A stretch of DNA of 64,000 nt from Cytophagaceae bacterium (GTDB lineage: Bacteria > Bacteroidota > Bacteroidia > Cytophagales > Flexibacteraceae), in contig JAIXYP010000043.1 in assembly GCA_027490155.1 (NCBI GenBank), positions 1 through 64,000 on the forward strand. Reading direction: 5' to 3'. Of this stretch, positions 1 through 64,000 are shown in pieces (position 1 is the first letter of the stretch; the number at the start of each line of letters is the position of its first letter). The position numbers and the translations under genes were made by a program. Below the pieces are notes generated by a model, which was not told the origin of the DNA, made no database searches, and saw nothing but the letters and a program-made list of their open reading frames with translations.

Positions 1-63
1 AATCATTTATGGGTTAGAGCAGTAGGTCTGTTGGTCGGCAAAATACAGTTTTTGGTAGGCATA

Positions 64-92
64 TTGTGGGTTGATGGCATATCCTGCATTTG
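64..92 (+). promoter_or_regulatory. Possible promoter of the histidine kinase gene
   Basis: TTG (64-66), 18 nt, then TGCATTTG (85-92), one mismatch from the Bacteroidota -7 consensus TAnnTTTG. It leaves a leader of about 55 nt before the ATG at 156. This is pattern matching only; the first 155 bases otherwise show nothing I can assign. Confidence 0.3.
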
Positions 93-155
93 CATTTCAA
101 TAGATCGTGATAGCTTGCTCGAGCATAGCCCCACATATCCGAAATCCAGATACGC

Positions 156-1376
156 ATGCTACCTTCTGCCCACCTATCAAAGCCAGTGCCACGCGCCCGT
201 TGGTACCTCATCTTTCATTTGGTGGCTTGGTTATTGTTTTTGCTCGCCAGCATTGGGCCTACCATCATCCGGAAAGTGGCACTAAGCCGACTGGAAGGCA
301 AAGACCCTACTTTTTTTGCGCCTCCGCCGATTGAGCTAATTTCTGGTGAAGGCTTTTTTACGCTCGAGATCGTCAATTTTTTTGTGATGATGGGTCTGTT
401 TTACAGCCAGGCTAACTGGGCGATTCCTAAGTTTTTGCAGAACGAAAACCGGAACAAACGTATCCAGTATGCCTTCATTACTGTTGGGTCTGTTTTGCTT
501 AATACCATGGTGCTTTTGCTAGTGATGCAGTATTTCCCCGAGCTTGACTTTGCTACTCGGAACGTATCGGTGTTTGGTCCCATCCTTCTGACCCGTCATA
601 CTATCAGTATCGTGATGGTTTTGGCCCTGTCCACTGCAACTAGCTTTTCTAGGGCTTGGGGCGAGCAGCGCCAGAAGTCCTTGGATATTGCCAACCAGCA
701 GCTAGAGTCGGAGTTGGCCTTGCTTAAGGCCCAGCTAAGCCCTCATTTTCTGTTCAATACACTTAACAACCTACGGTCGCTCATTCGTAAGGGTTCTGCT
801 GACTCTGAAGATGTGGTTTTGCGCCTTTCAGAGCTATTGCGCTATGTTGTCTATGACAGCGAAGCTAGCCTCATAGGGCTGGACAAGGAGCTGGACTACA
901 TCAGCAACTTGGTTAGCCTGCAGCAGTTGCGCCTACCACCAGAGGCCCGCATAAGCCTAGCAAGTATGCCAGAGGCCAGTAGATGGTTGTTGCCACCAAT
1001 GCTGCTGGTGCCTTTGGTAGAAAATGTCTTCAAACATGGAGCTGATAGTACCATACCATTGGAGTCAACCATGGAGATCTTACTCGATGGTAATTGGTTT
1101 ACGTTCCGGGTCTGGAATGCAGCTTCTAGTCAATCTAGCAACTTGCCTGGCCAACAAGGTGGAGTAGGTCTGCTCAATCTGAAGCGGCGGCTTGAGCTGC
1201 ACTTCAAGGATAATTATGAGCTCCGGACCGAGATGCGTTCAGATGGATATGTTGCTGAGGTTTCATTCCCCTTAGTTGATTTGTTTGCATCAGCCCAACA
1301 AGCCACCAGCCATCCAGCCAATGACAGTTTCCGTCCCCACAATTTGTTAGATCAGAGCCCAAGCACTCCTACATAG
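156..1376 (+). CDS. Sensor histidine kinase, LytS/YehU (His_kinase, PF06580) family
   Basis: Membrane sensor kinase of 406 aa, expected to phosphorylate the LytTR regulator encoded 55 bp downstream. The N-terminal half has about four hydrophobic segments (near residues 17-38, 70-85, 105-126 and 140-160) and no recognisable extracellular sensor domain. A short coiled coil (about 170-192) leads to the phosphoacceptor motif QLSPHFLFNTLNNL, with the probable phosphorylated His at residue 197. The C-terminal ATPase part has a PLVENVFKHG N-box and a GVGLLNLKRRL G-box. The start is an ATG with no Shine-Dalgarno sequence. The last 30 or so residues are polar and look disordered. The stimulus cannot be told from the sequence. 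Confidence 0.9.
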   Translation: MLPSAHLSKPVPRARWYLIFHLVAWLLFLLASIGPTIIRKVALSRLEGKDPTFFAPPPIELISGEGFFTLEIVNFFVMMGLFYSQANWAIPKFLQNENRNKRIQYAFITVGSVLLNTMVLLLVMQYFPELDFATRNVSVFGPILLTRHTISIVMVLALSTATSFSRAWGEQRQKSLDIANQQLESELALLKAQLSPHFLFNTLNNLRSLIRKGSADSEDVVLRLSELLRYVVYDSEASLIGLDKELDYISNLVSLQQLRLPPEARISLASMPEASRWLLPPMLLVPLVENVFKHGADSTIPLESTMEILLDGNWFTFRVWNAASSQSSNLPGQQGGVGLLNLKRRLELHFKDNYELRTEMRSDGYVAEVSFPLVDLFASAQQATSHPANDSFRPHNLLDQSPSTPT

Positions 1377-1431
1377 AGCTAGCCCGAATTATCAGCTTAC
1401 TACCACCACAATACCTAGCCTTAACCACAAT

Positions 1432-2190
1432 ATGATATCGACTTTCATCCTTGATGACGAACCCTTGGCGCTTGAATTACTTGAGGATGACCTAAAGCGG
1501 ATACCTGACATCAAGTTGGTGGGTAGGTCCAGCAACCCGATTGTGGCCCTGCAGCACATCCAGAACCTCAAGCCTGACCTGTTGATAACAGATATACAGA
1601 TGCCAGGCTTGACAGGGATTGAGTCCATCAAACTATTGGTGCACAAGCCCTTGGTCATTTTCTTGACGGCTTACCCCAACTATGCTCTCCAGAGCTATGA
1701 TCTTGATGTGGTGGACTATCTACTCAAACCCGTCAAGTTTGATAGGCTGATGGCTGCTATCCTCAAGGTCCAGACCCGATTGCTACCTCTGGCCATGCCA
1801 ATATCAGCTCCAGTTGTACCTGAGCCAGCTCCGGCAAAAACTAACCCTAGCAATGCCCCGTTCATCTTCGTTAAGGCGGATTATCAGGAACAAAAAGTGG
1901 TACTAGATCAGGTGCAGTACATCGAAGCCATGAAGGACTACATTAAGATATTCATCACTGGCCGCCAGCACCCGCTGCTGACACAGATGAATCTCAAAAC
2001 CATTGAGGAATTGTTGCACCCAGATCAATTTATCCGGATTCATCGGTCTTACATCGTCAACGTGGCCTATGTCGATAGTGTCAAACGTAGCCAAATCAGA
2101 TTGGGGCAAAATTGGCTCCCTGTTGGTGAGCAGTATAAGCTTATCGTCCTCAGCAAGCTGGGCATACAGCAGACGTCACAGTTGGGGTAG
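1432..2190 (+). CDS. LytTR-family response regulator
   Basis: Two-domain DNA-binding regulator of 252 aa. The receiver domain (about 1-120) has the acidic pair DDE near residues 8-10, the phosphoacceptor Asp54 in ITDIQMPG, the Thr79 switch region in FLTAYPNYAL and Lys99 in YLLKPV. A Pro/Ala-rich linker (about 125-142) joins it to a LytTR domain (about 145-250) with typical motifs such as VQYIEAMKDYIKI and FIRIHRSYIVN. It pairs with the kinase just upstream, probably co-transcribed. LytTR proteins bind direct repeats near target promoters; no target site could be identified here. An intrinsic terminator lies about 200 bp downstream. Confidence 0.92.
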   Translation: MISTFILDDEPLALELLEDDLKRIPDIKLVGRSSNPIVALQHIQNLKPDLLITDIQMPGLTGIESIKLLVHKPLVIFLTAYPNYALQSYDLDVVDYLLKPVKFDRLMAAILKVQTRLLPLAMPISAPVVPEPAPAKTNPSNAPFIFVKADYQEQKVVLDQVQYIEAMKDYIKIFITGRQHPLLTQMNLKTIEELLHPDQFIRIHRSYIVNVAYVDSVKRSQIRLGQNWLPVGEQYKLIVLSKLGIQQTSQLG

Positions 2191-2389
2191 GGGATGATGA
2201 ATGCGCAAGGTTCCGCGAGAGATCCAACTCCTCACAGTCATTGGTCAACCCCTCAACTACCATCCTGAACGCCTATGGGATTTTCACAGGCCTCAGTACT
2301 GATACTACCTATCTAAAGGTAACCAACTATTACCTGAATAAAGTAAGTGTTTTGATTGACGAAGTGGATATTATAGGATTGTATCAAAG

Positions 2390-2414
2390 CGCCCCTGTTA
2401 TGCTGGGGCGTTTT
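2390..2414 (+). terminator. Intrinsic terminator after the two-component pair
   Basis: Perfect 6-bp G+C stem CGCCCC (2390-2395) / GGGGCG (2405-2410), 9-nt loop, followed by TTTTGTT. The 200 bp between the regulator gene and this hairpin hold no convincing gene. Confidence 0.7.
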
Positions 2415-2471
2415 GTTGGGGGGGTATAAACGCTAAGACAAGTTGGAAATGGCCCATACCCCCATACCGCC

Positions 2472-2479
2472 TATCTTTG
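2472..2479 (+). promoter_or_regulatory. Perfect -7 box directly before plsC
   Basis: TATCTTTG matches TAnnTTTG exactly and ends 4 nt before the plsC ATG at 2484. The transcript would start at or next to the start codon, so the mRNA may be leaderless. A TTG at 2443-2445 is 26 nt upstream, slightly beyond the usual spacing. Confidence 0.45.
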
Positions 2480-2483
2480 CGCC

Positions 2484-3257
2484 ATGAAGTCCTTCTTGCT
2501 TAAGCTGTACCTGTACTGGTCCCTGTTCATCTTCACCGTGGTGATGTTGGTCTTGTTGCCCTTTATGGTGCTGCCCTATGCGATTGGCCTTAAGTATGGC
2601 AGCCATATCAGCTATTACTTTATGCGGTTATGGGGCCTGCACTTTGTGTTCCCCAATGGGGGGATTAGGTTCAGGGTGCATGGGCGTGAAAAGATCAAGG
2701 GGCTTAAGGCCTGTATCTATTGCGCTAACCACAACTCGTTTATGGATACGCCCGCCGCTGTAGCTGCTGTGCCTCGGGCCATGAAGCCCCTCGGCAAGGT
2801 TGAGATGCTCAAGGTGCCGATTTTCGGGTTTATTTACCGCTACGTCGTGGTCCTGGTAGACCGTAAAAGCCCCGAAAGCCGCCGCCGGAGCATGATCCAG
2901 ATGCAGCAGCAGATCCAGAATGGAGTCTCGATCTTGATTTTCCCAGAGGGCTCTATGAACGTGACTACCGAGCCTATGCAGCCCTTTTTTGATGGGGCCT
3001 TCCGCATAGCAGTTGATGCCCAGTGCCCTATTGTTCCGATGGTCATCGTTGGCTCGGCTGCCCGCCTAAGGGCCAAAGGGAGTTTTAATCTCAGCCCAGG
3101 CCCAATTGATATCTATTTGCTGGACCCTATCAGCACCGCAGGAATGAAGGCAGGCCAAGTGGCGGCACTCAAGACCCAAGTCTATGACTTGATGTTGGCC
3201 GAGTACCTCCGCCGAGGTGGTAAGGCACCGAAGGCACCAGCCCTTGTCACCGCCTAA
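2484..3257 (+). CDS. plsC: 1-acyl-sn-glycerol-3-phosphate acyltransferase-like protein
   Basis: Predicted membrane acyltransferase (257 aa) that would add the second acyl chain to lysophosphatidic acid to make phosphatidic acid in phospholipid synthesis. A hydrophobic N-terminal segment (about 5-35) anchors it. The catalytic motif NHNSFMD (NHxxxxD) lies near residue 84 and the glycerol-phosphate-binding motif FPEGSMN near residue 155, in the usual order for the family (PF01553). The length is normal. The gene stands alone, with a -7 box almost touching its start codon. The acyl acceptor could be another lysolipid, since the family is broad. Confidence 0.85.
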   Translation: MKSFLLKLYLYWSLFIFTVVMLVLLPFMVLPYAIGLKYGSHISYYFMRLWGLHFVFPNGGIRFRVHGREKIKGLKACIYCANHNSFMDTPAAVAAVPRAMKPLGKVEMLKVPIFGFIYRYVVVLVDRKSPESRRRSMIQMQQQIQNGVSILIFPEGSMNVTTEPMQPFFDGAFRIAVDAQCPIVPMVIVGSAARLRAKGSFNLSPGPIDIYLLDPISTAGMKAGQVAALKTQVYDLMLAEYLRRGGKAPKAPALVTA

Positions 3258-3360
3258 ACCTGATCATAATTTCAAGGTTTGTATCTCCATAGTCTGATTA
3301 TCCAAATTTTGGCTCATTTTTGCCCTAATTACAGTCCCAACCAAATCCAAACCTGAACGC

Positions 3361-3795
3361 ATGTCGATTACCATACGCCCACCAAAACCTGCCGAGATGG
3401 AGGCTTATTACCAGCTCAGGCATGATGTACTCCGTAGGCCATGGGGCCAAGTCAAGGGTACCGAAAGAGCGGAGGATGATGAAACGGCCTACCATGCTGC
3501 GGCCTTTTCGGCAGAGGGTAACTTGATTGGCGTGGGTCGTTTGCACCTAAACTCAGCCACTGAGGGGCAGGTGCGGTTTATGGCTGTCGCTGCTGAGACC
3601 CAAGGCCTTGGAGTTGGTAACCTTGTTATGGAGCATTTAGAGGATCATGCACGAACGATGGGTGCCACTAAAATGATCCTGCACGCAAGGCAAAATGCCG
3701 TGCCGTTCTACGAAAAGCTAGGATACTACATTACAGCCAAAAGCTACCTGTTGTTTGACGAGATCCAGCATTGGGAGATGGCCAAACGCCTATAA
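3361..3795 (+). CDS. GNAT family N-acetyltransferase
   Basis: Single-domain acetyltransferase (144 aa) of the GNAT fold. It has an N-terminal MSITIRPPKPAEMEAYYQLR strand-helix, an acetyl-CoA pyrophosphate-binding loop ETQGLGVGNLVME (Q/RxxGxG/A) near residues 78-90, and the C-terminal NAVPFYEKLGY motif near 120, typical of the family. The layout resembles the ElaA/YitI group, but the substrate cannot be assigned. It converges with pyk, and a bidirectional terminator lies between the two. Confidence 0.85.
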   Translation: MSITIRPPKPAEMEAYYQLRHDVLRRPWGQVKGTERAEDDETAYHAAAFSAEGNLIGVGRLHLNSATEGQVRFMAVAAETQGLGVGNLVMEHLEDHARTMGATKMILHARQNAVPFYEKLGYYITAKSYLLFDEIQHWEMAKRL

Positions 3796-3894
3796 TCTAC
3801 TCCATAGTCTCAACCCTAGACGCTGCAAAGCCATACGCTGACCAGTAACCTAAATAGGGTCGAAACTACCGCGGTCTATTTATTTGACTAAACC

Positions 3895-3932
3895 AAAAAA
3901 ACCTCAACAGGACAATCCTATTGAGGTTTTTT
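3895..3932. terminator. Bidirectional terminator between the GNAT gene and pyk
   Basis: A-rich arm ending in ACCTCAA (to 3907) pairs with TTGAGGT plus a T-run (3921-3932), giving a stem of about 12 bp around a 13-nt loop. The A-run on one side and T-run on the other serve the two converging genes. Confidence 0.8.
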
Positions 3933-3965
3933 GTTGGATTAGATATTTTGCGACTACTGGTCAGC

Positions 3966-5402
3966 CTAGCCGATTCGAGAGAGCTTAACGGTATTGGCGT
4001 GTTTGCTTTGGTCGTTTGGTAGGCTTGCGATGTTGACCAAAGCATCGTTTGGTTTGACAAGGCCTCGCTCTTTCAGGACATTCTCGATCTCTTTGAAGGT
4101 TGTTTCAGCGTCGTTTTTGCGCTCAAAGTAGAAGCTGCGGACACCCCAGACAAGGCTCAACCGACTCATAAGGTGATGATGACGTGTGAAGATGTAGATG
4201 TCTGCTTTAGGGCGGTACTTAGCGATCTGGAAAGCGCTGTAACCGGTGCCTGTTAGGCTAGCAATCGCCTTGGCATTGGATCCTTTGGCCATCATACAGG
4301 CTGTGTGGATCACATTGTCGCTCAGGAAGTGGTTGTCCACCTCTTCGGTATCGACTTTGTAATGGTGGTTATAGACTAGTTCACTTTCGGACTCTACAGC
4401 CGAAATGATCCGGACCATGGTCTCAACTGACAAGATTGGGAAGTCACCAGCAGCACTTTCGGCACTAAGCATAACGGCATCAGCACCATCGAGGACGGCA
4501 TTGGCGACGTCGTTGGTTTCGGCACGGGTCGGGCGTGGGTTTTTGATCATGCTCTCCAGCATCTGGGTAGCGACGATAACCGGTTTGGCTGCTGCATTAC
4601 AAAGTCGGATCATGCGCTTCTGGATCAGCGGAACGAGCTCGCCCGGGATCTCAACACCTAGATCACCGCGAGCGACCATCACAGCATCTGTTGCCTCGAC
4701 GATTGCCTCAAGGTTGGTGATGGCTTCTGGCTTCTCGACCTTGGCGACGATCTTGGTGTGTTTGTTGTGGTTCAGGATAATCTCGCGTAGGCTGATGATA
4801 TCCTGTGCGGTCCGGACAAAGGACAAGGCCACCCAGTCTACATCGTTCTTGAGGCCAAACATCAGGTCCTCAAAATCTTTTTCGCTAAGGCTAGGTGCCG
4901 AGACGTTGCTGTTTGGTAGGTTGATGCCTTTTTTGCTTTTGAGCATCCCTCCATGTATTACCTCTGTCAAGACATCTGTCTCGGTGGTCTCGATGACACG
5001 TAGCTCCAGGTTACCATCATCCACCAAGATGCGGTCATTGGGTTTTACGTCATTAGGCAGGCCTTGGTAGCTTGTGCTAACTATTTCAGCATTGCCTAGT
5101 ACCTCCTTTATTGTGATTGTGAGGCGGTCTCCTGAGTTGATCCTGACACCACCATCTTGTACGACCTGTACCCTTATTTTGGGCCCTTGCAGATCCTGAA
5201 GCATTGCTACATGGGTGCCAGTTTCGTTGCGTAGCTCCTTGATGAAGTCGATCACTTTTTGGTGATCCTCGTGCGAGCCATGCGAAAAATTGAGCCTGAA
5301 CACATCCACCCCAGCAAAAATAAGCTGCCTTAGAGTTTCCTTCGTGTTGCTAGCTGGGCCAATGGTGGCAACAATTTTTGTTTTGTTAAAGGTGGGGGTC
5401 AT
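3966..5402 (-). CDS. pyk: Pyruvate kinase
   Basis: Glycolytic enzyme converting phosphoenolpyruvate and ADP to pyruvate and ATP (478 aa). It has an N-terminal KTKIVATIGPAS strand, the RLNFSHGSH substrate motif, a B domain (about 70-170), the KVEKPEAI active-site Lys region and MVARGDLGVEIP. ATQMLESMI is followed by RAETNDVANAVLDGADAVMLS, and a complete C-terminal allosteric domain follows. I place the start at the ATG at 5402, giving MTPTFNKTK. An in-frame extension to 5453 adds residues with no family counterpart. The gene is divergent from murD across about 185 bp. Confidence 0.95.
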   Translation of the reverse strand: MTPTFNKTKIVATIGPASNTKETLRQLIFAGVDVFRLNFSHGSHEDHQKVIDFIKELRNETGTHVAMLQDLQGPKIRVQVVQDGGVRINSGDRLTITIKEVLGNAEIVSTSYQGLPNDVKPNDRILVDDGNLELRVIETTETDVLTEVIHGGMLKSKKGINLPNSNVSAPSLSEKDFEDLMFGLKNDVDWVALSFVRTAQDIISLREIILNHNKHTKIVAKVEKPEAITNLEAIVEATDAVMVARGDLGVEIPGELVPLIQKRMIRLCNAAAKPVIVATQMLESMIKNPRPTRAETNDVANAVLDGADAVMLSAESAAGDFPILSVETMVRIISAVESESELVYNHHYKVDTEEVDNHFLSDNVIHTACMMAKGSNAKAIASLTGTGYSAFQIAKYRPKADIYIFTRHHHLMSRLSLVWGVRSFYFERKNDAETTFKEIENVLKERGLVKPNDALVNIASLPNDQSKHANTVKLSRIG

Positions 5403-5587
5403 AGCAAAAAAGTCGGTTATATCAACGTGCCTAGTGCCTGCCAATGGAGGCAAGGACCTGCCGTCCGTACGGTTGGTCGGGTGGCAATGTCAAAGCAGTC
5501 CGCTAATTAAGCTATTTTTTGCGGGTCTTCCACCCTTTGCCCTACCTTGCACTTGGTTTAACTAATAATACACCCTCTTTTTTACGA

Positions 5588-6964
5588 ATGCTGACAGTTT
5601 TTGATTTGGTCGTCCTTGGCGCTGCCGAAAGTGGTTTAGGTGCCGCACGGCTAGCCCAAGCCAAGGGTTTGCGTGTTTTTGTCAGTGATAATGGCCCTAT
5701 TTCGCCACACTTTAGGCAGCAATTGCAAGACCTAGACATTCCGTTTGAAGAAGGTGGGCATAACGAAAACATCATACTAGCGGCACACGAAGTCGTCAAA
5801 AGTCCGGGCATTCCGGACAAGGTTCCGCTGATCAAGGCTTTGGTCGCCCAAGGAACCCCAGTTATCTCAGAAATCGAGTTTGCCCTGCGCTATACCAAGG
5901 CCAAGATCATTGGCATCACGGGCAGCAATGGCAAAACCACCACTACCTTACTGACCTACCATTTGCTTAAGGAGGCAGGTTATCGTGTGGGCTTGGCGGG
6001 CAATGTTGGGCATAGCCTTGCGGCTCAGGTAATCACTGACGAGGATGATTGGTACGTGCTGGAGCTCAGCAGTTTCCAGCTAGATGGTATGATACAGAGC
6101 CGTATTGATATTGGCATCTTACTCAACATCACCCCAGACCATCTGGACCGATACCAATACCAGTTTGACCTCTATGCTGCCTCCAAGTTTCGGCTTTTGC
6201 AGAACATGCGCAGTACGGATGTCCTGATCGTCTGTCCAGAGGCCAGCCCAGCAGTGGCCGACCGACTGGCCAATACCAATACCCCAGCCAAAGTGCTAGA
6301 GGTCGGCCTAGGCGCTAATCCTAAGTGGTATGGCTACTATGCCGAAGGTGCCTTGCATCTTCCTGATCAGGGCTTGGTTATCCCACAAGGGCTGTTGCCA
6401 CTCAAAGGCCAGCACAATTATCTGAACATGTTGTCGGCCATTTCGGCAGCGACCGAAGCAGGCCTTAGCAACGAGCAGATATTGGCGGCACTCCCTACGT
6501 TCCGCAATGCACCCCACAGGCTAGAGGAAGTGGGTGTATTAGATGGTGCCACTTGGGTAAATGATAGCAAAGCCACCAATGTGGACTCGGTCTATTATGC
6601 CCTTAGCAGTTTTGCGCAGCCTCTTGTCCTGATTTTGGGTGGGGTGGACAAGGGTAATGACTACCAGCAAATAGCAGACTTGGTCCAGCACAAGGTCAAG
6701 GCTCTGGTCTATATGGGGACTGATAACGCACCGTTGCACCAGTTTTTTGATCAGGACGAAAGATTTGCATCGATCTCAAAGACCTCAACAAATACTTTGG
6801 TGGCTGCCCTAGAAGCTGCTCATGGTTATGCCTCGGCAGGTAATGTGGTACTATTAAGCCCTGCTTGCGCCAGTTTTGACCTGTTCCGTAATTATGAAGA
6901 TCGTGGCGATCAGTTCAGGGCTTGGATATTGAATGCCATCGCCCAAAAGCAAAAGGAGGCATAA
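5588..6964 (+). CDS. murD: UDP-N-acetylmuramoylalanine--D-glutamate ligase
   Basis: Cytoplasmic Mur ligase (458 aa) that adds D-glutamate to UDP-MurNAc-L-Ala in peptidoglycan precursor synthesis. The N-terminal Rossmann-like domain starts VVLGAAESGLGAARLA. The ATP loop GITGSNGKTTTT lies near residue 115, followed by ELSSFQLDG, NITPDHLDRY, the GQHNYLNMLSA linker and PHRLEEV. The C-terminal domain has WVNDSKATN and SPACASFDLFRNYEDRGDQF. The start chosen at 5588 gives MLTVFDLVVLG; the upstream in-frame extension (to 5519) has no homologous look. It is an unusual stand-alone mur gene, outside a dcw cluster. Its stop overlaps the next start by one base. Confidence 0.94.
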   Translation: MLTVFDLVVLGAAESGLGAARLAQAKGLRVFVSDNGPISPHFRQQLQDLDIPFEEGGHNENIILAAHEVVKSPGIPDKVPLIKALVAQGTPVISEIEFALRYTKAKIIGITGSNGKTTTTLLTYHLLKEAGYRVGLAGNVGHSLAAQVITDEDDWYVLELSSFQLDGMIQSRIDIGILLNITPDHLDRYQYQFDLYAASKFRLLQNMRSTDVLIVCPEASPAVADRLANTNTPAKVLEVGLGANPKWYGYYAEGALHLPDQGLVIPQGLLPLKGQHNYLNMLSAISAATEAGLSNEQILAALPTFRNAPHRLEEVGVLDGATWVNDSKATNVDSVYYALSSFAQPLVLILGGVDKGNDYQQIADLVQHKVKALVYMGTDNAPLHQFFDQDERFASISKTSTNTLVAALEAAHGYASAGNVVLLSPACASFDLFRNYEDRGDQFRAWILNAIAQKQKEA

Positions 6965-7539
6965 TGGCAGCACTTGATCTAGCAAAGGTATTGGTCGTGG
7001 CCGCCCTGCCTGATGAGTTTAAAGTCCAGGCACCTTGGCATTTGGCCCATGTTGGCATTGGCAAAGTGCGATCAGCTGCCAACCTGAGCGCTCTTTTGTT
7101 GCGGCTACACAAGACTGGGCAATGGCCCTCGCTGGTCGTTAATGTCGGCAGTGCGGGTAGTGCCCTATTGCCTCGTGGCACCGTTGCACACTGTGGCCAG
7201 TTCAGCCAGCATGATTTTGATTTAGGGCCTTTGGCCCACCTGTTCCCACAGCAGCCACCATACAACTTTGACGCACCGTTGGCACAACTAGGTCTATCAG
7301 CTGGCAAACATCATCTACATTCGGGCGATCAGTTCCTCACTACTGCCAATCAGTTTGAGGTGGTGGATATGGAAGGTTATGCCCTTGCGGCGGTTTGTCA
7401 GGCACATGGCCTGCCTTTTGCGGCTTTCAAGTACATCACCGACGGTACGGATGACGATAGTGCCAATGATTGGGTCAACACAGTCAAGACCGTGGAGGGC
7501 AAGTTGCACCAAGCACTCCTGGACTGGCTCCAAGGCTAA
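6964..7539 (+). CDS. Nucleoside phosphorylase-superfamily nucleosidase (MTAN/PNP-like)
   Basis: Small enzyme (191 aa) of the PNP/UDP phosphorylase superfamily (PF01048), probably hydrolysing the N-glycosidic bond of a purine nucleoside such as methylthioadenosine, S-adenosylhomocysteine or futalosine. Visible marks: VLVVAALPDEF at the N-terminus, VGIGKVRSA, VVNVGSAGSALLPRG (phosphate/ribose loop), VVDMEGYALAAVC (ribose-binding Met-Glu) and KYITDGTDD with the catalytic-type Asp. It is shorter than typical MTAN (about 230 aa). The ATG at 6964 shares its A with the murD stop (TAATG) and is preceded by AAGGAGG at 6953-6959, one of the few clear Shine-Dalgarno sequences here, so it is translationally coupled to murD. 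Confidence 0.8.
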   Translation: MAALDLAKVLVVAALPDEFKVQAPWHLAHVGIGKVRSAANLSALLLRLHKTGQWPSLVVNVGSAGSALLPRGTVAHCGQFSQHDFDLGPLAHLFPQQPPYNFDAPLAQLGLSAGKHHLHSGDQFLTTANQFEVVDMEGYALAAVCQAHGLPFAAFKYITDGTDDDSANDWVNTVKTVEGKLHQALLDWLQG

Positions 7540-7614
7540 GGCTATCCACTCATAGTATGTATCTAAACTTCTTGGGTTGAGTTTTGCCAATTTGGTCCAT
7601 CATCAGCAACAAAA

Positions 7615-7643
7615 ATGGCACCCACATTTGTTGCGGGTGCCAT
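7615..7643 (-). terminator. Terminator of the peroxiredoxin gene
   Basis: Perfect 9-bp stem ATGGCACCC (7615-7623) / GGGTGCCAT (7635-7643) with an 11-nt loop. An A-run on the plus strand just left of it gives the T-tract on the minus strand. It lies 40 bp past the stop of the minus-strand gene at 7684. Confidence 0.75.
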
Positions 7644-7683
7644 CTCAAATCGATAGTCTTTTAGGGCAAAGCCCTCGGGTTGC

Positions 7684-8313
7684 TTAGTGCGAAGCTAGGT
7701 AGCTAGCGACACCCTCGCGGGTGGCCGACATGGCTTCCTTGCCTTTTTCCCAGTTGGCTGGGCATACTTCGCCATTGGCCTCGGTATATTGCAGGGCATC
7801 AACCAAACGGATCATTTCGTCAATGTTGCGGCCAAGTGGCAGGTCATTAATGGTGCTGTGGCGCACGATGCCGTCCTTGTCGATCAAGAATGTGGCACGC
7901 AGTGCAACTGGTACACCATTGAAGATGACATCACCTTCGTCGTTGTAGCTGTATTCGCCACCCAACACACCATAGTTTTGGGCGATGGTTTTGGCTGTAT
8001 CAGCGACAAGAGGATAGGTAACGCCATGGATACCACCTTTGTCTTTCGGTGTGGCAAGCCATGCCATGTGGGTGTCTTCTGAGTCGGTGCTGACACCGAT
8101 CACTTGCACACCACGTGACTCGAACTCGGCTAGTTTTTCCTGAAAGGCAAAGACCTCTGTTGGGCAGACAAACGTGAAGTCCTTTGGGTAGAAGAACAAA
8201 ACGACATACTTGTCGCCCTTGAACTGAGCCAAGGTGAAATTCTCTTCGATCTCGTCACCATTGATAACGGCTGGGGCATCAAACTGTGGTGCGGGTTTCC
8301 TGACTAGGGTCAT
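7684..8313 (-). CDS. Typical 2-Cys peroxiredoxin (AhpC/TSA family)
   Basis: Cytoplasmic thiol peroxidase (209 aa) that reduces H2O2 and organic hydroperoxides. The peroxidatic Cys50 lies in DFTFVCPTE, the catalytic Arg region in VALRATFLID, and the resolving Cys184 in GEVCPANW. The C-terminal tail after the resolving Cys is full length, as in Prx1/AhpC enzymes prone to over-oxidation. The gene lies just downstream of dps on the same strand but has its own promoter (8363-8395) and terminator. The reductant is unknown; no AhpF or thioredoxin gene is nearby. Confidence 0.93.
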   Translation of the reverse strand: MTLVRKPAPQFDAPAVINGDEIEENFTLAQFKGDKYVVLFFYPKDFTFVCPTEVFAFQEKLAEFESRGVQVIGVSTDSEDTHMAWLATPKDKGGIHGVTYPLVADTAKTIAQNYGVLGGEYSYNDEGDVIFNGVPVALRATFLIDKDGIVRHSTINDLPLGRNIDEMIRLVDALQYTEANGEVCPANWEKGKEAMSATREGVASYLASH

Positions 8314-8362
8314 GAGGATAAATGGGGGGGTGTTAAGGCTAAAGGGATTTAGGATAATGTCT

Positions 8363-8395
8363 CAAATGTAAGTGTGGTTTATTCAGGTATTGCAA
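8363..8395 (-). promoter_or_regulatory. Promoter of the 2-Cys peroxiredoxin gene
   Basis: Read on the minus strand: TTG (8395-8393), 22 nt, then TACATTTG (8370-8363), a perfect Bacteroidota -33/-7 pair. It predicts a leader of about 40 nt before the ATG at 8313. No binding site for a peroxide regulator was recognised. Confidence 0.6.
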
Positions 8396-8408
8396 AAGCA
8401 ATCAATGG

Positions 8409-8876
8409 CTAGGCTAAAATGGAGCGCAAGATCCAAGCCATCCTTTCGTGCGTGGCAAGCAGTCCTGTCAAGAAGTCAGCAGTGGCTACATCTACAAAGT
8501 TGTCCTGCACGATCGTGATATCTGCCCTGATGAGGCGACACAAAAGTTCGTGGTCGTCCAGCAAGTTCTGGAGCATTGTTTTGGAAGAGGTAACTGGTAT
8601 CGAGTCCTCAGCCAGGCGTGTTTTGCTCAGGAAGGTGGCGAGGCCTGCCTCCGCTGGTTGTCCCAGTTTGCGAGAGCGTTCTGCCACCTCGTCAATAATG
8701 CCTTCAAGTTCGCCATATTGGCTCTCAAAGAATTTGTGGAGGTCATGGAAATGAATGCCCGTTACGTTCCAATGGTATTTGCGGGTTTTGATATAGAGCA
8801 GATTTTCGTCTGCGAGCAGCGTGTTCAGGATCTGGCTAACACCAGTGAGGCTGTCTTGGCTAATTCCGATATTCAT
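8409..8876 (-). CDS. dps: Dps-type DNA-binding ferritin
   Basis: Miniferritin (155 aa) that oxidises and stores iron, using H2O2, and protects DNA. The ferroxidase residues typical of Dps are visible: KYHWNVTGIHFHDLHKFFESQYGELEGIIDEVAERSRKLG carries the paired His and the Asp/Glu ligands that sit at the dimer interface. The rest forms the expected helices (HELLCRLIRADI, DFLTGLLATHERMAWILRSILA). The N-terminal tail is short with no Lys-rich DNA-binding extension, so DNA binding may be weak. It is followed on the same strand by a peroxiredoxin gene, suggesting a peroxide-stress context. Confidence 0.92.
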   Translation of the reverse strand: MNIGISQDSLTGVSQILNTLLADENLLYIKTRKYHWNVTGIHFHDLHKFFESQYGELEGIIDEVAERSRKLGQPAEAGLATFLSKTRLAEDSIPVTSSKTMLQNLLDDHELLCRLIRADITIVQDNFVDVATADFLTGLLATHERMAWILRSILA

Positions 8877-9101
8877 CGTTGTGATCTGGAGGAGAAAAGT
8901 GGGGTTGTTTTTCGTGTTTGGATTCCTGGCCGATCGTTAGGGTGATCAGTCATGGCCTGGTTAACCCTCAAACGCAACATTAAAAGATGCCGAGGTGTAC
9001 AGACCAATATGCTCCCATGATGTTTATCTGACTACAAATTTAGGTCCAAGTACCTATTTGGTCAGCAATAGATATGGGCTCAGCCAAATCAAATTAAAAA
9101 A

Positions 9102-9130
9102 CAAGGGTATAGAAGAAATCTATACCCTTG
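9102..9130 (-). terminator. Terminator of the leucyl aminopeptidase gene
   Basis: Perfect 11-bp stem CAAGGGTATAG / CTATACCCTTG with a 7-nt loop. The plus-strand A-rich run at 9091-9101 becomes a T-tract on the minus strand. It is 29 bp past the pepA stop. The rest of the gap 8877-9101 shows nothing else. Confidence 0.8.
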
Positions 9131-9158
9131 GGATACGCTTGAATAATGAAAAGCAGGC

Positions 9159-10598
9159 CTAACCTACAAACTCGTTCAGGAACTCAGACAAAAGCCGTAC
9201 GCCGATGCCTGTGCCCCCTTTACCACGGTAGTTCCACTCGCCACCTTCTTTGAACGCTGGGCCAGCGATATCGAGGTGGAGCCAAGGGTAGGTCGTGAAA
9301 TGTTTGAGAAAAATACCTGCCGTTGTGGCGCCTGCTTCTGCTGGGCCGATGTTTTTGAGGTCAGCGATGTCGCTTTTCATGTAGTCTTCGTACTCGCGCC
9401 AGAGCGGGAACTCGACCAAGCGCTCGCAGGTTTGCATGCCAGCCTCAATTAGCTGTGCTTTGGTGTCAGCATCAGCCGTGCCCATAAACACAATGCCTTC
9501 CTTGCCAATCGCCCTTGCTGCTGCCCCAGTCAGGGTGGCCAAGTCGATGATCAGGCTAGGTTCGTAGCGCTCAGCAAAGTGTAGCGCATCTGCCAGGATA
9601 AGGCGACCTTCAGCATCCGTGTTCAGGACCTCGACCGTCTTGCCAGACATCATGGTGATGACATCACCAGGCGTAATGGCATTGCCGTCTGGGCGGTTTT
9701 CGGTGGCAGGGATTAACCCGACGAGATGGATCGGCAGCTGGGCTTTAGCCACTGCCATAAATGTGCCGATGACAGCCGCTGCGCCTGCCATGTCGCACTT
9801 CATGCTATCCATGCTACCAGGAGTTGGCTTTAGGCTTAGCCCACCAGTGTCATAGACCACACCCTTGCCTATCAGCACGATCGGGTGGGTATTAGCCGCC
9901 TTAGCGTGTTTATACTCTAGTATGTTGAATGTCGGTGGATTTGGCGATCCCTCGTTGACGGCCAAAAGCCCCCCCATTTTGTAGGCCTGGATATCTTTCT
10001 TCTCTAGCACCTCTAGGCTGAAACCATATTGGTCGGCCAAGTCGCCTATCTCATGGCTCAGTTGCTCGGCTGTGAGGTAAATCACAGGTTCGTTGACCAA
10101 ATCGCGCGCCTTGAACACAGCCTCAATCACAGTGTACAGATCCTCGGCATGTTTGGCCGAAAGCCCAGGGCCAGTGATCGTGATGCTATGTAGCGACTTG
10201 CTCGTTTTGTCGCTTTTGTATTTCAGGAATTGATAGTTGCTCAATGCCAAGCCTTCGGCTAATGCGATGAGCGGTTTGGTATCACCAGAGGTTGTGACCA
10301 GCTGAACGGCCTTGGCCTTGTAGTAGGCCAGGTTCTTACTGATGTCATATCCCTTTTTGCGGAGGTACTCTAGCCCTTCTTCTTGTGAGTAGGTATCGTT
10401 AGGTACCAGCACAAAGTAAAGTTGGTGGTCCAGAAGGTTGAGGTGGGCCACCCCATCATTAAGGTCCAGATGCGTGCGGGCGAACTCAAGGGCCTTAGGT
10501 TCGGTGAGGTATAGTTTGATTTCGTCTATGGCCGCAATCAGATAGACGGTATGAGCGTTAGGCAAGGCCTGCTTCAGAAATTCGATTTCGGGCATCAT
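9159..10598 (-). CDS. pepA: Leucyl aminopeptidase, M17 family
   Basis: Cytosolic metallo-aminopeptidase (479 aa) that removes N-terminal residues from peptides and acts as a hexamer. The C-terminal catalytic domain carries the two-metal site: IGKGVVYDTGGLSLKP (metal-binding Lys/Asp), MKCDMAGAAAV, and NTDAEGRLILADAL, the M17 signature. The N-terminal macro-like domain (about 1-160) is divergent, as is common in Bacteroidota homologues. Two adjacent ATGs (10598 and 10595) could start it. It is a single-gene unit with its own terminator. Confidence 0.92.
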   Translation of the reverse strand: MMPEIEFLKQALPNAHTVYLIAAIDEIKLYLTEPKALEFARTHLDLNDGVAHLNLLDHQLYFVLVPNDTYSQEEGLEYLRKKGYDISKNLAYYKAKAVQLVTTSGDTKPLIALAEGLALSNYQFLKYKSDKTSKSLHSITITGPGLSAKHAEDLYTVIEAVFKARDLVNEPVIYLTAEQLSHEIGDLADQYGFSLEVLEKKDIQAYKMGGLLAVNEGSPNPPTFNILEYKHAKAANTHPIVLIGKGVVYDTGGLSLKPTPGSMDSMKCDMAGAAAVIGTFMAVAKAQLPIHLVGLIPATENRPDGNAITPGDVITMMSGKTVEVLNTDAEGRLILADALHFAERYEPSLIIDLATLTGAAARAIGKEGIVFMGTADADTKAQLIEAGMQTCERLVEFPLWREYEDYMKSDIADLKNIGPAEAGATTAGIFLKHFTTYPWLHLDIAGPAFKEGGEWNYRGKGGTGIGVRLLSEFLNEFVG

Positions 10599-10702
10599 GG
10601 TGGATTAAAGCTGCCACGGATAGCTGTGTCCACGACTGTGGTACTTGGCTTATTGGCAGCAACCGCAAAATGACTAAATTAGTGCCACCCACAAGCCTTT
10701 TT

Positions 10703-10730
10703 TTGGTTTTTTTCGTCAATCAGATCTTTG
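10703..10730 (+). promoter_or_regulatory. Possible promoter of the membrane-protein gene at 10741
   Basis: TTG (10703-10705), 17 nt, then GATCTTTG (10723-10730), one mismatch from TAnnTTTG. It ends 10 nt before the ATG at 10741. Confidence 0.35.
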
Positions 10731-10740
10731 GCCTATCACT

Positions 10741-11409
10741 ATGACAGATCAAACAATAACGACAATACAGGTTACGTTACGATGGGTCCATATCCTGACC
10801 GGAGCAGTGGCTTTGATCGTAGGATTGGTTCCCTTGTTTGCTGCCAAAGGTGGCCGACTCCATATCAGAGCAGGACAGTTATTCTACCTTTCGATTGCTG
10901 TGGCCAGCACTTCTGGCATCGTCCTAGGCCTCTGGAATGGTAATTTGCTTTTGTTTTTTGTCGGTGTGCTGACCCTTTGGTCAACCTCGTTAGGGCGATT
11001 TGCCTTGACAGCTAGTGGGATGATTGGGCATAACCGACCCCTGCATCTTGCCTGCACCATTGGGTTTGTATTGGTTGTGTTGGGTACCGCTGGCTACAGT
11101 CTAATGGTTCTCCATCAAGTCAACATTGTGCTTTTAGTTTTCCTGATCGTAGGCCTGTTTTCGACCTTGCCAGAGTGGCGTTTCCTGTACGGCAATGCAA
11201 AAGGGCCTGATGTCCGGATAGGACGCCATGTAGGTCATACACTGGGTGCAACGATTGCGAGTTGGACAGCCTTTTTGGTCGTCAGCAATGTGTTCTGGAT
11301 TCCGATGCTCAACTGGTTTGTCCCAACAATGGTTGGCAGTGCGCTCATCGCCTACTGGCAACGACGCATCAGGACTGGCGGTTGGAAACAAGTCCATTTC
11401 TATAAGTGA
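10741..11409 (+). CDS. Multi-pass membrane protein, DUF2306-like
   Basis: Unknown inner-membrane protein of 222 aa with about six to seven hydrophobic segments. The N-terminal stretch WVHILTGAVALIVGLVPL, followed by KGGRLHIRAGQLFYLSI, resembles the start of the DUF2306 family (His and Gly in the first helix, KGG.xH.xxG loop). Conserved-looking His residues could bind a cofactor such as heme, but this is inference. It converges with the T9SS cargo gene at 11465, with an inverted repeat between them. No function can be assigned. Confidence 0.7.
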   Translation: MTDQTITTIQVTLRWVHILTGAVALIVGLVPLFAAKGGRLHIRAGQLFYLSIAVASTSGIVLGLWNGNLLLFFVGVLTLWSTSLGRFALTASGMIGHNRPLHLACTIGFVLVVLGTAGYSLMVLHQVNIVLLVFLIVGLFSTLPEWRFLYGNAKGPDVRIGRHVGHTLGATIASWTAFLVVSNVFWIPMLNWFVPTMVGSALIAYWQRRIRTGGWKQVHFYK

Positions 11410-11410
11410 C

Positions 11411-11447
11411 CCTCGAGATAACCATACTAGTTTAGGCTATCTTGAGG
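11411..11447. terminator. Hairpin between converging genes
   Basis: CCTCGAGATA (11411-11420) pairs with TATCTTGAGG (11438-11447), 10 bp with one G-T wobble and a 17-nt loop. It starts right after the upstream stop codon and lacks a good T-run, so it is a weak or factor-dependent terminator at most. Confidence 0.45.
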
Positions 11448-11464
11448 CAGTATTTGTTGGTCGC

Positions 11465-12772
11465 TTACTGCTCGATCAAAAGGCGCCCCTGGTGCCAGAC
11501 ACCCCGGCTGCGGAGCCGAACCAGATACAAGCCTGGCGTGTTGATAACAAGGTGCCCATCAAGAACGGCAGATGGGACAGTTTGGCCTAGGTTGTTAACC
11601 ACCGATAGGTCAGTGGCATCAGTCGGTATACAGATTCCATCATGCACCTTGGCCGGATTAGGGAATAGCTGCAAAGCTGACCCACCCATTGTGCCAGCAA
11701 GCGAAGTAGGCCGCAGCTGGACAACCTTAGCGTCCGAAAAGGCCGAGAAATCACCATTTGCATCCTCTGTCCGGACACGGAAGTAGGCAAAAATGCCACT
11801 GTTTGTCAGGTTGCTGATATTTACGTTGGCACTTGTCGTACGCACATTTTTCTGGCCAGGGAAGTAGTCCGTAAACAGGGAATCACGTGCTACCTCATAA
11901 TAGAAGTTGGTCGGGTTTGGCACGTTAGGCAGCCAGTTGATGTTAAAGGCAGAGAACGAAATTACATTAGGGTTACCTACCGTTGGGGCATCCAGCACAT
12001 TGGCCACACTGGCAGCAAGCACCATCAGATAGGATGTGCCTGCATTTTTGGCCACCCTGATGCGGTTGATGTAGGCCCCTTGCTGGGAAGGAGTAAGATT
12101 GAGGACAGCACGGTCAAAATGCGGGTTGGTGGCTGTGCCGCTAAATTGGTCCGTTGTTCGGCTGACCCTCCCGATGCGATTTAGCACGTTTGTGTTGGCT
12201 GTCAGAAACCAGTCAGCAATCGTGATCGGAGCAAAATAGCTACTGTCCGTGGTCCCGCCGTCAAAGAACAACCTAGCCCGCAGCACAGAAGCGCCTTCGG
12301 AGCTGAAGACCAGCAAATTGACCTTATTGGCTGGTTGGCTAGGGGTCACAATAAGATCAACTGAGTCAGAACCTGTGAGGACGGCAACGTTTGGTCCTTC
12401 AAACGGAGCCGTGCGGTATACGTCTGTAAAATTATTTTGGTTCGCAATCAGGAAACCATCCGTAGGTAGTCCATAGGGTGGGGCAGTGGAGCCATTGACG
12501 GCCCCGCGGAAGTCCTTCCCGTATAATACGGAGGAGCTAAAGCTGGGGTTGTCTAGCGTTCTGGTGGTGCTGAGGGCTGCTTGCCTAACTGTCCCGCCAG
12601 GGGTCACGCCGTTGGCGATGCCATCATGGTTGAAACCGCTTAGCCTGAGAGGGGTATACGCTGTCTGCGCCATCACCATGGTCTGCACTAAAGTCAGCGT
12701 TAGGCCAAAGGAAAGTAGGGTCTTTGTTAGGCGGCCAAGTTTTGGAGCGATAGCTTGTAGAGCTCTTGTCAT
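11465..12772 (-). CDS. T9SS-secreted protein with type-A sorting domain
   Basis: Predicted secreted protein (435 aa). A signal peptide (hydrophobic core LSFGLTLTLVQTMVMAQ, about residues 18-36) is followed by a region with no domain I recognise. A fibronectin-III/Ig-like segment (about 255-350) carries FYYEVARDSLFTDYF and YFRVRTEDANGDFS. The last 75 residues (ALQLFPNPAKVHD through YLVRLRSRGVWHQGRLLIEQ) are a type-A T9SS sorting domain, cut off during export. The fnIII-like part suggests adhesion or display rather than catalysis. The gene points toward the small membrane-protein gene and away from the adhesin block. Confidence 0.8.
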   Translation of the reverse strand: MTRALQAIAPKLGRLTKTLLSFGLTLTLVQTMVMAQTAYTPLRLSGFNHDGIANGVTPGGTVRQAALSTTRTLDNPSFSSSVLYGKDFRGAVNGSTAPPYGLPTDGFLIANQNNFTDVYRTAPFEGPNVAVLTGSDSVDLIVTPSQPANKVNLLVFSSEGASVLRARLFFDGGTTDSSYFAPITIADWFLTANTNVLNRIGRVSRTTDQFSGTATNPHFDRAVLNLTPSQQGAYINRIRVAKNAGTSYLMVLAASVANVLDAPTVGNPNVISFSAFNINWLPNVPNPTNFYYEVARDSLFTDYFPGQKNVRTTSANVNISNLTNSGIFAYFRVRTEDANGDFSAFSDAKVVQLRPTSLAGTMGGSALQLFPNPAKVHDGICIPTDATDLSVVNNLGQTVPSAVLDGHLVINTPGLYLVRLRSRGVWHQGRLLIEQ

Positions 12773-13272
12773 TGATCTAGTTATGAATAGGATAGGTAAT
12801 GTAGATGGACGAACTGTCGAAGGTAGGGTAGGAGACCGAAGCTAAAGTCAGTAGACCAAGTGACACATCAAGCTGATGTAGATTGGACTACCGAAACATC
12901 GAACTTAGGATCTGGCTTATACGAGCCAAAAAATCTGTCCTGCCCATAGGTTGCTAACACTAATGTAGGAAATAGGCTCTGAAATGCATGAAGGAGACAA
13001 GATTTTGCCACAGGTGTTTGGCCTGAGTGTTGACTGGGATTTGTTTGACCGGAGATCCTAACAAGGCCTTATGCAGATTTGCCTACTATGGCAATAGGTT
13101 AAATTTCTGGCATACGATATCTGGTTAGCTGGGTTAAACAGGTTAGTTATGCAGGACAAGAACAAGATTTATTTTGCCCAGATGGGCAACTATTGGTCCT
13201 TGTTTTGGGTCTTATATCTATTAACCGCTGCCGACGAGTGGGTCTATCATCGTGGTTAGTGGCGGTTAAATT
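12773..13272. other. Intergenic region upstream of the adhesin block
   Basis: About 500 bp between two divergent genes for secreted proteins. I see no gene of convincing composition, no tRNA and no strong hairpin. It presumably holds the promoters and regulatory sites of both genes. Confidence 0.5.
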
Positions 13273-13316
13273 ATGATTAATTGGTCCAAAAAGCCAGTAC
13301 TTCCCCATCTAACAGA

Positions 13317-13324
13317 TATATTTG
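13317..13324 (+). promoter_or_regulatory. -7 box that favours the later start of the GEVED/PKD gene
   Basis: TATATTTG fits TAnnTTTG exactly and lies inside the longest possible reading frame (ATG at 13273). Transcription from here would begin near 13330, so translation would have to use the ATG at 13402. No TTG is found at the right -33 distance. Confidence 0.33.
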
Positions 13325-13401
13325 TAACCTTACACCAATTGCAATTTGGCGGATTGTTTCCAGTCCAGATTGCTGATCCAGAAATAGCTCCAGCCTTGGT
13401 C

Positions 13402-16400
13402 ATGACCAATACCACTACACGATTAGGGTTAAACCCGAACGCTTTAGTACATACATTTTCAAAACCGTTTTGGTGGGTACTTGCCTTGTGCAGTCTGATA
13501 ATGCTAAGGCCCATCTCGAGCCAAGGCCAAGTTTGCAGCCAGACCCCAACATGTGTACCCGGGACTGCCACTAACCCACTTGCAGGAGCCTTTGGCACTG
13601 GTATTTCAAACGTAACCCTAGGGGGGACATTATCCGTTCCGGGCGGAGGAGCTACCGCAGGATACCGCAATTTTAAATGTGCTCAGGTATTGGTCGGTAG
13701 TGCTGGTGCGCCATTTAGCATCTCAGTCACGACAGCCGTTAATGTCAATGAAAACGTCCGGGTTTGGGTAGACTGGAATAACGACGAAGCCTTTGACCCT
13801 GTGACCGAGCTGGCCTTCAGTAGTGATAACCGCAAGGTCCATACTGGTAGTATCGTTCCATCAGCGATTGCCAAAACTGATACAATCCTACGCATCCGGA
13901 TCCAATCCGACAACGTAGCCTCACCCATCCCAACTGTTTGTAGCACACCGGAGTACGGTCAAGCTGTTGATCTTGGTATCAGCCTTGTTACCAACGTCAA
14001 CAAACCGATTGCCAACTTCGCCACTCCGGACTCAGTTACATGTACTGGTCAAGTCCAGTTTTACGACCTTAGCATTAACGCACCGTCAACATGGGTTTGG
14101 TCATTTGGCGATGGCGGGTTCAGCACCCTCCAGAATCCGATTTACCAGTACAATCGCCCTGGCCTCTATACTGTCCAGCTCATCACGTCTAACAACAACG
14201 GTACGGACACCCTGATTAAGCAAGCCTATGTGCTGTACCGAGATTCGTTACCAGTTGCTGCTGCTTGCGTACCTAACGTGACCACTCCTTGCTGCAATTA
14301 TGGCGTCAGCCGTTTCAGATTTGCAGATATTAATACAGCATCGCTTGGAACCACGCCACAAAACGGGTATCAGGATCTGACCTGCAAGTACCAAACAGAT
14401 ATTTATCCGGGGACTAGCTATACGCTCAGTTTCCTGACCAATTCTACCTTGGCACAGGACTCGCGCCTGTACATGGACCTAAATGGTGACGGTGACTTTT
14501 TTGACAGTGGAGAGGAGGTCTGGAGCCGGCTCAACACTACCAACCCGACAGGTTCGTTTGTAGCCCCAAGCAATGTTACGCTCAACAAGTTTATCCGGAT
14601 GCGCCTCATCAGCGACTATACTGGCAGTAGCTTTACAAGCTGTGCTGGTGTTGTCAATGGTGCTGTGCAGGACTTCACGGTTGTCTTCCGGACAAATACC
14701 AATCCACCAATTGCTGACTTTGTCGTTAACCAGACTTCGTTCTGTACCTCGACAGTTTCCTTTACAAGTACCAGCCGCAACAGCGTCGATAGTTTGTTCT
14801 GGGACTTTGGCGATGGAGGATCAGCGGTCACCACATCCTCAAGCCTTGTGGTACAGCATACCTACACCACTTTCGGTACCTATAATGTTCGTTTGATTGT
14901 TAAGGGTCAATTTGGTGTGGACACACTTCTGCGGCAGAATGCAGCCGTCTACACGGGTAGCCCACGTGCAGCTTGCCCGCAACAGAGTGCCCAGCGCCCT
15001 TGTTGTACATTCGGTATCTACCGGTTCAAGATAGGCACCCTCGATCAAACCTCGGGACCTAGCAACGAAGGATACAAGGATTTTACTTGCCAGTCTGGAA
15101 CACGTCTAATCGCTGGTGGTCGTTATGATGTCACCGTCCAACTATCCCCAGCCAATCAAGAGCAGGTAGCAGGCTGGCTTGACCTTAATAATGATGGGTC
15201 ATTTTCGTCTGGCGAGCAGATATTCTATATGACTGGCCTCGGTACCATCACGCAATCTATCCTGATTCCGAGTAATGTGGTGATCGGGGTTCCGTTGCGG
15301 TTGCGTCTTGTTTCAGATGCCGTCCAAACAGGTATAACTCTTGGTGCATGTACCCGCTCCTCATTTGGTCAGGCCGAGGATTACACCGTCTTCATAGCCT
15401 CCAACCAATTGCCACCTGTCGCTGCCTTCGGGACTAGATTTCCTGTGACCTGCCGTCGGGACATTACATTTAACGATAGCTCAACCAACGTGCCTGCCAC
15501 CTGGCATTGGGACTTTGGCGATGGCGACACCAGTGATTTGCAGAACCCTGTTCATACTTATTCTAACCCTGGCAACTATACCGTTTCGTTAACAGTAACC
15601 AATGCACTCGGTACCAATACGTTTACCCGTACCTCTTACATACAAATACTGCCCACTGTGGTCAAGCCTGCCGTTTGCATACCGACCACAGTAAACGCCT
15701 GCTGCAACTTTAGCCTAGACAGGATCATAATAGGTAATGCCTTAAATTACCGAACTGGACTTTATAATCCGGTGACCTATACCAATCTGTCTTGTGATGT
15801 TACGTTTAGCCTCAACACGGGCAAGCTTTATCCTGTAACGCTATCTACTTTGGCCCCGCGTGACAACACCGTTATCTATATCGACTTTAACAACAATGGC
15901 CAGTTCGAGACCAACGAAATGGTGTTCTCAGGAGTGGGTTCAAAAGTGCATACAGGGATGATCAATATCCCCGCTAGTGCAGTAAAAGACACTTTGCTCC
16001 GGATGCGGATCATGAACGAGGCACCGTTTACCTCGGCCATTATTGCTCCATGCGCAAGGCTCCAGAATGGCCAAACTTGGGACTTTGGTGTTGTCCTTAG
16101 GGGTGCCACTGCTCCACCTGTGGCAGCATTTTCGGCCTCAACACTTCAGACCTGTTATGGCGGTATCCAGTTCACAGATACCTCAGCTGCTATTGCTGAC
16201 AAATGGGAGTGGTCCTTTGGTGACGGCACCACAAGTGTCGAGTCCAACCCCTTGCACCGCTACAGCACCCCTGGTATCTACACCGTCAAGCTCAAGGTCA
16301 GCAATGCCTTTGGTGTTGACTCGTTGACTAAAATAGCTTATATCAATGTCAGCGGAAGCTGGGGTGCCAAGCCAGCTTCGTGTGCCCCTGTTACCTCTAG

Positions 16401-17085
16401 TGGTGCCAACAACTTTGGGATCACGAACGTCAACCTCGTTAACATCAACCGCAACTCGGGCTTTGGTGTCGAGGGCTATCAGGACTTTACCTGCTCTGAC
16501 AGCACCTCCATCAATTCGCAAACACAATATCGCCTCCGGATATCAGTCGGCACAGCAGCCTTGCACCAAGTCCGTGTCTATCTGGACGTCAACGACAATG
16601 GTGTCCTCGAGGATGTAGAGACTTTGGTTTCCTCCACCTTTAGTGGTACCCAGAGCCTAAACCTTATTGTAAACCCAGGCTTCAGTGGCCAAGTTTACGA
16701 TCGTTTCGTCCGGATGCGGATCATGGCTACTCCAGTTGGCCAGGCTGTCAACTCTTGCAATACCATCATCCAAGGCCAAGCAGAGGACTATTCTGTTAAC
16801 GTGCGCCTCATAGTCGGTATCGATCAAGCGATCTTGGCCTCTAGCCTCAACATTTATCCCAACCCAACCACTGGTCGTGTCCTGATCAAGGCCGATGCTG
16901 TTAAGGAAGGTATAGTGAAGCTCTCCGTTGTTAATGCCCTCGGTCAGGTCGTTAAGCAAATGGACGCAGATGGCACCAATGGCCTTAGCGAAGATATTGA
17001 TCTCGATGGTTTGCCGAAAGGTATCTACTACATCAAGGTGCAGCAGCAGCAGGCAGTTGTCACCAAACGAATCGTCCTGCAATAG
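13402..17085 (+). CDS. Large T9SS surface protein with alternating GEVED and PKD domains
   Basis: Predicted secreted or surface adhesin of about 1227 aa. A signal peptide with core FWWVLALCSLIMLRP lies near residues 24-43. Five GEVED domains (each with QDLTC/QDFTC, a Dx(N/D)xDG-type loop, FIRMRL and GQAEDY motifs) alternate with four PKD domains, marked WSFGDGG, WDFGDGG, WDFGDGD and WSFGDGT near residues 233, 467, 703 and 937. The last 80 residues (LNIYPNPTTGRVLI to TKRIVLQ) are a type-A T9SS sorting domain. Acidic loops such as DWNNDEAFD and DLNGDGDFFD could bind calcium. An in-frame ATG at 13273 would add 43 residues, but a -7 box inside that stretch and the signal-peptide position favour 13402. 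Confidence 0.88.
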   Translation: MTNTTTRLGLNPNALVHTFSKPFWWVLALCSLIMLRPISSQGQVCSQTPTCVPGTATNPLAGAFGTGISNVTLGGTLSVPGGGATAGYRNFKCAQVLVGSAGAPFSISVTTAVNVNENVRVWVDWNNDEAFDPVTELAFSSDNRKVHTGSIVPSAIAKTDTILRIRIQSDNVASPIPTVCSTPEYGQAVDLGISLVTNVNKPIANFATPDSVTCTGQVQFYDLSINAPSTWVWSFGDGGFSTLQNPIYQYNRPGLYTVQLITSNNNGTDTLIKQAYVLYRDSLPVAAACVPNVTTPCCNYGVSRFRFADINTASLGTTPQNGYQDLTCKYQTDIYPGTSYTLSFLTNSTLAQDSRLYMDLNGDGDFFDSGEEVWSRLNTTNPTGSFVAPSNVTLNKFIRMRLISDYTGSSFTSCAGVVNGAVQDFTVVFRTNTNPPIADFVVNQTSFCTSTVSFTSTSRNSVDSLFWDFGDGGSAVTTSSSLVVQHTYTTFGTYNVRLIVKGQFGVDTLLRQNAAVYTGSPRAACPQQSAQRPCCTFGIYRFKIGTLDQTSGPSNEGYKDFTCQSGTRLIAGGRYDVTVQLSPANQEQVAGWLDLNNDGSFSSGEQIFYMTGLGTITQSILIPSNVVIGVPLRLRLVSDAVQTGITLGACTRSSFGQAEDYTVFIASNQLPPVAAFGTRFPVTCRRDITFNDSSTNVPATWHWDFGDGDTSDLQNPVHTYSNPGNYTVSLTVTNALGTNTFTRTSYIQILPTVVKPAVCIPTTVNACCNFSLDRIIIGNALNYRTGLYNPVTYTNLSCDVTFSLNTGKLYPVTLSTLAPRDNTVIYIDFNNNGQFETNEMVFSGVGSKVHTGMINIPASAVKDTLLRMRIMNEAPFTSAIIAPCARLQNGQTWDFGVVLRGATAPPVAAFSASTLQTCYGGIQFTDTSAAIADKWEWSFGDGTTSVESNPLHRYSTPGIYTVKLKVSNAFGVDSLTKIAYINVSGSWGAKPASCAPVTSSGANNFGITNVNLVNINRNSGFGVEGYQDFTCSDSTSINSQTQYRLRISVGTAALHQVRVYLDVNDNGVLEDVETLVSSTFSGTQSLNLIVNPGFSGQVYDRFVRMRIMATPVGQAVNSCNTIIQGQAEDYSVNVRLIVGIDQAILASSLNIYPNPTTGRVLIKADAVKEGIVKLSVVNALGQVVKQMDADGTNGLSEDIDLDGLPKGIYYIKVQQQQAVVTKRIVLQ

Positions 17086-17148
17086 TGCCAATGCGCTTTT
17101 GTGCGCCGCGAACCTCTAGGTTGTTTGTCATCTGACATCCAAACCAGC

Positions 17149-17192
17149 CCCAAACCTCGGTTTTTGCCATTAGGTAGAGCCCGAGGTTTGGG
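17149..17192. repeat. 12-bp inverted repeat between the two big adhesin genes
   Basis: CCCAAACCTCGG (17149-17160) is matched by CCGAGGTTTGGG (17181-17192) with a 20-nt spacer and no T-run. It could end the upstream transcript or act as an mRNA structure. The TTTG in its right arm could also serve as a -33 element for the box at 17215. Confidence 0.6.
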
Positions 17193-17222
17193 TGGTTCAA
17201 GCCAAGATGCGTACTACCTTTG
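17187..17222 (+). promoter_or_regulatory. Possible promoter of the giant adhesin gene
   Basis: TTTG (17187-17190), 24 nt, then TACCTTTG (17215-17222), a perfect -7 box. The spacing is slightly long. It implies a leader of about 270 nt before the ATG at 17501. Confidence 0.3.
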
Positions 17223-17500
17223 TGTTTGACCAATTGGGTCAGTTGCCAGATTCCGCCTTAGTCCGTTACCTCGAAATTTAGCCAGCAAACGTTCCAACCA
17301 CAGTCTTGTTTTTTTGGTCTAACGTGCGTTAGCCCTAACCTGAAGTCTGATCAATACTCATTTTTATGCCCTTTACAGTCAGCCTATCATCAATATTTCC
17401 GACTGATAGGTTGCGTACAGTGCCCAGCCTTACAATTATGTCCTCTGGCCACCCAAGTGGCCATGCAGGGCAATCCACCACCCCTTTTGGTCTTAAGTCT

Positions 17501-20500
17501 ATGATCTTATCCTTACACCAGCGTTCTACTTTGTTCAGGCACCTATTTATACTTGGGTTGTTTTGCCTCGGTTTGTTCGGGATGCCAAGTGCCAAAGCCA
17601 ACCACATCATGGGTGGGGAGATGACCTATTTGTATATAGGTACCTCAGGCACCAACTTGCAATACTCGGTTTCGATGAACGTCTACGCTGACCGCAACGG
17701 TGCTGGCTGGAATTTGTCAAACCCGGCCAATCCTGCATCAGGCAACCCTGTCCAGATTGATTTTTCGGCCTACAGTGCGGACAACAACTCTAAGTTGCTA
17801 GATCAAAGTTTTCAGTCCCCGGGTGGTGGGACAACCATTCAGTTTGCGAACCCCGAATTGCCTTCCAACTGTGCTGGCCTAACATGCCTTAATGGTTTTG
17901 TAATCACCCGCTCGAGCGTCACGTTTACCGTGACTTTGCCATTTACATTCAATGGTTATTACTTCTTGTATGGCAACCGTACTAGGAATGCTGCCGTTAC
18001 GAACCTGCAAAACCCAACCAGCCTTGGTATGTCGATGTACCAGGCTGTCCCTGGTCCGCAGTATGCTAACAGCTCCCCTCAGTTTACGGATAACGCCATC
18101 CCTACCATCTTCATCAACGATACGAGCTACTTCGTCAACTCGGCCTTCGACCCAGATGGAGACCGTTTGGTGTATTCCTTTACCCCAGCCCTCAACGCCA
18201 CCGGCAATAACAACCCTGCCTCTTGGGCTGTCCCTGCCAACTGTAACTACAACGCCACCTACAGTTTTTCAGATCCCCTAGGGCCTAACGGAACAAGCTC
18301 CATCGATGCCAGCACAGGTCTGACCAAATATTTTGCGACCAACTCAGGGGCCTACGTCTGCGCCATTGCCATCCAAGAGTTCAGGCGCCTAAGTAATGGT
18401 ACCGAAATTCAGATAGGTACCACCCGGCGTGAGCTGCAACTACTTGTTGTTTCTACTGGTAGCTTACCGGGCCAGTGCCCTGTCAATCAAACGCCTGTCC
18501 AGGCAGGTAGCTATCCAACCAATATCAATATTACCCAAGGCCAGTCAGTCTCATTCAACGTACAATACCGCGATCCAGACGCTAACATTGTCACACTTTC
18601 AGGCACAGGTAACATTTTGTCCGGTGCTAACGGATACAATGGGCCGCGTGCCTCGTTCAATCCACTCAATGGTACTGTAGCTCGAGGCACCTTTACCTGG
18701 AATACTACCTGCGCCGTACCTGCCAACACCTACTCGATTGTAATCACTGCCAAGGATGATGGCTGTCCACCTAAGTCCATTGTCCAGACCGTTAATATCA
18801 ACGTCTCAAGATTCACGGGGCCTACCCTGATTACTGGTGCGGCAAACCCGTGTTCGGGCGTGGTCAATAACTATGTTGTGTCCGGACCGACGACTGGCAT
18901 CACTCGCCTCTGGAAGGTAACGGGTGGGACCATTGTAGGTCAATCCGTCCTGAAGGATACCGTAAAGGTTAACTGGACCTCAACCACTGGAACAGTGCGA
19001 TTAGTCAGTACTAGCTCGGCCGGGTGTAAGGACTCGGTATCTTTTAACGTCAATACAGCTGTAGTTAACCCTGTTATTGCGGGGGCCAACCGCACGATAT
19101 GCGCTACAGCTTCTACTACTCTAACTGCTACAGGTGGCAACGGAACGTTTGTTTGGACCACTTTGGCTGGTGCATCTGCCGGCACAGGTGCTTCCTTGGT
19201 TGTGAGGCCTACCACTACAACTAGCTATGTCGTTAGCAGCACCTCTGGTAGTTGCGCAGCACGGGATACCGTAGTCGTAACAGTTATACCAAAGGCTATA
19301 GCAGGGGCTGATATTACCAGTTGCGGTAATTTCTCAGGGCAAGTAGGGACTGCTGCTGTAAGTGGTACCACCTATAGCTGGACATCATCTCCAGCCGGTG
19401 TCACCTTCGTGGACCCTATTACAACAGCCAACCCTCGTATTTCAATCACTAATAACGGCACCTATCAGCTGATTGTTACGGCTACCAATGTCGCGAATGC
19501 GTGTGCTAGCAGGGATACAATTAACGTAACTGTTATTGCACGCCCTCGCGAACCTAGGTTTGCAGACTCGACCATTTGTTCTGGCGTAACTGTTATCATC
19601 GGGCCCAACACCGCTCAGGCTGGCGTTACCTACCTATGGGGTAATATCGCAGGCTTTAGCACACCAGTCAATACAGCGGCCAACCCAGCAGTGACCCTCA
19701 GCAATACCGGGTCCACATTTTTAGTGGTCAAATATCCTGTGACAGCCACCAATACTACCACTGGATGTTCACGTACCGACACGGTAACCTTGCGTGTCCG
19801 TCCTGTTATCAACCCGATCTTAAATACGTCGGTCAGTGCTTGTACTGGCGAGTCAGTGGTAATTGGCCCAACACCAACAGCTGGCCTTACCTATACTTGG
19901 TCGCCCGCCACATTCCTGAGTGCAACCAATGTGGCCAACCCAACTTTTAACGATCCGACAGCTCCGGCGGGTGGGGCATTTTGGTCCTATTTGTTAACTA
20001 TTCGGGATGCCTTTGGCTGTCAGATTTCGAGAAATATTTTTGTTAGTGTCAACCCGGGCCCAGTTCTGAACAAGGCACGTGACATTACCATTTGCAACAA
20101 TGCGACAGGAACAATCGGCTCTAACGTTCCGACTCCAGGTGTTGTCTATAGTTGGTCTCCAACTACCGGCCTGACATCCCCTAATGCCCCGACTTCTGCC
20201 ATTAGGCTGACAACGGCTGGTACTACTGCGCAAGTCCTTCAGTATATCCTGACAGCTACCGACAATGCTTCAGGATGTGTCACTAGCGATACAGTTGCCG
20301 TAACTTTGTCTCCGAGGACTGTGGCCAATGCTGGTGCTGACCGTACGACTTGTAGTAATGTCCCAACTACGTTAGGTACTTCCTTTTCGCTACTCCATAC
20401 CTATATCTGGTCGCCAACTACCAACCTGAGTAGTGCAACATCTCCGCAACCTGTCTTCCAGGCTGTAAATACAACAGCCAGTCCAATCATTACTCGTTAT

Positions 20501-23500
20501 ATTGTTACTGTTACCAACTCCCCAACAGGATGCGCCAGTCAGGATACCGTCTTTGTTACCCTTAATGGAACCTCAGGTGGTCAACGCTTGGCAACTACAT
20601 TCTGCTCTGGGGCAGTAACTACCGTCGGGCCAGCTGCCTCTGCTGGGTTCACTTATAGCTGGACACCAACTGCTTTATTCACCAACCCGAACGTAGCGCA
20701 GCCTACCTTGGTTTCGAATACAAATACGGGTACTACACCACTTGTCCTGACAGCCTTCCGCACCGCAACCAATGCCACTAGCGGATGTAGCAGCCAAGAC
20801 ACCCTCACAATCACGATCAACCCACTGCCAACCGCTAATGCTGGTGCTGATATTGCATTATGTAATGGTGTATCAGGTACGATAGGGACAGCTGGTGGTA
20901 GTTTGGTAGGTGCCACATATAGCTGGTCTCCAACAACAGGCCTTACCAATCCGAACATACCTTCCACTACCGTCCGGTTAACTAATTCAGGCTCAACACC
21001 ACAGATCCTGAAGTATTTCTTGACAGTGACCAACACCGTTACTGGCTGCCAAAACAAGGACTCTGTTTTGGTGACCGTACAGCCACTAACTGTCGCCAAC
21101 GCAGGTGCAGACCGCACAACTTGTAGCAATGTGCCTACTACACTTGGGGTGGCTACTTTGGCCAACCATACTTATAGCTGGTCACCAACGTCCAACCTGA
21201 CGGGGGCTACATCTGCCCAACCTGTTTTCTTGGGCACCAACACATCAGCCACTCCAATTGTTACCCGCTACATAGTTACTGTCACCAACACCACGACAGG
21301 ATGTATTAACCAGGATACAGTCAATGTTACCCTCAATGGCACCTCTGTTGGACAACGTCTCAGCACCACCTTCTGCTCTGGCGCTGTAACTACTGTCGGT
21401 CCAGCAGCCTCTGCTGGGTTCACTTATAGCTGGACACCAACTTCTTTATTCACTAACCCGAATGTAGCTCAGCCTACTCTGGTTTCGAACACAAACACTG
21501 GCACAACCCCACTTGTGCTCACAACTTTCCGGACTGTTACCAATGCCATAACCGGATGTAGTAGCCAAGACACCCTAACCATAACGATCAACCCGCTGCC
21601 AACAGCCAATGCTGGTGCTGATATTTTCCTTTGTAATGATGTAGTTGGTACCATCGGTGCTCCAGGAGGCATCCCTGCGGGGGCAACATATAGCTGGACA
21701 CCAACAACTGGACTAGCTACGCCAAATGCAACCCAGACCACCATTAGGCTAACCACTGCTGGCAACACCCCTCAAGTCCTGAAATACTTCCTGACTGTGA
21801 CCAACACAACAACTGGATGTCAGAATAGGGACTCCGTATTGGTCACATTGCAGCCTTTGACCGTTGCCAACGCTGGTGCTGACCGCACAACTTGTAGCAA
21901 TGTGCCTACCACCCTTGGCGTCACGACCTTGGCCAACCATACTTATAGCTGGTCACCGACGACCAACCTGACCGGCGCAACAACGGCACAACCAGTTTTC
22001 CAAGCAACTAACAACACGGCTAGTCCTATCGTAACACGCTATATTGTTAATGTTACCAACTCAGTTACAGGTTGTGTAGCACAGGATAGTGTTTTCGTTA
22101 CTGTCAACGGGATTGCAGGTGGCCAGCAGTTAACCACAACTTTCTGCTCAGGTGCTGTCACAACCGTAGGGCCAGCTACTTCAACAGGTTTTACCTATAG
22201 CTGGACCCCAGCTTCATTGTTCACTAATCCAAACGTAGCTCAGCCTACCCTCGTTTCTAATACCAACACGGGAAGCAACCCACTTGTCGTCACCGCCTTC
22301 CGTACCGCAATCAACACCGCAAGCGGATGTGCTAGTCAAGATACCCTCACGATCACGATTAACCCGTTGCCAGTATCCAATGCTGGTGCAGACATTGTCA
22401 TTTGTAATGACGTAATTGGTACTATCGGTGCGCCTGCCAATGGCTCTGGTATTTCTTACAGTTGGTCTCCTACGACAGGACTTACAAGCCCCACTGCAGC
22501 CCAATCAACCATAGTGCTGACATCAGCCAGCAGCAACCCGCAATTACTACAATACATCCTCACTACGACTTCTACCGTAACAGGTTGCAGCAAAAATGAT
22601 ACGGTTGTTGTTACTCTGCGTCCTAAATCAGTGGCTGATGCGGGTCAGGATAAAACGACATGTAGCAATGTCCCGGTGACAATTGGTACAGCAACTTTAG
22701 CAAACTATACCTACAGCTGGTCGCCAACTACAAACCTGACAGGTGCCACCACAGCGCAGCCGGTCTTTTTGGCCGCCAACACAACTGCCACCCCTATTGT
22801 TACTCGGTATATCGTTACAGCCATAAATGGTACCACTGGCTGCGCTAGCCAGGACACTGTTTTTGTGACGTTAAATGGCGCATCTACTGGCCAGCGACTA
22901 ACTGCTACATTCTGTTCAGGGGCAACGTCGGTTCTAGGTACTCCAGCCACAGTTGGCTTTTCTTATGGATGGGCACCTGCTACCTTGTTTGTTGACCCCG
23001 CAATAGCCCAACCAACCCTGGTATCAAACACCAATACTGGTACCACACCATTAGTGCTTACTGCATTCCGTACTGTCACCAATATTGCAAGTGGATGTAC
23101 GAGCCAAGATACCCTCACGATTACGATCAACCCGCTGCCCGCTTCCGTGGCAGGTGCTGATATCGCAATCTGTTCTGGTGCCAATGGTCAGTTAGGTGCT
23201 GCTGCTGTTGCTAACCGTAGCTACAGCTGGGCACCAGTAATTGGCCTCAGCAGTGCAACGGCCGCCAACCCAACAGTAACCCTGACGAACGCAACCTCGC
23301 TCCCAACTGTCAATCAGTATATCCTGACCACCACCAATACCACCACTGGTTGTACCCAAAACGATACTGTGTTGGTAACGGTCAATCCATCCGTATCGCT
23401 CTTGCCACTGACCCGCGACTCTGTTTGTTCGCTGGCCTCCTTGGTGATGGGCACCCCAGCTGCAACAGGATTTAGTTATGTATGGGCCCCGACTACTGGG

Positions 23501-26500
23501 CTTTCTGGCGCGACACTCGCCAATCCAACTCTGTCCATTATTAACAGCACGTTGGCTCCAACCTTTAATACCTATATCAGGACCACAACCAATATTAGTT
23601 CTGGCTGCGCCGTTAACGATACCTTCATCATCAAGGTTAATCCTTTGCCAGTAGTTGCACTTGGTGCTGATCAGGTGATTTGCTCTGAGCAATCAGTCAC
23701 ACTCAGCTTTGCGCCAGAAGCCAATACCAATTACAACTGGTCATTGGTTGGTGGCCTGACGACTGGCCTAACGGGCGGACTTACAATTGTTGGACCAGGC
23801 CAAGCAACTGCCACTTTCAGTAATGCAGGGCAGACGGTTCTCACACAACGGGTTCGTGCCCTTGGTACAAGCACCATTACGGGTTGTACTAAGGCTGATA
23901 CTGTCCTGATCACGGTCAATCCGTTGCCTTTGGTTAATGCCAGCACACCAGACACGCTTGTTATTTGCGCCAATGGATCTACCACACTTGGAGTTGCCCC
24001 AGCTACCGGATTTACCTACAGTTGGTCTCCAGCCACTGGCCTAACCAGCGCTAACGTTGCCAACCCAACCGTCACCCTGACCAATAATACACAACAAGCA
24101 ACCAAGGCCAAGTATATCCTGACTGTTACCAACACGGCTACTGGCTGCGTTGCGACAGATTCGGCTTGGGTACGTGTTAATCCGCTACCAATCGTGACAC
24201 TCGGTGCTGCGGATAGCTTATGTAGCCGCCAGACCATCAGTATTGGTGCTCCAGCAGTTGTTGGCTTTAGCTACCGTTGGTCACCTGCCATTGGCCTAAG
24301 CGATGTTACCGCTGCCAACCCTAGCTTGACCTTGGTCAACAATACGCAATCGGTTGTCCTGAGTCCGTACAAATTGGTCGTGACCAATATCACTACTGGT
24401 TGCAAAGATTCTGCTACGCTAACCGTCAGGGTCAATCCATTGCCGATTGCCAATGCAGGTCGTGACACTGCTACCTGTACCAATGGTGTTTTTACCCGTG
24501 GCGAAAACCCAACAGCTGGCTTTGGCTACGTCTGGTCACGTGTCAGCAACCCATCTGGCGCCAGCTTTATCGTGAGCGATACCCTGATTGCCAATCCAAC
24601 CTTCCGGATTGTGAACATCGGTACCCAACAGGTCACTGCAGTCTTCCGTGTTACCAAAACCAACTTGGTTACTGGTTGTGCCAATAGTGACACCATCAAC
24701 CTCACCTCTTACCCAAGCCCAGCTGCAATCGCCTTTGCCACTGACACTGCCACGACATGTTCTGGCATCGCAGTCAACTTAGGCCAAGCACCTGCTTTTG
24801 GGGTAACCTATAGCTGGTCACCAGCGACAGGGCTCAGCAATGCCGCTGTTGCCAATCCAACTGTTTTGCGCTCGATCACTGGCCAAGCTACTCAGACCTT
24901 CGTGTACCGATTGACAGCAACCAACCCAGTTACGGGTTGTGTGAGCATTGACTCTGTAATCCTGAAAGTATTGCCATTGCCTGAGGTAACCCTGGCACCA
25001 GACTATACTACCTGTTCTGGCTCCGGACTTACACTTGGTCAACCTGCAGTTACTGGCTTTAACTATGTCTGGTCAGGTACTACCTTCCTAAATAATGTCA
25101 ATGCCGCGCAACCGACCTATACTAGGGTATTGGCCAATGGTGCTGCACAAACCTCTGAGGTGCTGACCTTGACTATAACCAATGCCGCCAGTAATTGTGT
25201 GGCGACCTTCACAACAACCGTCAAAACGAACAGCAATCCAGTCTCTAATGCTGGTGCAAATGCCACCATTTGTTCGGATGATACTGTCACTATTGGTGCA
25301 GCTTCCTCTGCTGGTTTTAGCTATCAGTGGTTGACTTCTGCTGGTGTTCTTGATCCGGCTGCTGCTCAAACCAAGGTGACGCGCAACAATACCTCTGGTA
25401 TCCAACGCTTCGACACCCTTGTGGTGCGTACTACCAACTTGGTCACCTTGTGCTCAAGTACGGATACTACTATCTTGACTGTTAATCCACGTCCTGTATC
25501 TGCTACTATCGTTTTTGGTAGCAATACGGTTTGCCCAAATGTCACAGGTCAGCTTTACTCGGTGCCAAACCAACTTAATACTACCTATAACTGGACCATC
25601 GGTGGTGGTACCATCATGGCTGGTCAAGGCACTAACGAAATTACTGTCAACTGGGGAGGTAACAATCCCAACGCATTTGTCCAAGTGGCCCCGACCAATA
25701 TCTTCAACTGCCCTGGGGATACCCAAACCCTACCAGTTTTGATCAAGATATTGCTCAAACCATCGTTGCCAGTGGGCGATACCATCGTCTGTAGCGCCTC
25801 GCCTCGTGTCACCTATACAACAGGTGCCAACGTTGGTTCGGTTTATACCTGGTTCTGGAGTTATGACTCACTCGGTGTAACCTATATCCGTAACAGCGCA
25901 CCAACTACCAATACCTATGACATCGCCTGGACAGGCCTTGGCAAAGGCAAAGTTTGGGTCTTCGAGCGCAGCATCACTGCCAGCAATACTTGCGAAGGCT
26001 ATAGCGATACTACCCGGATTGAAGTTTTCCCAAGTCCGGACAGCAGCAAAATCATCACTGGCCCAGCTGCAGTTTGCGAGCGCACTACCTCTATTCCGTT
26101 CAGCATCCTGCCAACATTAGGTGCTACCTATCGTTGGACCGTTGTTGGTAAGCTTGCCAACACGGGTGATACAATTATGACAGGTCAAGGCACCAATGCC
26201 ATCACCGTCAATGCTGCTAAGGCAGACACCCTAGTCATTTCTGTAACGGAGACTAGTGTTAAGGGATGCGTTGGTAAAACCATCAAGGATACACTGATTA
26301 TCAACGTCTTGCCAACTGTTTTAGTCGGCAATGTGGACTCCGTTTGTTCTGGTCAACCATTAGTTATTGGTGCACCTGCTATCGCCAACTATGCTTATGC
26401 TTGGTCACCTGCCACTGGGCTCAGCAATGTCACCGCTGCTAACCCGACCTTGACCTTAACGCAGGTCGGTAGTCCAGCCAACTACAAATACTACCTGACC

Positions 26501-29500
26501 GTCACCAATACACTTACCGGTTGTAAGCGTACTGATAGCATCAACATCCGTGTAAATCCATTGCCGATTGCCTTGGCTGGTGCTGATCAAGCAGTTTGTT
26601 CAGGAGCTAATACTACACTTGGTGCGCCCCGTATAGTACGTGTGTCTTACCACTGGTCTCCTATTGGTGGTATCGCTACTGGCCTTACCGGTGGTTTGAC
26701 CCTTGCCGATACTACTTTGCCTCAACCTGCAGTGCGCTTGGTGAATGCTACCAATACCCCAATTTGGCAAAGCTTTGCGCTCTTGGTTACGGATAGTATT
26801 ACGCGTTGTGTCAACTATGATACTGTCGCTATCCGAGTCAACCCGCTGCCAATTGCGCAAGCTTTTGCTACTGATACCGCTAAACTATGCTCTGCCGTCC
26901 CTACGCTAATTGGTAGCCCAGCAGTTGACTCGCTCCGTTACCAGTGGTCAACCGTTCCGGCCCTTGCCATTACGGGTCTTAATGATGATACCCTTGCTAA
27001 CCCGACCTTAACTGTTACCCAAGTAGGTTCGGCCCTTACCCGCACTTATGTTCTGACTGTGACGAACCGCCGCAGTGGTTGTGTCAATACGGATACAGTT
27101 GTTGCCGTAATTAGCCCACTACCAGTTATTACCCGTAACCCACTTGATAGCATCTGCAGCACAGACTCTAAGGAGTTGGTTGTCGGTATCGAGCCTAATG
27201 TTCGTGTGACTTGGTCCCCAGCTACTGGCCTTAATAGGGTTGATAGTACACATGTTATCGTGTCACTTGCCAACACAACGGCTCTGCCTTTTGTCCAGAC
27301 CTATTATGTGACAGCGGTTAATCAACTAACTGGTTGTGTACAGATTGATAGTGTTAAAGTTAAAGTCAATCCGCTACCACGCACAAATGCTGGTGCTGAC
27401 CAAGTGGTCTGTACTAAGGAAATTATCAACCTTGGCGAAGCTGCTGTTACGGGTAATGTCTATCTATGGCAAGCCGGCAATGGTCTGTCAGGAGCTAACC
27501 TAACGGTGGCCAACCCATCGTTCCAGGTCCTGAATGCAACTACTGCCCCAGCTGTTTATAGCTACTTCCTGACCGTTACCAGCCCTAGTGGTTGTATTGA
27601 TCGTGATACGGTTAACGTTACAGTTAATCCGCAAATAGCAACCATTTTGCCAGCCTCAACCACGGTATGTAGTGGTCAGACTGCTCCTTTGACTAACCTC
27701 AGTTCTGTTGCAGGTCGTACCTACCAATGGTTCCCAGCGGATAGCTTGCAGGATCCGACCAACCTAGGTACCAATGTGCGCTATACACTAACTGGTGCAG
27801 TTGCCCAATCATTCACCTACCGTTTGGTAACTACTGTTACTGCAACAGGGTGTAAGGATACGTCCTTTATGGCACTCAATGTCAATCCGCTGCCAGTGAT
27901 CGAAGCTGGTATTGGCTTTGCAGTCTGTGCTACGGATAGTATTCAGATTGGTGGTATTGCCGCCATTACAGGCCAAACCTATAACTGGTCGATCACTAAT
28001 ACTGTTGCTGGTGTGACCGCTGGCATCGGTAGTACAACCACTGCCCAACCTCGCTTTGGTGCCACCAATACAACTGGGCAGCCACAACGTATCCGACTGG
28101 TACTACAGTCAACCATTGCGGCCACCGGTTGTACCACAACTGATACTACGAGTGTTGTCGTTAATCCGCTGCCTGTTGCAATCGCAAACGCCACACCAAC
28201 TGCTATCATTTGTAGCAATGGAACGGCCCAACTTGGTGCTGCTCCGGTTGCTGGCTTCAGCTATGCTTGGTCGCCTGCCACAGGTCTTAGCAGTGCCACA
28301 GTAGCGAATCCAAGTGTCACCTTGCCAAATCCAACCCAGACTGTTCAATCAACACGCTATACATTGACAGTCACGAACCTGACTACCAACTGTATCCTAA
28401 CCGATACCGTTCGGGTGATCGTCAATCCGCTGCCATTGGTTGTTGTGGGTACTGTCAATACTACCTGTAGTAATGTTGCAGCCACCATAGGTGCTCCTGC
28501 TGTTGTAGGATACACCTATAGCTGGTCTCCAGCTACTGGCCTAAGCAGTTCTACGGTCGCTAACCCAATTGTTTTGGTCAACAATAGTGGGACAACACCA
28601 CAAGTGATCAACTATCGTTTAGTTGTGACCAATGCTACAACTGGTTGTAAAGACTCAGCCAACCTTGCCTTCACTGTCGATCCGCTGCCACGTGCCTTTG
28701 CTGGTGCTGATCGTGCTGCTTGTAGTCGTGAGGTCATCACCCTTGGTGAGGCAGCCGTATTAGGCAATATCTACAGCTGGCAAGCTGGCAATGGCCTAAC
28801 AGGAACCAACCTGACGGTGGCCAACCCATCGTTCCAGGTCTTGAACACCACGACTGCCCCAGCCGTTTATAGCTACTTCCTGACTGTAACCAGCGCCAAT
28901 GGCTGTATCAACCGTGATACTGTTAGTGTAACTGTTAATCCGAAGCCTTCTACTGTTGTCAATAATTTGACCTTATGTAGTGGCGTCCAGGCACCGATCC
29001 AGGCTATTGTTCCGGTTGCTGGTGTTACTTACCAATGGTTGCCAGCTGATAGCTTGCAAGATCCAACAAACCCGAACAGCCCTGTACGCCGTACTATTGG
29101 CACCCTCACAGCCCAGACCTATACCTATCAGCTTGTGACCACCGTCACTGCCACAGGATGTAAGGACACGTCGAGCATGGTGCTAACCATCAATCCGCTG
29201 CCACGGGTCAATGCTGGACGGAGCCTATTGGTTTGCTCTAAGGATAGCATTGCCATTGGTGCGCTAAGCAGCCTACCAGGCCTTACTTATCGTTGGACAA
29301 TCACTAGCGTCTTGCCAGTTGGGGTTACTGCCACTATTGGCTCGTCAACCCTGGCCCAGCCTAACTTCGGTGGTATCAATACGACCAGCACCCCTCAGCG
29401 CATTCGTCTCTTGTTAACTGTAACCAACACGGCTACAGGTTGCCAAGCTACAGATACAACTAATGTGTTGATCAATACCTTACCAGTCGCAGTGGCCAAT

Positions 29501-31360
29501 GCCACACGGACCACTACCATCTGTGCAAACGGTACAACTGGCCTTGGTCAGGCTCCTATCGCTGGCTTCAGCTACTCTTGGTCTCCACTTGTTGGCCTCA
29601 GTAGTGGCACGGTTGCTAACCCAACCATCAGCCTCAGCAACCCAACGCAGACTGTATTGCGCACCCGCTATACCCTCACTGTCCGTAACCTATTGACCAA
29701 CTGTACCAATACTGATACTGTGCAGGTGATCGTTAATCCGTTGCCAGTTGTCAATGTCGGTACTGTAAGCTCGGCCTGTAGCAATGTGCCAGCAACCATT
29801 GGTGTCGCCCCAATTTCGGGCTATGCCTATCAGTGGACACCAAACACAGGCCTAAGCAGCAGCACCGCAGCCAACCCAACTGTTTTGGTCAATAATACTG
29901 GTACTACACCAATCGTGACGACCTACAAATTGGTCGTGACCAACGTAGTTACAGGTTGTAAGGACTCTTCTAGCCTTGTCTTCACCGTCAACCCGCTGCC
30001 TGTTGCAGAGGCTGGGGCTAATGTGGTTGTCTGTTCACGCATTCCGGCTCAGCTCGGTACAACCCCAGTTGCTGGTAACATATATAGCTGGTCTCCTGCA
30101 ATTGGCCTAAGCAACATCAATGTCGCCAACCCAACATTTACACTTGGCAATACAAGTGGTGCAGCCTTCAGCCAGCAATTTGTCCTGACCGTTACGAATG
30201 CTGCAACGGGCTGCGTCAGCACCGACAACGTCACGGTAACCCTCAACCCTGAGCCAGTGACCTTGCGTCAGTCTTATGATAGCACCGTCTGCCCACAAAC
30301 TGCCTCTGGTCGTGGCTATGGTGTCGTTGGTCTATCCGGATCGCAATACCGTTGGTTTGTGCGCGGTGGTACGCTGCTTGGTGGTGTTCAGAATGGTGTC
30401 CTGACCAATAACAACACTGTAGCAGTCAATTGGGATACTACTGCCACGAGTTTTGGCCTTCAGGTCCTAGAGGTTTCAACCACATCCTGCCAAGCTGATA
30501 CTGTCAACTTCGGCATCTTCTACAACAGTACTACCTTGTCTCAGATCGTCATAACTCAGGATCCTGTGCTTTATGATAGTGCCTTGGTTGTCAAGTACCG
30601 TGTGAACCAACTAGGACTATTGCCAAGTACTGCTCGTGTGAGGGTCTACCGTCGTGTTGCAGGCAGCAATGATGCCTTTGTTTTGGCAGGTACCGCTGCT
30701 ACTTCTGACACAATGTTCTTGGATAGGCCTGGCCAGACCAGCACCTTAGCTTATGAATATTATATCGAGCTTGATAACCTTTGTGGACGTACCAGCTCTG
30801 GTGGTGTTGCCCAGTCTAGCCTCCGCCTAATTGGTACAGGTAGCAATGCCGATCAGATCAGCGCCTTGACCTGGAACGCTTACACTGGTTGGGCCAATGG
30901 TGTCGAGCGTTATGAGATCTATCGCAAACTCGACACGGAATTGAATTGGAGCTCAACACCGTATGCTACTGTTGCTGGCAGCGCCACCCGTTGGCAAGCC
31001 GCCAATGGTGGAGATGCATTCAGTCAACAGTACCGTATTGTTGCAGTAGAGCGTAACTCCTCAGTTCGTGCCCAGAGTAACGAGGTGCTCCTCCAGTTCG
31101 AGAACAAAATCAGCGAATGGAATACCATCACCCCTAACAATGATGGCAAAAACGACGCATTCGTTGTTGACAACCTAGAGCTCTACGGCAAGTATGAAAT
31201 TCGGATCTATAACCGCCATGGCTTAGAGATCTTTACCAGCGCCGACTATCGCAACGATTGGAAGGCCGATGGCCAACCTGCGGGTACCTACTTCTACATC
31301 CTGAAGGTCGAAGGTGCACGCGCCCAGACCCTCAAAGGTTGGATAGAGGTCGTCAAATAG
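17501..31360 (+). CDS. Giant T9SS type-B adhesin with about 45 Ig-like repeats
   Basis: Predicted surface adhesin of about 4619 aa. A signal peptide (LFRHLFILGLFCLGLFGMPSAKA) is followed by ANHIMGGEMTY, the N-terminal module common to very large Bacteroidota surface proteins (to about residue 430). Then come some 45 Ig-like repeats of about 85 aa. Each starts with a (A)GAD-type strand containing one Cys, has a YSWSPxTGLSS core, and ends xTGCxxxDTVxVTVNPLP with a second Cys, so each could hold one disulfide. Some repeats (near 25.5-26.3 kb and 30.3 kb) are PKD-like variants. The last 80 residues (NTITPNNDGKNDAF to LKGWIEVVK) are a CHU_C/type-B T9SS sorting domain, as in SprB-like adhesins. Start set at 17501; an ATG at 17366 would add 45 unlikely residues. 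Confidence 0.9.
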   Translation: MILSLHQRSTLFRHLFILGLFCLGLFGMPSAKANHIMGGEMTYLYIGTSGTNLQYSVSMNVYADRNGAGWNLSNPANPASGNPVQIDFSAYSADNNSKLLDQSFQSPGGGTTIQFANPELPSNCAGLTCLNGFVITRSSVTFTVTLPFTFNGYYFLYGNRTRNAAVTNLQNPTSLGMSMYQAVPGPQYANSSPQFTDNAIPTIFINDTSYFVNSAFDPDGDRLVYSFTPALNATGNNNPASWAVPANCNYNATYSFSDPLGPNGTSSIDASTGLTKYFATNSGAYVCAIAIQEFRRLSNGTEIQIGTTRRELQLLVVSTGSLPGQCPVNQTPVQAGSYPTNINITQGQSVSFNVQYRDPDANIVTLSGTGNILSGANGYNGPRASFNPLNGTVARGTFTWNTTCAVPANTYSIVITAKDDGCPPKSIVQTVNINVSRFTGPTLITGAANPCSGVVNNYVVSGPTTGITRLWKVTGGTIVGQSVLKDTVKVNWTSTTGTVRLVSTSSAGCKDSVSFNVNTAVVNPVIAGANRTICATASTTLTATGGNGTFVWTTLAGASAGTGASLVVRPTTTTSYVVSSTSGSCAARDTVVVTVIPKAIAGADITSCGNFSGQVGTAAVSGTTYSWTSSPAGVTFVDPITTANPRISITNNGTYQLIVTATNVANACASRDTINVTVIARPREPRFADSTICSGVTVIIGPNTAQAGVTYLWGNIAGFSTPVNTAANPAVTLSNTGSTFLVVKYPVTATNTTTGCSRTDTVTLRVRPVINPILNTSVSACTGESVVIGPTPTAGLTYTWSPATFLSATNVANPTFNDPTAPAGGAFWSYLLTIRDAFGCQISRNIFVSVNPGPVLNKARDITICNNATGTIGSNVPTPGVVYSWSPTTGLTSPNAPTSAIRLTTAGTTAQVLQYILTATDNASGCVTSDTVAVTLSPRTVANAGADRTTCSNVPTTLGTSFSLLHTYIWSPTTNLSSATSPQPVFQAVNTTASPIITRYIVTVTNSPTGCASQDTVFVTLNGTSGGQRLATTFCSGAVTTVGPAASAGFTYSWTPTALFTNPNVAQPTLVSNTNTGTTPLVLTAFRTATNATSGCSSQDTLTITINPLPTANAGADIALCNGVSGTIGTAGGSLVGATYSWSPTTGLTNPNIPSTTVRLTNSGSTPQILKYFLTVTNTVTGCQNKDSVLVTVQPLTVANAGADRTTCSNVPTTLGVATLANHTYSWSPTSNLTGATSAQPVFLGTNTSATPIVTRYIVTVTNTTTGCINQDTVNVTLNGTSVGQRLSTTFCSGAVTTVGPAASAGFTYSWTPTSLFTNPNVAQPTLVSNTNTGTTPLVLTTFRTVTNAITGCSSQDTLTITINPLPTANAGADIFLCNDVVGTIGAPGGIPAGATYSWTPTTGLATPNATQTTIRLTTAGNTPQVLKYFLTVTNTTTGCQNRDSVLVTLQPLTVANAGADRTTCSNVPTTLGVTTLANHTYSWSPTTNLTGATTAQPVFQATNNTASPIVTRYIVNVTNSVTGCVAQDSVFVTVNGIAGGQQLTTTFCSGAVTTVGPATSTGFTYSWTPASLFTNPNVAQPTLVSNTNTGSNPLVVTAFRTAINTASGCASQDTLTITINPLPVSNAGADIVICNDVIGTIGAPANGSGISYSWSPTTGLTSPTAAQSTIVLTSASSNPQLLQYILTTTSTVTGCSKNDTVVVTLRPKSVADAGQDKTTCSNVPVTIGTATLANYTYSWSPTTNLTGATTAQPVFLAANTTATPIVTRYIVTAINGTTGCASQDTVFVTLNGASTGQRLTATFCSGATSVLGTPATVGFSYGWAPATLFVDPAIAQPTLVSNTNTGTTPLVLTAFRTVTNIASGCTSQDTLTITINPLPASVAGADIAICSGANGQLGAAAVANRSYSWAPVIGLSSATAANPTVTLTNATSLPTVNQYILTTTNTTTGCTQNDTVLVTVNPSVSLLPLTRDSVCSLASLVMGTPAATGFSYVWAPTTGLSGATLANPTLSIINSTLAPTFNTYIRTTTNISSGCAVNDTFIIKVNPLPVVALGADQVICSEQSVTLSFAPEANTNYNWSLVGGLTTGLTGGLTIVGPGQATATFSNAGQTVLTQRVRALGTSTITGCTKADTVLITVNPLPLVNASTPDTLVICANGSTTLGVAPATGFTYSWSPATGLTSANVANPTVTLTNNTQQATKAKYILTVTNTATGCVATDSAWVRVNPLPIVTLGAADSLCSRQTISIGAPAVVGFSYRWSPAIGLSDVTAANPSLTLVNNTQSVVLSPYKLVVTNITTGCKDSATLTVRVNPLPIANAGRDTATCTNGVFTRGENPTAGFGYVWSRVSNPSGASFIVSDTLIANPTFRIVNIGTQQVTAVFRVTKTNLVTGCANSDTINLTSYPSPAAIAFATDTATTCSGIAVNLGQAPAFGVTYSWSPATGLSNAAVANPTVLRSITGQATQTFVYRLTATNPVTGCVSIDSVILKVLPLPEVTLAPDYTTCSGSGLTLGQPAVTGFNYVWSGTTFLNNVNAAQPTYTRVLANGAAQTSEVLTLTITNAASNCVATFTTTVKTNSNPVSNAGANATICSDDTVTIGAASSAGFSYQWLTSAGVLDPAAAQTKVTRNNTSGIQRFDTLVVRTTNLVTLCSSTDTTILTVNPRPVSATIVFGSNTVCPNVTGQLYSVPNQLNTTYNWTIGGGTIMAGQGTNEITVNWGGNNPNAFVQVAPTNIFNCPGDTQTLPVLIKILLKPSLPVGDTIVCSASPRVTYTTGANVGSVYTWFWSYDSLGVTYIRNSAPTTNTYDIAWTGLGKGKVWVFERSITASNTCEGYSDTTRIEVFPSPDSSKIITGPAAVCERTTSIPFSILPTLGATYRWTVVGKLANTGDTIMTGQGTNAITVNAAKADTLVISVTETSVKGCVGKTIKDTLIINVLPTVLVGNVDSVCSGQPLVIGAPAIANYAYAWSPATGLSNVTAANPTLTLTQVGSPANYKYYLTVTNTLTGCKRTDSINIRVNPLPIALAGADQAVCSGANTTLGAPRIVRVSYHWSPIGGIATGLTGGLTLADTTLPQPAVRLVNATNTPIWQSFALLVTDSITRCVNYDTVAIRVNPLPIAQAFATDTAKLCSAVPTLIGSPAVDSLRYQWSTVPALAITGLNDDTLANPTLTVTQVGSALTRTYVLTVTNRRSGCVNTDTVVAVISPLPVITRNPLDSICSTDSKELVVGIEPNVRVTWSPATGLNRVDSTHVIVSLANTTALPFVQTYYVTAVNQLTGCVQIDSVKVKVNPLPRTNAGADQVVCTKEIINLGEAAVTGNVYLWQAGNGLSGANLTVANPSFQVLNATTAPAVYSYFLTVTSPSGCIDRDTVNVTVNPQIATILPASTTVCSGQTAPLTNLSSVAGRTYQWFPADSLQDPTNLGTNVRYTLTGAVAQSFTYRLVTTVTATGCKDTSFMALNVNPLPVIEAGIGFAVCATDSIQIGGIAAITGQTYNWSITNTVAGVTAGIGSTTTAQPRFGATNTTGQPQRIRLVLQSTIAATGCTTTDTTSVVVNPLPVAIANATPTAIICSNGTAQLGAAPVAGFSYAWSPATGLSSATVANPSVTLPNPTQTVQSTRYTLTVTNLTTNCILTDTVRVIVNPLPLVVVGTVNTTCSNVAATIGAPAVVGYTYSWSPATGLSSSTVANPIVLVNNSGTTPQVINYRLVVTNATTGCKDSANLAFTVDPLPRAFAGADRAACSREVITLGEAAVLGNIYSWQAGNGLTGTNLTVANPSFQVLNTTTAPAVYSYFLTVTSANGCINRDTVSVTVNPKPSTVVNNLTLCSGVQAPIQAIVPVAGVTYQWLPADSLQDPTNPNSPVRRTIGTLTAQTYTYQLVTTVTATGCKDTSSMVLTINPLPRVNAGRSLLVCSKDSIAIGALSSLPGLTYRWTITSVLPVGVTATIGSSTLAQPNFGGINTTSTPQRIRLLLTVTNTATGCQATDTTNVLINTLPVAVANATRTTTICANGTTGLGQAPIAGFSYSWSPLVGLSSGTVANPTISLSNPTQTVLRTRYTLTVRNLLTNCTNTDTVQVIVNPLPVVNVGTVSSACSNVPATIGVAPISGYAYQWTPNTGLSSSTAANPTVLVNNTGTTPIVTTYKLVVTNVVTGCKDSSSLVFTVNPLPVAEAGANVVVCSRIPAQLGTTPVAGNIYSWSPAIGLSNINVANPTFTLGNTSGAAFSQQFVLTVTNAATGCVSTDNVTVTLNPEPVTLRQSYDSTVCPQTASGRGYGVVGLSGSQYRWFVRGGTLLGGVQNGVLTNNNTVAVNWDTTATSFGLQVLEVSTTSCQADTVNFGIFYNSTTLSQIVITQDPVLYDSALVVKYRVNQLGLLPSTARVRVYRRVAGSNDAFVLAGTAATSDTMFLDRPGQTSTLAYEYYIELDNLCGRTSSGGVAQSSLRLIGTGSNADQISALTWNAYTGWANGVERYEIYRKLDTELNWSSTPYATVAGSATRWQAANGGDAFSQQYRIVAVERNSSVRAQSNEVLLQFENKISEWNTITPNNDGKNDAFVVDNLELYGKYEIRIYNRHGLEIFTSADYRNDWKADGQPAGTYFYILKVEGARAQTLKGWIEVVK
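20318..23395 (+). repeat. Four-copy higher-order repeat of about 770 bp inside the giant adhesin
   Basis: A three-domain block (AGADRTTCSNVP unit, GGQRLxTTFCSG unit, AGADI unit) occurs four times in tandem. The shared TGTAG(T/C)AATG site falls at 20351, 21122, 21893 and 22661, giving periods of 771, 771 and 768 bp, all multiples of three. DNA identity is visibly highest between copies 2 and 3; copy 4 has diverged most. Confidence 0.85.
27380..30001 (+). repeat. Two-copy higher-order repeat of 1311 bp inside the giant adhesin
   Basis: A five-domain block is duplicated: the TGGTGCTGA site at 27391 recurs at 28702, exactly 1311 bp (437 codons) later. Unit order (LGEAAV...WQAGNGL, ADSLQDP, ITxTVxxGVTA, ICxNGTxxLG, TVxxxCSNV) is the same in both copies, and stretches such as GGTGGCCAACCCATCGTTCC are identical. 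Confidence 0.85.
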
Positions 31361-31423
31361 GTCTAGCCTAAGCGATTGGTACTTTTATTATTCAGCTTCC
31401 TTCCTGATAATTGGTTGATCCAG

Positions 31424-31452
31424 ACAAAGCCCTCCTCATCGGAGGGTTTTGT
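31424..31452 (+). terminator. Terminator of the giant adhesin gene
   Basis: CCCTCC (31430-31435) / GGAGGG (31441-31446) with a 5-nt loop, extended by A-T pairs to ACAAA/TTTGT and ending in a T-run. It is 64 bp past the stop codon. Confidence 0.8.
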
Positions 31453-31629
31453 CGTTGAGGCGGTCATGATGTGCGATGCCTTGGCCAAGTATTGTATGCT
31501 TTAGTTGATCTTTAGGAAGTTTGATTGTAGAAGCTAGCGTGTGGAAGATTTCGCCCGAGGTCGAACTTTTTGATCCCACCGTTCGTATTTATCCGTAACT
31601 TGGACTAGTAAGCCAATCTGCAAACAACC

Positions 31630-32400
31630 ATGGGGGCAAGTGACGAGATTAAGGACTGGGCAAAACAAACAATTGAGACGCTGGTCAGCCAGAACTACCG
31701 CATAGCTGAGGCGCTACATTTTCTCGGCATTCGGTTTCAGGACTATGCAAATTATACTTGGGAGGAGCTTTGCCAAGCCCGTGGCCTTCAGCCTGATGTC
31801 TTGGTGCGCGAAATGCAAGTAGTTGGCCTCAACCCCAGTGCCAATAACCTTGAGCTGATCCAGTACCCAGCAGAGCTGGTATTGGCCTATCTGCGTCATG
31901 CCCACCATCAGTTCATCAAGGTGCGGTTGCCTTTCATCATGCAGCTTTTGGACCAAACCGATTGGTCGGCCCTGCCAGCAGAGTCTCCTGTGCAGGATCT
32001 GAAGATTGTGTTCCCAGACTTCGCTCAGGACTTTATCTGGCATATTTATGAGGAAGAGGATGAGCTCTTTGGCTATATCGACCTTTTGATATCAGCTGTC
32101 AAGGGGCAAGCCAAGCATAGCCAGGTGTATTTTGCAATGGAGAAGCAATGTATCCATCACCATGCGTCTGACCATGAAGCACATGATGGCGAAATGCGTG
32201 GCCTACGTCAGATGACGAATAACTTCATACCCGAACCAGACGCTCCGCTGAGCATCAAGGTGCTGTACGCAGAGCTCGCCACCTTAGAGCGTGAGCTGAT
32301 GGTACATGCCAATATCGAGAACCGTATTTTGTTCCCCAAGGCCCTTAAGTTAGAGCATGAGGTGCGTTACCATGTTTTATTTAGGTCACGCCTCAACTAA
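31630..32400 (+). CDS. Hemerythrin-domain protein related to RIC/ScdA iron-sulfur repair proteins
   Basis: Cytoplasmic protein (256 aa) with the two-part plan of the RIC/YtfE/ScdA di-iron proteins that repair iron-sulfur clusters after nitrosative or oxidative damage. The N-terminal ScdA_N-like part (about 15-60) keeps the helical pattern but lacks the FCCGG cysteines: the site reads FLGIRFQDYANYTWEEL. The hemerythrin part keeps its ligand pattern: RHAHH near residue 93, WHIYEEEDELF near 137, the SDHEAHDGEM helix and HANIENRILFP near 222. Di-iron binding is therefore likely, while the cysteine-dependent function is doubtful. It is followed 6 bp later by ruvX, probably in one operon. Confidence 0.8.
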   Translation: MGASDEIKDWAKQTIETLVSQNYRIAEALHFLGIRFQDYANYTWEELCQARGLQPDVLVREMQVVGLNPSANNLELIQYPAELVLAYLRHAHHQFIKVRLPFIMQLLDQTDWSALPAESPVQDLKIVFPDFAQDFIWHIYEEEDELFGYIDLLISAVKGQAKHSQVYFAMEKQCIHHHASDHEAHDGEMRGLRQMTNNFIPEPDAPLSIKVLYAELATLERELMVHANIENRILFPKALKLEHEVRYHVLFRSRLN

Positions 32401-32406
32401 GGATTA

Positions 32407-32820
32407 ATGGGCAGAATATTGGCCATCGATTATGGTCTCAAACGCACGGGTATCGCCGTCACTGATCCACTCCAGATCATTGCCAGTCCACATGATACCG
32501 TCCCTACTCAGGGGCTAATGGCCTGGCTTGTGGCCTATCTAGCCAAGGAGCAAGTAGATGTTTTAGTAGTTGGCTGGCCCACCAATACCGACGGCAGCGC
32601 CACTGACACTACACCCCATGTCGCGGGTTTGATCAAACGATTAGAGGCGGCCCATCCCACCATCCCAGTTCGGAAGGTTGATGAGCGATTTACGACAGCT
32701 TTGGCTCACCGCTCCTTACGGATGACAGGTGCCAACAAGAAAGTGCGGCATGATAAAGGACTTGTCGATAAGGTTAGTGCTGCCATCATTCTGCAGTCTT
32801 ATCTGGAGTCGCCTCGGTAG
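32407..32820 (+). CDS. ruvX: Putative pre-16S rRNA nuclease / Holliday junction resolvase-like YqgF
   Basis: RNase H-fold nuclease (137 aa) of the YqgF/RuvX family, linked to 16S rRNA 5'-end maturation and earlier proposed as a Holliday junction resolvase. It shows the family's acidic residues and order: ILAIDYGLKRTGIAVTD at the N-terminus, VLVVGWPTNTDGSATD near residue 60, VRKVDERFTTALAH near 97, and a C-terminal KGLVDKVSAAIILQSYLE helix. Full length. It follows the hemerythrin gene by 6 bp. Confidence 0.9.
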   Translation: MGRILAIDYGLKRTGIAVTDPLQIIASPHDTVPTQGLMAWLVAYLAKEQVDVLVVGWPTNTDGSATDTTPHVAGLIKRLEAAHPTIPVRKVDERFTTALAHRSLRMTGANKKVRHDKGLVDKVSAAIILQSYLESPR

Positions 32821-33246
32821 GACAAAAGACTGAGTTATCTCCAGTTTGACTCTGTCCTAAGTCGAAACACCATGCATAACGCTAGGGTCATCAACTGGTA
32901 ATAATCCCGACCTATTTCTGATTTTTGTAGGTAAATTTACTCATTTCATCAGGACTAATTGGGTACTTCGTCGTAGGTGATACCTAATTTGACAAAAAAA
33001 AATTTCTACCTGTTTTGCGGGCCATAAAAAGTCGTTAATTTTATGGCCATTTAGGATGAACTCGAATATTTTTGGTGTCAATTGCATAATCCTGCTAGTG
33101 AATTTTAGCTAATTGTGTTTTAAAGTTGCCCTACCGACGATTATATATGACCAAATGAAGATCTAGTTGAGATCTTGCCTATGGTTGTTGTTCCGTCGGC
33201 ATGCTCGAGGTCATCCCGATGATGTACACTAACCAACCAAAAAAAT
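32821..33246. other. A+T-rich intergenic region before the 2023-aa surface protein
   Basis: About 425 bp with no gene. It holds a poly-A stretch near 32993-33002, an inverted repeat (33020-33048) and a perfect -7 box TATTTTTG (33067-33074) about 170 bp before the ATG. No clear -33 TTG lies at the right distance. Confidence 0.5.
33020..33048. repeat. 10-bp perfect inverted repeat
   Basis: GGCCATAAAA (33020-33029) and TTTTATGGCC (33039-33048) with a 9-nt spacer, 19 bp upstream of a -7 box. It may be an operator, a weak terminator for the ruvX transcript, or both. Confidence 0.55.
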
Positions 33247-36200
33247 ATGAAACAGGCTTTACGCAACTCCGTTGATAAGCGTGCCCTTAGGCTCCTGGTA
33301 CTGGCCTCGATCGCCATTCTGGCCATTTTTTCGGATCTCCATGCCCAGAACGCCATTATCGGTTCTGGCTTCAGCACTGGCTGGTCAGTTGCCAACATTA
33401 CCTATCCATTCAGTGCTAGTGCTGGTACCAGCCGTATCGCTACTTTTGCGAGCAACAATACTGGATTGCGGTATTTTCGTCTTGTCCGTGGTTGGACTGG
33501 ATCTGGCTGTTTTGACGGCAATAACACTGAGTATGGTCCATCATCTAATACCGATACCCAGATTAGTTCGTTTGGCACTGTGCCCTCTACAGGGACGTCT
33601 AGTGGTTCTGGTGCTTGGTTCGTGAACGATAATGGTGGTACAGGTCGCAACTATATCATCAAAACGTTTAGCCCGTGCAACAGCATACGTTGGACCATGT
33701 TTTATGTTCAGGGGGCTGTGCAGACCATCTCGAGTGTAACACGTGATAAGTCAACCATCTACCCTGGTCAGACTGTCACGATCACTGCTGGCATGTCCGC
33801 TGCCTTGTCAACTGGCCAGAGTGTTTATTGCCGCTATACCACTGACAACTATGCAACCAGCACAGTCGCTCAGATGGCTTTGGTTAGCGGATCAAACTAT
33901 GCAGTCACCACCCCTGCTTTTGCTGCTGGCGCTAACCTTTCATACTATTGCTTTACCTCTGGTAGTGGCCTAACCATTACACCAAGCGATGCTGACTTTT
34001 TTACGATCAACCTCAACAATAATGGTGGGTCAAACTACACCACAACGGTAGCAAGTGCTTGGGTAACAGCTGGTGCAGGTAGCTCAAATACGCCAGCAAC
34101 TTGGGCCGGCAGTGTAGTGCCAATCACTGGTCAACCAGTCCAGATTAGCCATGCCCTCACGCTAAATGCCGATATGACGGTATCTGGCCTTACCATCAAC
34201 GGTGGTGGAAGTCTGACCACAACTAGCAATACCATCAACATCAATGCTGGCGGTGCTTTGGTTAACAACGGTACCTTTAACCCAGGTGGTGGCACAGTCA
34301 ATTTCGTTGGTGCAGGTTCGGTTTCGGGCTCGGCAGGATGTACGTTTAACAACCTTACCTTAAACACAGGGCAGCTTACCCTAACAACAGCCCCAACTGT
34401 CAACGGGACCTTCACGATCAATAGTGGTAACCTAGACAATGCGGCCAATAACATCACTTATGGGGCGTCTAGCACCTTGCTCTACAATGCAGCAGGAGGC
34501 TACACCATCTTTAAAGAGTGGAACGCAACTGCAGATGGTGCAGCGGGCTCTGGCCGTCCTGCCAATGTTTCAGTAGCCAATGGTGGTACCCTGACGATGC
34601 CATCATCACTTGAGTCTCGGGCAATGGCTGGTAGCCTAACCCTTTGTGCTACTTGCAGTCTGACATTTCAGTCCGCTGGAGACTTGATCTTGCGTGGTAG
34701 CTGGACCAATAACCATACAGGGTCTAATGTCAACTTTGGTTCGGGCAATGGTCGTGCCGTTTTCTTCACAGTCCCAAGCGGTACAGCAACTATCACCAAG
34801 GCGTCTGGAACCCAAACCTTCCCGTTCCTGATCTTTAATAATGCGGGCACGGTCAACATCGCAAGCCCTGTTGAGGTAACAGCCACGGTAGCCTCGCCAT
34901 TGCAGATCAACAATAGCGGCCCAATTACCCTCAGCAACAGCCTGACCCTCTCGGGAGATAACGGCAATATTCAAGCGAATGGCACGTCAGAGATTTCGGC
35001 TTCCTCTACTCAATCGATCTTCCTCACTGGTAATAAAACCATACCGAGTAGTAACACTGGCACCCTTAGCATCGGCAACAACGTTGTGCTTAGTGTCGCC
35101 AACACCAAAACACTGACTCAAGCTGATAACCTATCAATTCTGTCGGGAGGCACTTTGACCATAACTGGAACCTTGAGCTCTTCAGGCACCCTAAACCTCG
35201 CATCTGGCAGTACCACCAATGCCAATGGTACCGTGGCTCTTGCCACAGGGGCAAGCCTCACAGGATTAGGACGGATTACCTTTGGATCAAGCTCACTACT
35301 TAGGTATGATAACTCCCTGACAGTTGGTAATGAGTGGACTGCTACCTCAGGCACGGCAGCTGGGCTTGGTTTGCCTGCAACCGTAAATATTGCTGCAGGT
35401 GCCACCCTTACCGTCAATGGTAGTACCCGAGTTGCTGGTTTGCTTTCGATCAATGCTACTGGTGCACTAACTTTTAGTTCTGGTCATGGCATCAACCTAT
35501 ACACTGGCTGGACCAATCAGCATGCCACAGGTAGCAATATCACCTACTTTAGCGATGCCAACCGGATCACTTTTGTCGGTACCACTGCGGCCATCAACTC
35601 AACTGCAAGCACAGCTACATTCCGCGAGCTAGCTATCAACACCACTGGGCAGGTTACGACCAATGCCAACTTGGTCTTGACCAGTACTACCATGCCACTC
35701 AGCATTGTCAACACTGGCAATCTTAACCTAAGTGGTTTTTCAATAACGTTCAACGGTACAGGTGGAGACCTTGTTGCTAACGGATCAGGTGCGATCACCA
35801 GCTCAGCGGGCACTAGTACCATCACGATCGCTGGAAACAAATCTGTTCCGGCGTCGAACACTGGCACCCTTGCTTTCGGCACAGGCACTGCTCCAACCAT
35901 TAGCACAGGCGTCACGCTCACCCAGAACGATAACATTAGCCTCGTCAGCGGTGTGACCTTGGTTGTCACTGGCACCTTGGCTAGTAATGCTGGCACTTTC
36001 ACGATCAACTCTGGTTCTGCAACTACCGTCAACGGAGCCCTCCAGATGGGTGGTGGTGTTTTTGTCGGTACGCCAACTTACGGTAGTGCTGCCACTCTCA
36101 CCTATACTGCTACTGCCACCGTTAGTGATGAGTGGACAGCCACCTCAGGTACTGCAGCCGGGCTTGGTTTGCCTGCCACAGTTAACATCAGTGGAGGTAC

Positions 36201-39200
36201 TGCTACTTTGGCCGCTGCTACCCGTGCCACTGGCGCCTTCACGATAGCGAGCGCGGCACTTGTTACGTTCCAGGCAGGTAGTAATCTGGATCTTTATGGC
36301 TCATTTAATAACCAGAAGGCTACCGCAGGATCCAACACAACTTTCAATGGTAACAATACCATTCGGTTTGTGGGTTCCTCCAACACAATTACCGTCGCAG
36401 GCGGTCCGTCTGGCACCCAGCAATTCCCAGTCTTGGCCTTCAACCATACGGGCAAGGTCACGATCAATACCAATGTTAATCTCACAGGGTCTAGCACAAA
36501 TGCATTCTTGTTAGCCTCGACTGGCACAGTGGAGATTGGTAGCTACACCATTTCACTTACGGGTGCTTCGCCTAGGATTGGCTTAACAGGATCTGGTAGC
36601 ATCACTGCTACTTCGGGTCAATCGCCAATATTCAGCCTTGCGCCATCTGATGGCAATGCTGAGCTACCAAGCAGCAATACTGCCACCCTGACCTTGCCAA
36701 GCTCATTTACACTCCAAGTAGCCAGCGGTACCCTTACGGTCAACGCGGCGATGACTTCCCTGACCTCTAGCGCGATCAACGTTACGGGCTCATTGGTTGT
36801 CGGATCTACTGGGACTGTAACAGTCAATAGTGGGTCAACTATGACAGTTAATGGCGCTGGTACGCTCGATGCACGGGCTGGTTCCTACAGCCTAGCAGGA
36901 AGCCTCAGCAACTCTGGCTCAGTATTGACAAACCCTAGCAACTTTGCTGTTACAGCTTCGGCTACCTATTCGCACCTTCGTAATGGTGGCGCACTACCTC
37001 AACCCACGACCTGGACTTCGGGATCTGTTGTTAACATCAATGGTGTGACCAATACTGTTCCGACCAACCTCAATCAAGTCTTTAGCCGTGTTGTTTGGGA
37101 GTGTTCGGGCCAGTCTGCAGACCTAGAGCTAGGTTCTAATGCACCAGCTAACACCACCGCTGACTTTAGGGTGACGAACACCAACAACAGCTACCTAGGC
37201 CTCGGAGCTTCACGCACCTATACCGCAGTTACTGTCAGTGGTAAGTTTGCCCTTAACCTAGCTGGTGGTGCCACCAATGTGACACTCACAACTCCAACCT
37301 TGGGTTTTGCAAACGCAACTAACAACAAGGCTCAGCTTGCATTGGGGCTTAATCCATCTAGCACCAATGCCGTACTAAGTGTCGGAACGATTCAGTTCAA
37401 CACCAGCCAAGCAACCCTTGATGCCGCCCTGAACGGCCATGTTGTCCTCTTTGGAGGCTACGGCACCGAGCAGCTTGAGGTCACCTCCTCATTCCAACAA
37501 ACTGGTGCCGGAATTGGTGATTTGTATTGCGCATCGCCAACTGCAAACACCCAAATCAGGTTGAACTCCTCAAACGGGTCTATTTCGAATGTCAATACGG
37601 GCTTCGTCAACTTTGGTGGCAAGGTCGTGATCCCAGTATCAAGCGTTTATACCTTTGCTTCGGACATGACAGGTGCTTGCGACATCGAGGTCAATGGTGG
37701 TACAACATTTAACATTGCCTCTAGGGTATTGTCCAATACGGGCTCCTTTACGCTTGCATCAGGTGCTACCTTGGTCGTACCAAGTGCAGCTGGTCTTGCC
37801 GCTACAGGTGCCACTGGTCCTATCCGAAGCACAGGGACTCGTTCTTATTCGACAGGTGCTACATACCAATACACCGCTGCGTCTGGAGTTACCGGGGCAG
37901 GCTTGCCTAGCACTGTCGCTACCTTATTCGTAGCATCGAGCATCGGTCTGACCCTCAGCAATCCGGTAGCTGTTTCAACTGCTTTGCAGCTCTCTACAGG
38001 ATCTAGCCTAACACTTAATGGTCAAACGCTACGCTTCTCTGGTACCTCGACGGTTTCAGTTGGCTCAGGTGCCACCATCGTACCATCGACAACATCTCGT
38101 TTGGTGATGGGTAGCACTGGCCTATCAACTTTGCCTACAGGCTTGTTGAGCAGCGCCAACCTTGGTACCCTCGAGATCGACCGCACAGGCACATTTAGCC
38201 TCGGCGCTAACAACCTAACACTACACCAAGGCCTTCTCCTGACCAATGGTAGCTTGACAATCCCGAACGGAAACGAGCTGACCTTTACGTCAAGTGCAAC
38301 TTGGCCTACAGAAACAGCTACCAAATTCGTTGAGGGTAAAACCATCATGGAGCCACGCGTTGTCGGCACTGGTTCGCTCAATTTTATGGGCCTAGGCCTT
38401 GCAGCTGGTGCTGATGATCTAGGGAGCATCTCTATTGTTCGTATTTCGGGTGTTAATGGCCGTATAACTTCCAATGGCAACTCAGGTATCAACTGTAACT
38501 GGGACGTCAATGCCGAAAATCAACCTGTTAGTGGTCGTGATGTTACATTTAGCTGGGTGAGCGACTGGGACAATGGACGCAATACCTCACAGATGAAGTT
38601 CTGGCGCCGGATTAGCCCATCTGACCCTTGGGTCGCTATGGGATCATTACAAAATGTGGGTTCGACAAACCCAAGACTCTTGACTGTGAATACCACGCAC
38701 TTTAGCGAGTGGACTGCAACAGATAATAGCGGACCCTTGCCTGTTGTATTCAGTCAGGTGATTGTTCGCCGGACGGGGACTAAAATTGCCGCCATTACTT
38801 TCCGGGCTGAGGATGAACGTAACGTAGCCAGCTATTCATTGGAGCGCAGCAGCAACGGGTCTGTCTTTGTACCTGTTTTGGGGCAGTTTGCCAGCATCCT
38901 TGCCAAAGGCACTTCAGCAAATACCTACACAGTTCAGGATCATAATAGCGATGCAGCTTCAAGCTGGTACTATCGCATTCGGTCCATCGACCATGACGGT
39001 GCCACAGACATTAGCCCTGCCGCCTTGCTACGTGCTGATGGTTTAGTCAGGACCGCTTCGCCAATATCAGCAGTTTATCCTAACCCGTTTGTGCGTCAGC
39101 TATCGCTAGACCTCAATACCGAGGTTGCTGGTGTCGCCCAGATTAGCTTAGTAGGTACTGATGGTCGTGTCGCTTATAGCACAAGCCAAATGGTTGCAGT

Positions 39201-39318
39201 CGGTTCCCAAACGGTCCTGATAGTTGATGCCGCCCTAGGGCAGCTACCCAAGGGTATCTACCACCTCCGCTGTAGCATGCCAGATGGTAGCCAACAGTCG
39301 GTCAAGGTGACGAAGTAA
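33247..39318 (+). CDS. 2023-aa T9SS surface protein, beta-solenoid-like, type-A sorting domain
   Basis: Predicted large surface protein (2023 aa) with a signal peptide (about 14-34, LRLLVLASIAILAIFSDLHAQ). Residues 35-270 form an unassigned N-terminal module. A long Gly/Thr/Ser/Asn-rich stretch (about 275-1740) has the short alternating hydrophobic pattern of parallel beta-helix/autotransporter-type passengers (LTITGTLSSSGTLNLASG, VNSGSTMTVNG). It contains three tandem modules of about 270 aa, each with an EWxATxGxAxGxGxPAxV segment. Near residue 1830 is a HFSEWTATDN segment often placed before the end of such proteins, then an fnIII-like part (ASYSLERSSNGSVF, YYRIRSIDHDGATD). The last 80 residues (ISAVYPNPFVRQLSLDL to QQSVKVTK) are a type-A sorting domain. 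Confidence 0.85.
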   Translation: MKQALRNSVDKRALRLLVLASIAILAIFSDLHAQNAIIGSGFSTGWSVANITYPFSASAGTSRIATFASNNTGLRYFRLVRGWTGSGCFDGNNTEYGPSSNTDTQISSFGTVPSTGTSSGSGAWFVNDNGGTGRNYIIKTFSPCNSIRWTMFYVQGAVQTISSVTRDKSTIYPGQTVTITAGMSAALSTGQSVYCRYTTDNYATSTVAQMALVSGSNYAVTTPAFAAGANLSYYCFTSGSGLTITPSDADFFTINLNNNGGSNYTTTVASAWVTAGAGSSNTPATWAGSVVPITGQPVQISHALTLNADMTVSGLTINGGGSLTTTSNTININAGGALVNNGTFNPGGGTVNFVGAGSVSGSAGCTFNNLTLNTGQLTLTTAPTVNGTFTINSGNLDNAANNITYGASSTLLYNAAGGYTIFKEWNATADGAAGSGRPANVSVANGGTLTMPSSLESRAMAGSLTLCATCSLTFQSAGDLILRGSWTNNHTGSNVNFGSGNGRAVFFTVPSGTATITKASGTQTFPFLIFNNAGTVNIASPVEVTATVASPLQINNSGPITLSNSLTLSGDNGNIQANGTSEISASSTQSIFLTGNKTIPSSNTGTLSIGNNVVLSVANTKTLTQADNLSILSGGTLTITGTLSSSGTLNLASGSTTNANGTVALATGASLTGLGRITFGSSSLLRYDNSLTVGNEWTATSGTAAGLGLPATVNIAAGATLTVNGSTRVAGLLSINATGALTFSSGHGINLYTGWTNQHATGSNITYFSDANRITFVGTTAAINSTASTATFRELAINTTGQVTTNANLVLTSTTMPLSIVNTGNLNLSGFSITFNGTGGDLVANGSGAITSSAGTSTITIAGNKSVPASNTGTLAFGTGTAPTISTGVTLTQNDNISLVSGVTLVVTGTLASNAGTFTINSGSATTVNGALQMGGGVFVGTPTYGSAATLTYTATATVSDEWTATSGTAAGLGLPATVNISGGTATLAAATRATGAFTIASAALVTFQAGSNLDLYGSFNNQKATAGSNTTFNGNNTIRFVGSSNTITVAGGPSGTQQFPVLAFNHTGKVTINTNVNLTGSSTNAFLLASTGTVEIGSYTISLTGASPRIGLTGSGSITATSGQSPIFSLAPSDGNAELPSSNTATLTLPSSFTLQVASGTLTVNAAMTSLTSSAINVTGSLVVGSTGTVTVNSGSTMTVNGAGTLDARAGSYSLAGSLSNSGSVLTNPSNFAVTASATYSHLRNGGALPQPTTWTSGSVVNINGVTNTVPTNLNQVFSRVVWECSGQSADLELGSNAPANTTADFRVTNTNNSYLGLGASRTYTAVTVSGKFALNLAGGATNVTLTTPTLGFANATNNKAQLALGLNPSSTNAVLSVGTIQFNTSQATLDAALNGHVVLFGGYGTEQLEVTSSFQQTGAGIGDLYCASPTANTQIRLNSSNGSISNVNTGFVNFGGKVVIPVSSVYTFASDMTGACDIEVNGGTTFNIASRVLSNTGSFTLASGATLVVPSAAGLAATGATGPIRSTGTRSYSTGATYQYTAASGVTGAGLPSTVATLFVASSIGLTLSNPVAVSTALQLSTGSSLTLNGQTLRFSGTSTVSVGSGATIVPSTTSRLVMGSTGLSTLPTGLLSSANLGTLEIDRTGTFSLGANNLTLHQGLLLTNGSLTIPNGNELTFTSSATWPTETATKFVEGKTIMEPRVVGTGSLNFMGLGLAAGADDLGSISIVRISGVNGRITSNGNSGINCNWDVNAENQPVSGRDVTFSWVSDWDNGRNTSQMKFWRRISPSDPWVAMGSLQNVGSTNPRLLTVNTTHFSEWTATDNSGPLPVVFSQVIVRRTGTKIAAITFRAEDERNVASYSLERSSNGSVFVPVLGQFASILAKGTSANTYTVQDHNSDAASSWYYRIRSIDHDGATDISPAALLRADGLVRTASPISAVYPNPFVRQLSLDLNTEVAGVAQISLVGTDGRVAYSTSQMVAVGSQTVLIVDAALGQLPKGIYHLRCSMPDGSQQSVKVTK
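34440..36850 (+). repeat. Three-copy internal repeat of about 800 bp
   Basis: The EWxATxGxAxGxGxPA segment starts at 34516, 35332 and 36130 (spacings of 816 and 798 bp). Each copy is followed by a LxGxWTNxH/LYGSFNNQ segment and then PSSNTxTL. Copies 2 and 3 share EWTATSGTAAGLGLPATVNI exactly at protein level, while the DNA differs at many third positions, pointing to an older duplication under selection. Confidence 0.75.
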
Positions 39319-39364
39319 TCACTTGACAAATATTTCCCAACTCGGGAATAAGTACTATCAAATC

Positions 39365-39399
39365 AAAAGGGCTCCTATCGTATGATAGGAGCCCTTTTT
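39365..39399. terminator. Bidirectional terminator between converging genes
   Basis: AAAAGGGCTCCTATC (39365-39379) / GATAGGAGCCCTTTTT (39384-39399) with a 4-nt loop: an 11-bp core plus A/T tracts on both sides. It serves the surface-protein gene and the acyltransferase gene at 39487. Confidence 0.85.
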
Positions 39400-39486
39400 G
39401 GTGCTGAGGAATGCCTAATCAATCGTTAGGCAAATTGTGCGGAGTAATGTGGTTGTGATCTGATATTTTTAGACAATAGGTCGATC

Positions 39487-40356
39487 CTACATCTCCACCT
39501 CGTGTTTCCAGCGCTTGTGGCTCCAGAGCCAGTTCTGGGGCTGCCGCAGGATTGCTTGCTCGGTCATCTCGGCGTAGGCCTCGACGATGCCAGGATGCTT
39601 TTTGTCGTAAGGCGGTACTGACATTGGGTAAAACGTAATCTCATAGTATCCACGCTTCACCCTATTGACGTCAGTGAAGATGATCGGCACGTTCATTAGG
39701 ACGGCGATTTTTTCGATCCCAGCGAAAAACAAGGTAGGCTGGTTCAGGAACATGAGCTTATGTGGGGCTTCCTTAGCTGGGGTTTGGTCCGAGGCCATAA
39801 TAGTGGTCCGGACTTTATCCTTGCTTGAGGCGATCCGACGCAATATGGAAGCGTCTGCCACCATTGTTGCACCAAACTTGGACCTAACTTTGATCATGAG
39901 CTCATCAACAAACTTGCTGCTGAGTGGCTTATACATGGCATCAATGTTAGTGATCGAAAAACCCGCTGAGTATCCTAAGAGGGCCCACTCCCAGTTGCAT
40001 TTATGGATTGTTGCTAGTATCGTGGAGTCGCCATTGGCTGTGTAGTTTTCCATTGCCTCAGGGTTGCGCAGGACGACCCTTTTCAGGATCTCTTCCTTAG
40101 TGACCGTAACACTTTTGATGGCCTCGAGCTGGATGTCTGCCAGATTATGGTAAAACTGCTTGGCTATCTTGGTGATTTCGGCTTCCGATTTCTCCGGGAA
40201 ACTGCGCCTCAGATTACCAAAAACAACTTGCTTGCGATACCCAAAAACATAGTACATCATCACATAGACGAAGTCCGCAATCAGATAAAGCAAAAAGTAC
40301 GGCATCCGACTAGTAGATACGATCAACCAATACAGGATGTGCTGGAGGGTTTTCAT
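39487..40356 (-). CDS. Lysophospholipid/lipid A acyltransferase, LpxL/HtrB family
   Basis: Membrane-anchored acyltransferase (289 aa) predicted to add a secondary acyl chain to lipid A in the inner membrane. An N-terminal hydrophobic stretch (about 8-38) precedes the HxxxxE catalytic motif, read here as HKCNWE near residue 117. ASDQTPAKEAPHKLMFLNQPTLFFAG is the second conserved block, and a WLWSHKRWKHE ending closes it, all typical of PF03279. The start at 40356 (MKTLQHILYWL) gives a normal family N-terminus; the in-frame extension to 40470 looks non-coding. It may be co-transcribed with the GWxTD gene 144 bp upstream. Confidence 0.88.
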   Translation of the reverse strand: MKTLQHILYWLIVSTSRMPYFLLYLIADFVYVMMYYVFGYRKQVVFGNLRRSFPEKSEAEITKIAKQFYHNLADIQLEAIKSVTVTKEEILKRVVLRNPEAMENYTANGDSTILATIHKCNWEWALLGYSAGFSITNIDAMYKPLSSKFVDELMIKVRSKFGATMVADASILRRIASSKDKVRTTIMASDQTPAKEAPHKLMFLNQPTLFFAGIEKIAVLMNVPIIFTDVNRVKRGYYEITFYPMSVPPYDKKHPGIVEAYAEMTEQAILRQPQNWLWSHKRWKHEVEM

Positions 40357-40499
40357 GGTCTTATAGAAGGGAGAGTTGGTGGATGTCGACTCAACCACCA
40401 ACAACGTGTGTCTTAATATCTGAAGGCAAGTTAGGGATGGAATGATCGAGGGCGGTTTTAGACTCTGCATATTAGAGCCATCAACCTATAGGCCAGATC

Positions 40500-42005
40500 T
40501 TATCGGATCGTGCTGAATTGTCCTGCACGCCAGTTGTCACTTCGGCGCTCGCCAGTGGCATTACTATGGACCAAAACGAACTGGCTACTTGACAGATCCC
40601 TGATGAAAACGAACTCTACCGAGCTTTGTTTTGTTTTTTCGAGGCTGTAGTATTGCCAGATCTCGTATGTCATGTTGGGGTTGGCATTGGCTTGCCTGTT
40701 ATTGTCGGTCTGCTCATTGAGCATCTGGTTGGGCATCCCATATCGCAAGAAAACCCTGGCCCTGTCTGACTCTAGCAATGGTTTGCTACGAGATCCGAAC
40801 CTGTTTTGGGCCTCGATGACTTGGGCACGATAGTCGGCGTGGAGATCATAAGCTTGGGCCTTGTCTCTGCGTTGCCAAAACTCGAGGTAGAAACTCCGCA
40901 TAGATGCATAGTCCGAACCCTGGATCAAGATGTCTATTGTGCCAGCCTCAGCGCGGGATGCAATAGCCTTGAGGTGATAAACATATTGTTTGATGCTCCT
41001 TCCTTTAATGGTATCAACAAAGGTGCCTGCAGTAACAACTGTAGGTGCCAAAACCGAAGTGGTTTTGCTTTGGTCGCTGGTAGGGTTACTGCGGTAGAAG
41101 TTCTTGTCTCGTAAGGCCATGATCTTGCCATCTGGGCTAAGCAGGGCAAGCTGCAGACGATAATGACCACTGGGTAGCTCGGCTATGTCAATCTCCTTGT
41201 AGATCGCAACGATTGACTTGGGTAAGACTCGTGAGATGCCGCCCCAAGATTCAAGTATCTCGAAAGTAGGTAGCTTGATGATTCGGAAACTCAAGGCCGC
41301 AGCCGATGTGTCAGATACGTATCGGTTGAGGTCATAGATCTCCTGATAACACTTGATGGTTGTGATCGTTGCAGGATAGAAGTCGGATGGGTAAGGGGTG
41401 AGACGCAACCCAGACTTGACCATTTGGTCGGTTTGGTCCTCAGACTTTGTCGCAGATCGCACCATTTGGATATCGCTAATGATGGGTTTATCAATGGGGA
41501 TAACACCAGAGAGATCCAGTGGTATCCGAAGTCTAACCACACTAGTATCTGTGTTGATGAGCTGCCGCATCAGTAGCCTAATTTCGGACTTTACGGAAGG
41601 AACGGCGCACCTCATCATGGCCGAAAGCATAAAGTCAAGTGCATTGGTGTCGGTTAGGTTGGGCGAGCGAACCTGTATGTTTTCTGCATAGACCTGCAGG
41701 TCTTTTTGCCATATCTGGATTTCGATAATGGCCCCACCACTAAAGCTGGCTTTTTTTCGATTGCTGGCGGCCTGGTTGGCTGCGTATTGAACGGTTTTGG
41801 CGTCGATATCAAAGTACAGCTCCAGCATTGTTTTGTTACTGTCCAGCTTGAATCGGGCATACTCTAGCACCGCAGCCAGCTTTTTGGCCGAGGCCTTAGG
41901 CGTTGCCATGCCAATGGTTAGCACTAAGGACAACACAAAGGCCCCAAGGCCTAGCCTAGGTCTCAGGCAATGCTTAAAAAAGTTTGCTTTAAAGTTTCGG
42001 TTCAA
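40500..42005 (-). CDS. GWxTD domain-containing secreted protein
   Basis: Predicted periplasmic or outer-membrane protein (501 aa) with a signal peptide (RLGLGAFVLSLVLTIGMATPKASA, about residues 18-41). The C-terminal part (about 330-500) matches the GWxTD domain (TIGR04514) of Bacteroidota: YHLKAIASRAE, FWQRRD, NRFGSRSKPLLESDRARVFLRYGMPN, MTYEIWQYY and VEFVFIRDL, then FVLVHSNATGE. The G-W-x-T-D core itself is altered. The function of the family is unknown. The first in-frame codon that gives a complete signal peptide is TTG at 42005, so this gene probably uses a TTG start. No ATG is available upstream of the signal-peptide core. Confidence 0.8.
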   Translation of the reverse strand: MNRNFKANFFKHCLRPRLGLGAFVLSLVLTIGMATPKASAKKLAAVLEYARFKLDSNKTMLELYFDIDAKTVQYAANQAASNRKKASFSGGAIIEIQIWQKDLQVYAENIQVRSPNLTDTNALDFMLSAMMRCAVPSVKSEIRLLMRQLINTDTSVVRLRIPLDLSGVIPIDKPIISDIQMVRSATKSEDQTDQMVKSGLRLTPYPSDFYPATITTIKCYQEIYDLNRYVSDTSAAALSFRIIKLPTFEILESWGGISRVLPKSIVAIYKEIDIAELPSGHYRLQLALLSPDGKIMALRDKNFYRSNPTSDQSKTTSVLAPTVVTAGTFVDTIKGRSIKQYVYHLKAIASRAEAGTIDILIQGSDYASMRSFYLEFWQRRDKAQAYDLHADYRAQVIEAQNRFGSRSKPLLESDRARVFLRYGMPNQMLNEQTDNNRQANANPNMTYEIWQYYSLEKTKQSSVEFVFIRDLSSSQFVLVHSNATGERRSDNWRAGQFSTIR

Positions 42006-42033
42006 TGAGTGAAGGGACTGGTAGGTGCAAAAT

Positions 42034-43092
42034 TTATCGATCGCGTTGTGCCAAAAACGCTTCTAGCGATAGGTGTGGTTTGGCTGGTACGCTTGGCAGA
42101 TGGTTGTGTAGGACCAGGTCGATGATGTCTGCTGTTTGGTCTGGGAAGTCAACAACATAGGTTGCAGGTGTCATGACCCATTGGCTGACCTTGTCGAGAT
42201 TGGCATCGTCCAGCATCCAGACAACAGGGACACCAAGCGTGGCAGCCCCAGCGGCATTGCAGTATTGTTCGTATTGGTTGGCCATCGGGATGACCAAGAG
42301 TTTTTTGCCTAGGAACAAGGCCTCAGCAGGGGCTTCGAAACCGGCACCACATAGGACACCACTGCAGCTTGCCAGGCTCTGAATGAAAGCGTCGTTCTGG
42401 ACGGGTTTGATGGTAACGTTACCAATGGTTTGGGCCTGCATATTGTGTTTGCTGAAGACCTGCCATTGGGCTTGGGGTATCTTGCTCAGGAAATTGATCA
42501 GGGTTTGATCATCATAAGCTGGCAGATAGACGGTATAGTGACCTTCGTCCGTAGGAGTGATGTCTCGGATAGCCTGCCGGATGACCGGAGTGAAGACCTG
42601 AGGACCATAACGCGCAAAATGAAATCCATAGCTATCCGAAAAGGGCGCATAGTGGTGCATGATGTAGCGTCCCATTACATCGTCCTTTTCAGGTTTTGGG
42701 GCACCTGCTGCCATAACCCCAGCTTGATGGCTGAGCGAGATGCAAGGCACCTTGGCCAACTTGCAGGCCCAAGACGTGACTGGCTCGAAGTCCGAGATCA
42801 CTAGGTCATAGTCTTTGACGGGCAGGCTTTTGATCTCGCGCCAGAGCAACCAAGGTTTGGCTTTTTTGGCGGTGGCCCACATATCGACCCCTCCATGCCG
42901 ACCAAAGATGAAGCTAAGGCCATAAAATCGGTACTTGATGGGGTAGGGGAGCTGCACATCGGACTGGATCCCGCTTATAAGTACGTCAAGGTCAGCACGC
43001 TGCTGCAGCAAAGGCACAACGTCACGGGCGCGACTTACATGGCCGTTCCCGGTGCCCTGAATGGCGTACAAGATTTTCGGTTTTCGATCCAT
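42034..43092 (-). CDS. Glycosyltransferase-like protein, MJ1255/VC2487 family
   Basis: Predicted cytoplasmic GT-B-fold glycosyltransferase (352 aa) of the group named after MJ1255 (TIGR00661), distantly related to MurG. It starts KILYAIQGTGNGHVSRARDV, a nucleotide-sugar-fold Gly loop. DLVISDFEPVTSWACKL lies near residue 95. The C-terminal donor-binding region has SLASCSGVLCGAGFEAPAEALFLGKKLLVIPMANQYEQYCNA, with the typical Gly-Glu-rich loop. Donor and acceptor are unknown; the neighbouring acyltransferase and rfaE2 suggest a role in the envelope, but this is inference only. Confidence 0.82.
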   Translation of the reverse strand: MDRKPKILYAIQGTGNGHVSRARDVVPLLQQRADLDVLISGIQSDVQLPYPIKYRFYGLSFIFGRHGGVDMWATAKKAKPWLLWREIKSLPVKDYDLVISDFEPVTSWACKLAKVPCISLSHQAGVMAAGAPKPEKDDVMGRYIMHHYAPFSDSYGFHFARYGPQVFTPVIRQAIRDITPTDEGHYTVYLPAYDDQTLINFLSKIPQAQWQVFSKHNMQAQTIGNVTIKPVQNDAFIQSLASCSGVLCGAGFEAPAEALFLGKKLLVIPMANQYEQYCNAAGAATLGVPVVWMLDDANLDKVSQWVMTPATYVVDFPDQTADIIDLVLHNHLPSVPAKPHLSLEAFLAQRDR

Positions 43093-43109
43093 ACTTCAGG
43101 CGCTTGGTA

Positions 43110-43533
43110 AGAAATAACTCAACGCCAAGCTTAGGTGCTAATTGTATTGTGCTTGCAGTCCGAGGTTTGCCCCAGACGACTCAGCTGAGCTGGTTGTACC
43201 CAGATCTAACCACTAAAATAGCAGGCAATGTCCAGACTACCTTATTTGTGCTACACGAAACCCAGATTGGGAGGGGCTGTACCATATCCCAAGGTGGTTC
43301 GTTTTGCCTCAGAAGGGTAAGGTGAGGCGGTCCAATCTGTGGATGAGGTTGGTCGTATTGTTCGTATCATTTGCTGCGGTTAAATTTGGTGTGAATAAAT
43401 AATCGTACGAAATTGGTTATTTTCTTACATCATATTGTGGTCTTTGTTTTCTGGCAATTTTCTTTACTTACGTTGATTATCAGTTGATTAATTTTGGATG
43501 GTCATGTTTTTTAATGCGAAACGAACATAAAAC
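43110..43533. other. A+T-rich intergenic region
   Basis: About 420 bp between a divergent glycosyltransferase gene and the secreted protein gene at 43571. No gene, RNA or strong hairpin is seen; the composition becomes visibly richer in T/A after 43370. Confidence 0.45.
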
Positions 43534-43564
43534 TTGCGTGATGATTTTGAGTACTTTATCTTTA
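43534..43564 (+). promoter_or_regulatory. Promoter of the secreted-protein gene at 43571
   Basis: TTG (43534-43536), 20 nt, then TATCTTTA (43557-43564), one mismatch in the last base of TAnnTTTG. The box ends 6 nt before the chosen ATG, which would make the mRNA leaderless or nearly so. Confidence 0.45.
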
Positions 43565-43570
43565 CACACT

Positions 43571-44326
43571 ATGAAAAAACTCGTTGCGCTTTTTTCCCTT
43601 ATCGGATTGGTCAGTTTGTTTGGGGGCGCCCAAGCGCAACTATTGATCCGTGGTGACTCTACTGGCAAAAATGGCATTAGGAGTATTGAGGTGCAGCGGC
43701 TGAACACAGGCAAAGGTGCTCAAGTCACGGTCACGACACGTACAGGTGCCAAGCTGAAATGTGTCGTCGCTCACCTAGGTCCCTCTGAGTGTTATGAACA
43801 CGCAGATACAAGTCTGATTATCATGAAATCGGACACCGAGTTTGACATAAAGCCCTTTTACCAAGACGGTGACAAGATCTTGCTACCGCTGTTAGGCTAT
43901 GATGGCATGCATTGCGTCTATGTGCTTAAGGTATCCAGTACGAGTATCAAGCAGCTACGGAAATCTGATCAGGTTTATTGGGCAACTATGTCACGGTGGC
44001 ACTTTCCGTACGTGATCTATGACAACAAGCGCGACCAACTTATAGATTTCAACCGCCGTAGCTGGAACGACTTCCGGAACCTCACTGCTGGGGTATATAA
44101 GCTCGGTAAGCTGGCTACCTTTAAAGGTGAGATCTATCTTCAGGATAACAAGGACCTAGATCTGCAAGTTGAAGGCAAGGACATGAATAAGTTTTATGTC
44201 GATTTTATCAAGCTCTACAAAAAGCGTTCGGGTAAACCTTTACGTCAGGCAGATGGCACAAGGGATACCAAGGCTATTGACAAGAATGTCAAAAAGCTCG
44301 ATATCAGTAATCGTTCCTACCATTGA
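43571..44326 (+). CDS. Hypothetical exported protein
   Basis: Unknown protein of 251 aa with a clear signal peptide (MKKLVALFSLIGLVSLFGGAQAQ) and predicted periplasmic or outer-membrane location. The middle contains a VTVTTRTGAKLKC strand, and YDGMHCVYVLKVSS is followed by a Lys-rich C-terminus (KLYKKRSGKPLRQADGT). There is no T9SS sorting domain and no catalytic motif I recognise. An in-frame ATG at 43484 would give a poor N-terminus and lies upstream of the predicted promoter. It ends at a strong terminator directly before rfaE2. Confidence 0.7.
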   Translation: MKKLVALFSLIGLVSLFGGAQAQLLIRGDSTGKNGIRSIEVQRLNTGKGAQVTVTTRTGAKLKCVVAHLGPSECYEHADTSLIIMKSDTEFDIKPFYQDGDKILLPLLGYDGMHCVYVLKVSSTSIKQLRKSDQVYWATMSRWHFPYVIYDNKRDQLIDFNRRSWNDFRNLTAGVYKLGKLATFKGEIYLQDNKDLDLQVEGKDMNKFYVDFIKLYKKRSGKPLRQADGTRDTKAIDKNVKKLDISNRSYH

Positions 44327-44370
44327 TTTGGTGTAGGCACCTAAACCGACATCCCGCCCGCAATTACAAG

Positions 44371-44410
44371 ATGCCACCACAAAAACCTTAGTTTTGTGGT
44401 GGCATTTTCT
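44371..44410 (+). terminator. Strong terminator 26-30 bp before the rfaE2 start
   Basis: Perfect 14-bp stem ATGCCACCACAAAA (44371-44384) / TTTTGTGGTGGCAT (44392-44405), 7-nt loop, then TTTTCT. It ends the upstream transcript so close to rfaE2 that the rfaE2 promoter must overlap it; a weak -7 box TACCTTCA (44419-44426) follows. Confidence 0.85.
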
Positions 44411-44435
44411 ATTTTCGCTACCTTCAGATATCACT

Positions 44436-44936
44436 ATGGCAACCCATAAAATTTACGATCAGATCGACAATTGGGCCTCCTTGGCTGCACAAGTTGCTGA
44501 ATGGCAGGCGGCAGGCCTCAAGGTGGCCTTTACTAATGGTTGCTTTGATCTTGTCCACCGCGGCCATACAGACTATCTGGAAGGAACTCGGGCTCTGGCA
44601 GATAAACTAGTTGTCGCCCTTAACACAGATGCCTCGGTACGGCGGCTGAAGGGCTCAAAGCGGCCTGTTGCTGACGAGGCTGGTCGCTTACATGTGATTT
44701 CAGCACTCGGATGCGTGGATGCCGTTACCCTTTTTGACGAGCCAACACCGCTTTCAATCATCACTGCGCTGAAGCCTGACGTCCTGACAAAGGGGGATGA
44801 TTATACAATCGAGAACATCGTAGGAGCGCAGGAGGTATTGGCCAATGGAGGAAGTGTGCAGACGGTACCACTTGTGCCGGGTTATTCGACCTCAGCACTG
44901 ATAGAGAAGGTGCTGGAGGCTTATGGGCAATCCTGA
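44436..44936 (+). CDS. rfaE2: D-glycero-beta-D-manno-heptose 1-phosphate adenylyltransferase (RfaE domain II type)
   Basis: Nucleotidyltransferase (166 aa) that makes ADP-heptose from heptose 1-phosphate and ATP for the LPS inner core, in the cytoplasm. It corresponds to the C-terminal domain of HldE as a separate gene. The cytidylyltransferase-like marks are present: FTNGCFDLVHRGHTDYLEGTRALAD (HxGH), VVALNTDASVRRLKG, and the KGDDYTIENIVGAQEV region near the C-terminus, followed by STSALIEKVLEAYG. The ATG at 44436 gives the family N-terminus. The partner kinase (RfaE1/HldA) is not in this window. Confidence 0.9.
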   Translation: MATHKIYDQIDNWASLAAQVAEWQAAGLKVAFTNGCFDLVHRGHTDYLEGTRALADKLVVALNTDASVRRLKGSKRPVADEAGRLHVISALGCVDAVTLFDEPTPLSIITALKPDVLTKGDDYTIENIVGAQEVLANGGSVQTVPLVPGYSTSALIEKVLEAYGQS

Positions 44937-45135
44937 TGATCCTGACTATCAGAATATTATGGTTTAACTGCAGTTGGTAGTAGTCAATAATAGTAAGTCA
45001 TGGTATTCTCGTCAAGTTTCTACATCAGTTATAGCTATAGGATGCATGTGGCTTATACATACCTCATAAGGAGACGCATTGCCTCTAACTAGCCGATCCT
45101 TCGGCCTAGGTCATGATAGTACATAATACAACAAA

Positions 45136-45167
45136 AAAAGGCAAGTTCATTTCTGAATTTGCCTTTT
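45136..45167. terminator. Terminator of gldJ, bidirectional
   Basis: AAAAGGCAAGTTCA (45136-45149) / TGAATTTGCCTTTT (45154-45167), 14 bp with one G-T pair and a TTTC loop. It lies 29 bp past the gldJ stop on the minus strand. The rest of the gap from 44937 shows nothing. Confidence 0.8.
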
Positions 45168-45195
45168 CATTGTTATTGCTTACTGTCCCTAACGA

Positions 45196-46476
45196 CTAGT
45201 AGTTACGGCCAGCTTGAATCATGGCGCAACGGAAACCAATGGTACTGCTAGAGCTATCTTGTGCCCAGAAGCGGCGGGTACCTGGCGAACACCAGTATGC
45301 TACATCTGCCCAAGATCCACCTTTGAAAACACGTGGGTGACGGTTAATAGCATTAGTTGCCATGTTGTAGTTGGCATCGCTGTCTTTGTTGGTGAACTGG
45401 CCAATCAGTGAGTTGTCATCCTGATACTGCTTTTTCTCGTCACCGTAGGTATTACGACGGACAGGGTTCAAGTCTTCGAAATCTTGGAAAGACTTAGGGC
45501 GATAAACGTCTAGTACCCATTCGTTAACGTTACCAGCCATGTTGTATAGACCGTAGTCATTAGGTGGGTATTCGTAAACCTGAGCAGTGATCATGGCGCC
45601 GTCATTGAGTTTGCCAGCGATACCAGCATAATCACCACGTCCACGTTTGAAATTACACAAGAACTCACCCATCTGGTTGCCGAAAGGATTGCGCAACGAG
45701 TGGCCATCCCAAGGGTAAAGTCTTTTGTTGTTCTGGTTTTCGTCGTTGTATTGCTGACCGATAAGGGCCTGAGCGGCGTATTCCCACTCTGCCTCAGATG
45801 GCAAGCGGTAATCTGGTACGACAACACCACTCTCTAGCGGGATGCGACCACCTGCAGGGATGCCTTGGCTTGCTGCGTCGATACCAGACTTAGCGGCTAG
45901 CTCCCAGTTAACCTTAGCAGAGCGCCAGCGGCAATAGTCATTTGCTTGATCCCAGCTAACACCAACTACTGGATAGTAGCGGAAACCAGGATAGCGGAAG
46001 TAATGATCACGATAAGGATCGTTGTAGGCTAATTGCTTTACCCATACGGTTGTATCTGGCATTGCGTTAGCAGCCAATGTTGGGTTGGTAGCAGAGTCAG
46101 TTTTGAGATAGAAGATGTACTCCAACCAGTGGATGTTGGCAACTTCGGTCTCATCCATGTAGAAAGACTGGATGGTTACGGTACGCTCGACGTTGTCACG
46201 TGAGTACATAACGTCTTGCTCTTGCGATCCCAGAACGGTACGTCCGCCCTGGATGAAGATCATACCTTGACGGCCACCAGGAGCAACAGGCTGGCCTTTG
46301 TAGTCTTTGACCACAAAAACGCCTGCATTTTCTTCCTTGGAGTACTCCAAGTTGGTGGTCGTGCTGGCTTTGCCTGGGGCAATGCTAGTCGGGAAAGGCT
46401 TGCTGCAGCTATACAGCATTGCTGTTGAGGCCATAAGCCCCAGCGTTAGCGCCTTGATAAAACGATTACTTTTCAT
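45196..46476 (-). CDS. gldJ: Gliding motility/T9SS lipoprotein GldJ
   Basis: Outer-membrane lipoprotein (426 aa) needed for gliding and for stable T9SS (GldK/GldN) in Flavobacterium. The N-terminus MKSNRFIKALTLGLMASTAMLYSCSK is a lipoprotein signal with Cys near residue 24. A formylglycine-generating-enzyme/SUMF1 domain (about 65-420) has GMIFIQGGRTVLGSQEQDVM, SFYMDETEVANIHWLEY, YPVVGVSWDQANDYCRWR, YRLPSEAEWEYAA and NVNEWVLDVYRP, then RVFKGGSWAD and TIGFRC. The SFYMDETEV...ALPDTxVW-type spacing fits GldJ rather than GldK. It is shorter than the roughly 560 aa of Flavobacterium GldJ. The start at 46476 is favoured over 46539 by the lipobox and by a promoter just upstream. Confidence 0.85.
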   Translation of the reverse strand: MKSNRFIKALTLGLMASTAMLYSCSKPFPTSIAPGKASTTTNLEYSKEENAGVFVVKDYKGQPVAPGGRQGMIFIQGGRTVLGSQEQDVMYSRDNVERTVTIQSFYMDETEVANIHWLEYIFYLKTDSATNPTLAANAMPDTTVWVKQLAYNDPYRDHYFRYPGFRYYPVVGVSWDQANDYCRWRSAKVNWELAAKSGIDAASQGIPAGGRIPLESGVVVPDYRLPSEAEWEYAAQALIGQQYNDENQNNKRLYPWDGHSLRNPFGNQMGEFLCNFKRGRGDYAGIAGKLNDGAMITAQVYEYPPNDYGLYNMAGNVNEWVLDVYRPKSFQDFEDLNPVRRNTYGDEKKQYQDDNSLIGQFTNKDSDANYNMATNAINRHPRVFKGGSWADVAYWCSPGTRRFWAQDSSSSTIGFRCAMIQAGRNY

Positions 46477-46509
46477 ACCCTGTTTATTGTAATACTTGCC
46501 AAAGTAAAG

Positions 46510-46539
46510 CAAAAATAAAGACGAAAGCACGTCAGACAA
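46510..46539 (-). promoter_or_regulatory. Promoter of gldJ
   Basis: On the minus strand: TTG (46539-46537), 19 nt, then TATTTTTG (46517-46510), a perfect Bacteroidota pair. It predicts a leader of about 27 nt and rules out the longer reading frame starting at 46539. Confidence 0.6.
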
Positions 46540-46583
46540 GGCAAGTTTTCAAAAAAATGTTTTGAACTACCTGTTTTTGACGC

Positions 46584-46595
46584 CCAAACGTTTGG
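46584..46595. repeat. 12-bp perfect palindrome CCAAACGTTTGG
   Basis: Lies between the atpC stop and the gldJ promoter, 45 bp upstream of the gldJ TTG element. It may be a dimeric repressor/activator site. Confidence 0.5.
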
Positions 46596-46648
46596 CAAAA
46601 AGCAACCTAAAGTACGCTTTCTGACCTGCAAATGTGGTTTTGGGTCTG

Positions 46649-46894
46649 CTAGAGGCTAACACCCTCTGCCAGTACTGTGACTTTGTTGTCAACGATCTCC
46701 ACAACACCACCGTCGATCTGGAAATCGATCGTTTCGGTTGGGGTCGTGACCCTAAGGTCGCCGCTGGTCAGGGCGCTAACCATGGCAGCGTGGTGGTCTA
46801 GGACCTCGAAGCTACCGTCAACACCTGGAAAAAAAACAGCGGTGGCTGGTCCTTGGTAGATGCGTTTGTCTGGCGTGATGATGTCTAGAGTCAT
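46649..46894 (-). CDS. atpC: ATP synthase F1 epsilon subunit (short form)
   Basis: Epsilon subunit (81 aa) of the membrane F-ATPase, binding gamma and the c-ring. Only the N-terminal beta-sandwich is present: MTLDIITPDKRIYQGPATAVFFPGVDGSFEVLDHHAAMVSALTSGDLRV and VVEIVDNKVTVLAEG. The C-terminal two-helix domain that inhibits ATP hydrolysis in other bacteria is missing, a form known in Bacteroidota. The start is set at the ATG at 46894, as the in-frame extension to 47056 has no homologous sequence. It follows atpD after 201 bp that contain a large hairpin. Confidence 0.92.
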   Translation of the reverse strand: MTLDIITPDKRIYQGPATAVFFPGVDGSFEVLDHHAAMVSALTSGDLRVTTPTETIDFQIDGGVVEIVDNKVTVLAEGVSL

Positions 46895-47017
46895 TGTCTT
46901 GTACTGGATGTAGGGGCCGATTGAAAGGCCATAACAATGGTGGCTTTGGTTTTGGAGTCTGTTACGCAAGAGCGAAGAGCCTCCGATGGTTTCAAAGCCG
47001 AATTGATGATACGAACA

Positions 47018-47073
47018 AAGGGGCTCGCGAGCGGTTACGACAGATGCCTGTGACAACTCGGGTAGCCCCTTTG
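47018..47073 (-). terminator. Large hairpin between atpD and atpC (possible attenuator)
   Basis: AAAGGGGCT (47018-47026) / AGCCCCTTT (47065-47073), a perfect 9-bp stem, plus inner CGAG/CTCG (47029-47032 / 47058-47061). On the minus strand it is followed by TTTGTTCG. It could lower atpC expression relative to atpD, or stabilise the atpD mRNA end. Confidence 0.55.
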
Positions 47074-47095
47074 GTCTGGTGGTCTGGGTTTAGCC

Positions 47096-48637
<1,542 letters not shown>

Positions 48638-48673
48638 TTATGGAGCGGGGGCGCACCTACTTGAAAACGGGTG

Positions 48674-48681
48674 CAAAGCTA
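48674..48681 (-). promoter_or_regulatory. Likely -7 box of atpD
   Basis: TAGCTTTG read on the minus strand fits TAnnTTTG exactly and would give a leader of about 50 nt. No TTG sits at the normal -33 distance. Confidence 0.4.
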
Positions 48682-49095
48682 GCACACAATCAGCGGACAT
48701 AAAAGCATCGATCTACTTAGATGTCAGGATATTGGTAACGATTGGGCGCTGGTGCTTGCTGGTTCTGGCAAGTCAATATGCTGGGCTTCAGGATAGCTGT
48801 TTAGGGCCAATTGGTCGTTATTTGGGCACTCGAGGCTAGGTGAATGTGGTGGAGCTGGCCAAGTGCCAAATTTTTATTGGCCCTATCGTCTAATCCCCAA
48901 AGAGTTGGCCAGTACTTAATGGAGGCAAAATCACCTAATGCCTCCACCAAAATTAGTCGCAGAATTCGATCTGACTCTACCTTACCAGTCTATGTAATTT
49001 GGTTGCAGTTTCTGGGCATGTACTCAACCTTAGTAGGTCCAATCATGAACCTAAGGGGCTTCTCGGACATTTTTCTACCAAAATACTGGGCCTAC
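48682..49095. other. Intergenic region between atpD and rpmH
   Basis: About 415 bp with no convincing gene. The one clear structure is an 8-bp inverted repeat, TGGAGGCA (48920-48927) / TGCCTCCA (48939-48946), with no T-run. Confidence 0.45.
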
Positions 49096-49127
49096 TTGTT
49101 TAGTTGTCAGATAAAGCACTACATTTG
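49096..49127 (+). promoter_or_regulatory. Promoter of rpmH
   Basis: TTG (49096-49098), 21 nt, then TACATTTG (49120-49127), a perfect pair. It gives a leader of about 110 nt before the rpmH ATG. Confidence 0.6.
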
Positions 49128-49244
49128 CAGCCCTGTTAGCAAAAAGCTAAAAGGATTCTCATTTACCACCACCGTAGTGATACGTCGTGCTAGCCTAGCG
49201 AATGAGGCATAGCTCATCTCACTAGTAAGCCTTGTTGATAAGCC

Positions 49245-49406
49245 ATGAAAAGAACCTTTCAACCTTCACAGCGCAAACGTCGTAACAAACATGGTTTCCG
49301 TAGCCGTATGGCTACTGCCAACGGTCGTCGCGTACTTGCTGCACGCCGTGCGAAGGGCCGCCATAAATTGACGGTATCTGACGAGCCTACCCACAAAGGT
49401 AACTAG
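49245..49406 (+). CDS. rpmH: 50S ribosomal protein L34
   Basis: Small basic ribosomal protein of 53 aa, read by hand from the sequence. It runs [20 protein letters not shown], then [20 protein letters not shown] and a [13 protein letters not shown] tail. The KRTFQPSxRKRxxxHGFRxRM block and NGRxVLxARRxKGR are diagnostic. L34 sits in the large subunit near the tunnel region. The C-terminal tail is a few residues longer than the 44-46 aa of many bacteria, as in other Bacteroidota. It is transcribed alone from a good promoter, ends at a terminator, and is not next to dnaA or rnpA as in many phyla. Confidence 0.95.
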
Positions 49407-49443
49407 TCCTTAAGGGCCTGTCCCTTCCTACTGACATAACATG

Positions 49444-49475
49444 AGCACCTGCATTTGTTTGTAGGTGCTTTTCTT
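49444..49475 (+). terminator. Terminator of rpmH
   Basis: AGCACCT (49444-49450) / AGGTGCT (49463-49469), extended inward to 9 bp, followed by TTTTCTTG. Confidence 0.75.
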
Positions 49476-49516
49476 GTGTTTACCAAGTTGCTTAAATATC
49501 CTACCCCTATCCATGA

Positions 49517-49550
49517 AAAAGGCCCAAGATGCGCAATTATTGGGCCTTTT
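49517..49550. terminator. Terminator of the T9SS gene at 49602, bidirectional
   Basis: AAAAGGCCCAA (49517-49527) / TTGGGCCTTTT (49540-49550), 12-nt loop, with A-run and T-run on the two sides. It lies 52 bp past the minus-strand stop. Confidence 0.75.
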
Positions 49551-49601
49551 GTATGAATAGGATAAGGGGCTGGACCCTTACTAAGACTAGCAGTAAGTCA
49601 A

Positions 49602-50900
49602 CTATTGTTTGATAAAGGTGGCACGGTGCCCCTGCTGCGTTTTAAGCTGATACAGTCCTGCGGGCCAGCTGCTGACCATGATACCAGACTGACTGAGCTC
49701 CCCTTGCCAAATGACTTGGCCAGTAGTGTTGGTAATGGTGGCCTTGGTGCTGTCAAGGTCTGGGTTGGCCATTAACAGGTCGGTAGTTGGGTTGGGGAAC
49801 AAGTTGAGTTTGAGGTTCGGTGCTTTAGTGGTGCTGAGGCTAGTAGTATGGGTTGTGCCAAATACTTTGAAGTTGGCAATGAAGGCATTTTGGTTGGCCC
49901 GATAATAAAGCCGAACGCCACTAACGGTCGGGAACCAGTTGTACATGATGGGGGCGGCACTGACATTGGTGCCATGGACACTGTTAAGCCTACTGAGTAC
50001 ATGGCTAGTGCCCAGGTCCACCCGCGGAATGGCCATAACCGCAATGGAGGATCCATAACCAGGCAGGGCTGAGTCAACCGTGTTGCGTTGCCACATTTCG
50101 ATCATTTCGGGGGCGACGCGCATTGTTACTCTTTTCCATTGGCGGATGCTGGCTAGTGGGGCATAGTTGGTGACCGTAGGGCCAACCGGGTAGTCGCCAC
50201 CAGTACCGGGTGACGTTCCGCCCGGTTGGGCGATGAAGCCCGGCAGCCACCAAGCGTTACCACCACTGACGTATTTTTCGACCTCGCCGCTGCTGCTTTG
50301 CCCTCCACCATAGAACATATAGAGGCCACCACGGTTGGTGTTCGGGCGTTTGTTTAGCATCCGAAAGTTGTAGGCTGGGCGGCCAAAGGGTGCAGCCTGC
50401 GTCACGGAGTCCAGCAGACCTTGCACATAAGGTGCTTGCCTGAGGCTATGCATCAATGCTACGACGATCCTGCCCCCTTCGCCAATGGTGACCTGTTGAT
50501 CCCAAAGGGCATCAAACTGGACTAAGATGGTGTCTTGATAACGACTGATGGGGCTAAAGTGGTAGTCTATCGCACTGGCTGTCTTGAGTGAGTTGACTGC
50601 GGTGAAACTGCTATACCTGATCGCTGAATCGGACAAGTTGAGGCAAGGCAGAGTTAGGCCAAGGCTATCTGTCTTTGGCTGACGCTCAAAACAGGACTGA
50701 TAGGTGCGCGGATTGCCCCAGTCGGTTAACATAGATAGGTCCTTGAGCGCAGGGTGGACAGCCCGGAAGTCATCCTGGATGACGGGGCTGTACTGCGCCC
50801 AGACGAAGCTGGAGCTGGCCAAGATTCCTATGAGCACCATTGTGATCTGGCGCCCTAGTCCCCACATCAGCGAGGCTTTGGGTGAACTATATTTTTCCAT
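49602..50900 (-). CDS. T9SS-secreted protein with type-A sorting domain
   Basis: Predicted secreted protein (432 aa): a signal peptide (core MVLIGILASSSFVWAQ, about residues 21-36), then a central region (about 40-345) rich in strand patterns with no catalytic motif I recognise. It has ILVQFDALWDQQV near residue 130 and a concanavalin/lectin-like feel (VRLYYRANQNAFIANFKVFGT), which is only an impression. The last 75 residues (LKLNLFPNPTTDLLMANP to GHRATFIKQ) are a type-A T9SS sorting domain. It is transcribed away from the metalloprotease locus and ends at a bidirectional terminator. Confidence 0.78.
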   Translation of the reverse strand: MEKYSSPKASLMWGLGRQITMVLIGILASSSFVWAQYSPVIQDDFRAVHPALKDLSMLTDWGNPRTYQSCFERQPKTDSLGLTLPCLNLSDSAIRYSSFTAVNSLKTASAIDYHFSPISRYQDTILVQFDALWDQQVTIGEGGRIVVALMHSLRQAPYVQGLLDSVTQAAPFGRPAYNFRMLNKRPNTNRGGLYMFYGGGQSSSGEVEKYVSGGNAWWLPGFIAQPGGTSPGTGGDYPVGPTVTNYAPLASIRQWKRVTMRVAPEMIEMWQRNTVDSALPGYGSSIAVMAIPRVDLGTSHVLSRLNSVHGTNVSAAPIMYNWFPTVSGVRLYYRANQNAFIANFKVFGTTHTTSLSTTKAPNLKLNLFPNPTTDLLMANPDLDSTKATITNTTGQVIWQGELSQSGIMVSSWPAGLYQLKTQQGHRATFIKQ

Positions 50901-51029
50901 TTTTTATGGTCAGGTGGTGCTAAAGCGTTTGATTGAGCTAACGAATAGGATGGAGTTTTCGAAGGGGATTAACTCCCCTGCAATGGCCTACCATCAAGCT
51001 GGCTCGATCGGATAGGCAATAAAATTACC

Positions 51030-53051
51030 CTATTTTTCTGGCACCAACAAGACGGCATCAGCATTCAGGATGCCTTTGCTCAGGGCCTTGACCTTGATGT
51101 TTGCATTAGAACCTGCCTTAAATTGGTAGGTGCCTGCTTTATGCCACTCGCCCAAGTTTTCGTTGTGCAGGAAGGTAAGTGTGGCTTTGCCATCGGCGTG
51201 GGTGATGTCCAGTTGGGCATTTTTAGCGAGCTGAGTATGGGTTTGTCCCTTAGCCAAACCAGTCTGGAAATAATAGACGCTGTACTTGCCACTATACTTG
51301 ATCGGTGCCGTGAACTCAGCCTCAGCCATGATGCCTGATGTGGTATCGGTGGCGGACTGGTAGCTAAGGCCATATTTATTGCCAGCTTTGGTCTCGCTAG
51401 TCCAGGTACCAACGATGGGCTTAAAGCTGCCTGGGATATTGTCATCGGCTAGGACTTCGGGCACGGTGCGGTTGGCCAAGGGGTTGCTCTGGAGCTCGGC
51501 TTGTAGGGCTTTGACATCTACTTGCTGGACGCTTTGTTTTTTGTCGATGGCCATGGTGGCTGCCACTGCTGCAGACTGGGCCAAGACCATAAAAACGGGC
51601 TCCATCCGGATGCTACCATAGGCAATATGGGTGGCACTCATGCAGACGGGGACCAATAGGTTGCTGGCCTGCTCTTCCTTGGCGACGATGGACCGATAGG
51701 CAATAGGGTAGGGGCGGCTACCTAGATCGACCTCGACGTTGCCCTCGTTCTTGACCATGCCATTGGTAACGATGCGTTGGCAGTTGTGGCTATCCATCTG
51801 GTAGGCAGCTAGGCCGACGCCATCTTCCACCACCTCTTTGGATTGGCAATGGGCTTGTGTCATGGTCAGGAGGCCACGCATCCGCCGTGCTTCACGGACG
51901 TACATCTGGTGCGGAAACCCACCATTGTCCTTGAACTCATCCTTAGGGTAGCCATACCGTTGCATACTGGTGCGCGTTTCGGATGGCAAACCTGGGTCAT
52001 TGGCTAGGTAGTAGAACAGGCCCTTGATGTAGTTAGCGTGTTTGGCAGCAATCGCCTCACGTGTTTTGTGGTTGGCTTCGGGGTAGTCCCAGTTTTCGCC
52101 AATCATGTCAAGCGAAAAGCCGCCTTTATGGTTGATGTCAGTCTTCTGGCCTGGCAGTGCATTGATGATCATGTAGTTTTTAACGTCCTTGTATTTGGAC
52201 TTGTTGATCAAACGACCTAGCAGGGCATAATGGCTGGCATCATAACCTGTTGGTTTGGCAAACGGGATTTGGTTATTGGGGTCAGTGCTGAGGCAAATGC
52301 GATAGTTATAGGCTTGCACTTTTTTGTCACCTGTGCCATTGGGCTCAACTGTTTTGTCGCTGATGCCCCAGAGGAGGCCGCTTTTTGGGTCGCCTTCTTT
52401 GATGTAGGGATCAATGCCGTCAGGGAACTGGTGTTTGTCTTGTAGCTGGACGCCGTTAAGGGTTTCGTTGAACTCGTTATTGGCTTCCCGACCGACGGTA
52501 TAGTCCACGCCAGCTTTGGCCATGAGGTCACCTTCGTAGCTACAGTCTAGCCACATTTTTGCTTTGATCGTGAGGGCTACCTTGCCAGGGCGGTCGGTGC
52601 GCTCTAGGTCGATTTCGCTGATTTTGTTGCCCACCTTCCGGACTGCTAGTAGGCGGTGCTGTTTGTAGACGGGGAATCCACCACGTTTGGCATAGTCGTC
52701 CAAGATTCCTTCGGCCACATGCGGCTCGAAAAGCCATTGCTCAAACTCGCCATAGTGTTGGCCCATGCGGCGATAAAAGTCCTTTGATAGGCCTGTGATG
52801 GCAAATTTGTTGCCGATGTCCGTTGCGCCAAGGCCACTGCTGGTCATACCGCCGAGGTGGGCAGTGGGCACGACCAAAAGGGCGGTTTTGCCGTATTGGG
52901 TTGTGGTATAGGCCCCAATCACCCCGGCTGCCACACCACCATAGATGCAGACATCGGTACTGATGACTTTACGGGGTTGGGCCAAGGCTGCCTGCCAAAG
53001 CAGTAGAGCGGCTAATAGAGTAAGGAATCGTTTTGGTTGCGGTAGGTGCAT
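51030..53051 (-). CDS. Exported FAD-dependent oxidoreductase with golvesin-like C-terminal domain
   Basis: Predicted exported flavoenzyme (673 aa). A signal peptide (RFLTLLAALLLWQAALA) is followed by a Rossmann FAD-binding start, TDVCIYGGVAAGVIGAYTTTQYGK (GxxxxG loop), then GGMTSSGLGATDIG, the pattern of PF12831 oxidoreductases. The C-terminal 130 residues (SFKPIVGTWTSETKAG, YSGKYSVYYFQTG, LGEWHKAGTYQFKAG, NADAVLLVPEK) form a golvesin/xanthan-lyase-type beta domain, probably carbohydrate- or surface-binding. Homologues are linked to polysaccharide metabolism, but the substrate is unknown. No T9SS sorting domain. The start at 53051 fits both the signal peptide and the promoter at 53082-53111; 53174 does not. 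Confidence 0.82.
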   Translation of the reverse strand: MHLPQPKRFLTLLAALLLWQAALAQPRKVISTDVCIYGGVAAGVIGAYTTTQYGKTALLVVPTAHLGGMTSSGLGATDIGNKFAITGLSKDFYRRMGQHYGEFEQWLFEPHVAEGILDDYAKRGGFPVYKQHRLLAVRKVGNKISEIDLERTDRPGKVALTIKAKMWLDCSYEGDLMAKAGVDYTVGREANNEFNETLNGVQLQDKHQFPDGIDPYIKEGDPKSGLLWGISDKTVEPNGTGDKKVQAYNYRICLSTDPNNQIPFAKPTGYDASHYALLGRLINKSKYKDVKNYMIINALPGQKTDINHKGGFSLDMIGENWDYPEANHKTREAIAAKHANYIKGLFYYLANDPGLPSETRTSMQRYGYPKDEFKDNGGFPHQMYVREARRMRGLLTMTQAHCQSKEVVEDGVGLAAYQMDSHNCQRIVTNGMVKNEGNVEVDLGSRPYPIAYRSIVAKEEQASNLLVPVCMSATHIAYGSIRMEPVFMVLAQSAAVAATMAIDKKQSVQQVDVKALQAELQSNPLANRTVPEVLADDNIPGSFKPIVGTWTSETKAGNKYGLSYQSATDTTSGIMAEAEFTAPIKYSGKYSVYYFQTGLAKGQTHTQLAKNAQLDITHADGKATLTFLHNENLGEWHKAGTYQFKAGSNANIKVKALSKGILNADAVLLVPEK

Positions 53052-53081
53052 GGGTGATGATGTGGCTAAAGCGTGTCTTGG

Positions 53082-53111
53082 CAAAACTAGCCTTTTGGAC
53101 GGGATTGACAA
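53082..53111 (-). promoter_or_regulatory. Promoter of the FAD oxidoreductase gene
   Basis: On the minus strand: TTG (53111-53109), 19 nt, then TAGTTTTG (53089-53082), a perfect pair. The predicted leader to the ATG at 53051 is about 25 nt. Confidence 0.6.
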
Positions 53112-53448
53112 GGTGGGGGGGTAAATGTATTGGCTGGAGCTTGTAGCCTTATGATGGGGTGAACGGCTAGCCAAGAGGCGGGATATGATCAGTGGCTGTG
53201 AATTTTGGTCAGAACTTTTTGACCCAATTGGATTGATAGCAGAACACTAACTTTCGCCAATTGTTCTGGTCTTGGTTATGAATTTTTGAAGGACTAAAGT
53301 CCAGATAGCTGCTGCATTTTTCAAAAATTTGAATTGCATGACCATTGCTCTTGAACTCATAATACTGTGTTATTGATGCTCTAATGCCTATTTTTAAGAA
53401 TTTTGTTTTGCTTTTCGACAAGTATGGAAAATAATCTGTGATTTTAAT

Positions 53449-53479
53449 TTGGAGATGTAAAATCAAACTCTTACGTTTG
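53449..53479 (+). promoter_or_regulatory. Promoter of the metalloprotease-like gene
   Basis: TTG (53449-53451), 20 nt, then TACGTTTG (53472-53479), a perfect pair. Transcription would start near 53486, after the first in-frame ATG (53482), so a later ATG (53506 or 53524) must be used. Confidence 0.6.
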
Positions 53480-53523
53480 GTATGCATTTATTACTTCTCC
53501 AAATTATGATACGAGAACTTACT

Positions 53524-56500
53524 ATGTCTCTTACCTGTTTAAGGTTGTTTTCTGTACTAGCAATGATGTTAGCAACAGGCTGGCAATCGAGCCAAGGGCA
53601 GGCGATCACCTTGCCAGCGCACCATGAGCTGTTGCAATACAGCTTCTTGGCCTGTGACTCGCTCAAGGCGGTAGAGTCAGTAGGATTGTATCATAAGGCT
53701 GGCAGTAATAGGCATATCACTAGCAATCGTTTTTTGCAACCAGATTCGGTGATGACCGTCGGAAGTCAAGCTGTTCAGGATGCTTTGACCTCTGCTTTGG
53801 ATTTTAGGTCCCAGCATGCCTATATCGCACATGAATACAAGGGCCTCAACTTTAGTGCTGTAGCAGACACCGTGCTAACAAGTGGCAGCTACCGGTTTGG
53901 AGGGGCCGTCCCAACCGTATCTGGTGGTGGCTTTGGTGAGCCAGATGAAGAATCAGACTTCCCGCTCGATCCTGAAGGAGGAGGCGGTGGGGGATCCTTA
54001 CCTGTATACAGCTGCGCCAATAACCTTGGTATTTACAATAGCACATCAGTCTTCAGTGGCACCAAGATTTTCAATGGAACGGCAAGCCAAGCGATCCAGA
54101 TTTTTGTTGCTGGCAATTTGACAATCAGTAACCTCAAAATCATCTTGCGCGGAGGCATCAAACCAGAGAACATTATCTGGAACGTGGCGGGCAAATGTAC
54201 CATTGGCAAGGGCTGCACAGTTGAAGGCATTGTGTTGGCTGGGGAGATTGTGGTGGAGAATTACAACCATACCACCAGAACGCTATCGATGAATAGTTTT
54301 GGTAAGCTCACGATCCAGAGTACCACCTTGTTGCCCGGACAGTATGAAGGCAAAACGATCTGTGGTCTGGATACAAACAACTATACAATGGCTGGTAGAG
54401 TATTAACCAACAAGCCTAACACAAATACTCAGCAGAAATACGTTAACGAAGCTGATTGTGAAGACTTCCTCAATAAGGCTCCTGAGGTGGGTAGCGAAAC
54501 CCCTATAAAAGTTGTCAAGGTAGCTTTTCATATTTTCCAACCGGCAGCAGGAACACCTGTAGAGTTTCAAAATTATACGACAGCTGACATTCCGTTCTTA
54601 CGGGCAATGATTGAAGGCAACCTAAACGGCCAACTTGATGAAACTGATGTCCCAAATACCATGAACGGTGGTTTAGTATCATATCCTGCCTTTGGTGGGG
54701 TGAATGATTACTTGGGCCAAACTATGGTACCAGTACCAATGCCTTTGACAACCTATGCCAATGGCCCTATTAGGGTTGTGGACACCAGAGTTAGGTTTAA
54801 ATTAGTAGGTATATATTTTTATAATAGTCCAGCTGCAAATCAGTTAGCTAACGCTTATGGAAAAGACGTATTAGATTATTTTGGGGATGCAAAAGATCTT
54901 ATCAATGCGGCTGGAAATGGAGGCAATGGTGAAGTAATAAATGGTTATTTTAGCGAAACTTACAACCCAAGTTACATTCCAGTATGTCAAGGATCTGATA
55001 TAGGATCGATTGACCCTGAACGATATGAGCAGATATGGTATGCTTTTAAAGGTATAGGCAATCATTTTAGGGTCACAGGTTCAAATTGGCTAATTAAGAA
55101 CCATGTGTTGCATGGATTGAGTCCATATTATCATCCGAATTGTATCCCCAAAACAGTAGGGCCTGGCGAAAACCATCAAGTTAATGTTACTACGTTAGGT
55201 ATTTTCCATGAGGTAGGCCATGTATTAGATTTTGAACACGCAACTGATACTGATGGTATTTGCGGTTTAGCGCCGTATAATGAAAATATTTTAAGTGGTG
55301 CAAGGTCTAACAATTTCATGAACCCGAAAATTGAGACAGATTATGGTAATTTCACTGTGATTACCCCATGTCAAGCTGGTCGGCTTCATTACTTCTTGGA
55401 AAACACTAGTCGTAACAAATTTCTTGAGCGTGATTTTTGTGTGACCACCAGCATGGACGGATCTATTCCTGTGCATACTGAGGTGGCACGGTCCACCACT
55501 TGGTATGCCCCAAAAATGTTGACAGGTAATCTCATTGTCAAAGCAGGCAATTCGCTTACGATCAAATGCCGTTTAACCTTCCCAAGCACGGTCGATGGAG
55601 CAAACCCTAAGATTTTAGTAGAACAGGGTGCCAAGTTGATCTTCGAGGGAGTAAATATCGCAAAGGCTGACTTAGGTCTCTCCGCAACAGTAAGTGAACG
55701 TAGGCTTTGCACAGCACCAGTTAATATAGAGATTGGGTTGCCAGGTGACAATTCTATCTACTCTGGCCTAGTACAGTTCAGCGGTACAGGCAACACAGTG
55801 GCAAGTGGCATTAGTTTGACCGTCAAGAACAAGGCCTCTGTATATGTTGCAGCTGGTGCGGTAGTTAACCTACTGGGTGCAACAAACCTTACAGTTGAGT
55901 CAGGTGGCTATATTTGTTACGAGTCTGTCGCAACACCAAGTCCTATAATGAACTTTAATGGTGGGCAGTTGGTACGTAATACGGGTTCAAACTTTGGGTT
56001 GTTGAACCCGTTGATTTCTCCGTCGCCTTCGACAGGTTGCACGGCTGATATATGCGAGGTTTTACCAATTAGTAGGGTTATCCTTGACGCTGTTGATGTT
56101 TCAAATAGCCAACCAGTACCGATTACTGGTGGGTATATCTGTCTTAATACGACTATCAGACTGTCGCTATCACCAAACAACACATACAATACACCTATTA
56201 CAGTCGTTTGGAGAGATGGAGCGATGCAACTTCTTGGTAGCACGCCAACACTAGACATTCCATATAACACAGGTGGAAACCATATTGTATTTGCTGAAAT
56301 CACACAAGGTACATGTACAAAGACTTTAGCAGCATCCTTCATAGTACCTTCGGCGAATCTATCTGTAAACGGCACAACCACATGCGCCGGATCTAAATTC
56401 AAGTTTACGCTTACAAGGCCGGAGTATTTCTCGTCGCCAGATGAAACATGGTCACTTGATGGGGGACAAGATATTACGGATCCAGCACTGAACAATTGTT

Positions 56501-58047
56501 TTGCTGATTGTACCACATCAATACGTGAGGTTGTTTTCAGCACCCCAGGCACCTATACTGTTAACGTGGCTTTTGTCGATCCCTCTTCAGGGTGTAGCTT
56601 TAGCAAAAGTCAGCAGATTATGGTAGTGCCCTTAGTCAATGGCATTTGTTGTTCGCCGATTTATGATCGGGTGTTGGGAGCAGTGGGTGTAACAACTACC
56701 ATAAATGGTAATGGCAATACTCATGTCTATAGTGGTCGCACCAAAGTAGAGGGGCGTTGTGAGTTCACAAATGGCACTTTTATCTTTCCTAACGAATCGA
56801 TTGTGGAGTACTTACCTATAAGTGCCTCGCCTGGTGGTGCAAATCACGTGCCCGGTTTGTTAGCAAGGAATAATGGTGAGATCAAACTGGAGGGTGCAAA
56901 TCTTAAATTTGCATGCCATCCGTCTGGTACGCCAGTTACTTCGCCTTTCAGGGTCTTGATTGCCGCTGCAATCGGTACAGGTAAGTTAAATTTTACTAAG
57001 TCAAATGATCCTAATCCGTTGCGTAATAAGATCGATTTGCCTGGTGGTATACTTAACATATTTGACGTGGAAACTTCAAATATGATCGAGAATTCTGATT
57101 TTATTACCAAAACCTGTCTTTTTCTGGACGCTGTCTCAGCGTCTTCAGCTACAATGACAGTTAGGGATAATACCTTCGATGGGTCATTTGATAGTGATTA
57201 TGATATCAATCCTCAGTATAACGTTGTTAATCTTGACTTCTTCGCAAGTGCAAATGTTAGTGACAATCAGTTTAAAAATGGATGTGGGCTAAAAAGTGGT
57301 CTCGGTATGGGCACCCTCACCGTCCAGAACAATACATTTGATAATCCTAGGGGGGCAGCAATATCAATAGGTTACGACCATGATGATGTCATCATCAAGT
57401 GTAATGCCTTTAAATTTGATGCCGCTAATACCTTTGCTGGGGTTGGTATAAAGCTCACTGGTAAGGTGAATTCACTAAACTGGCTTGGTACGCAATCTGA
57501 TCCAGTTGGTAATGGTTTCCCAGTTGCAAACTTTGCCAATGTAGCTAGTGCGTCCTATCCTTCTGATTTTGATACCTTTGTTTCACCAACTAATTGGACT
57601 AGTATTGATAATCAGTTCGCTGGTACAATGCGTTACTATTCATTTGTTAATGAGTTTTTGGGTAATGTCACGGGTAACATCACTTTGATACCAGTAACTT
57701 CAGCATCTAAGGCGGATCAATTTACTTGTGTTAACAATATAAATGTAAATTTTCCATTGTTAAGACGAGGTGTAATTGCCAATTTAGACTATTCCCCTAC
57801 TATAGCAGATAAAATTGTCAGGGTTTACCCTGTACCTTGTGCTGAAGAACTGAACGTAGTAATTAGTTCTGGTTCTTTTCATATTGGGCAAATTAGTAAT
57901 ATTCTTGGTGTGCAATTTATTTCTACACCCTTGCAATTTCAGGATGGCATTAGTTCCATCAACGTAAGTACCTTACCTCCTGGTATGTATATCCTGCGCT
58001 TAACTGGTAGTTCTGGTGAGTTGACCTCTAGATTCATAAAGAGGTAG
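53524..58047 (+). CDS. T9SS-secreted metalloprotease-like surface protein
   Basis: Predicted secreted protein of 1507 aa with signal peptide MSLTCLRLFSVLAMMLATGWQSSQGQ. A repeat-like beta region (about 160-290, IFVAGNLTISNLKIILRGG... resembling the DUF3494 ice-binding-type fold) precedes a metzincin-like domain (about 320-640). Its zinc motif HEVGHVLDFEH has His562, His566 and His572, and a Met-turn NNFMNP (Met599) is followed by VITPCQAGRLHYFL, a pattern seen in M43/pappalysin-type T9SS proteins. The usual Gly in HExxHxxGxxH is Asp here. Later come beta-helix/Ig-like stretches (about 640-1430), and the last 75 residues (VRVYPVPCAEELNVVISSG to TSRFIKR) form a type-A sorting domain. An ATG at 53482 is less likely (see the promoter). 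Confidence 0.82.
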   Translation: MSLTCLRLFSVLAMMLATGWQSSQGQAITLPAHHELLQYSFLACDSLKAVESVGLYHKAGSNRHITSNRFLQPDSVMTVGSQAVQDALTSALDFRSQHAYIAHEYKGLNFSAVADTVLTSGSYRFGGAVPTVSGGGFGEPDEESDFPLDPEGGGGGGSLPVYSCANNLGIYNSTSVFSGTKIFNGTASQAIQIFVAGNLTISNLKIILRGGIKPENIIWNVAGKCTIGKGCTVEGIVLAGEIVVENYNHTTRTLSMNSFGKLTIQSTTLLPGQYEGKTICGLDTNNYTMAGRVLTNKPNTNTQQKYVNEADCEDFLNKAPEVGSETPIKVVKVAFHIFQPAAGTPVEFQNYTTADIPFLRAMIEGNLNGQLDETDVPNTMNGGLVSYPAFGGVNDYLGQTMVPVPMPLTTYANGPIRVVDTRVRFKLVGIYFYNSPAANQLANAYGKDVLDYFGDAKDLINAAGNGGNGEVINGYFSETYNPSYIPVCQGSDIGSIDPERYEQIWYAFKGIGNHFRVTGSNWLIKNHVLHGLSPYYHPNCIPKTVGPGENHQVNVTTLGIFHEVGHVLDFEHATDTDGICGLAPYNENILSGARSNNFMNPKIETDYGNFTVITPCQAGRLHYFLENTSRNKFLERDFCVTTSMDGSIPVHTEVARSTTWYAPKMLTGNLIVKAGNSLTIKCRLTFPSTVDGANPKILVEQGAKLIFEGVNIAKADLGLSATVSERRLCTAPVNIEIGLPGDNSIYSGLVQFSGTGNTVASGISLTVKNKASVYVAAGAVVNLLGATNLTVESGGYICYESVATPSPIMNFNGGQLVRNTGSNFGLLNPLISPSPSTGCTADICEVLPISRVILDAVDVSNSQPVPITGGYICLNTTIRLSLSPNNTYNTPITVVWRDGAMQLLGSTPTLDIPYNTGGNHIVFAEITQGTCTKTLAASFIVPSANLSVNGTTTCAGSKFKFTLTRPEYFSSPDETWSLDGGQDITDPALNNCFADCTTSIREVVFSTPGTYTVNVAFVDPSSGCSFSKSQQIMVVPLVNGICCSPIYDRVLGAVGVTTTINGNGNTHVYSGRTKVEGRCEFTNGTFIFPNESIVEYLPISASPGGANHVPGLLARNNGEIKLEGANLKFACHPSGTPVTSPFRVLIAAAIGTGKLNFTKSNDPNPLRNKIDLPGGILNIFDVETSNMIENSDFITKTCLFLDAVSASSATMTVRDNTFDGSFDSDYDINPQYNVVNLDFFASANVSDNQFKNGCGLKSGLGMGTLTVQNNTFDNPRGAAISIGYDHDDVIIKCNAFKFDAANTFAGVGIKLTGKVNSLNWLGTQSDPVGNGFPVANFANVASASYPSDFDTFVSPTNWTSIDNQFAGTMRYYSFVNEFLGNVTGNITLIPVTSASKADQFTCVNNINVNFPLLRRGVIANLDYSPTIADKIVRVYPVPCAEELNVVISSGSFHIGQISNILGVQFISTPLQFQDGISSINVSTLPPGMYILRLTGSSGELTSRFIKR

Positions 58048-58104
58048 AAATCTAATAGTACATTTTCTGTTGCCACCTTTGCTTGGTGCTTAATCTTTCT
58101 TTTT

Positions 58105-59649
58105 ATGAAATTAATATTTTTGGGATTCTGCCTCCTAATTAGCGGATTTACAGCAAATTGTCAGCAACTATTGTGGCACCATGTATTTCCATTTGGTCCA
58201 TCTAGTGGCAGTCCATCTGCCCTTGTTGTTACCAGATCCCAATCTGTTATATCCTCAAATCTTGGCGACCCATTATTATACGACAGCCTGCGAAGAAGTG
58301 CTCTGACACCTTATCTTCTGCGATTTAATTCCAGGGGTGATTCCCTTGGATTTGATAAGCAAGACCCTGGTATCATTGGAAGTATTCAGGCATATACACA
58401 ATTATCAAACGGCAATCTAGCTATTTTTGGTACTAAGTATAAGCGCCCTTTCTTTTTCGGGAGCTTTGGAGATCCACCGTTTATTAGGTTAATGGATTCT
58501 ACCGGCACCCGAACTAAACGTGATTATGTCTTTTTGGATCCACAAACTAATCGAACTTTGGGTAGTTTTGGTGGCATTATTCCAGCGGATAATGGTCAAT
58601 ACTGGGTATATGGCACTCGCGATGACTCCCTTCAGTCGGGTAAATATAGCCCATACCTTATGTTATTTGATAGTACTGGAAATATCTCTTGGGAACGTGA
58701 TTATCTTGACTCTGGTACATCTGGTACTCGTTGTATGATAAGGCTAAATAACAACCATCTTGTAATGTTTGGTTATCGAGGTTTAGTGGTTTCTACTGGT
58801 GGAACAATAGCTCAAAAGATAAAGTTTTTTGCATTAGAGCTAGACACTAATGGTCAATTCATTCGCCGCACCTACTTTGATCTTTATAACCAGCCAGGTC
58901 AGTTATATCCGATGGATCAAAATTACAATCCTGTTATTTACGGCGCAGCTCATCCTGATGGTTCATACATTCTATATGGAAATTTGTTGAACCGTAATGG
59001 TAATTCCGACTCGACAGGGTTTATTACCAAAATTGACACCAACTTCACTCAAAATGTATGGGTACGACGTATTGACCCCGTATTCAAACTTCGTGTCCTT
59101 GCAGATGGCTCCTCCTTTATTGCTGGCTATGTTTCAAGTCGAATCAGAGGGCGCTATATGTTTCTACGCCGTTACGACAACAATGGATCGCTTTATCAGG
59201 ACTTTAGGCTTAGTGGGGTGCAGGGTACCTTACCTTCTGGTCCTTATGCGTTCTACAACGGTGAATATGAGTTTGCAGGTGATTCATCAGTCATTTTCGT
59301 CGGTAATGTGATCAATCAAGCCTACACCAATATTCTTCCCTACCTATTCATCGCCAAAATAGGTGGTTACCCAAATCCCTACAACCCTTTGGCTTTGCCA
59401 CTAGATCGGCGTATGATGGAGGAGACCTATGTCTATCCCAACCCCTTCCAAGATCAGTTTACCCTAGCAACAAGGTCTGGTGCTACGGAGGCGGGGCAGT
59501 TATACCTGTTTAATCTGCTAGGGCAACAGGTGTACCAATCCCCCTACACCACTGGGGAGCCGGTGCGTACCCCACCCATCAAACCAGGCATCTACCTCTG
59601 GCGTTTTGTAGGTAAGGGTGTGTATAGCGGGCGTTTGGTGCGGGAGTAG
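58105..59649 (+). CDS. T9SS-secreted protein with type-A sorting domain
   Basis: Predicted secreted protein (514 aa): signal peptide MKLIFLGFCLLISGFTANCQ, then repeated short strands of the kind (L)xFDSTGNISWERDY, LELDTNGQFIRRTYF, ITKIDTNFTQNVWVRRI, LRRYDNNGSLYQDF. This is a beta-propeller-like pattern common in Bacteroidota secreted proteins. The last 75 residues (EETYVYPNPFQDQFTLATRSG to YSGRLVRE) are a type-A sorting domain. It follows the metalloprotease-like gene by 57 bp and may share its transcript. Its body is A+T-rich like the end of the upstream gene, and then becomes G+C-richer near 59,400. It ends only 25 bp from the convergent rlmN, with no clear terminator between. Confidence 0.8.
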   Translation: MKLIFLGFCLLISGFTANCQQLLWHHVFPFGPSSGSPSALVVTRSQSVISSNLGDPLLYDSLRRSALTPYLLRFNSRGDSLGFDKQDPGIIGSIQAYTQLSNGNLAIFGTKYKRPFFFGSFGDPPFIRLMDSTGTRTKRDYVFLDPQTNRTLGSFGGIIPADNGQYWVYGTRDDSLQSGKYSPYLMLFDSTGNISWERDYLDSGTSGTRCMIRLNNNHLVMFGYRGLVVSTGGTIAQKIKFFALELDTNGQFIRRTYFDLYNQPGQLYPMDQNYNPVIYGAAHPDGSYILYGNLLNRNGNSDSTGFITKIDTNFTQNVWVRRIDPVFKLRVLADGSSFIAGYVSSRIRGRYMFLRRYDNNGSLYQDFRLSGVQGTLPSGPYAFYNGEYEFAGDSSVIFVGNVINQAYTNILPYLFIAKIGGYPNPYNPLALPLDRRMMEETYVYPNPFQDQFTLATRSGATEAGQLYLFNLLGQQVYQSPYTTGEPVRTPPIKPGIYLWRFVGKGVYSGRLVRE

Positions 59650-59674
59650 TTTCGTCTATGAGCTAGCGGCCCAG

Positions 59675-60799
59675 TTACTCCACCACCTCCGTCACCACCT
59701 TTTTTCCAGCCAGTTGCCCACAGGCGGCGTCGATGTCTTTGCCTCGGCTGCGGCGCACGTTGGTGATCACTCGTTTGCTTTCCATATACTGTTGGAAGGC
59801 ATCTAGTTTGTCTGCTGTGGTGTTGGTATAGTTTGCCTCGGCGATGGGGTTGTACTCAATGATATTAACGCGACAGGGGAACTGCTTGGTGAACTGCCAG
59901 AGCTCTTTGGCATCGTCTAGGGTGTCATTAAAGCCATTGAAGGCAATGTACTCGAGCGTAATCCGGTTTTGGGTTTTGCGATAGAAATACTGCAACGAAT
60001 CTCGCAGGGCTTCTAGGGTGTTAGACTCATTGATCGGCATGATGGTATCCCGTTTGACATCATTGGCGGCATGGAGGCTCAGCGCTAGGTTAAACTTCAC
60101 TTGGTCATCAGCCAGTTTGGTGATCATCTTGGCAATGCCAGCTGTGCTGACCGTGATGCGTTTGGGTGACCAGTTAAGTCCTGTAGGGCTGGTGATGCGG
60201 TCAATGCTTTGCATCATGTTGGCGTAGTTGAGCAGCGGCTCGCCCATTCCCATATAGACGATGTTGGTCAGGGGCATACCAAAATGCTCCTTGGCTTGTA
60301 GGTCGATTAGGATTACTTGGTCATAGATCTCGGCGGCATCGAGGTTGCGTTTGCGCTCCATATAACCTGTTGCGCAGAACTTGCAGGTTAGCGAACAGCC
60401 CACTTGGCTACTGACGCAAGCTGTCATTCGGTCATCGGCAGGGATCAATACGCCCTCGACGATGTGGCCATCATGTAGGCGAAAGGCCGTTTTGATTGTG
60501 CCATCCTGACTCTTCTGTACGTCCTGAACGGTTACGGCATTGATTACATAATGATCCTTTAGCCATTGGCGTAGGGTGTTGCTCAGGTTGGTCATCTGGT
60601 CAAACCGGGTGGCGGACTTGACCCATAGCCACTCATAGACCTGCTTGGCCCTAAACCCTTGCTCACCTTGTTTCTTGAACAGCTCTTGGAGTTGCTCAAG
60701 GCTCAGCTTCCGGATGTCTGCCTTCAAGATGGTTGGGGCAGCAGCTGGGGCTGTTTCAATCTGAGGTAACAAGTTGTCGGTGTCCGTAGCATTAGTCAT
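59675..60799 (-). CDS. rlmN: 23S rRNA (adenine-2503-C2)-methyltransferase / tRNA A37 C2-methyltransferase
   Basis: Radical SAM enzyme (374 aa) that methylates C2 of A2503 in 23S rRNA and A37 in some tRNAs. The N-terminal accessory domain (about 20-115) is followed by VGCSLTCKFCATGYMERKRNL, giving the CxxxCxxC cluster site, then NIVYMGMGEPLLNY, ITVSTAGI and NLALSLHAANDVKRD. A C-terminal NVRRSRGKDIDAACGQLAG contains the second catalytic Cys. Full length. The start at 60799 (MTNATDTDNLL) is favoured over 60853 because a -7 box lies 4 nt upstream of it. Confidence 0.94.
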   Translation of the reverse strand: MTNATDTDNLLPQIETAPAAAPTILKADIRKLSLEQLQELFKKQGEQGFRAKQVYEWLWVKSATRFDQMTNLSNTLRQWLKDHYVINAVTVQDVQKSQDGTIKTAFRLHDGHIVEGVLIPADDRMTACVSSQVGCSLTCKFCATGYMERKRNLDAAEIYDQVILIDLQAKEHFGMPLTNIVYMGMGEPLLNYANMMQSIDRITSPTGLNWSPKRITVSTAGIAKMITKLADDQVKFNLALSLHAANDVKRDTIMPINESNTLEALRDSLQYFYRKTQNRITLEYIAFNGFNDTLDDAKELWQFTKQFPCRVNIIEYNPIAEANYTNTTADKLDAFQQYMESKRVITNVRRSRGKDIDAACGQLAGKKVVTEVVE

Positions 60800-60803
60800 A
60801 ATA

Positions 60804-60811
60804 CAAAGGTA
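60804..60811 (-). promoter_or_regulatory. -7 box directly before rlmN
   Basis: TACCTTTG on the minus strand, a perfect TAnnTTTG, ending 4 nt before the ATG: the same arrangement as at plsC. No TTG is seen at the usual -33 distance. It implies a leaderless rlmN transcript. Confidence 0.45.
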
Positions 60812-61075
60812 AGGATTCTGGCCCACCTTCTGGCCACAGCCACTTCTTGCCACGGCGCCCCCGATTCCATAAGTATAGCCATGTGCTATATCGTTATGCG
60901 AACAATCAATTTTATCTATACCGCGGGTAGCCGTACGTTTGTACCGTCCAATCAGGCAAGGGCAAGGCGCAACAGAGCTTAACTACTTCCTTAACCTGAT
61001 ACGGGCAACATGGATAAACCACCCCGAAACAAACCCAGTAATACCCAAACCACAATACCTCAAACCACTACCACT

Positions 61076-61642
61076 ATGCAAAACCGTGTGCTTTCTGTCG
61101 GCGCTTCGTTCCCGACCTTCCACAAAATCGCTGTTACTTCCCTGACCCAAGGCAAGGAGTTCAGCACCATCTCCAATGCCGACCACCAAGATAATGGCCA
61201 ATGGCTTGTGATGTTCTGGTGGCCAAAGGACTTCACCTTCGTCTGCCCAACGGAGATTGCGGAGTTCAACAAACGCTTTTTGGACTTTCAGGATCGGGAT
61301 ACCCATCTAGTCGGTGCCAGCACTGATTCTGAGTTTGTCCACCTTGCTTGGCGCCAAAACCATGATGACCTGCGAGGCCTGCGTTTCCCGATGTTGGCTG
61401 ATACCTCCAAGTCATTGGCTGAGGAGCTTGGCATCCTGAGTGCGGACGAAAAGGTGGCCTACCGTGTTACCTATATCGTTGATCCACAAGGTATTATCCG
61501 CTGGGTATCTGTCAATGATCTGAACGTTGGCCGCAATGTGGACGAAGTGATCCGTGTGCTAGATGCCCTCCAGACCGATGAGCTTTGCCCTTGCAACTGG
61601 AAAAAAGGTGAAGCCACTCTTAATGCTCCAGTCGAGGCCTAA
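61076..61642 (+). CDS. Peroxiredoxin (AhpC/TSA family), AhpD-linked
   Basis: Thiol peroxidase (188 aa) reducing peroxides. The peroxidatic Cys lies in WPKDFTFVCPTEIAEF near residue 55, the conserved Arg in VAYRVTYIVD, and the likely resolving Cys in ELCPCNWKKGE, where two Cys are separated by one residue (CPC), unlike the single Cys of the other peroxiredoxin here. The ATG at 61076 gives MQNRVLSVGASFPTF, a normal N-terminus; an ATG at 61010 adds a Pro/Thr-rich leader with no family match. An AhpD-like gene follows about 110 bp later, suggesting that AhpD supplies its electrons, as in actinobacteria. Confidence 0.9.
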   Translation: MQNRVLSVGASFPTFHKIAVTSLTQGKEFSTISNADHQDNGQWLVMFWWPKDFTFVCPTEIAEFNKRFLDFQDRDTHLVGASTDSEFVHLAWRQNHDDLRGLRFPMLADTSKSLAEELGILSADEKVAYRVTYIVDPQGIIRWVSVNDLNVGRNVDEVIRVLDALQTDELCPCNWKKGEATLNAPVEA

Positions 61643-61676
61643 TCTGGGTCTAGCCTAGGCAGTTAACCACCATAAA

Positions 61677-61723
61677 TAGTAGGCAGGGGTATCATCACTA
61701 CTTCAGGTACCCCTGACCTACTA
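61677..61723 (+). repeat. Long imperfect hairpin between the ahpC-like and ahpD-like genes
   Basis: TAGTAGG (61677-61683) and AGGGGTA (61685-61691) pair with TACCCCT (61708-61714) and CCTACTA (61717-61723): 14 bp with a small internal bulge, no T-run. Probably an mRNA structure (partial terminator or processing site) that sets the ratio of the two gene products. Confidence 0.55.
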
Positions 61724-61750
61724 TCCTTCAACCCGATAAAGTCAAACCAC

Positions 61751-62338
61751 ATGAGCACCACCGAAACACTTAACGAGACCTTGGAGGCACTAGCCCAAGA
61801 GCTTAACCTCGACCTCAGTAGCTTGAGCCCAGAGACCCATAACCTAGGCCAGACCAACCACCGCTATTTGCGTGATCTGCGGACCAACATCAGTAACGGA
61901 CTGAAATACAGCAACCTGAGCCGAAAAGAGGCCTTGTTGATCGTCCTTGCCACGAGCCTGAATATGGGGCATAGGCAACTGAGCGCAGCCCTCACGGAGC
62001 TAGCCACCCAAGCTGGCACCACTGCCGAGGAGCTAGCCGAGGTAACCGCTGTTACCAGCCTGATGGGAGTTAATAACGTCCTGTACCGCTTCCGCCACTT
62101 TGCTAAGCGGGACTACTATAACAACACCCCCGCTGGCATCAAGATGAACATCATGATGAACCCAGTGCTGGGCAAAGAGTTCTTTGAGCTTCTGAGCCTA
62201 GTGATCAGTGCCATCAATGGTTGCGAGGTCTGCGTCCGGAGCCATGAGGAGTCTGTGCGCCACCTAGGCAGCAGTGAGGCCCGCATCTATGATGCAGTGC
62301 GCCTTGGTGCCATGGCAAGGGGATTGATCGTCCTGTAA
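61751..62338 (+). CDS. ahpD: AhpD-like alkylhydroperoxidase (carboxymuconolactone decarboxylase family)
   Basis: Helical protein (195 aa) of the AhpD/CMD family, which uses a thiol pair to reduce peroxiredoxin or peroxides directly. The catalytic site is INGCEVCVRSHEESVRHLG: Cys158, Cys161 and His165 form the CxxCxxxH signature of AhpD. The N-terminal half (residues 1-120) is a second, non-catalytic helical repeat as in AhpD. The gene directly follows the peroxiredoxin gene, and the two probably form a peroxide-reducing unit; electrons may come from a lipoyl-protein route, which cannot be seen here. It ends at a strong terminator. Confidence 0.88.
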   Translation: MSTTETLNETLEALAQELNLDLSSLSPETHNLGQTNHRYLRDLRTNISNGLKYSNLSRKEALLIVLATSLNMGHRQLSAALTELATQAGTTAEELAEVTAVTSLMGVNNVLYRFRHFAKRDYYNNTPAGIKMNIMMNPVLGKEFFELLSLVISAINGCEVCVRSHEESVRHLGSSEARIYDAVRLGAMARGLIVL

Positions 62339-62382
62339 GGCTATTGAAGAAAGTACCAACCTGAATCAACGATCACCAAATA

Positions 62383-62421
62383 AAAACGGGCCCAACGCTG
62401 TCAATGCATTGGGCCCGTTTT
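62383..62421. terminator. Bidirectional terminator between ahpD and exbD
   Basis: AAAACGGGCCCAA (62383-62395) / TTGGGCCCGTTTT (62409-62421), a 13-bp perfect stem with a 13-nt loop. It serves both converging transcripts. Confidence 0.85.
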
Positions 62422-62446
62422 CGTTTGTCTAAGGTAACCTAACCTG

Positions 62447-62845
62447 CTATTGCGCCTTTTCGGTGGCAATAACCAATGGCAGTTTGGCCTTATTGATGGC
62501 ATCGACTACCTGTATAAGTTTGTCCACTGTTTGGCTTTTGTCACAGCGGAGGACGACGGTTGCGTTGTCGTTTTTGACCTTTTCTGCTTCTAGGGTGCCC
62601 TGCAAGTTGCTGAGGTCTAGCTCGGTCTTCTCGATATAGATTTTGTTGTCTGCCGTGACCGCAATGTTGATTAGGTGCTTCGGCACGGTGTGACCAGTGG
62701 TGGCCTTGGGCAGCAGTAGCTTGATGGCTGTTGGGCTGGCCAAGGTGGACATGATCAAGAAAAACAGCATCAAGAAGAACAAGATGTCCGATAGGGCACC
62801 TGCTTCTACGGCTGCATGGTGTTTGGCACGTCGTCTGAACTGCAT
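62447..62845 (-). CDS. exbD: ExbD/TolR-type biopolymer transport protein
   Basis: Small inner-membrane protein (132 aa) of the proton-driven energy transfer complex. One N-terminal transmembrane helix, with LSDILFFLMLFFLIMSTLA near 18-36, contains the Asp20 expected to carry the proton-conducting role. A periplasmic domain follows (VTADNKIYIEKTELDLSNLQ, VVLRCDKSQTVDKLIQVVDAINKA). It lies downstream of exbB, forming the normal exbB-exbD order. The complex may energise TonB-dependent receptors or Tol-type functions; no tonB is seen here. Confidence 0.85.
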   Translation of the reverse strand: MQFRRRAKHHAAVEAGALSDILFFLMLFFLIMSTLASPTAIKLLLPKATTGHTVPKHLINIAVTADNKIYIEKTELDLSNLQGTLEAEKVKNDNATVVLRCDKSQTVDKLIQVVDAINKAKLPLVIATEKAQ

Positions 62846-62942
62846 GGTCGTGGATCTTATGGTTGATGGATTAAAATGAGGGAATCTGGGCAGTAAATCA
62901 GCCGAATGGCCAACGCACTTACAGCCCTAGGTCATCCCAGAC

Positions 62943-63623
62943 TTAGTCCATCGGTTTGTGCAACAGGTCCAGAAACTCGATAGCCGTAACTTCCATCTTG
63001 TTGACCACACGGTCAATCTTGGCATTGAGCAGGGTGTAGAGCATATAGGCCATCACGCCGACCACAAGGCCACTGGCGCTGGTTACCATTTTCTCGTACA
63101 TACCACCCGCAATAATGCCGATGCTGATGTTGTCAGAGATCGAGATGTTGTAGAAGGCCTTGATCATCCCGAGTACTGTACCCAAGAAACCGAACATTGG
63201 TGCAATGGCTGCAATGGCAGATAGGATGCTCAGGTTGCGCTCCATGTTATAGACCTCAACACGGGCGGTGCTTTCGATGGCACTCTCGATGTCACGGGTG
63301 TCTTGGCCCATCCTGAGCAAGCCGCGTTCTAGTAGGCGTGCAATCGGGTAGGTGGATTTGTTACAGTATGCCAACGCACCTTTTACGTCACCCTTGTAAA
63401 GCAGGTCCTTGATTTGGCTCAAGAAGTTCGGATCCAGCGTACCAGCGCGGTTGATGTACCGATACCGCTCGACGAAAATATAAATGGCTGCAAACGACAA
63501 GATAAAAATCGGGATCATCACCGGGCCCCCCTTCATCAGGAGATCAAGGGCATTGAGGCCTCCGTCTGGTGTGGTGGCGGGTAGGCTAACAGCGGTGGTG
63601 TCTTGAAGCAGAATATTGAACAT
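62943..63623 (-). CDS. exbB: MotA/TolQ/ExbB proton channel family protein
   Basis: Inner-membrane proton channel subunit (226 aa). An N-terminal hydrophobic helix (MIPIFILSFAAIYIFVERYRYIN) is followed by a cytoplasmic helical region. The paired transmembrane helices (IAAIAPMFGFLGTVLGMIKAF and VVGVMAYMLYTLLNAKID) carry the GLLGTVxGMI-type core of the family. The start is set at the ATG at 63623 (MFNILLQDTTAV); a GTG at 63647 would add eight residues. Two genes, exbB-exbD, lie in order, 98 bp apart. Confidence 0.85.
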   Translation of the reverse strand: MFNILLQDTTAVSLPATTPDGGLNALDLLMKGGPVMIPIFILSFAAIYIFVERYRYINRAGTLDPNFLSQIKDLLYKGDVKGALAYCNKSTYPIARLLERGLLRMGQDTRDIESAIESTARVEVYNMERNLSILSAIAAIAPMFGFLGTVLGMIKAFYNISISDNISIGIIAGGMYEKMVTSASGLVVGVMAYMLYTLLNAKIDRVVNKMEVTAIEFLDLLHKPMD

Positions 63624-63647
63624 TGGCTTTTGGGCTGATGGGGGCAC

Positions 63648-63939
63648 GACGGTTGGGTGTGGTGGCTGCCATGCAGTAGGTACAAATATGCCAACGCTTT
63701 TTGGCTTTAGGAAATTGTCCGTCCTGTTTGTGTGTTACTACCTATGTTAGATACCTGCCTTAAGGCACCCAAATGCCTTTAGGGCTGGGCTAATGAAATG
63801 TCATGGCCCATTAGCTTAGATGGAGGATGCTGCCTAGTTGCTCTAACTGAAGGGCCTGTCAAAGGGAGAAAACCTATGGTAGGAGCCAATTTTGTCCTTG
63901 TAATGCAACAGAGTTGACGGGATTCTATTGGGTGAACAA
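63648..63939. other. Upstream region of exbB
   Basis: About 290 bp without a gene. A near -7 box CATATTTG on the minus strand (63690-63683) could serve exbB. Confidence 0.35.
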
Positions 63940-64000
63940 CTAAGATCTAGCTTCTTCGACAAGATGGATGATTTGACCAACAAAGGCCCTGGTGTCAAAG
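63940..64000 (-). CDS. 3' end of an unidentified gene entering from the right
   Basis: The minus strand reads in frame FDTRAFVGQIIHLVEEARS and a TAG stop (63942-63940). The alternating hydrophobic pattern looks like the end of a real protein, but 19 residues are too few to name it. Confidence 0.35.
   Translation of the reverse strand, partial: FDTRAFVGQIIHLVEEARS

Follow-up and report, generated by a model that had tools for sequence, protein, structure and literature searches.

A giant type B T9SS surface protein whose 45-unit stalk probably grew by duplication of unit blocks

Introduction

Several groups of described proteins resemble the giant surface protein analysed here. Grappling hook protein A (GhpA) of Aureispira sp. 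CCB-QB1 is likewise a giant protein exported by the T9SS (PMC11205867), and structures of it have been solved (PDB 9flp, 9fls, 9flu, 9flv, 9flw, 9flx, 9fly and 9g8b). Its hook is heptameric and takes hold of the flagella of prey. The SprB-type T9SS type B adhesins of Flavobacterium johnsoniae are giant and repetitive and carry a type B sorting domain (PMC9143113, PMC12618676). Periscope proteins (SasG, Rib, Sgo_0707) possess a stalk of repeated folded domains. Strains differ in these repeats, which show high identity, and the variation is reportedly most extreme where repeat identity is highest (PMC8201768). Domain repeats usually expand by duplicating several domains together (Bjorklund et al. 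2006, PMC1553488), with duplication units of seven domains in nebulin, four in FN3 and five in cadherin (PMC1553488).

The present protein shares features with all of these. GhpA is the closest solved structure to its units, both by sequence and by fold: the shaft of GhpA is built from two-cysteine Ig-like units as well (profile match E=4.5e-132, 27 stretches, residues 1239-5775), and GhpA structures are the best fold matches of the present units (Z 11.2 to 8.8). However, neither the N-terminal region nor the C-terminal 370 aa of the present protein matches GhpA at E<=1, and the genome contains no type VI VipB/TssC gene of the ixotrophy machinery. Thus, a shaft unit is shared with GhpA, but no hook is indicated. 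The likeness to the SprB-type system lies in size, repetitiveness and sorting domain; it extends to SprA and the PorP/SprF-family shuttles encoded in the present genome, but no SprF-like gene was recognised beside the present gene. As in Periscope proteins, the number of stalk domains differs between genomes. In contrast to them, the repeat copies share 63-72% DNA identity with a longest exact match of 36 bp, and adjacent units share at most 48% protein identity. Unlike the multi-domain duplications of PMC1553488, the present case is bacterial, involves two block sizes and can be set against a congener that is one block shorter.

Results

ORF calling in the window (the whole 64-kb stretch of DNA that was analysed) revealed one giant gene, whose parts are listed in Table 1. 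Read by eye, its likely true start is the ATG at 17501, followed by a signal peptide (MILSL...SAKA) and a mature N-terminus at about residue 79. The protein consists of a beta-rich N-terminal region, 45 two-cysteine units of about 86 aa each that are Ig/PKD-like, and a C-terminal sorting domain. The second cysteine of every unit served as the cut point when the array was divided. Three of them, u27-u29, are of PKD_6 type and are retained near the C-terminal end in homologues. The predicted model of the N-terminal region (pLDDT 79.8) gave generic Ig/cadherin-type matches only, all with low TM-scores, in a fold search, which therefore suggests no ligand. A unit triplet was predicted to form three Ig-like beads (pLDDT 90.6).

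Table 1. Features of the giant gene and of its repeat blocks (positions in the window)
Feature	Position	Strand	Basis or remark
Giant T9SS type B surface protein	17366..31360	+	4664 codons; ORF calling, CHU_C match
Conserved N-terminal region, ~403 aa, beta-rich, Ig/cadherin-like	17603..18811	+	defines orthologous family
Units u01-u05, without block duplication	18812..20053	+	unit segmentation
Triplet T1 (u06 A, u07 B, u08 C)	20054..20821	+	offset scan, segmentation, identities, tree
36-bp exact match, longest between copies	20636..20671	+	repeated at 21407
Triplet T2 (u09 A, u10 B, u11 C)	20822..21592	+	offset scan, segmentation, identities, tree
B-C-A stretch u10-u12, no counterpart at same place in G001	21083..21853	+	exactly 771 bp; conditional on G001 assembly
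Triplet T3 (u12 A, u13 B, u14 C)	21593..22363	+	offset scan, segmentation, identities, tree
Triplet T4 (u15 A, u16 B, u17 C)	22364..23131	+	offset scan, segmentation, identities, tree
Units u18-u33, diverged	23132..27370	+	unit segmentation
Five-unit block P1 (u34-u38)	27371..28681	+	offset 1311 bp, identities, tree
Five-unit block P2 (u39-u43)	28682..29992	+	offset 1311 bp; 65% DNA identity to P1
Units u44 and u45	29993..30523	+	unit segmentation; several homologues keep u45 as their last unit
CHU_C / T9SS type B C-terminal sorting domain	31121..31351	+	PF13585 match E=5e-22

The sorting domain matched PF13585 (CHU_C) with 78.3 bits (cut-off 27), while the match to TIGR04131 (32.7 bits) fell just under the cut-off of 35. 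Since the genome encodes SprA (2362 bits) and five PorP-family genes, export through SprA with PorP-type anchoring is plausible. No porP/sprF gene lies directly downstream of the giant gene, where a hemerythrin-domain protein is encoded (31630-32400), and no PorP match was found on the contig. Adjacency of a cognate porP/sprF gene is common but not universal in type B cargo and is therefore not defining; orphan type B substrates have been described (PMC12618676). Fibrillar adhesins combine stalk repeats with a known adhesive domain. Among Pfam and NCBIfam profiles, stalk-type domains but no known adhesive domain matched the giant protein, its N-terminal region was assigned to no family, and the label 'adhesin' is one that we infer. 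On either side of the gene, another large protein of surface type is encoded: a PKD/GEVED protein of 1270 aa with a type A sorting domain (13273-17085) and a protein of 2023 aa without recognised family (33247-39318).

Units 6-17 (20054-23131) form four in-register copies of a triplet A-B-C, at steps of 771, 771 and 768 bp. The motif TGTAGYAATG, encoding Cys-Ser-Asn of the B unit, occurs at 20351, 21122, 21893 and 22661, which reproduces exactly the marker spacings of 771, 771 and 768 bp given in an earlier note on this DNA. In total, the 64-kb window contains eight matches of the motif versus 0.4 expected. The earlier note had also predicted diagonals at an offset of about 770 bp in a self dot plot. 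When the gene was compared with itself at successive offsets without gaps, the strongest diagonal indeed came out at 771 bp (86% identity in its best 240-bp window), followed by 1311, 1542, 1539, 2310 and 768 bp, and codon-shuffled sequences never exceeded 43% identity. Unit pairs in register within a block shared 66% DNA identity on average, versus 48% for out-of-register pairs and 43% for all others. Between whole triplets, DNA identities were 0.69 (T1-T2), 0.67 (T1-T3), 0.72 (T2-T3) and 0.63 for each pairing with T4 (T1-T4, T2-T4, T3-T4). Tandem Repeats Finder missed both this and the five-unit repeat described below because its longest period is 500.

The phase of the array cannot be fixed: the same repeat reads A-B-C from 20054 to 23131 and B-C-A from 20318 to 23395. 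The earlier note placed the four copies correctly, but its B-C-A phase includes u18, a unit that resembles the A class less. Its statement that copies 2 and 3 are most alike holds in the A-B-C phase (T2-T3, 71.9%), but not in its own phase, where copies 1 and 2 score highest (74.1%).

A maximum-likelihood tree recovered the classes A, B and C as one clade each, with the units of the congener included (support 98/89, 99/99 and 100/100). The closest relatives of each unit in the triplet array sit 3, 6 or 9 units off. Across the units, similarity peaks at separations of 3, 6 and 9 and of 5, whereas amino acid identity at separation 1 never exceeds 48%. Duplication of single units was therefore rejected, and on this point the earlier proposal that whole three-domain blocks rather than single domains were multiplied stands.

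The same proposal is too narrow in taking the triplet as the sole unit of growth. The gene contains a second higher-order repeat, absent from the earlier account: two copies of a five-unit block (P1 and P2 in Table 1), with a period of 1311 bp. All five corresponding unit pairs (u34/u39, u35/u40, u36/u41, u37/u42 and u38/u43) are sisters in the maximum-likelihood tree. Three further TGTAGYAATG matches (28211, 28466 and 29777) fall within this repeat. The triplet clades and the five sister pairs together point to growth in three-unit and five-unit blocks.

The triplet copies are old, not recent. Synonymous sites are near saturation (NG86 dS between triplets at least 1.4 and often undefined), DNA identity amounts to 63-72% and the longest exact match measures 36 bp; the suggestion that the duplication may be ongoing finds no support in these values. 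Of the fourfold sites, 62% differ between T2 and T3; for the N-terminal part of the gene, 34% of these sites differ between the present genome and the congener G001. Exact matches of 29 bp join copies at 21110/21881 and 21158/21929. Identity is uneven along the copies (u08-u11 83% versus u06-u09 52%) and runs of agreement between copies exceed permutation, as gene conversion between copies would give.

Homologues of the N-terminal region were detected in 26 of the 146 genomes of the order (E<=1e-25). Apart from the present protein (4664 aa), open frames in this family reach at most 2550 aa, that is 55% of its length, although some are cut by contig ends. The homologues share a common start (u01/u02-like) and a common end (u27-u28-u29(-u45)-like) around a variable middle. 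Recent-looking duplications have a period of mainly one unit in two genomes (G003, G021), two units in two others (G038, G118), three units in G007 and five in G009; others show mixed periods, and several lack duplications altogether. Thus, three is not a privileged cassette size, and a fixed three-unit cassette was rejected as a rule for the family. We also considered whether the triplets of G007 and G004 (263 aa period) descend from the same ancestral triplet; their units do not correspond to A, B and C in that order. Among the homologues compared, the A-B-C order does not occur outside the genus.

The sole other genome of the genus compared was G001 (MAG CANHWS01, 'Cytophagaceae bacterium RE-27jun17-70'); scanning the contigs of other genomes returned this congener and one distant match only. 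Its orthologue is 94% identical at the amino acid level over the first 896 residues, and the contig ends inside the array with the unit order A1 B1 C1 A2 B2 C2 A3, just after gA3. By tree, gA1 corresponds to u06, gC1 to u08, gA2 to u09, gB2 to u13 and gA3 to u15 of T4 (91% aa identity), while gC2 is nearest to u14. Between the same flanking units (T1 and T4), G001 therefore has exactly one triplet fewer. From the remainder of the array, only the last 216 residues of the protein were found in the G001 assembly, a fragmented MAG; the triplet might lie beyond the contig end, or the contig might be a misjoin.

In block 2 of G001, informative sites side with T2 through block position 407 (56:27) and with T3 over positions 408-515 (3:32; Fisher p 3e-9 for a breakpoint picked from these data themselves). 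This change comes just after the region of greatest likeness between T2 and T3, which contains the shared 29-bp exact matches, and positions 408-515 run to the end of the B unit, while the C unit is mixed. Judged by these sites, the mosaic fits recombination between copies; the mixed C unit calls for later conversion or other events besides a single clean crossover. In the protein tree, u12 branches outside (u09,gA2) with 97/96 support, and u11 lies outside the group of u08 and gC1, a topology which favours an older duplication followed by loss in G001. At the DNA level, holding u09 and u12 together (a gain in the present genome) was borderline in the AU test (p-AU 0.051), grouping of u07 and u10 was not rejected (p-AU 0.27), and u08 and u11 appeared as weakly supported sisters. 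As far as these comparisons of two genomes indicate, the stalk seems to change length by whole blocks.

Discussion

We consider it likely that the gene encodes a T9SS type B fibre with a 45-bead stalk that grew by block duplication, followed by recombination between the copies. A stalk of two-cysteine Ig/PKD-like beads would have been lengthened by duplicating contiguous blocks of units, so that one triplet is now present four times and one quintet twice. Later, homologous recombination between in-register copies may have added or removed whole triplets, while gene conversion between copies would have produced the mosaics. The fibre may act as a spacer or in adhesion, and the number of units would then set the reach of the N-terminal region.

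The copies are strongly diverged at synonymous sites, as one would also expect if the triplet pattern were ancient and kept by selection on alternating domain types for structural reasons, in the absence of any block duplication. We regard this as highly improbable, because A, B and C are each monophyletic within the gene and its congener, in-register copies retain DNA similarity with exact matches of 29-36 bp at an offset of 771, and no homologue outside the genus shows the A-B-C order. Conversely, the number of triplets might be unstable within the species today, making the stalk a variable one of the Periscope type. The congener that differs by one triplet, the conversion-like runs between copies and the 36-bp exact repeat would agree with such instability, but Periscope variation reportedly peaks at the highest repeat identity (PMC8201768) and the present copies are 63-72% identical in DNA, which renders current instability quite unlikely.

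The difference from the congener might itself be an assembly artefact, the repeat having been misjoined or collapsed in the MAG of G001. That assembly comprises 390 contigs, the relevant one ends inside the array, and short-read assemblies often miscount adhesin repeats (PMC6868369). However, the longest exact in-register repeat in the assembled G001 array measures 23 bp, which is little to cause a collapse with the k-mer sizes commonly used, and what is missing amounts to precisely one block and keeps the frame. An assembly artefact is therefore unlikely in our view, though it deserves to be reckoned with. A more far-reaching reading sees a GhpA-related T9SS fibre that catches cells or particles, its reach tuned by block exchange while like neighbours are avoided (adjacent units <50% identical). 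We rate it as very unlikely; if it were true, exchanging blocks with unlike neighbours would permit length change without misfolding.

A fibre grown by block duplication would overturn nothing, since duplication of several domains is already the usual mode for domain repeats. It would rather provide a clean bacterial case of a giant stalk growing block by block, with a sister species for comparison. In addition, the analysis links many unannotated surface proteins of Bacteroidota to the shaft units of GhpA, the sole relative with a solved structure.

Other repeat proteins were observed alongside. An 881-aa frame near a contig start (L069, G000:C30:1-18000) contains 90-aa repeats of 83-90% DNA identity and is a stronger candidate than the triplet array for current variation in length. 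A 3275-aa frame (L070, G000:C31) carries a 166-aa duplication (94% DNA identity in the best window), and its contig also harbours a PorP-family gene (C31:21678-22658). In related genera, three giant proteins built from Ig units (L079, L080 and L090) have unit repeats of 95-97% DNA identity and are candidates for active copy-number change.
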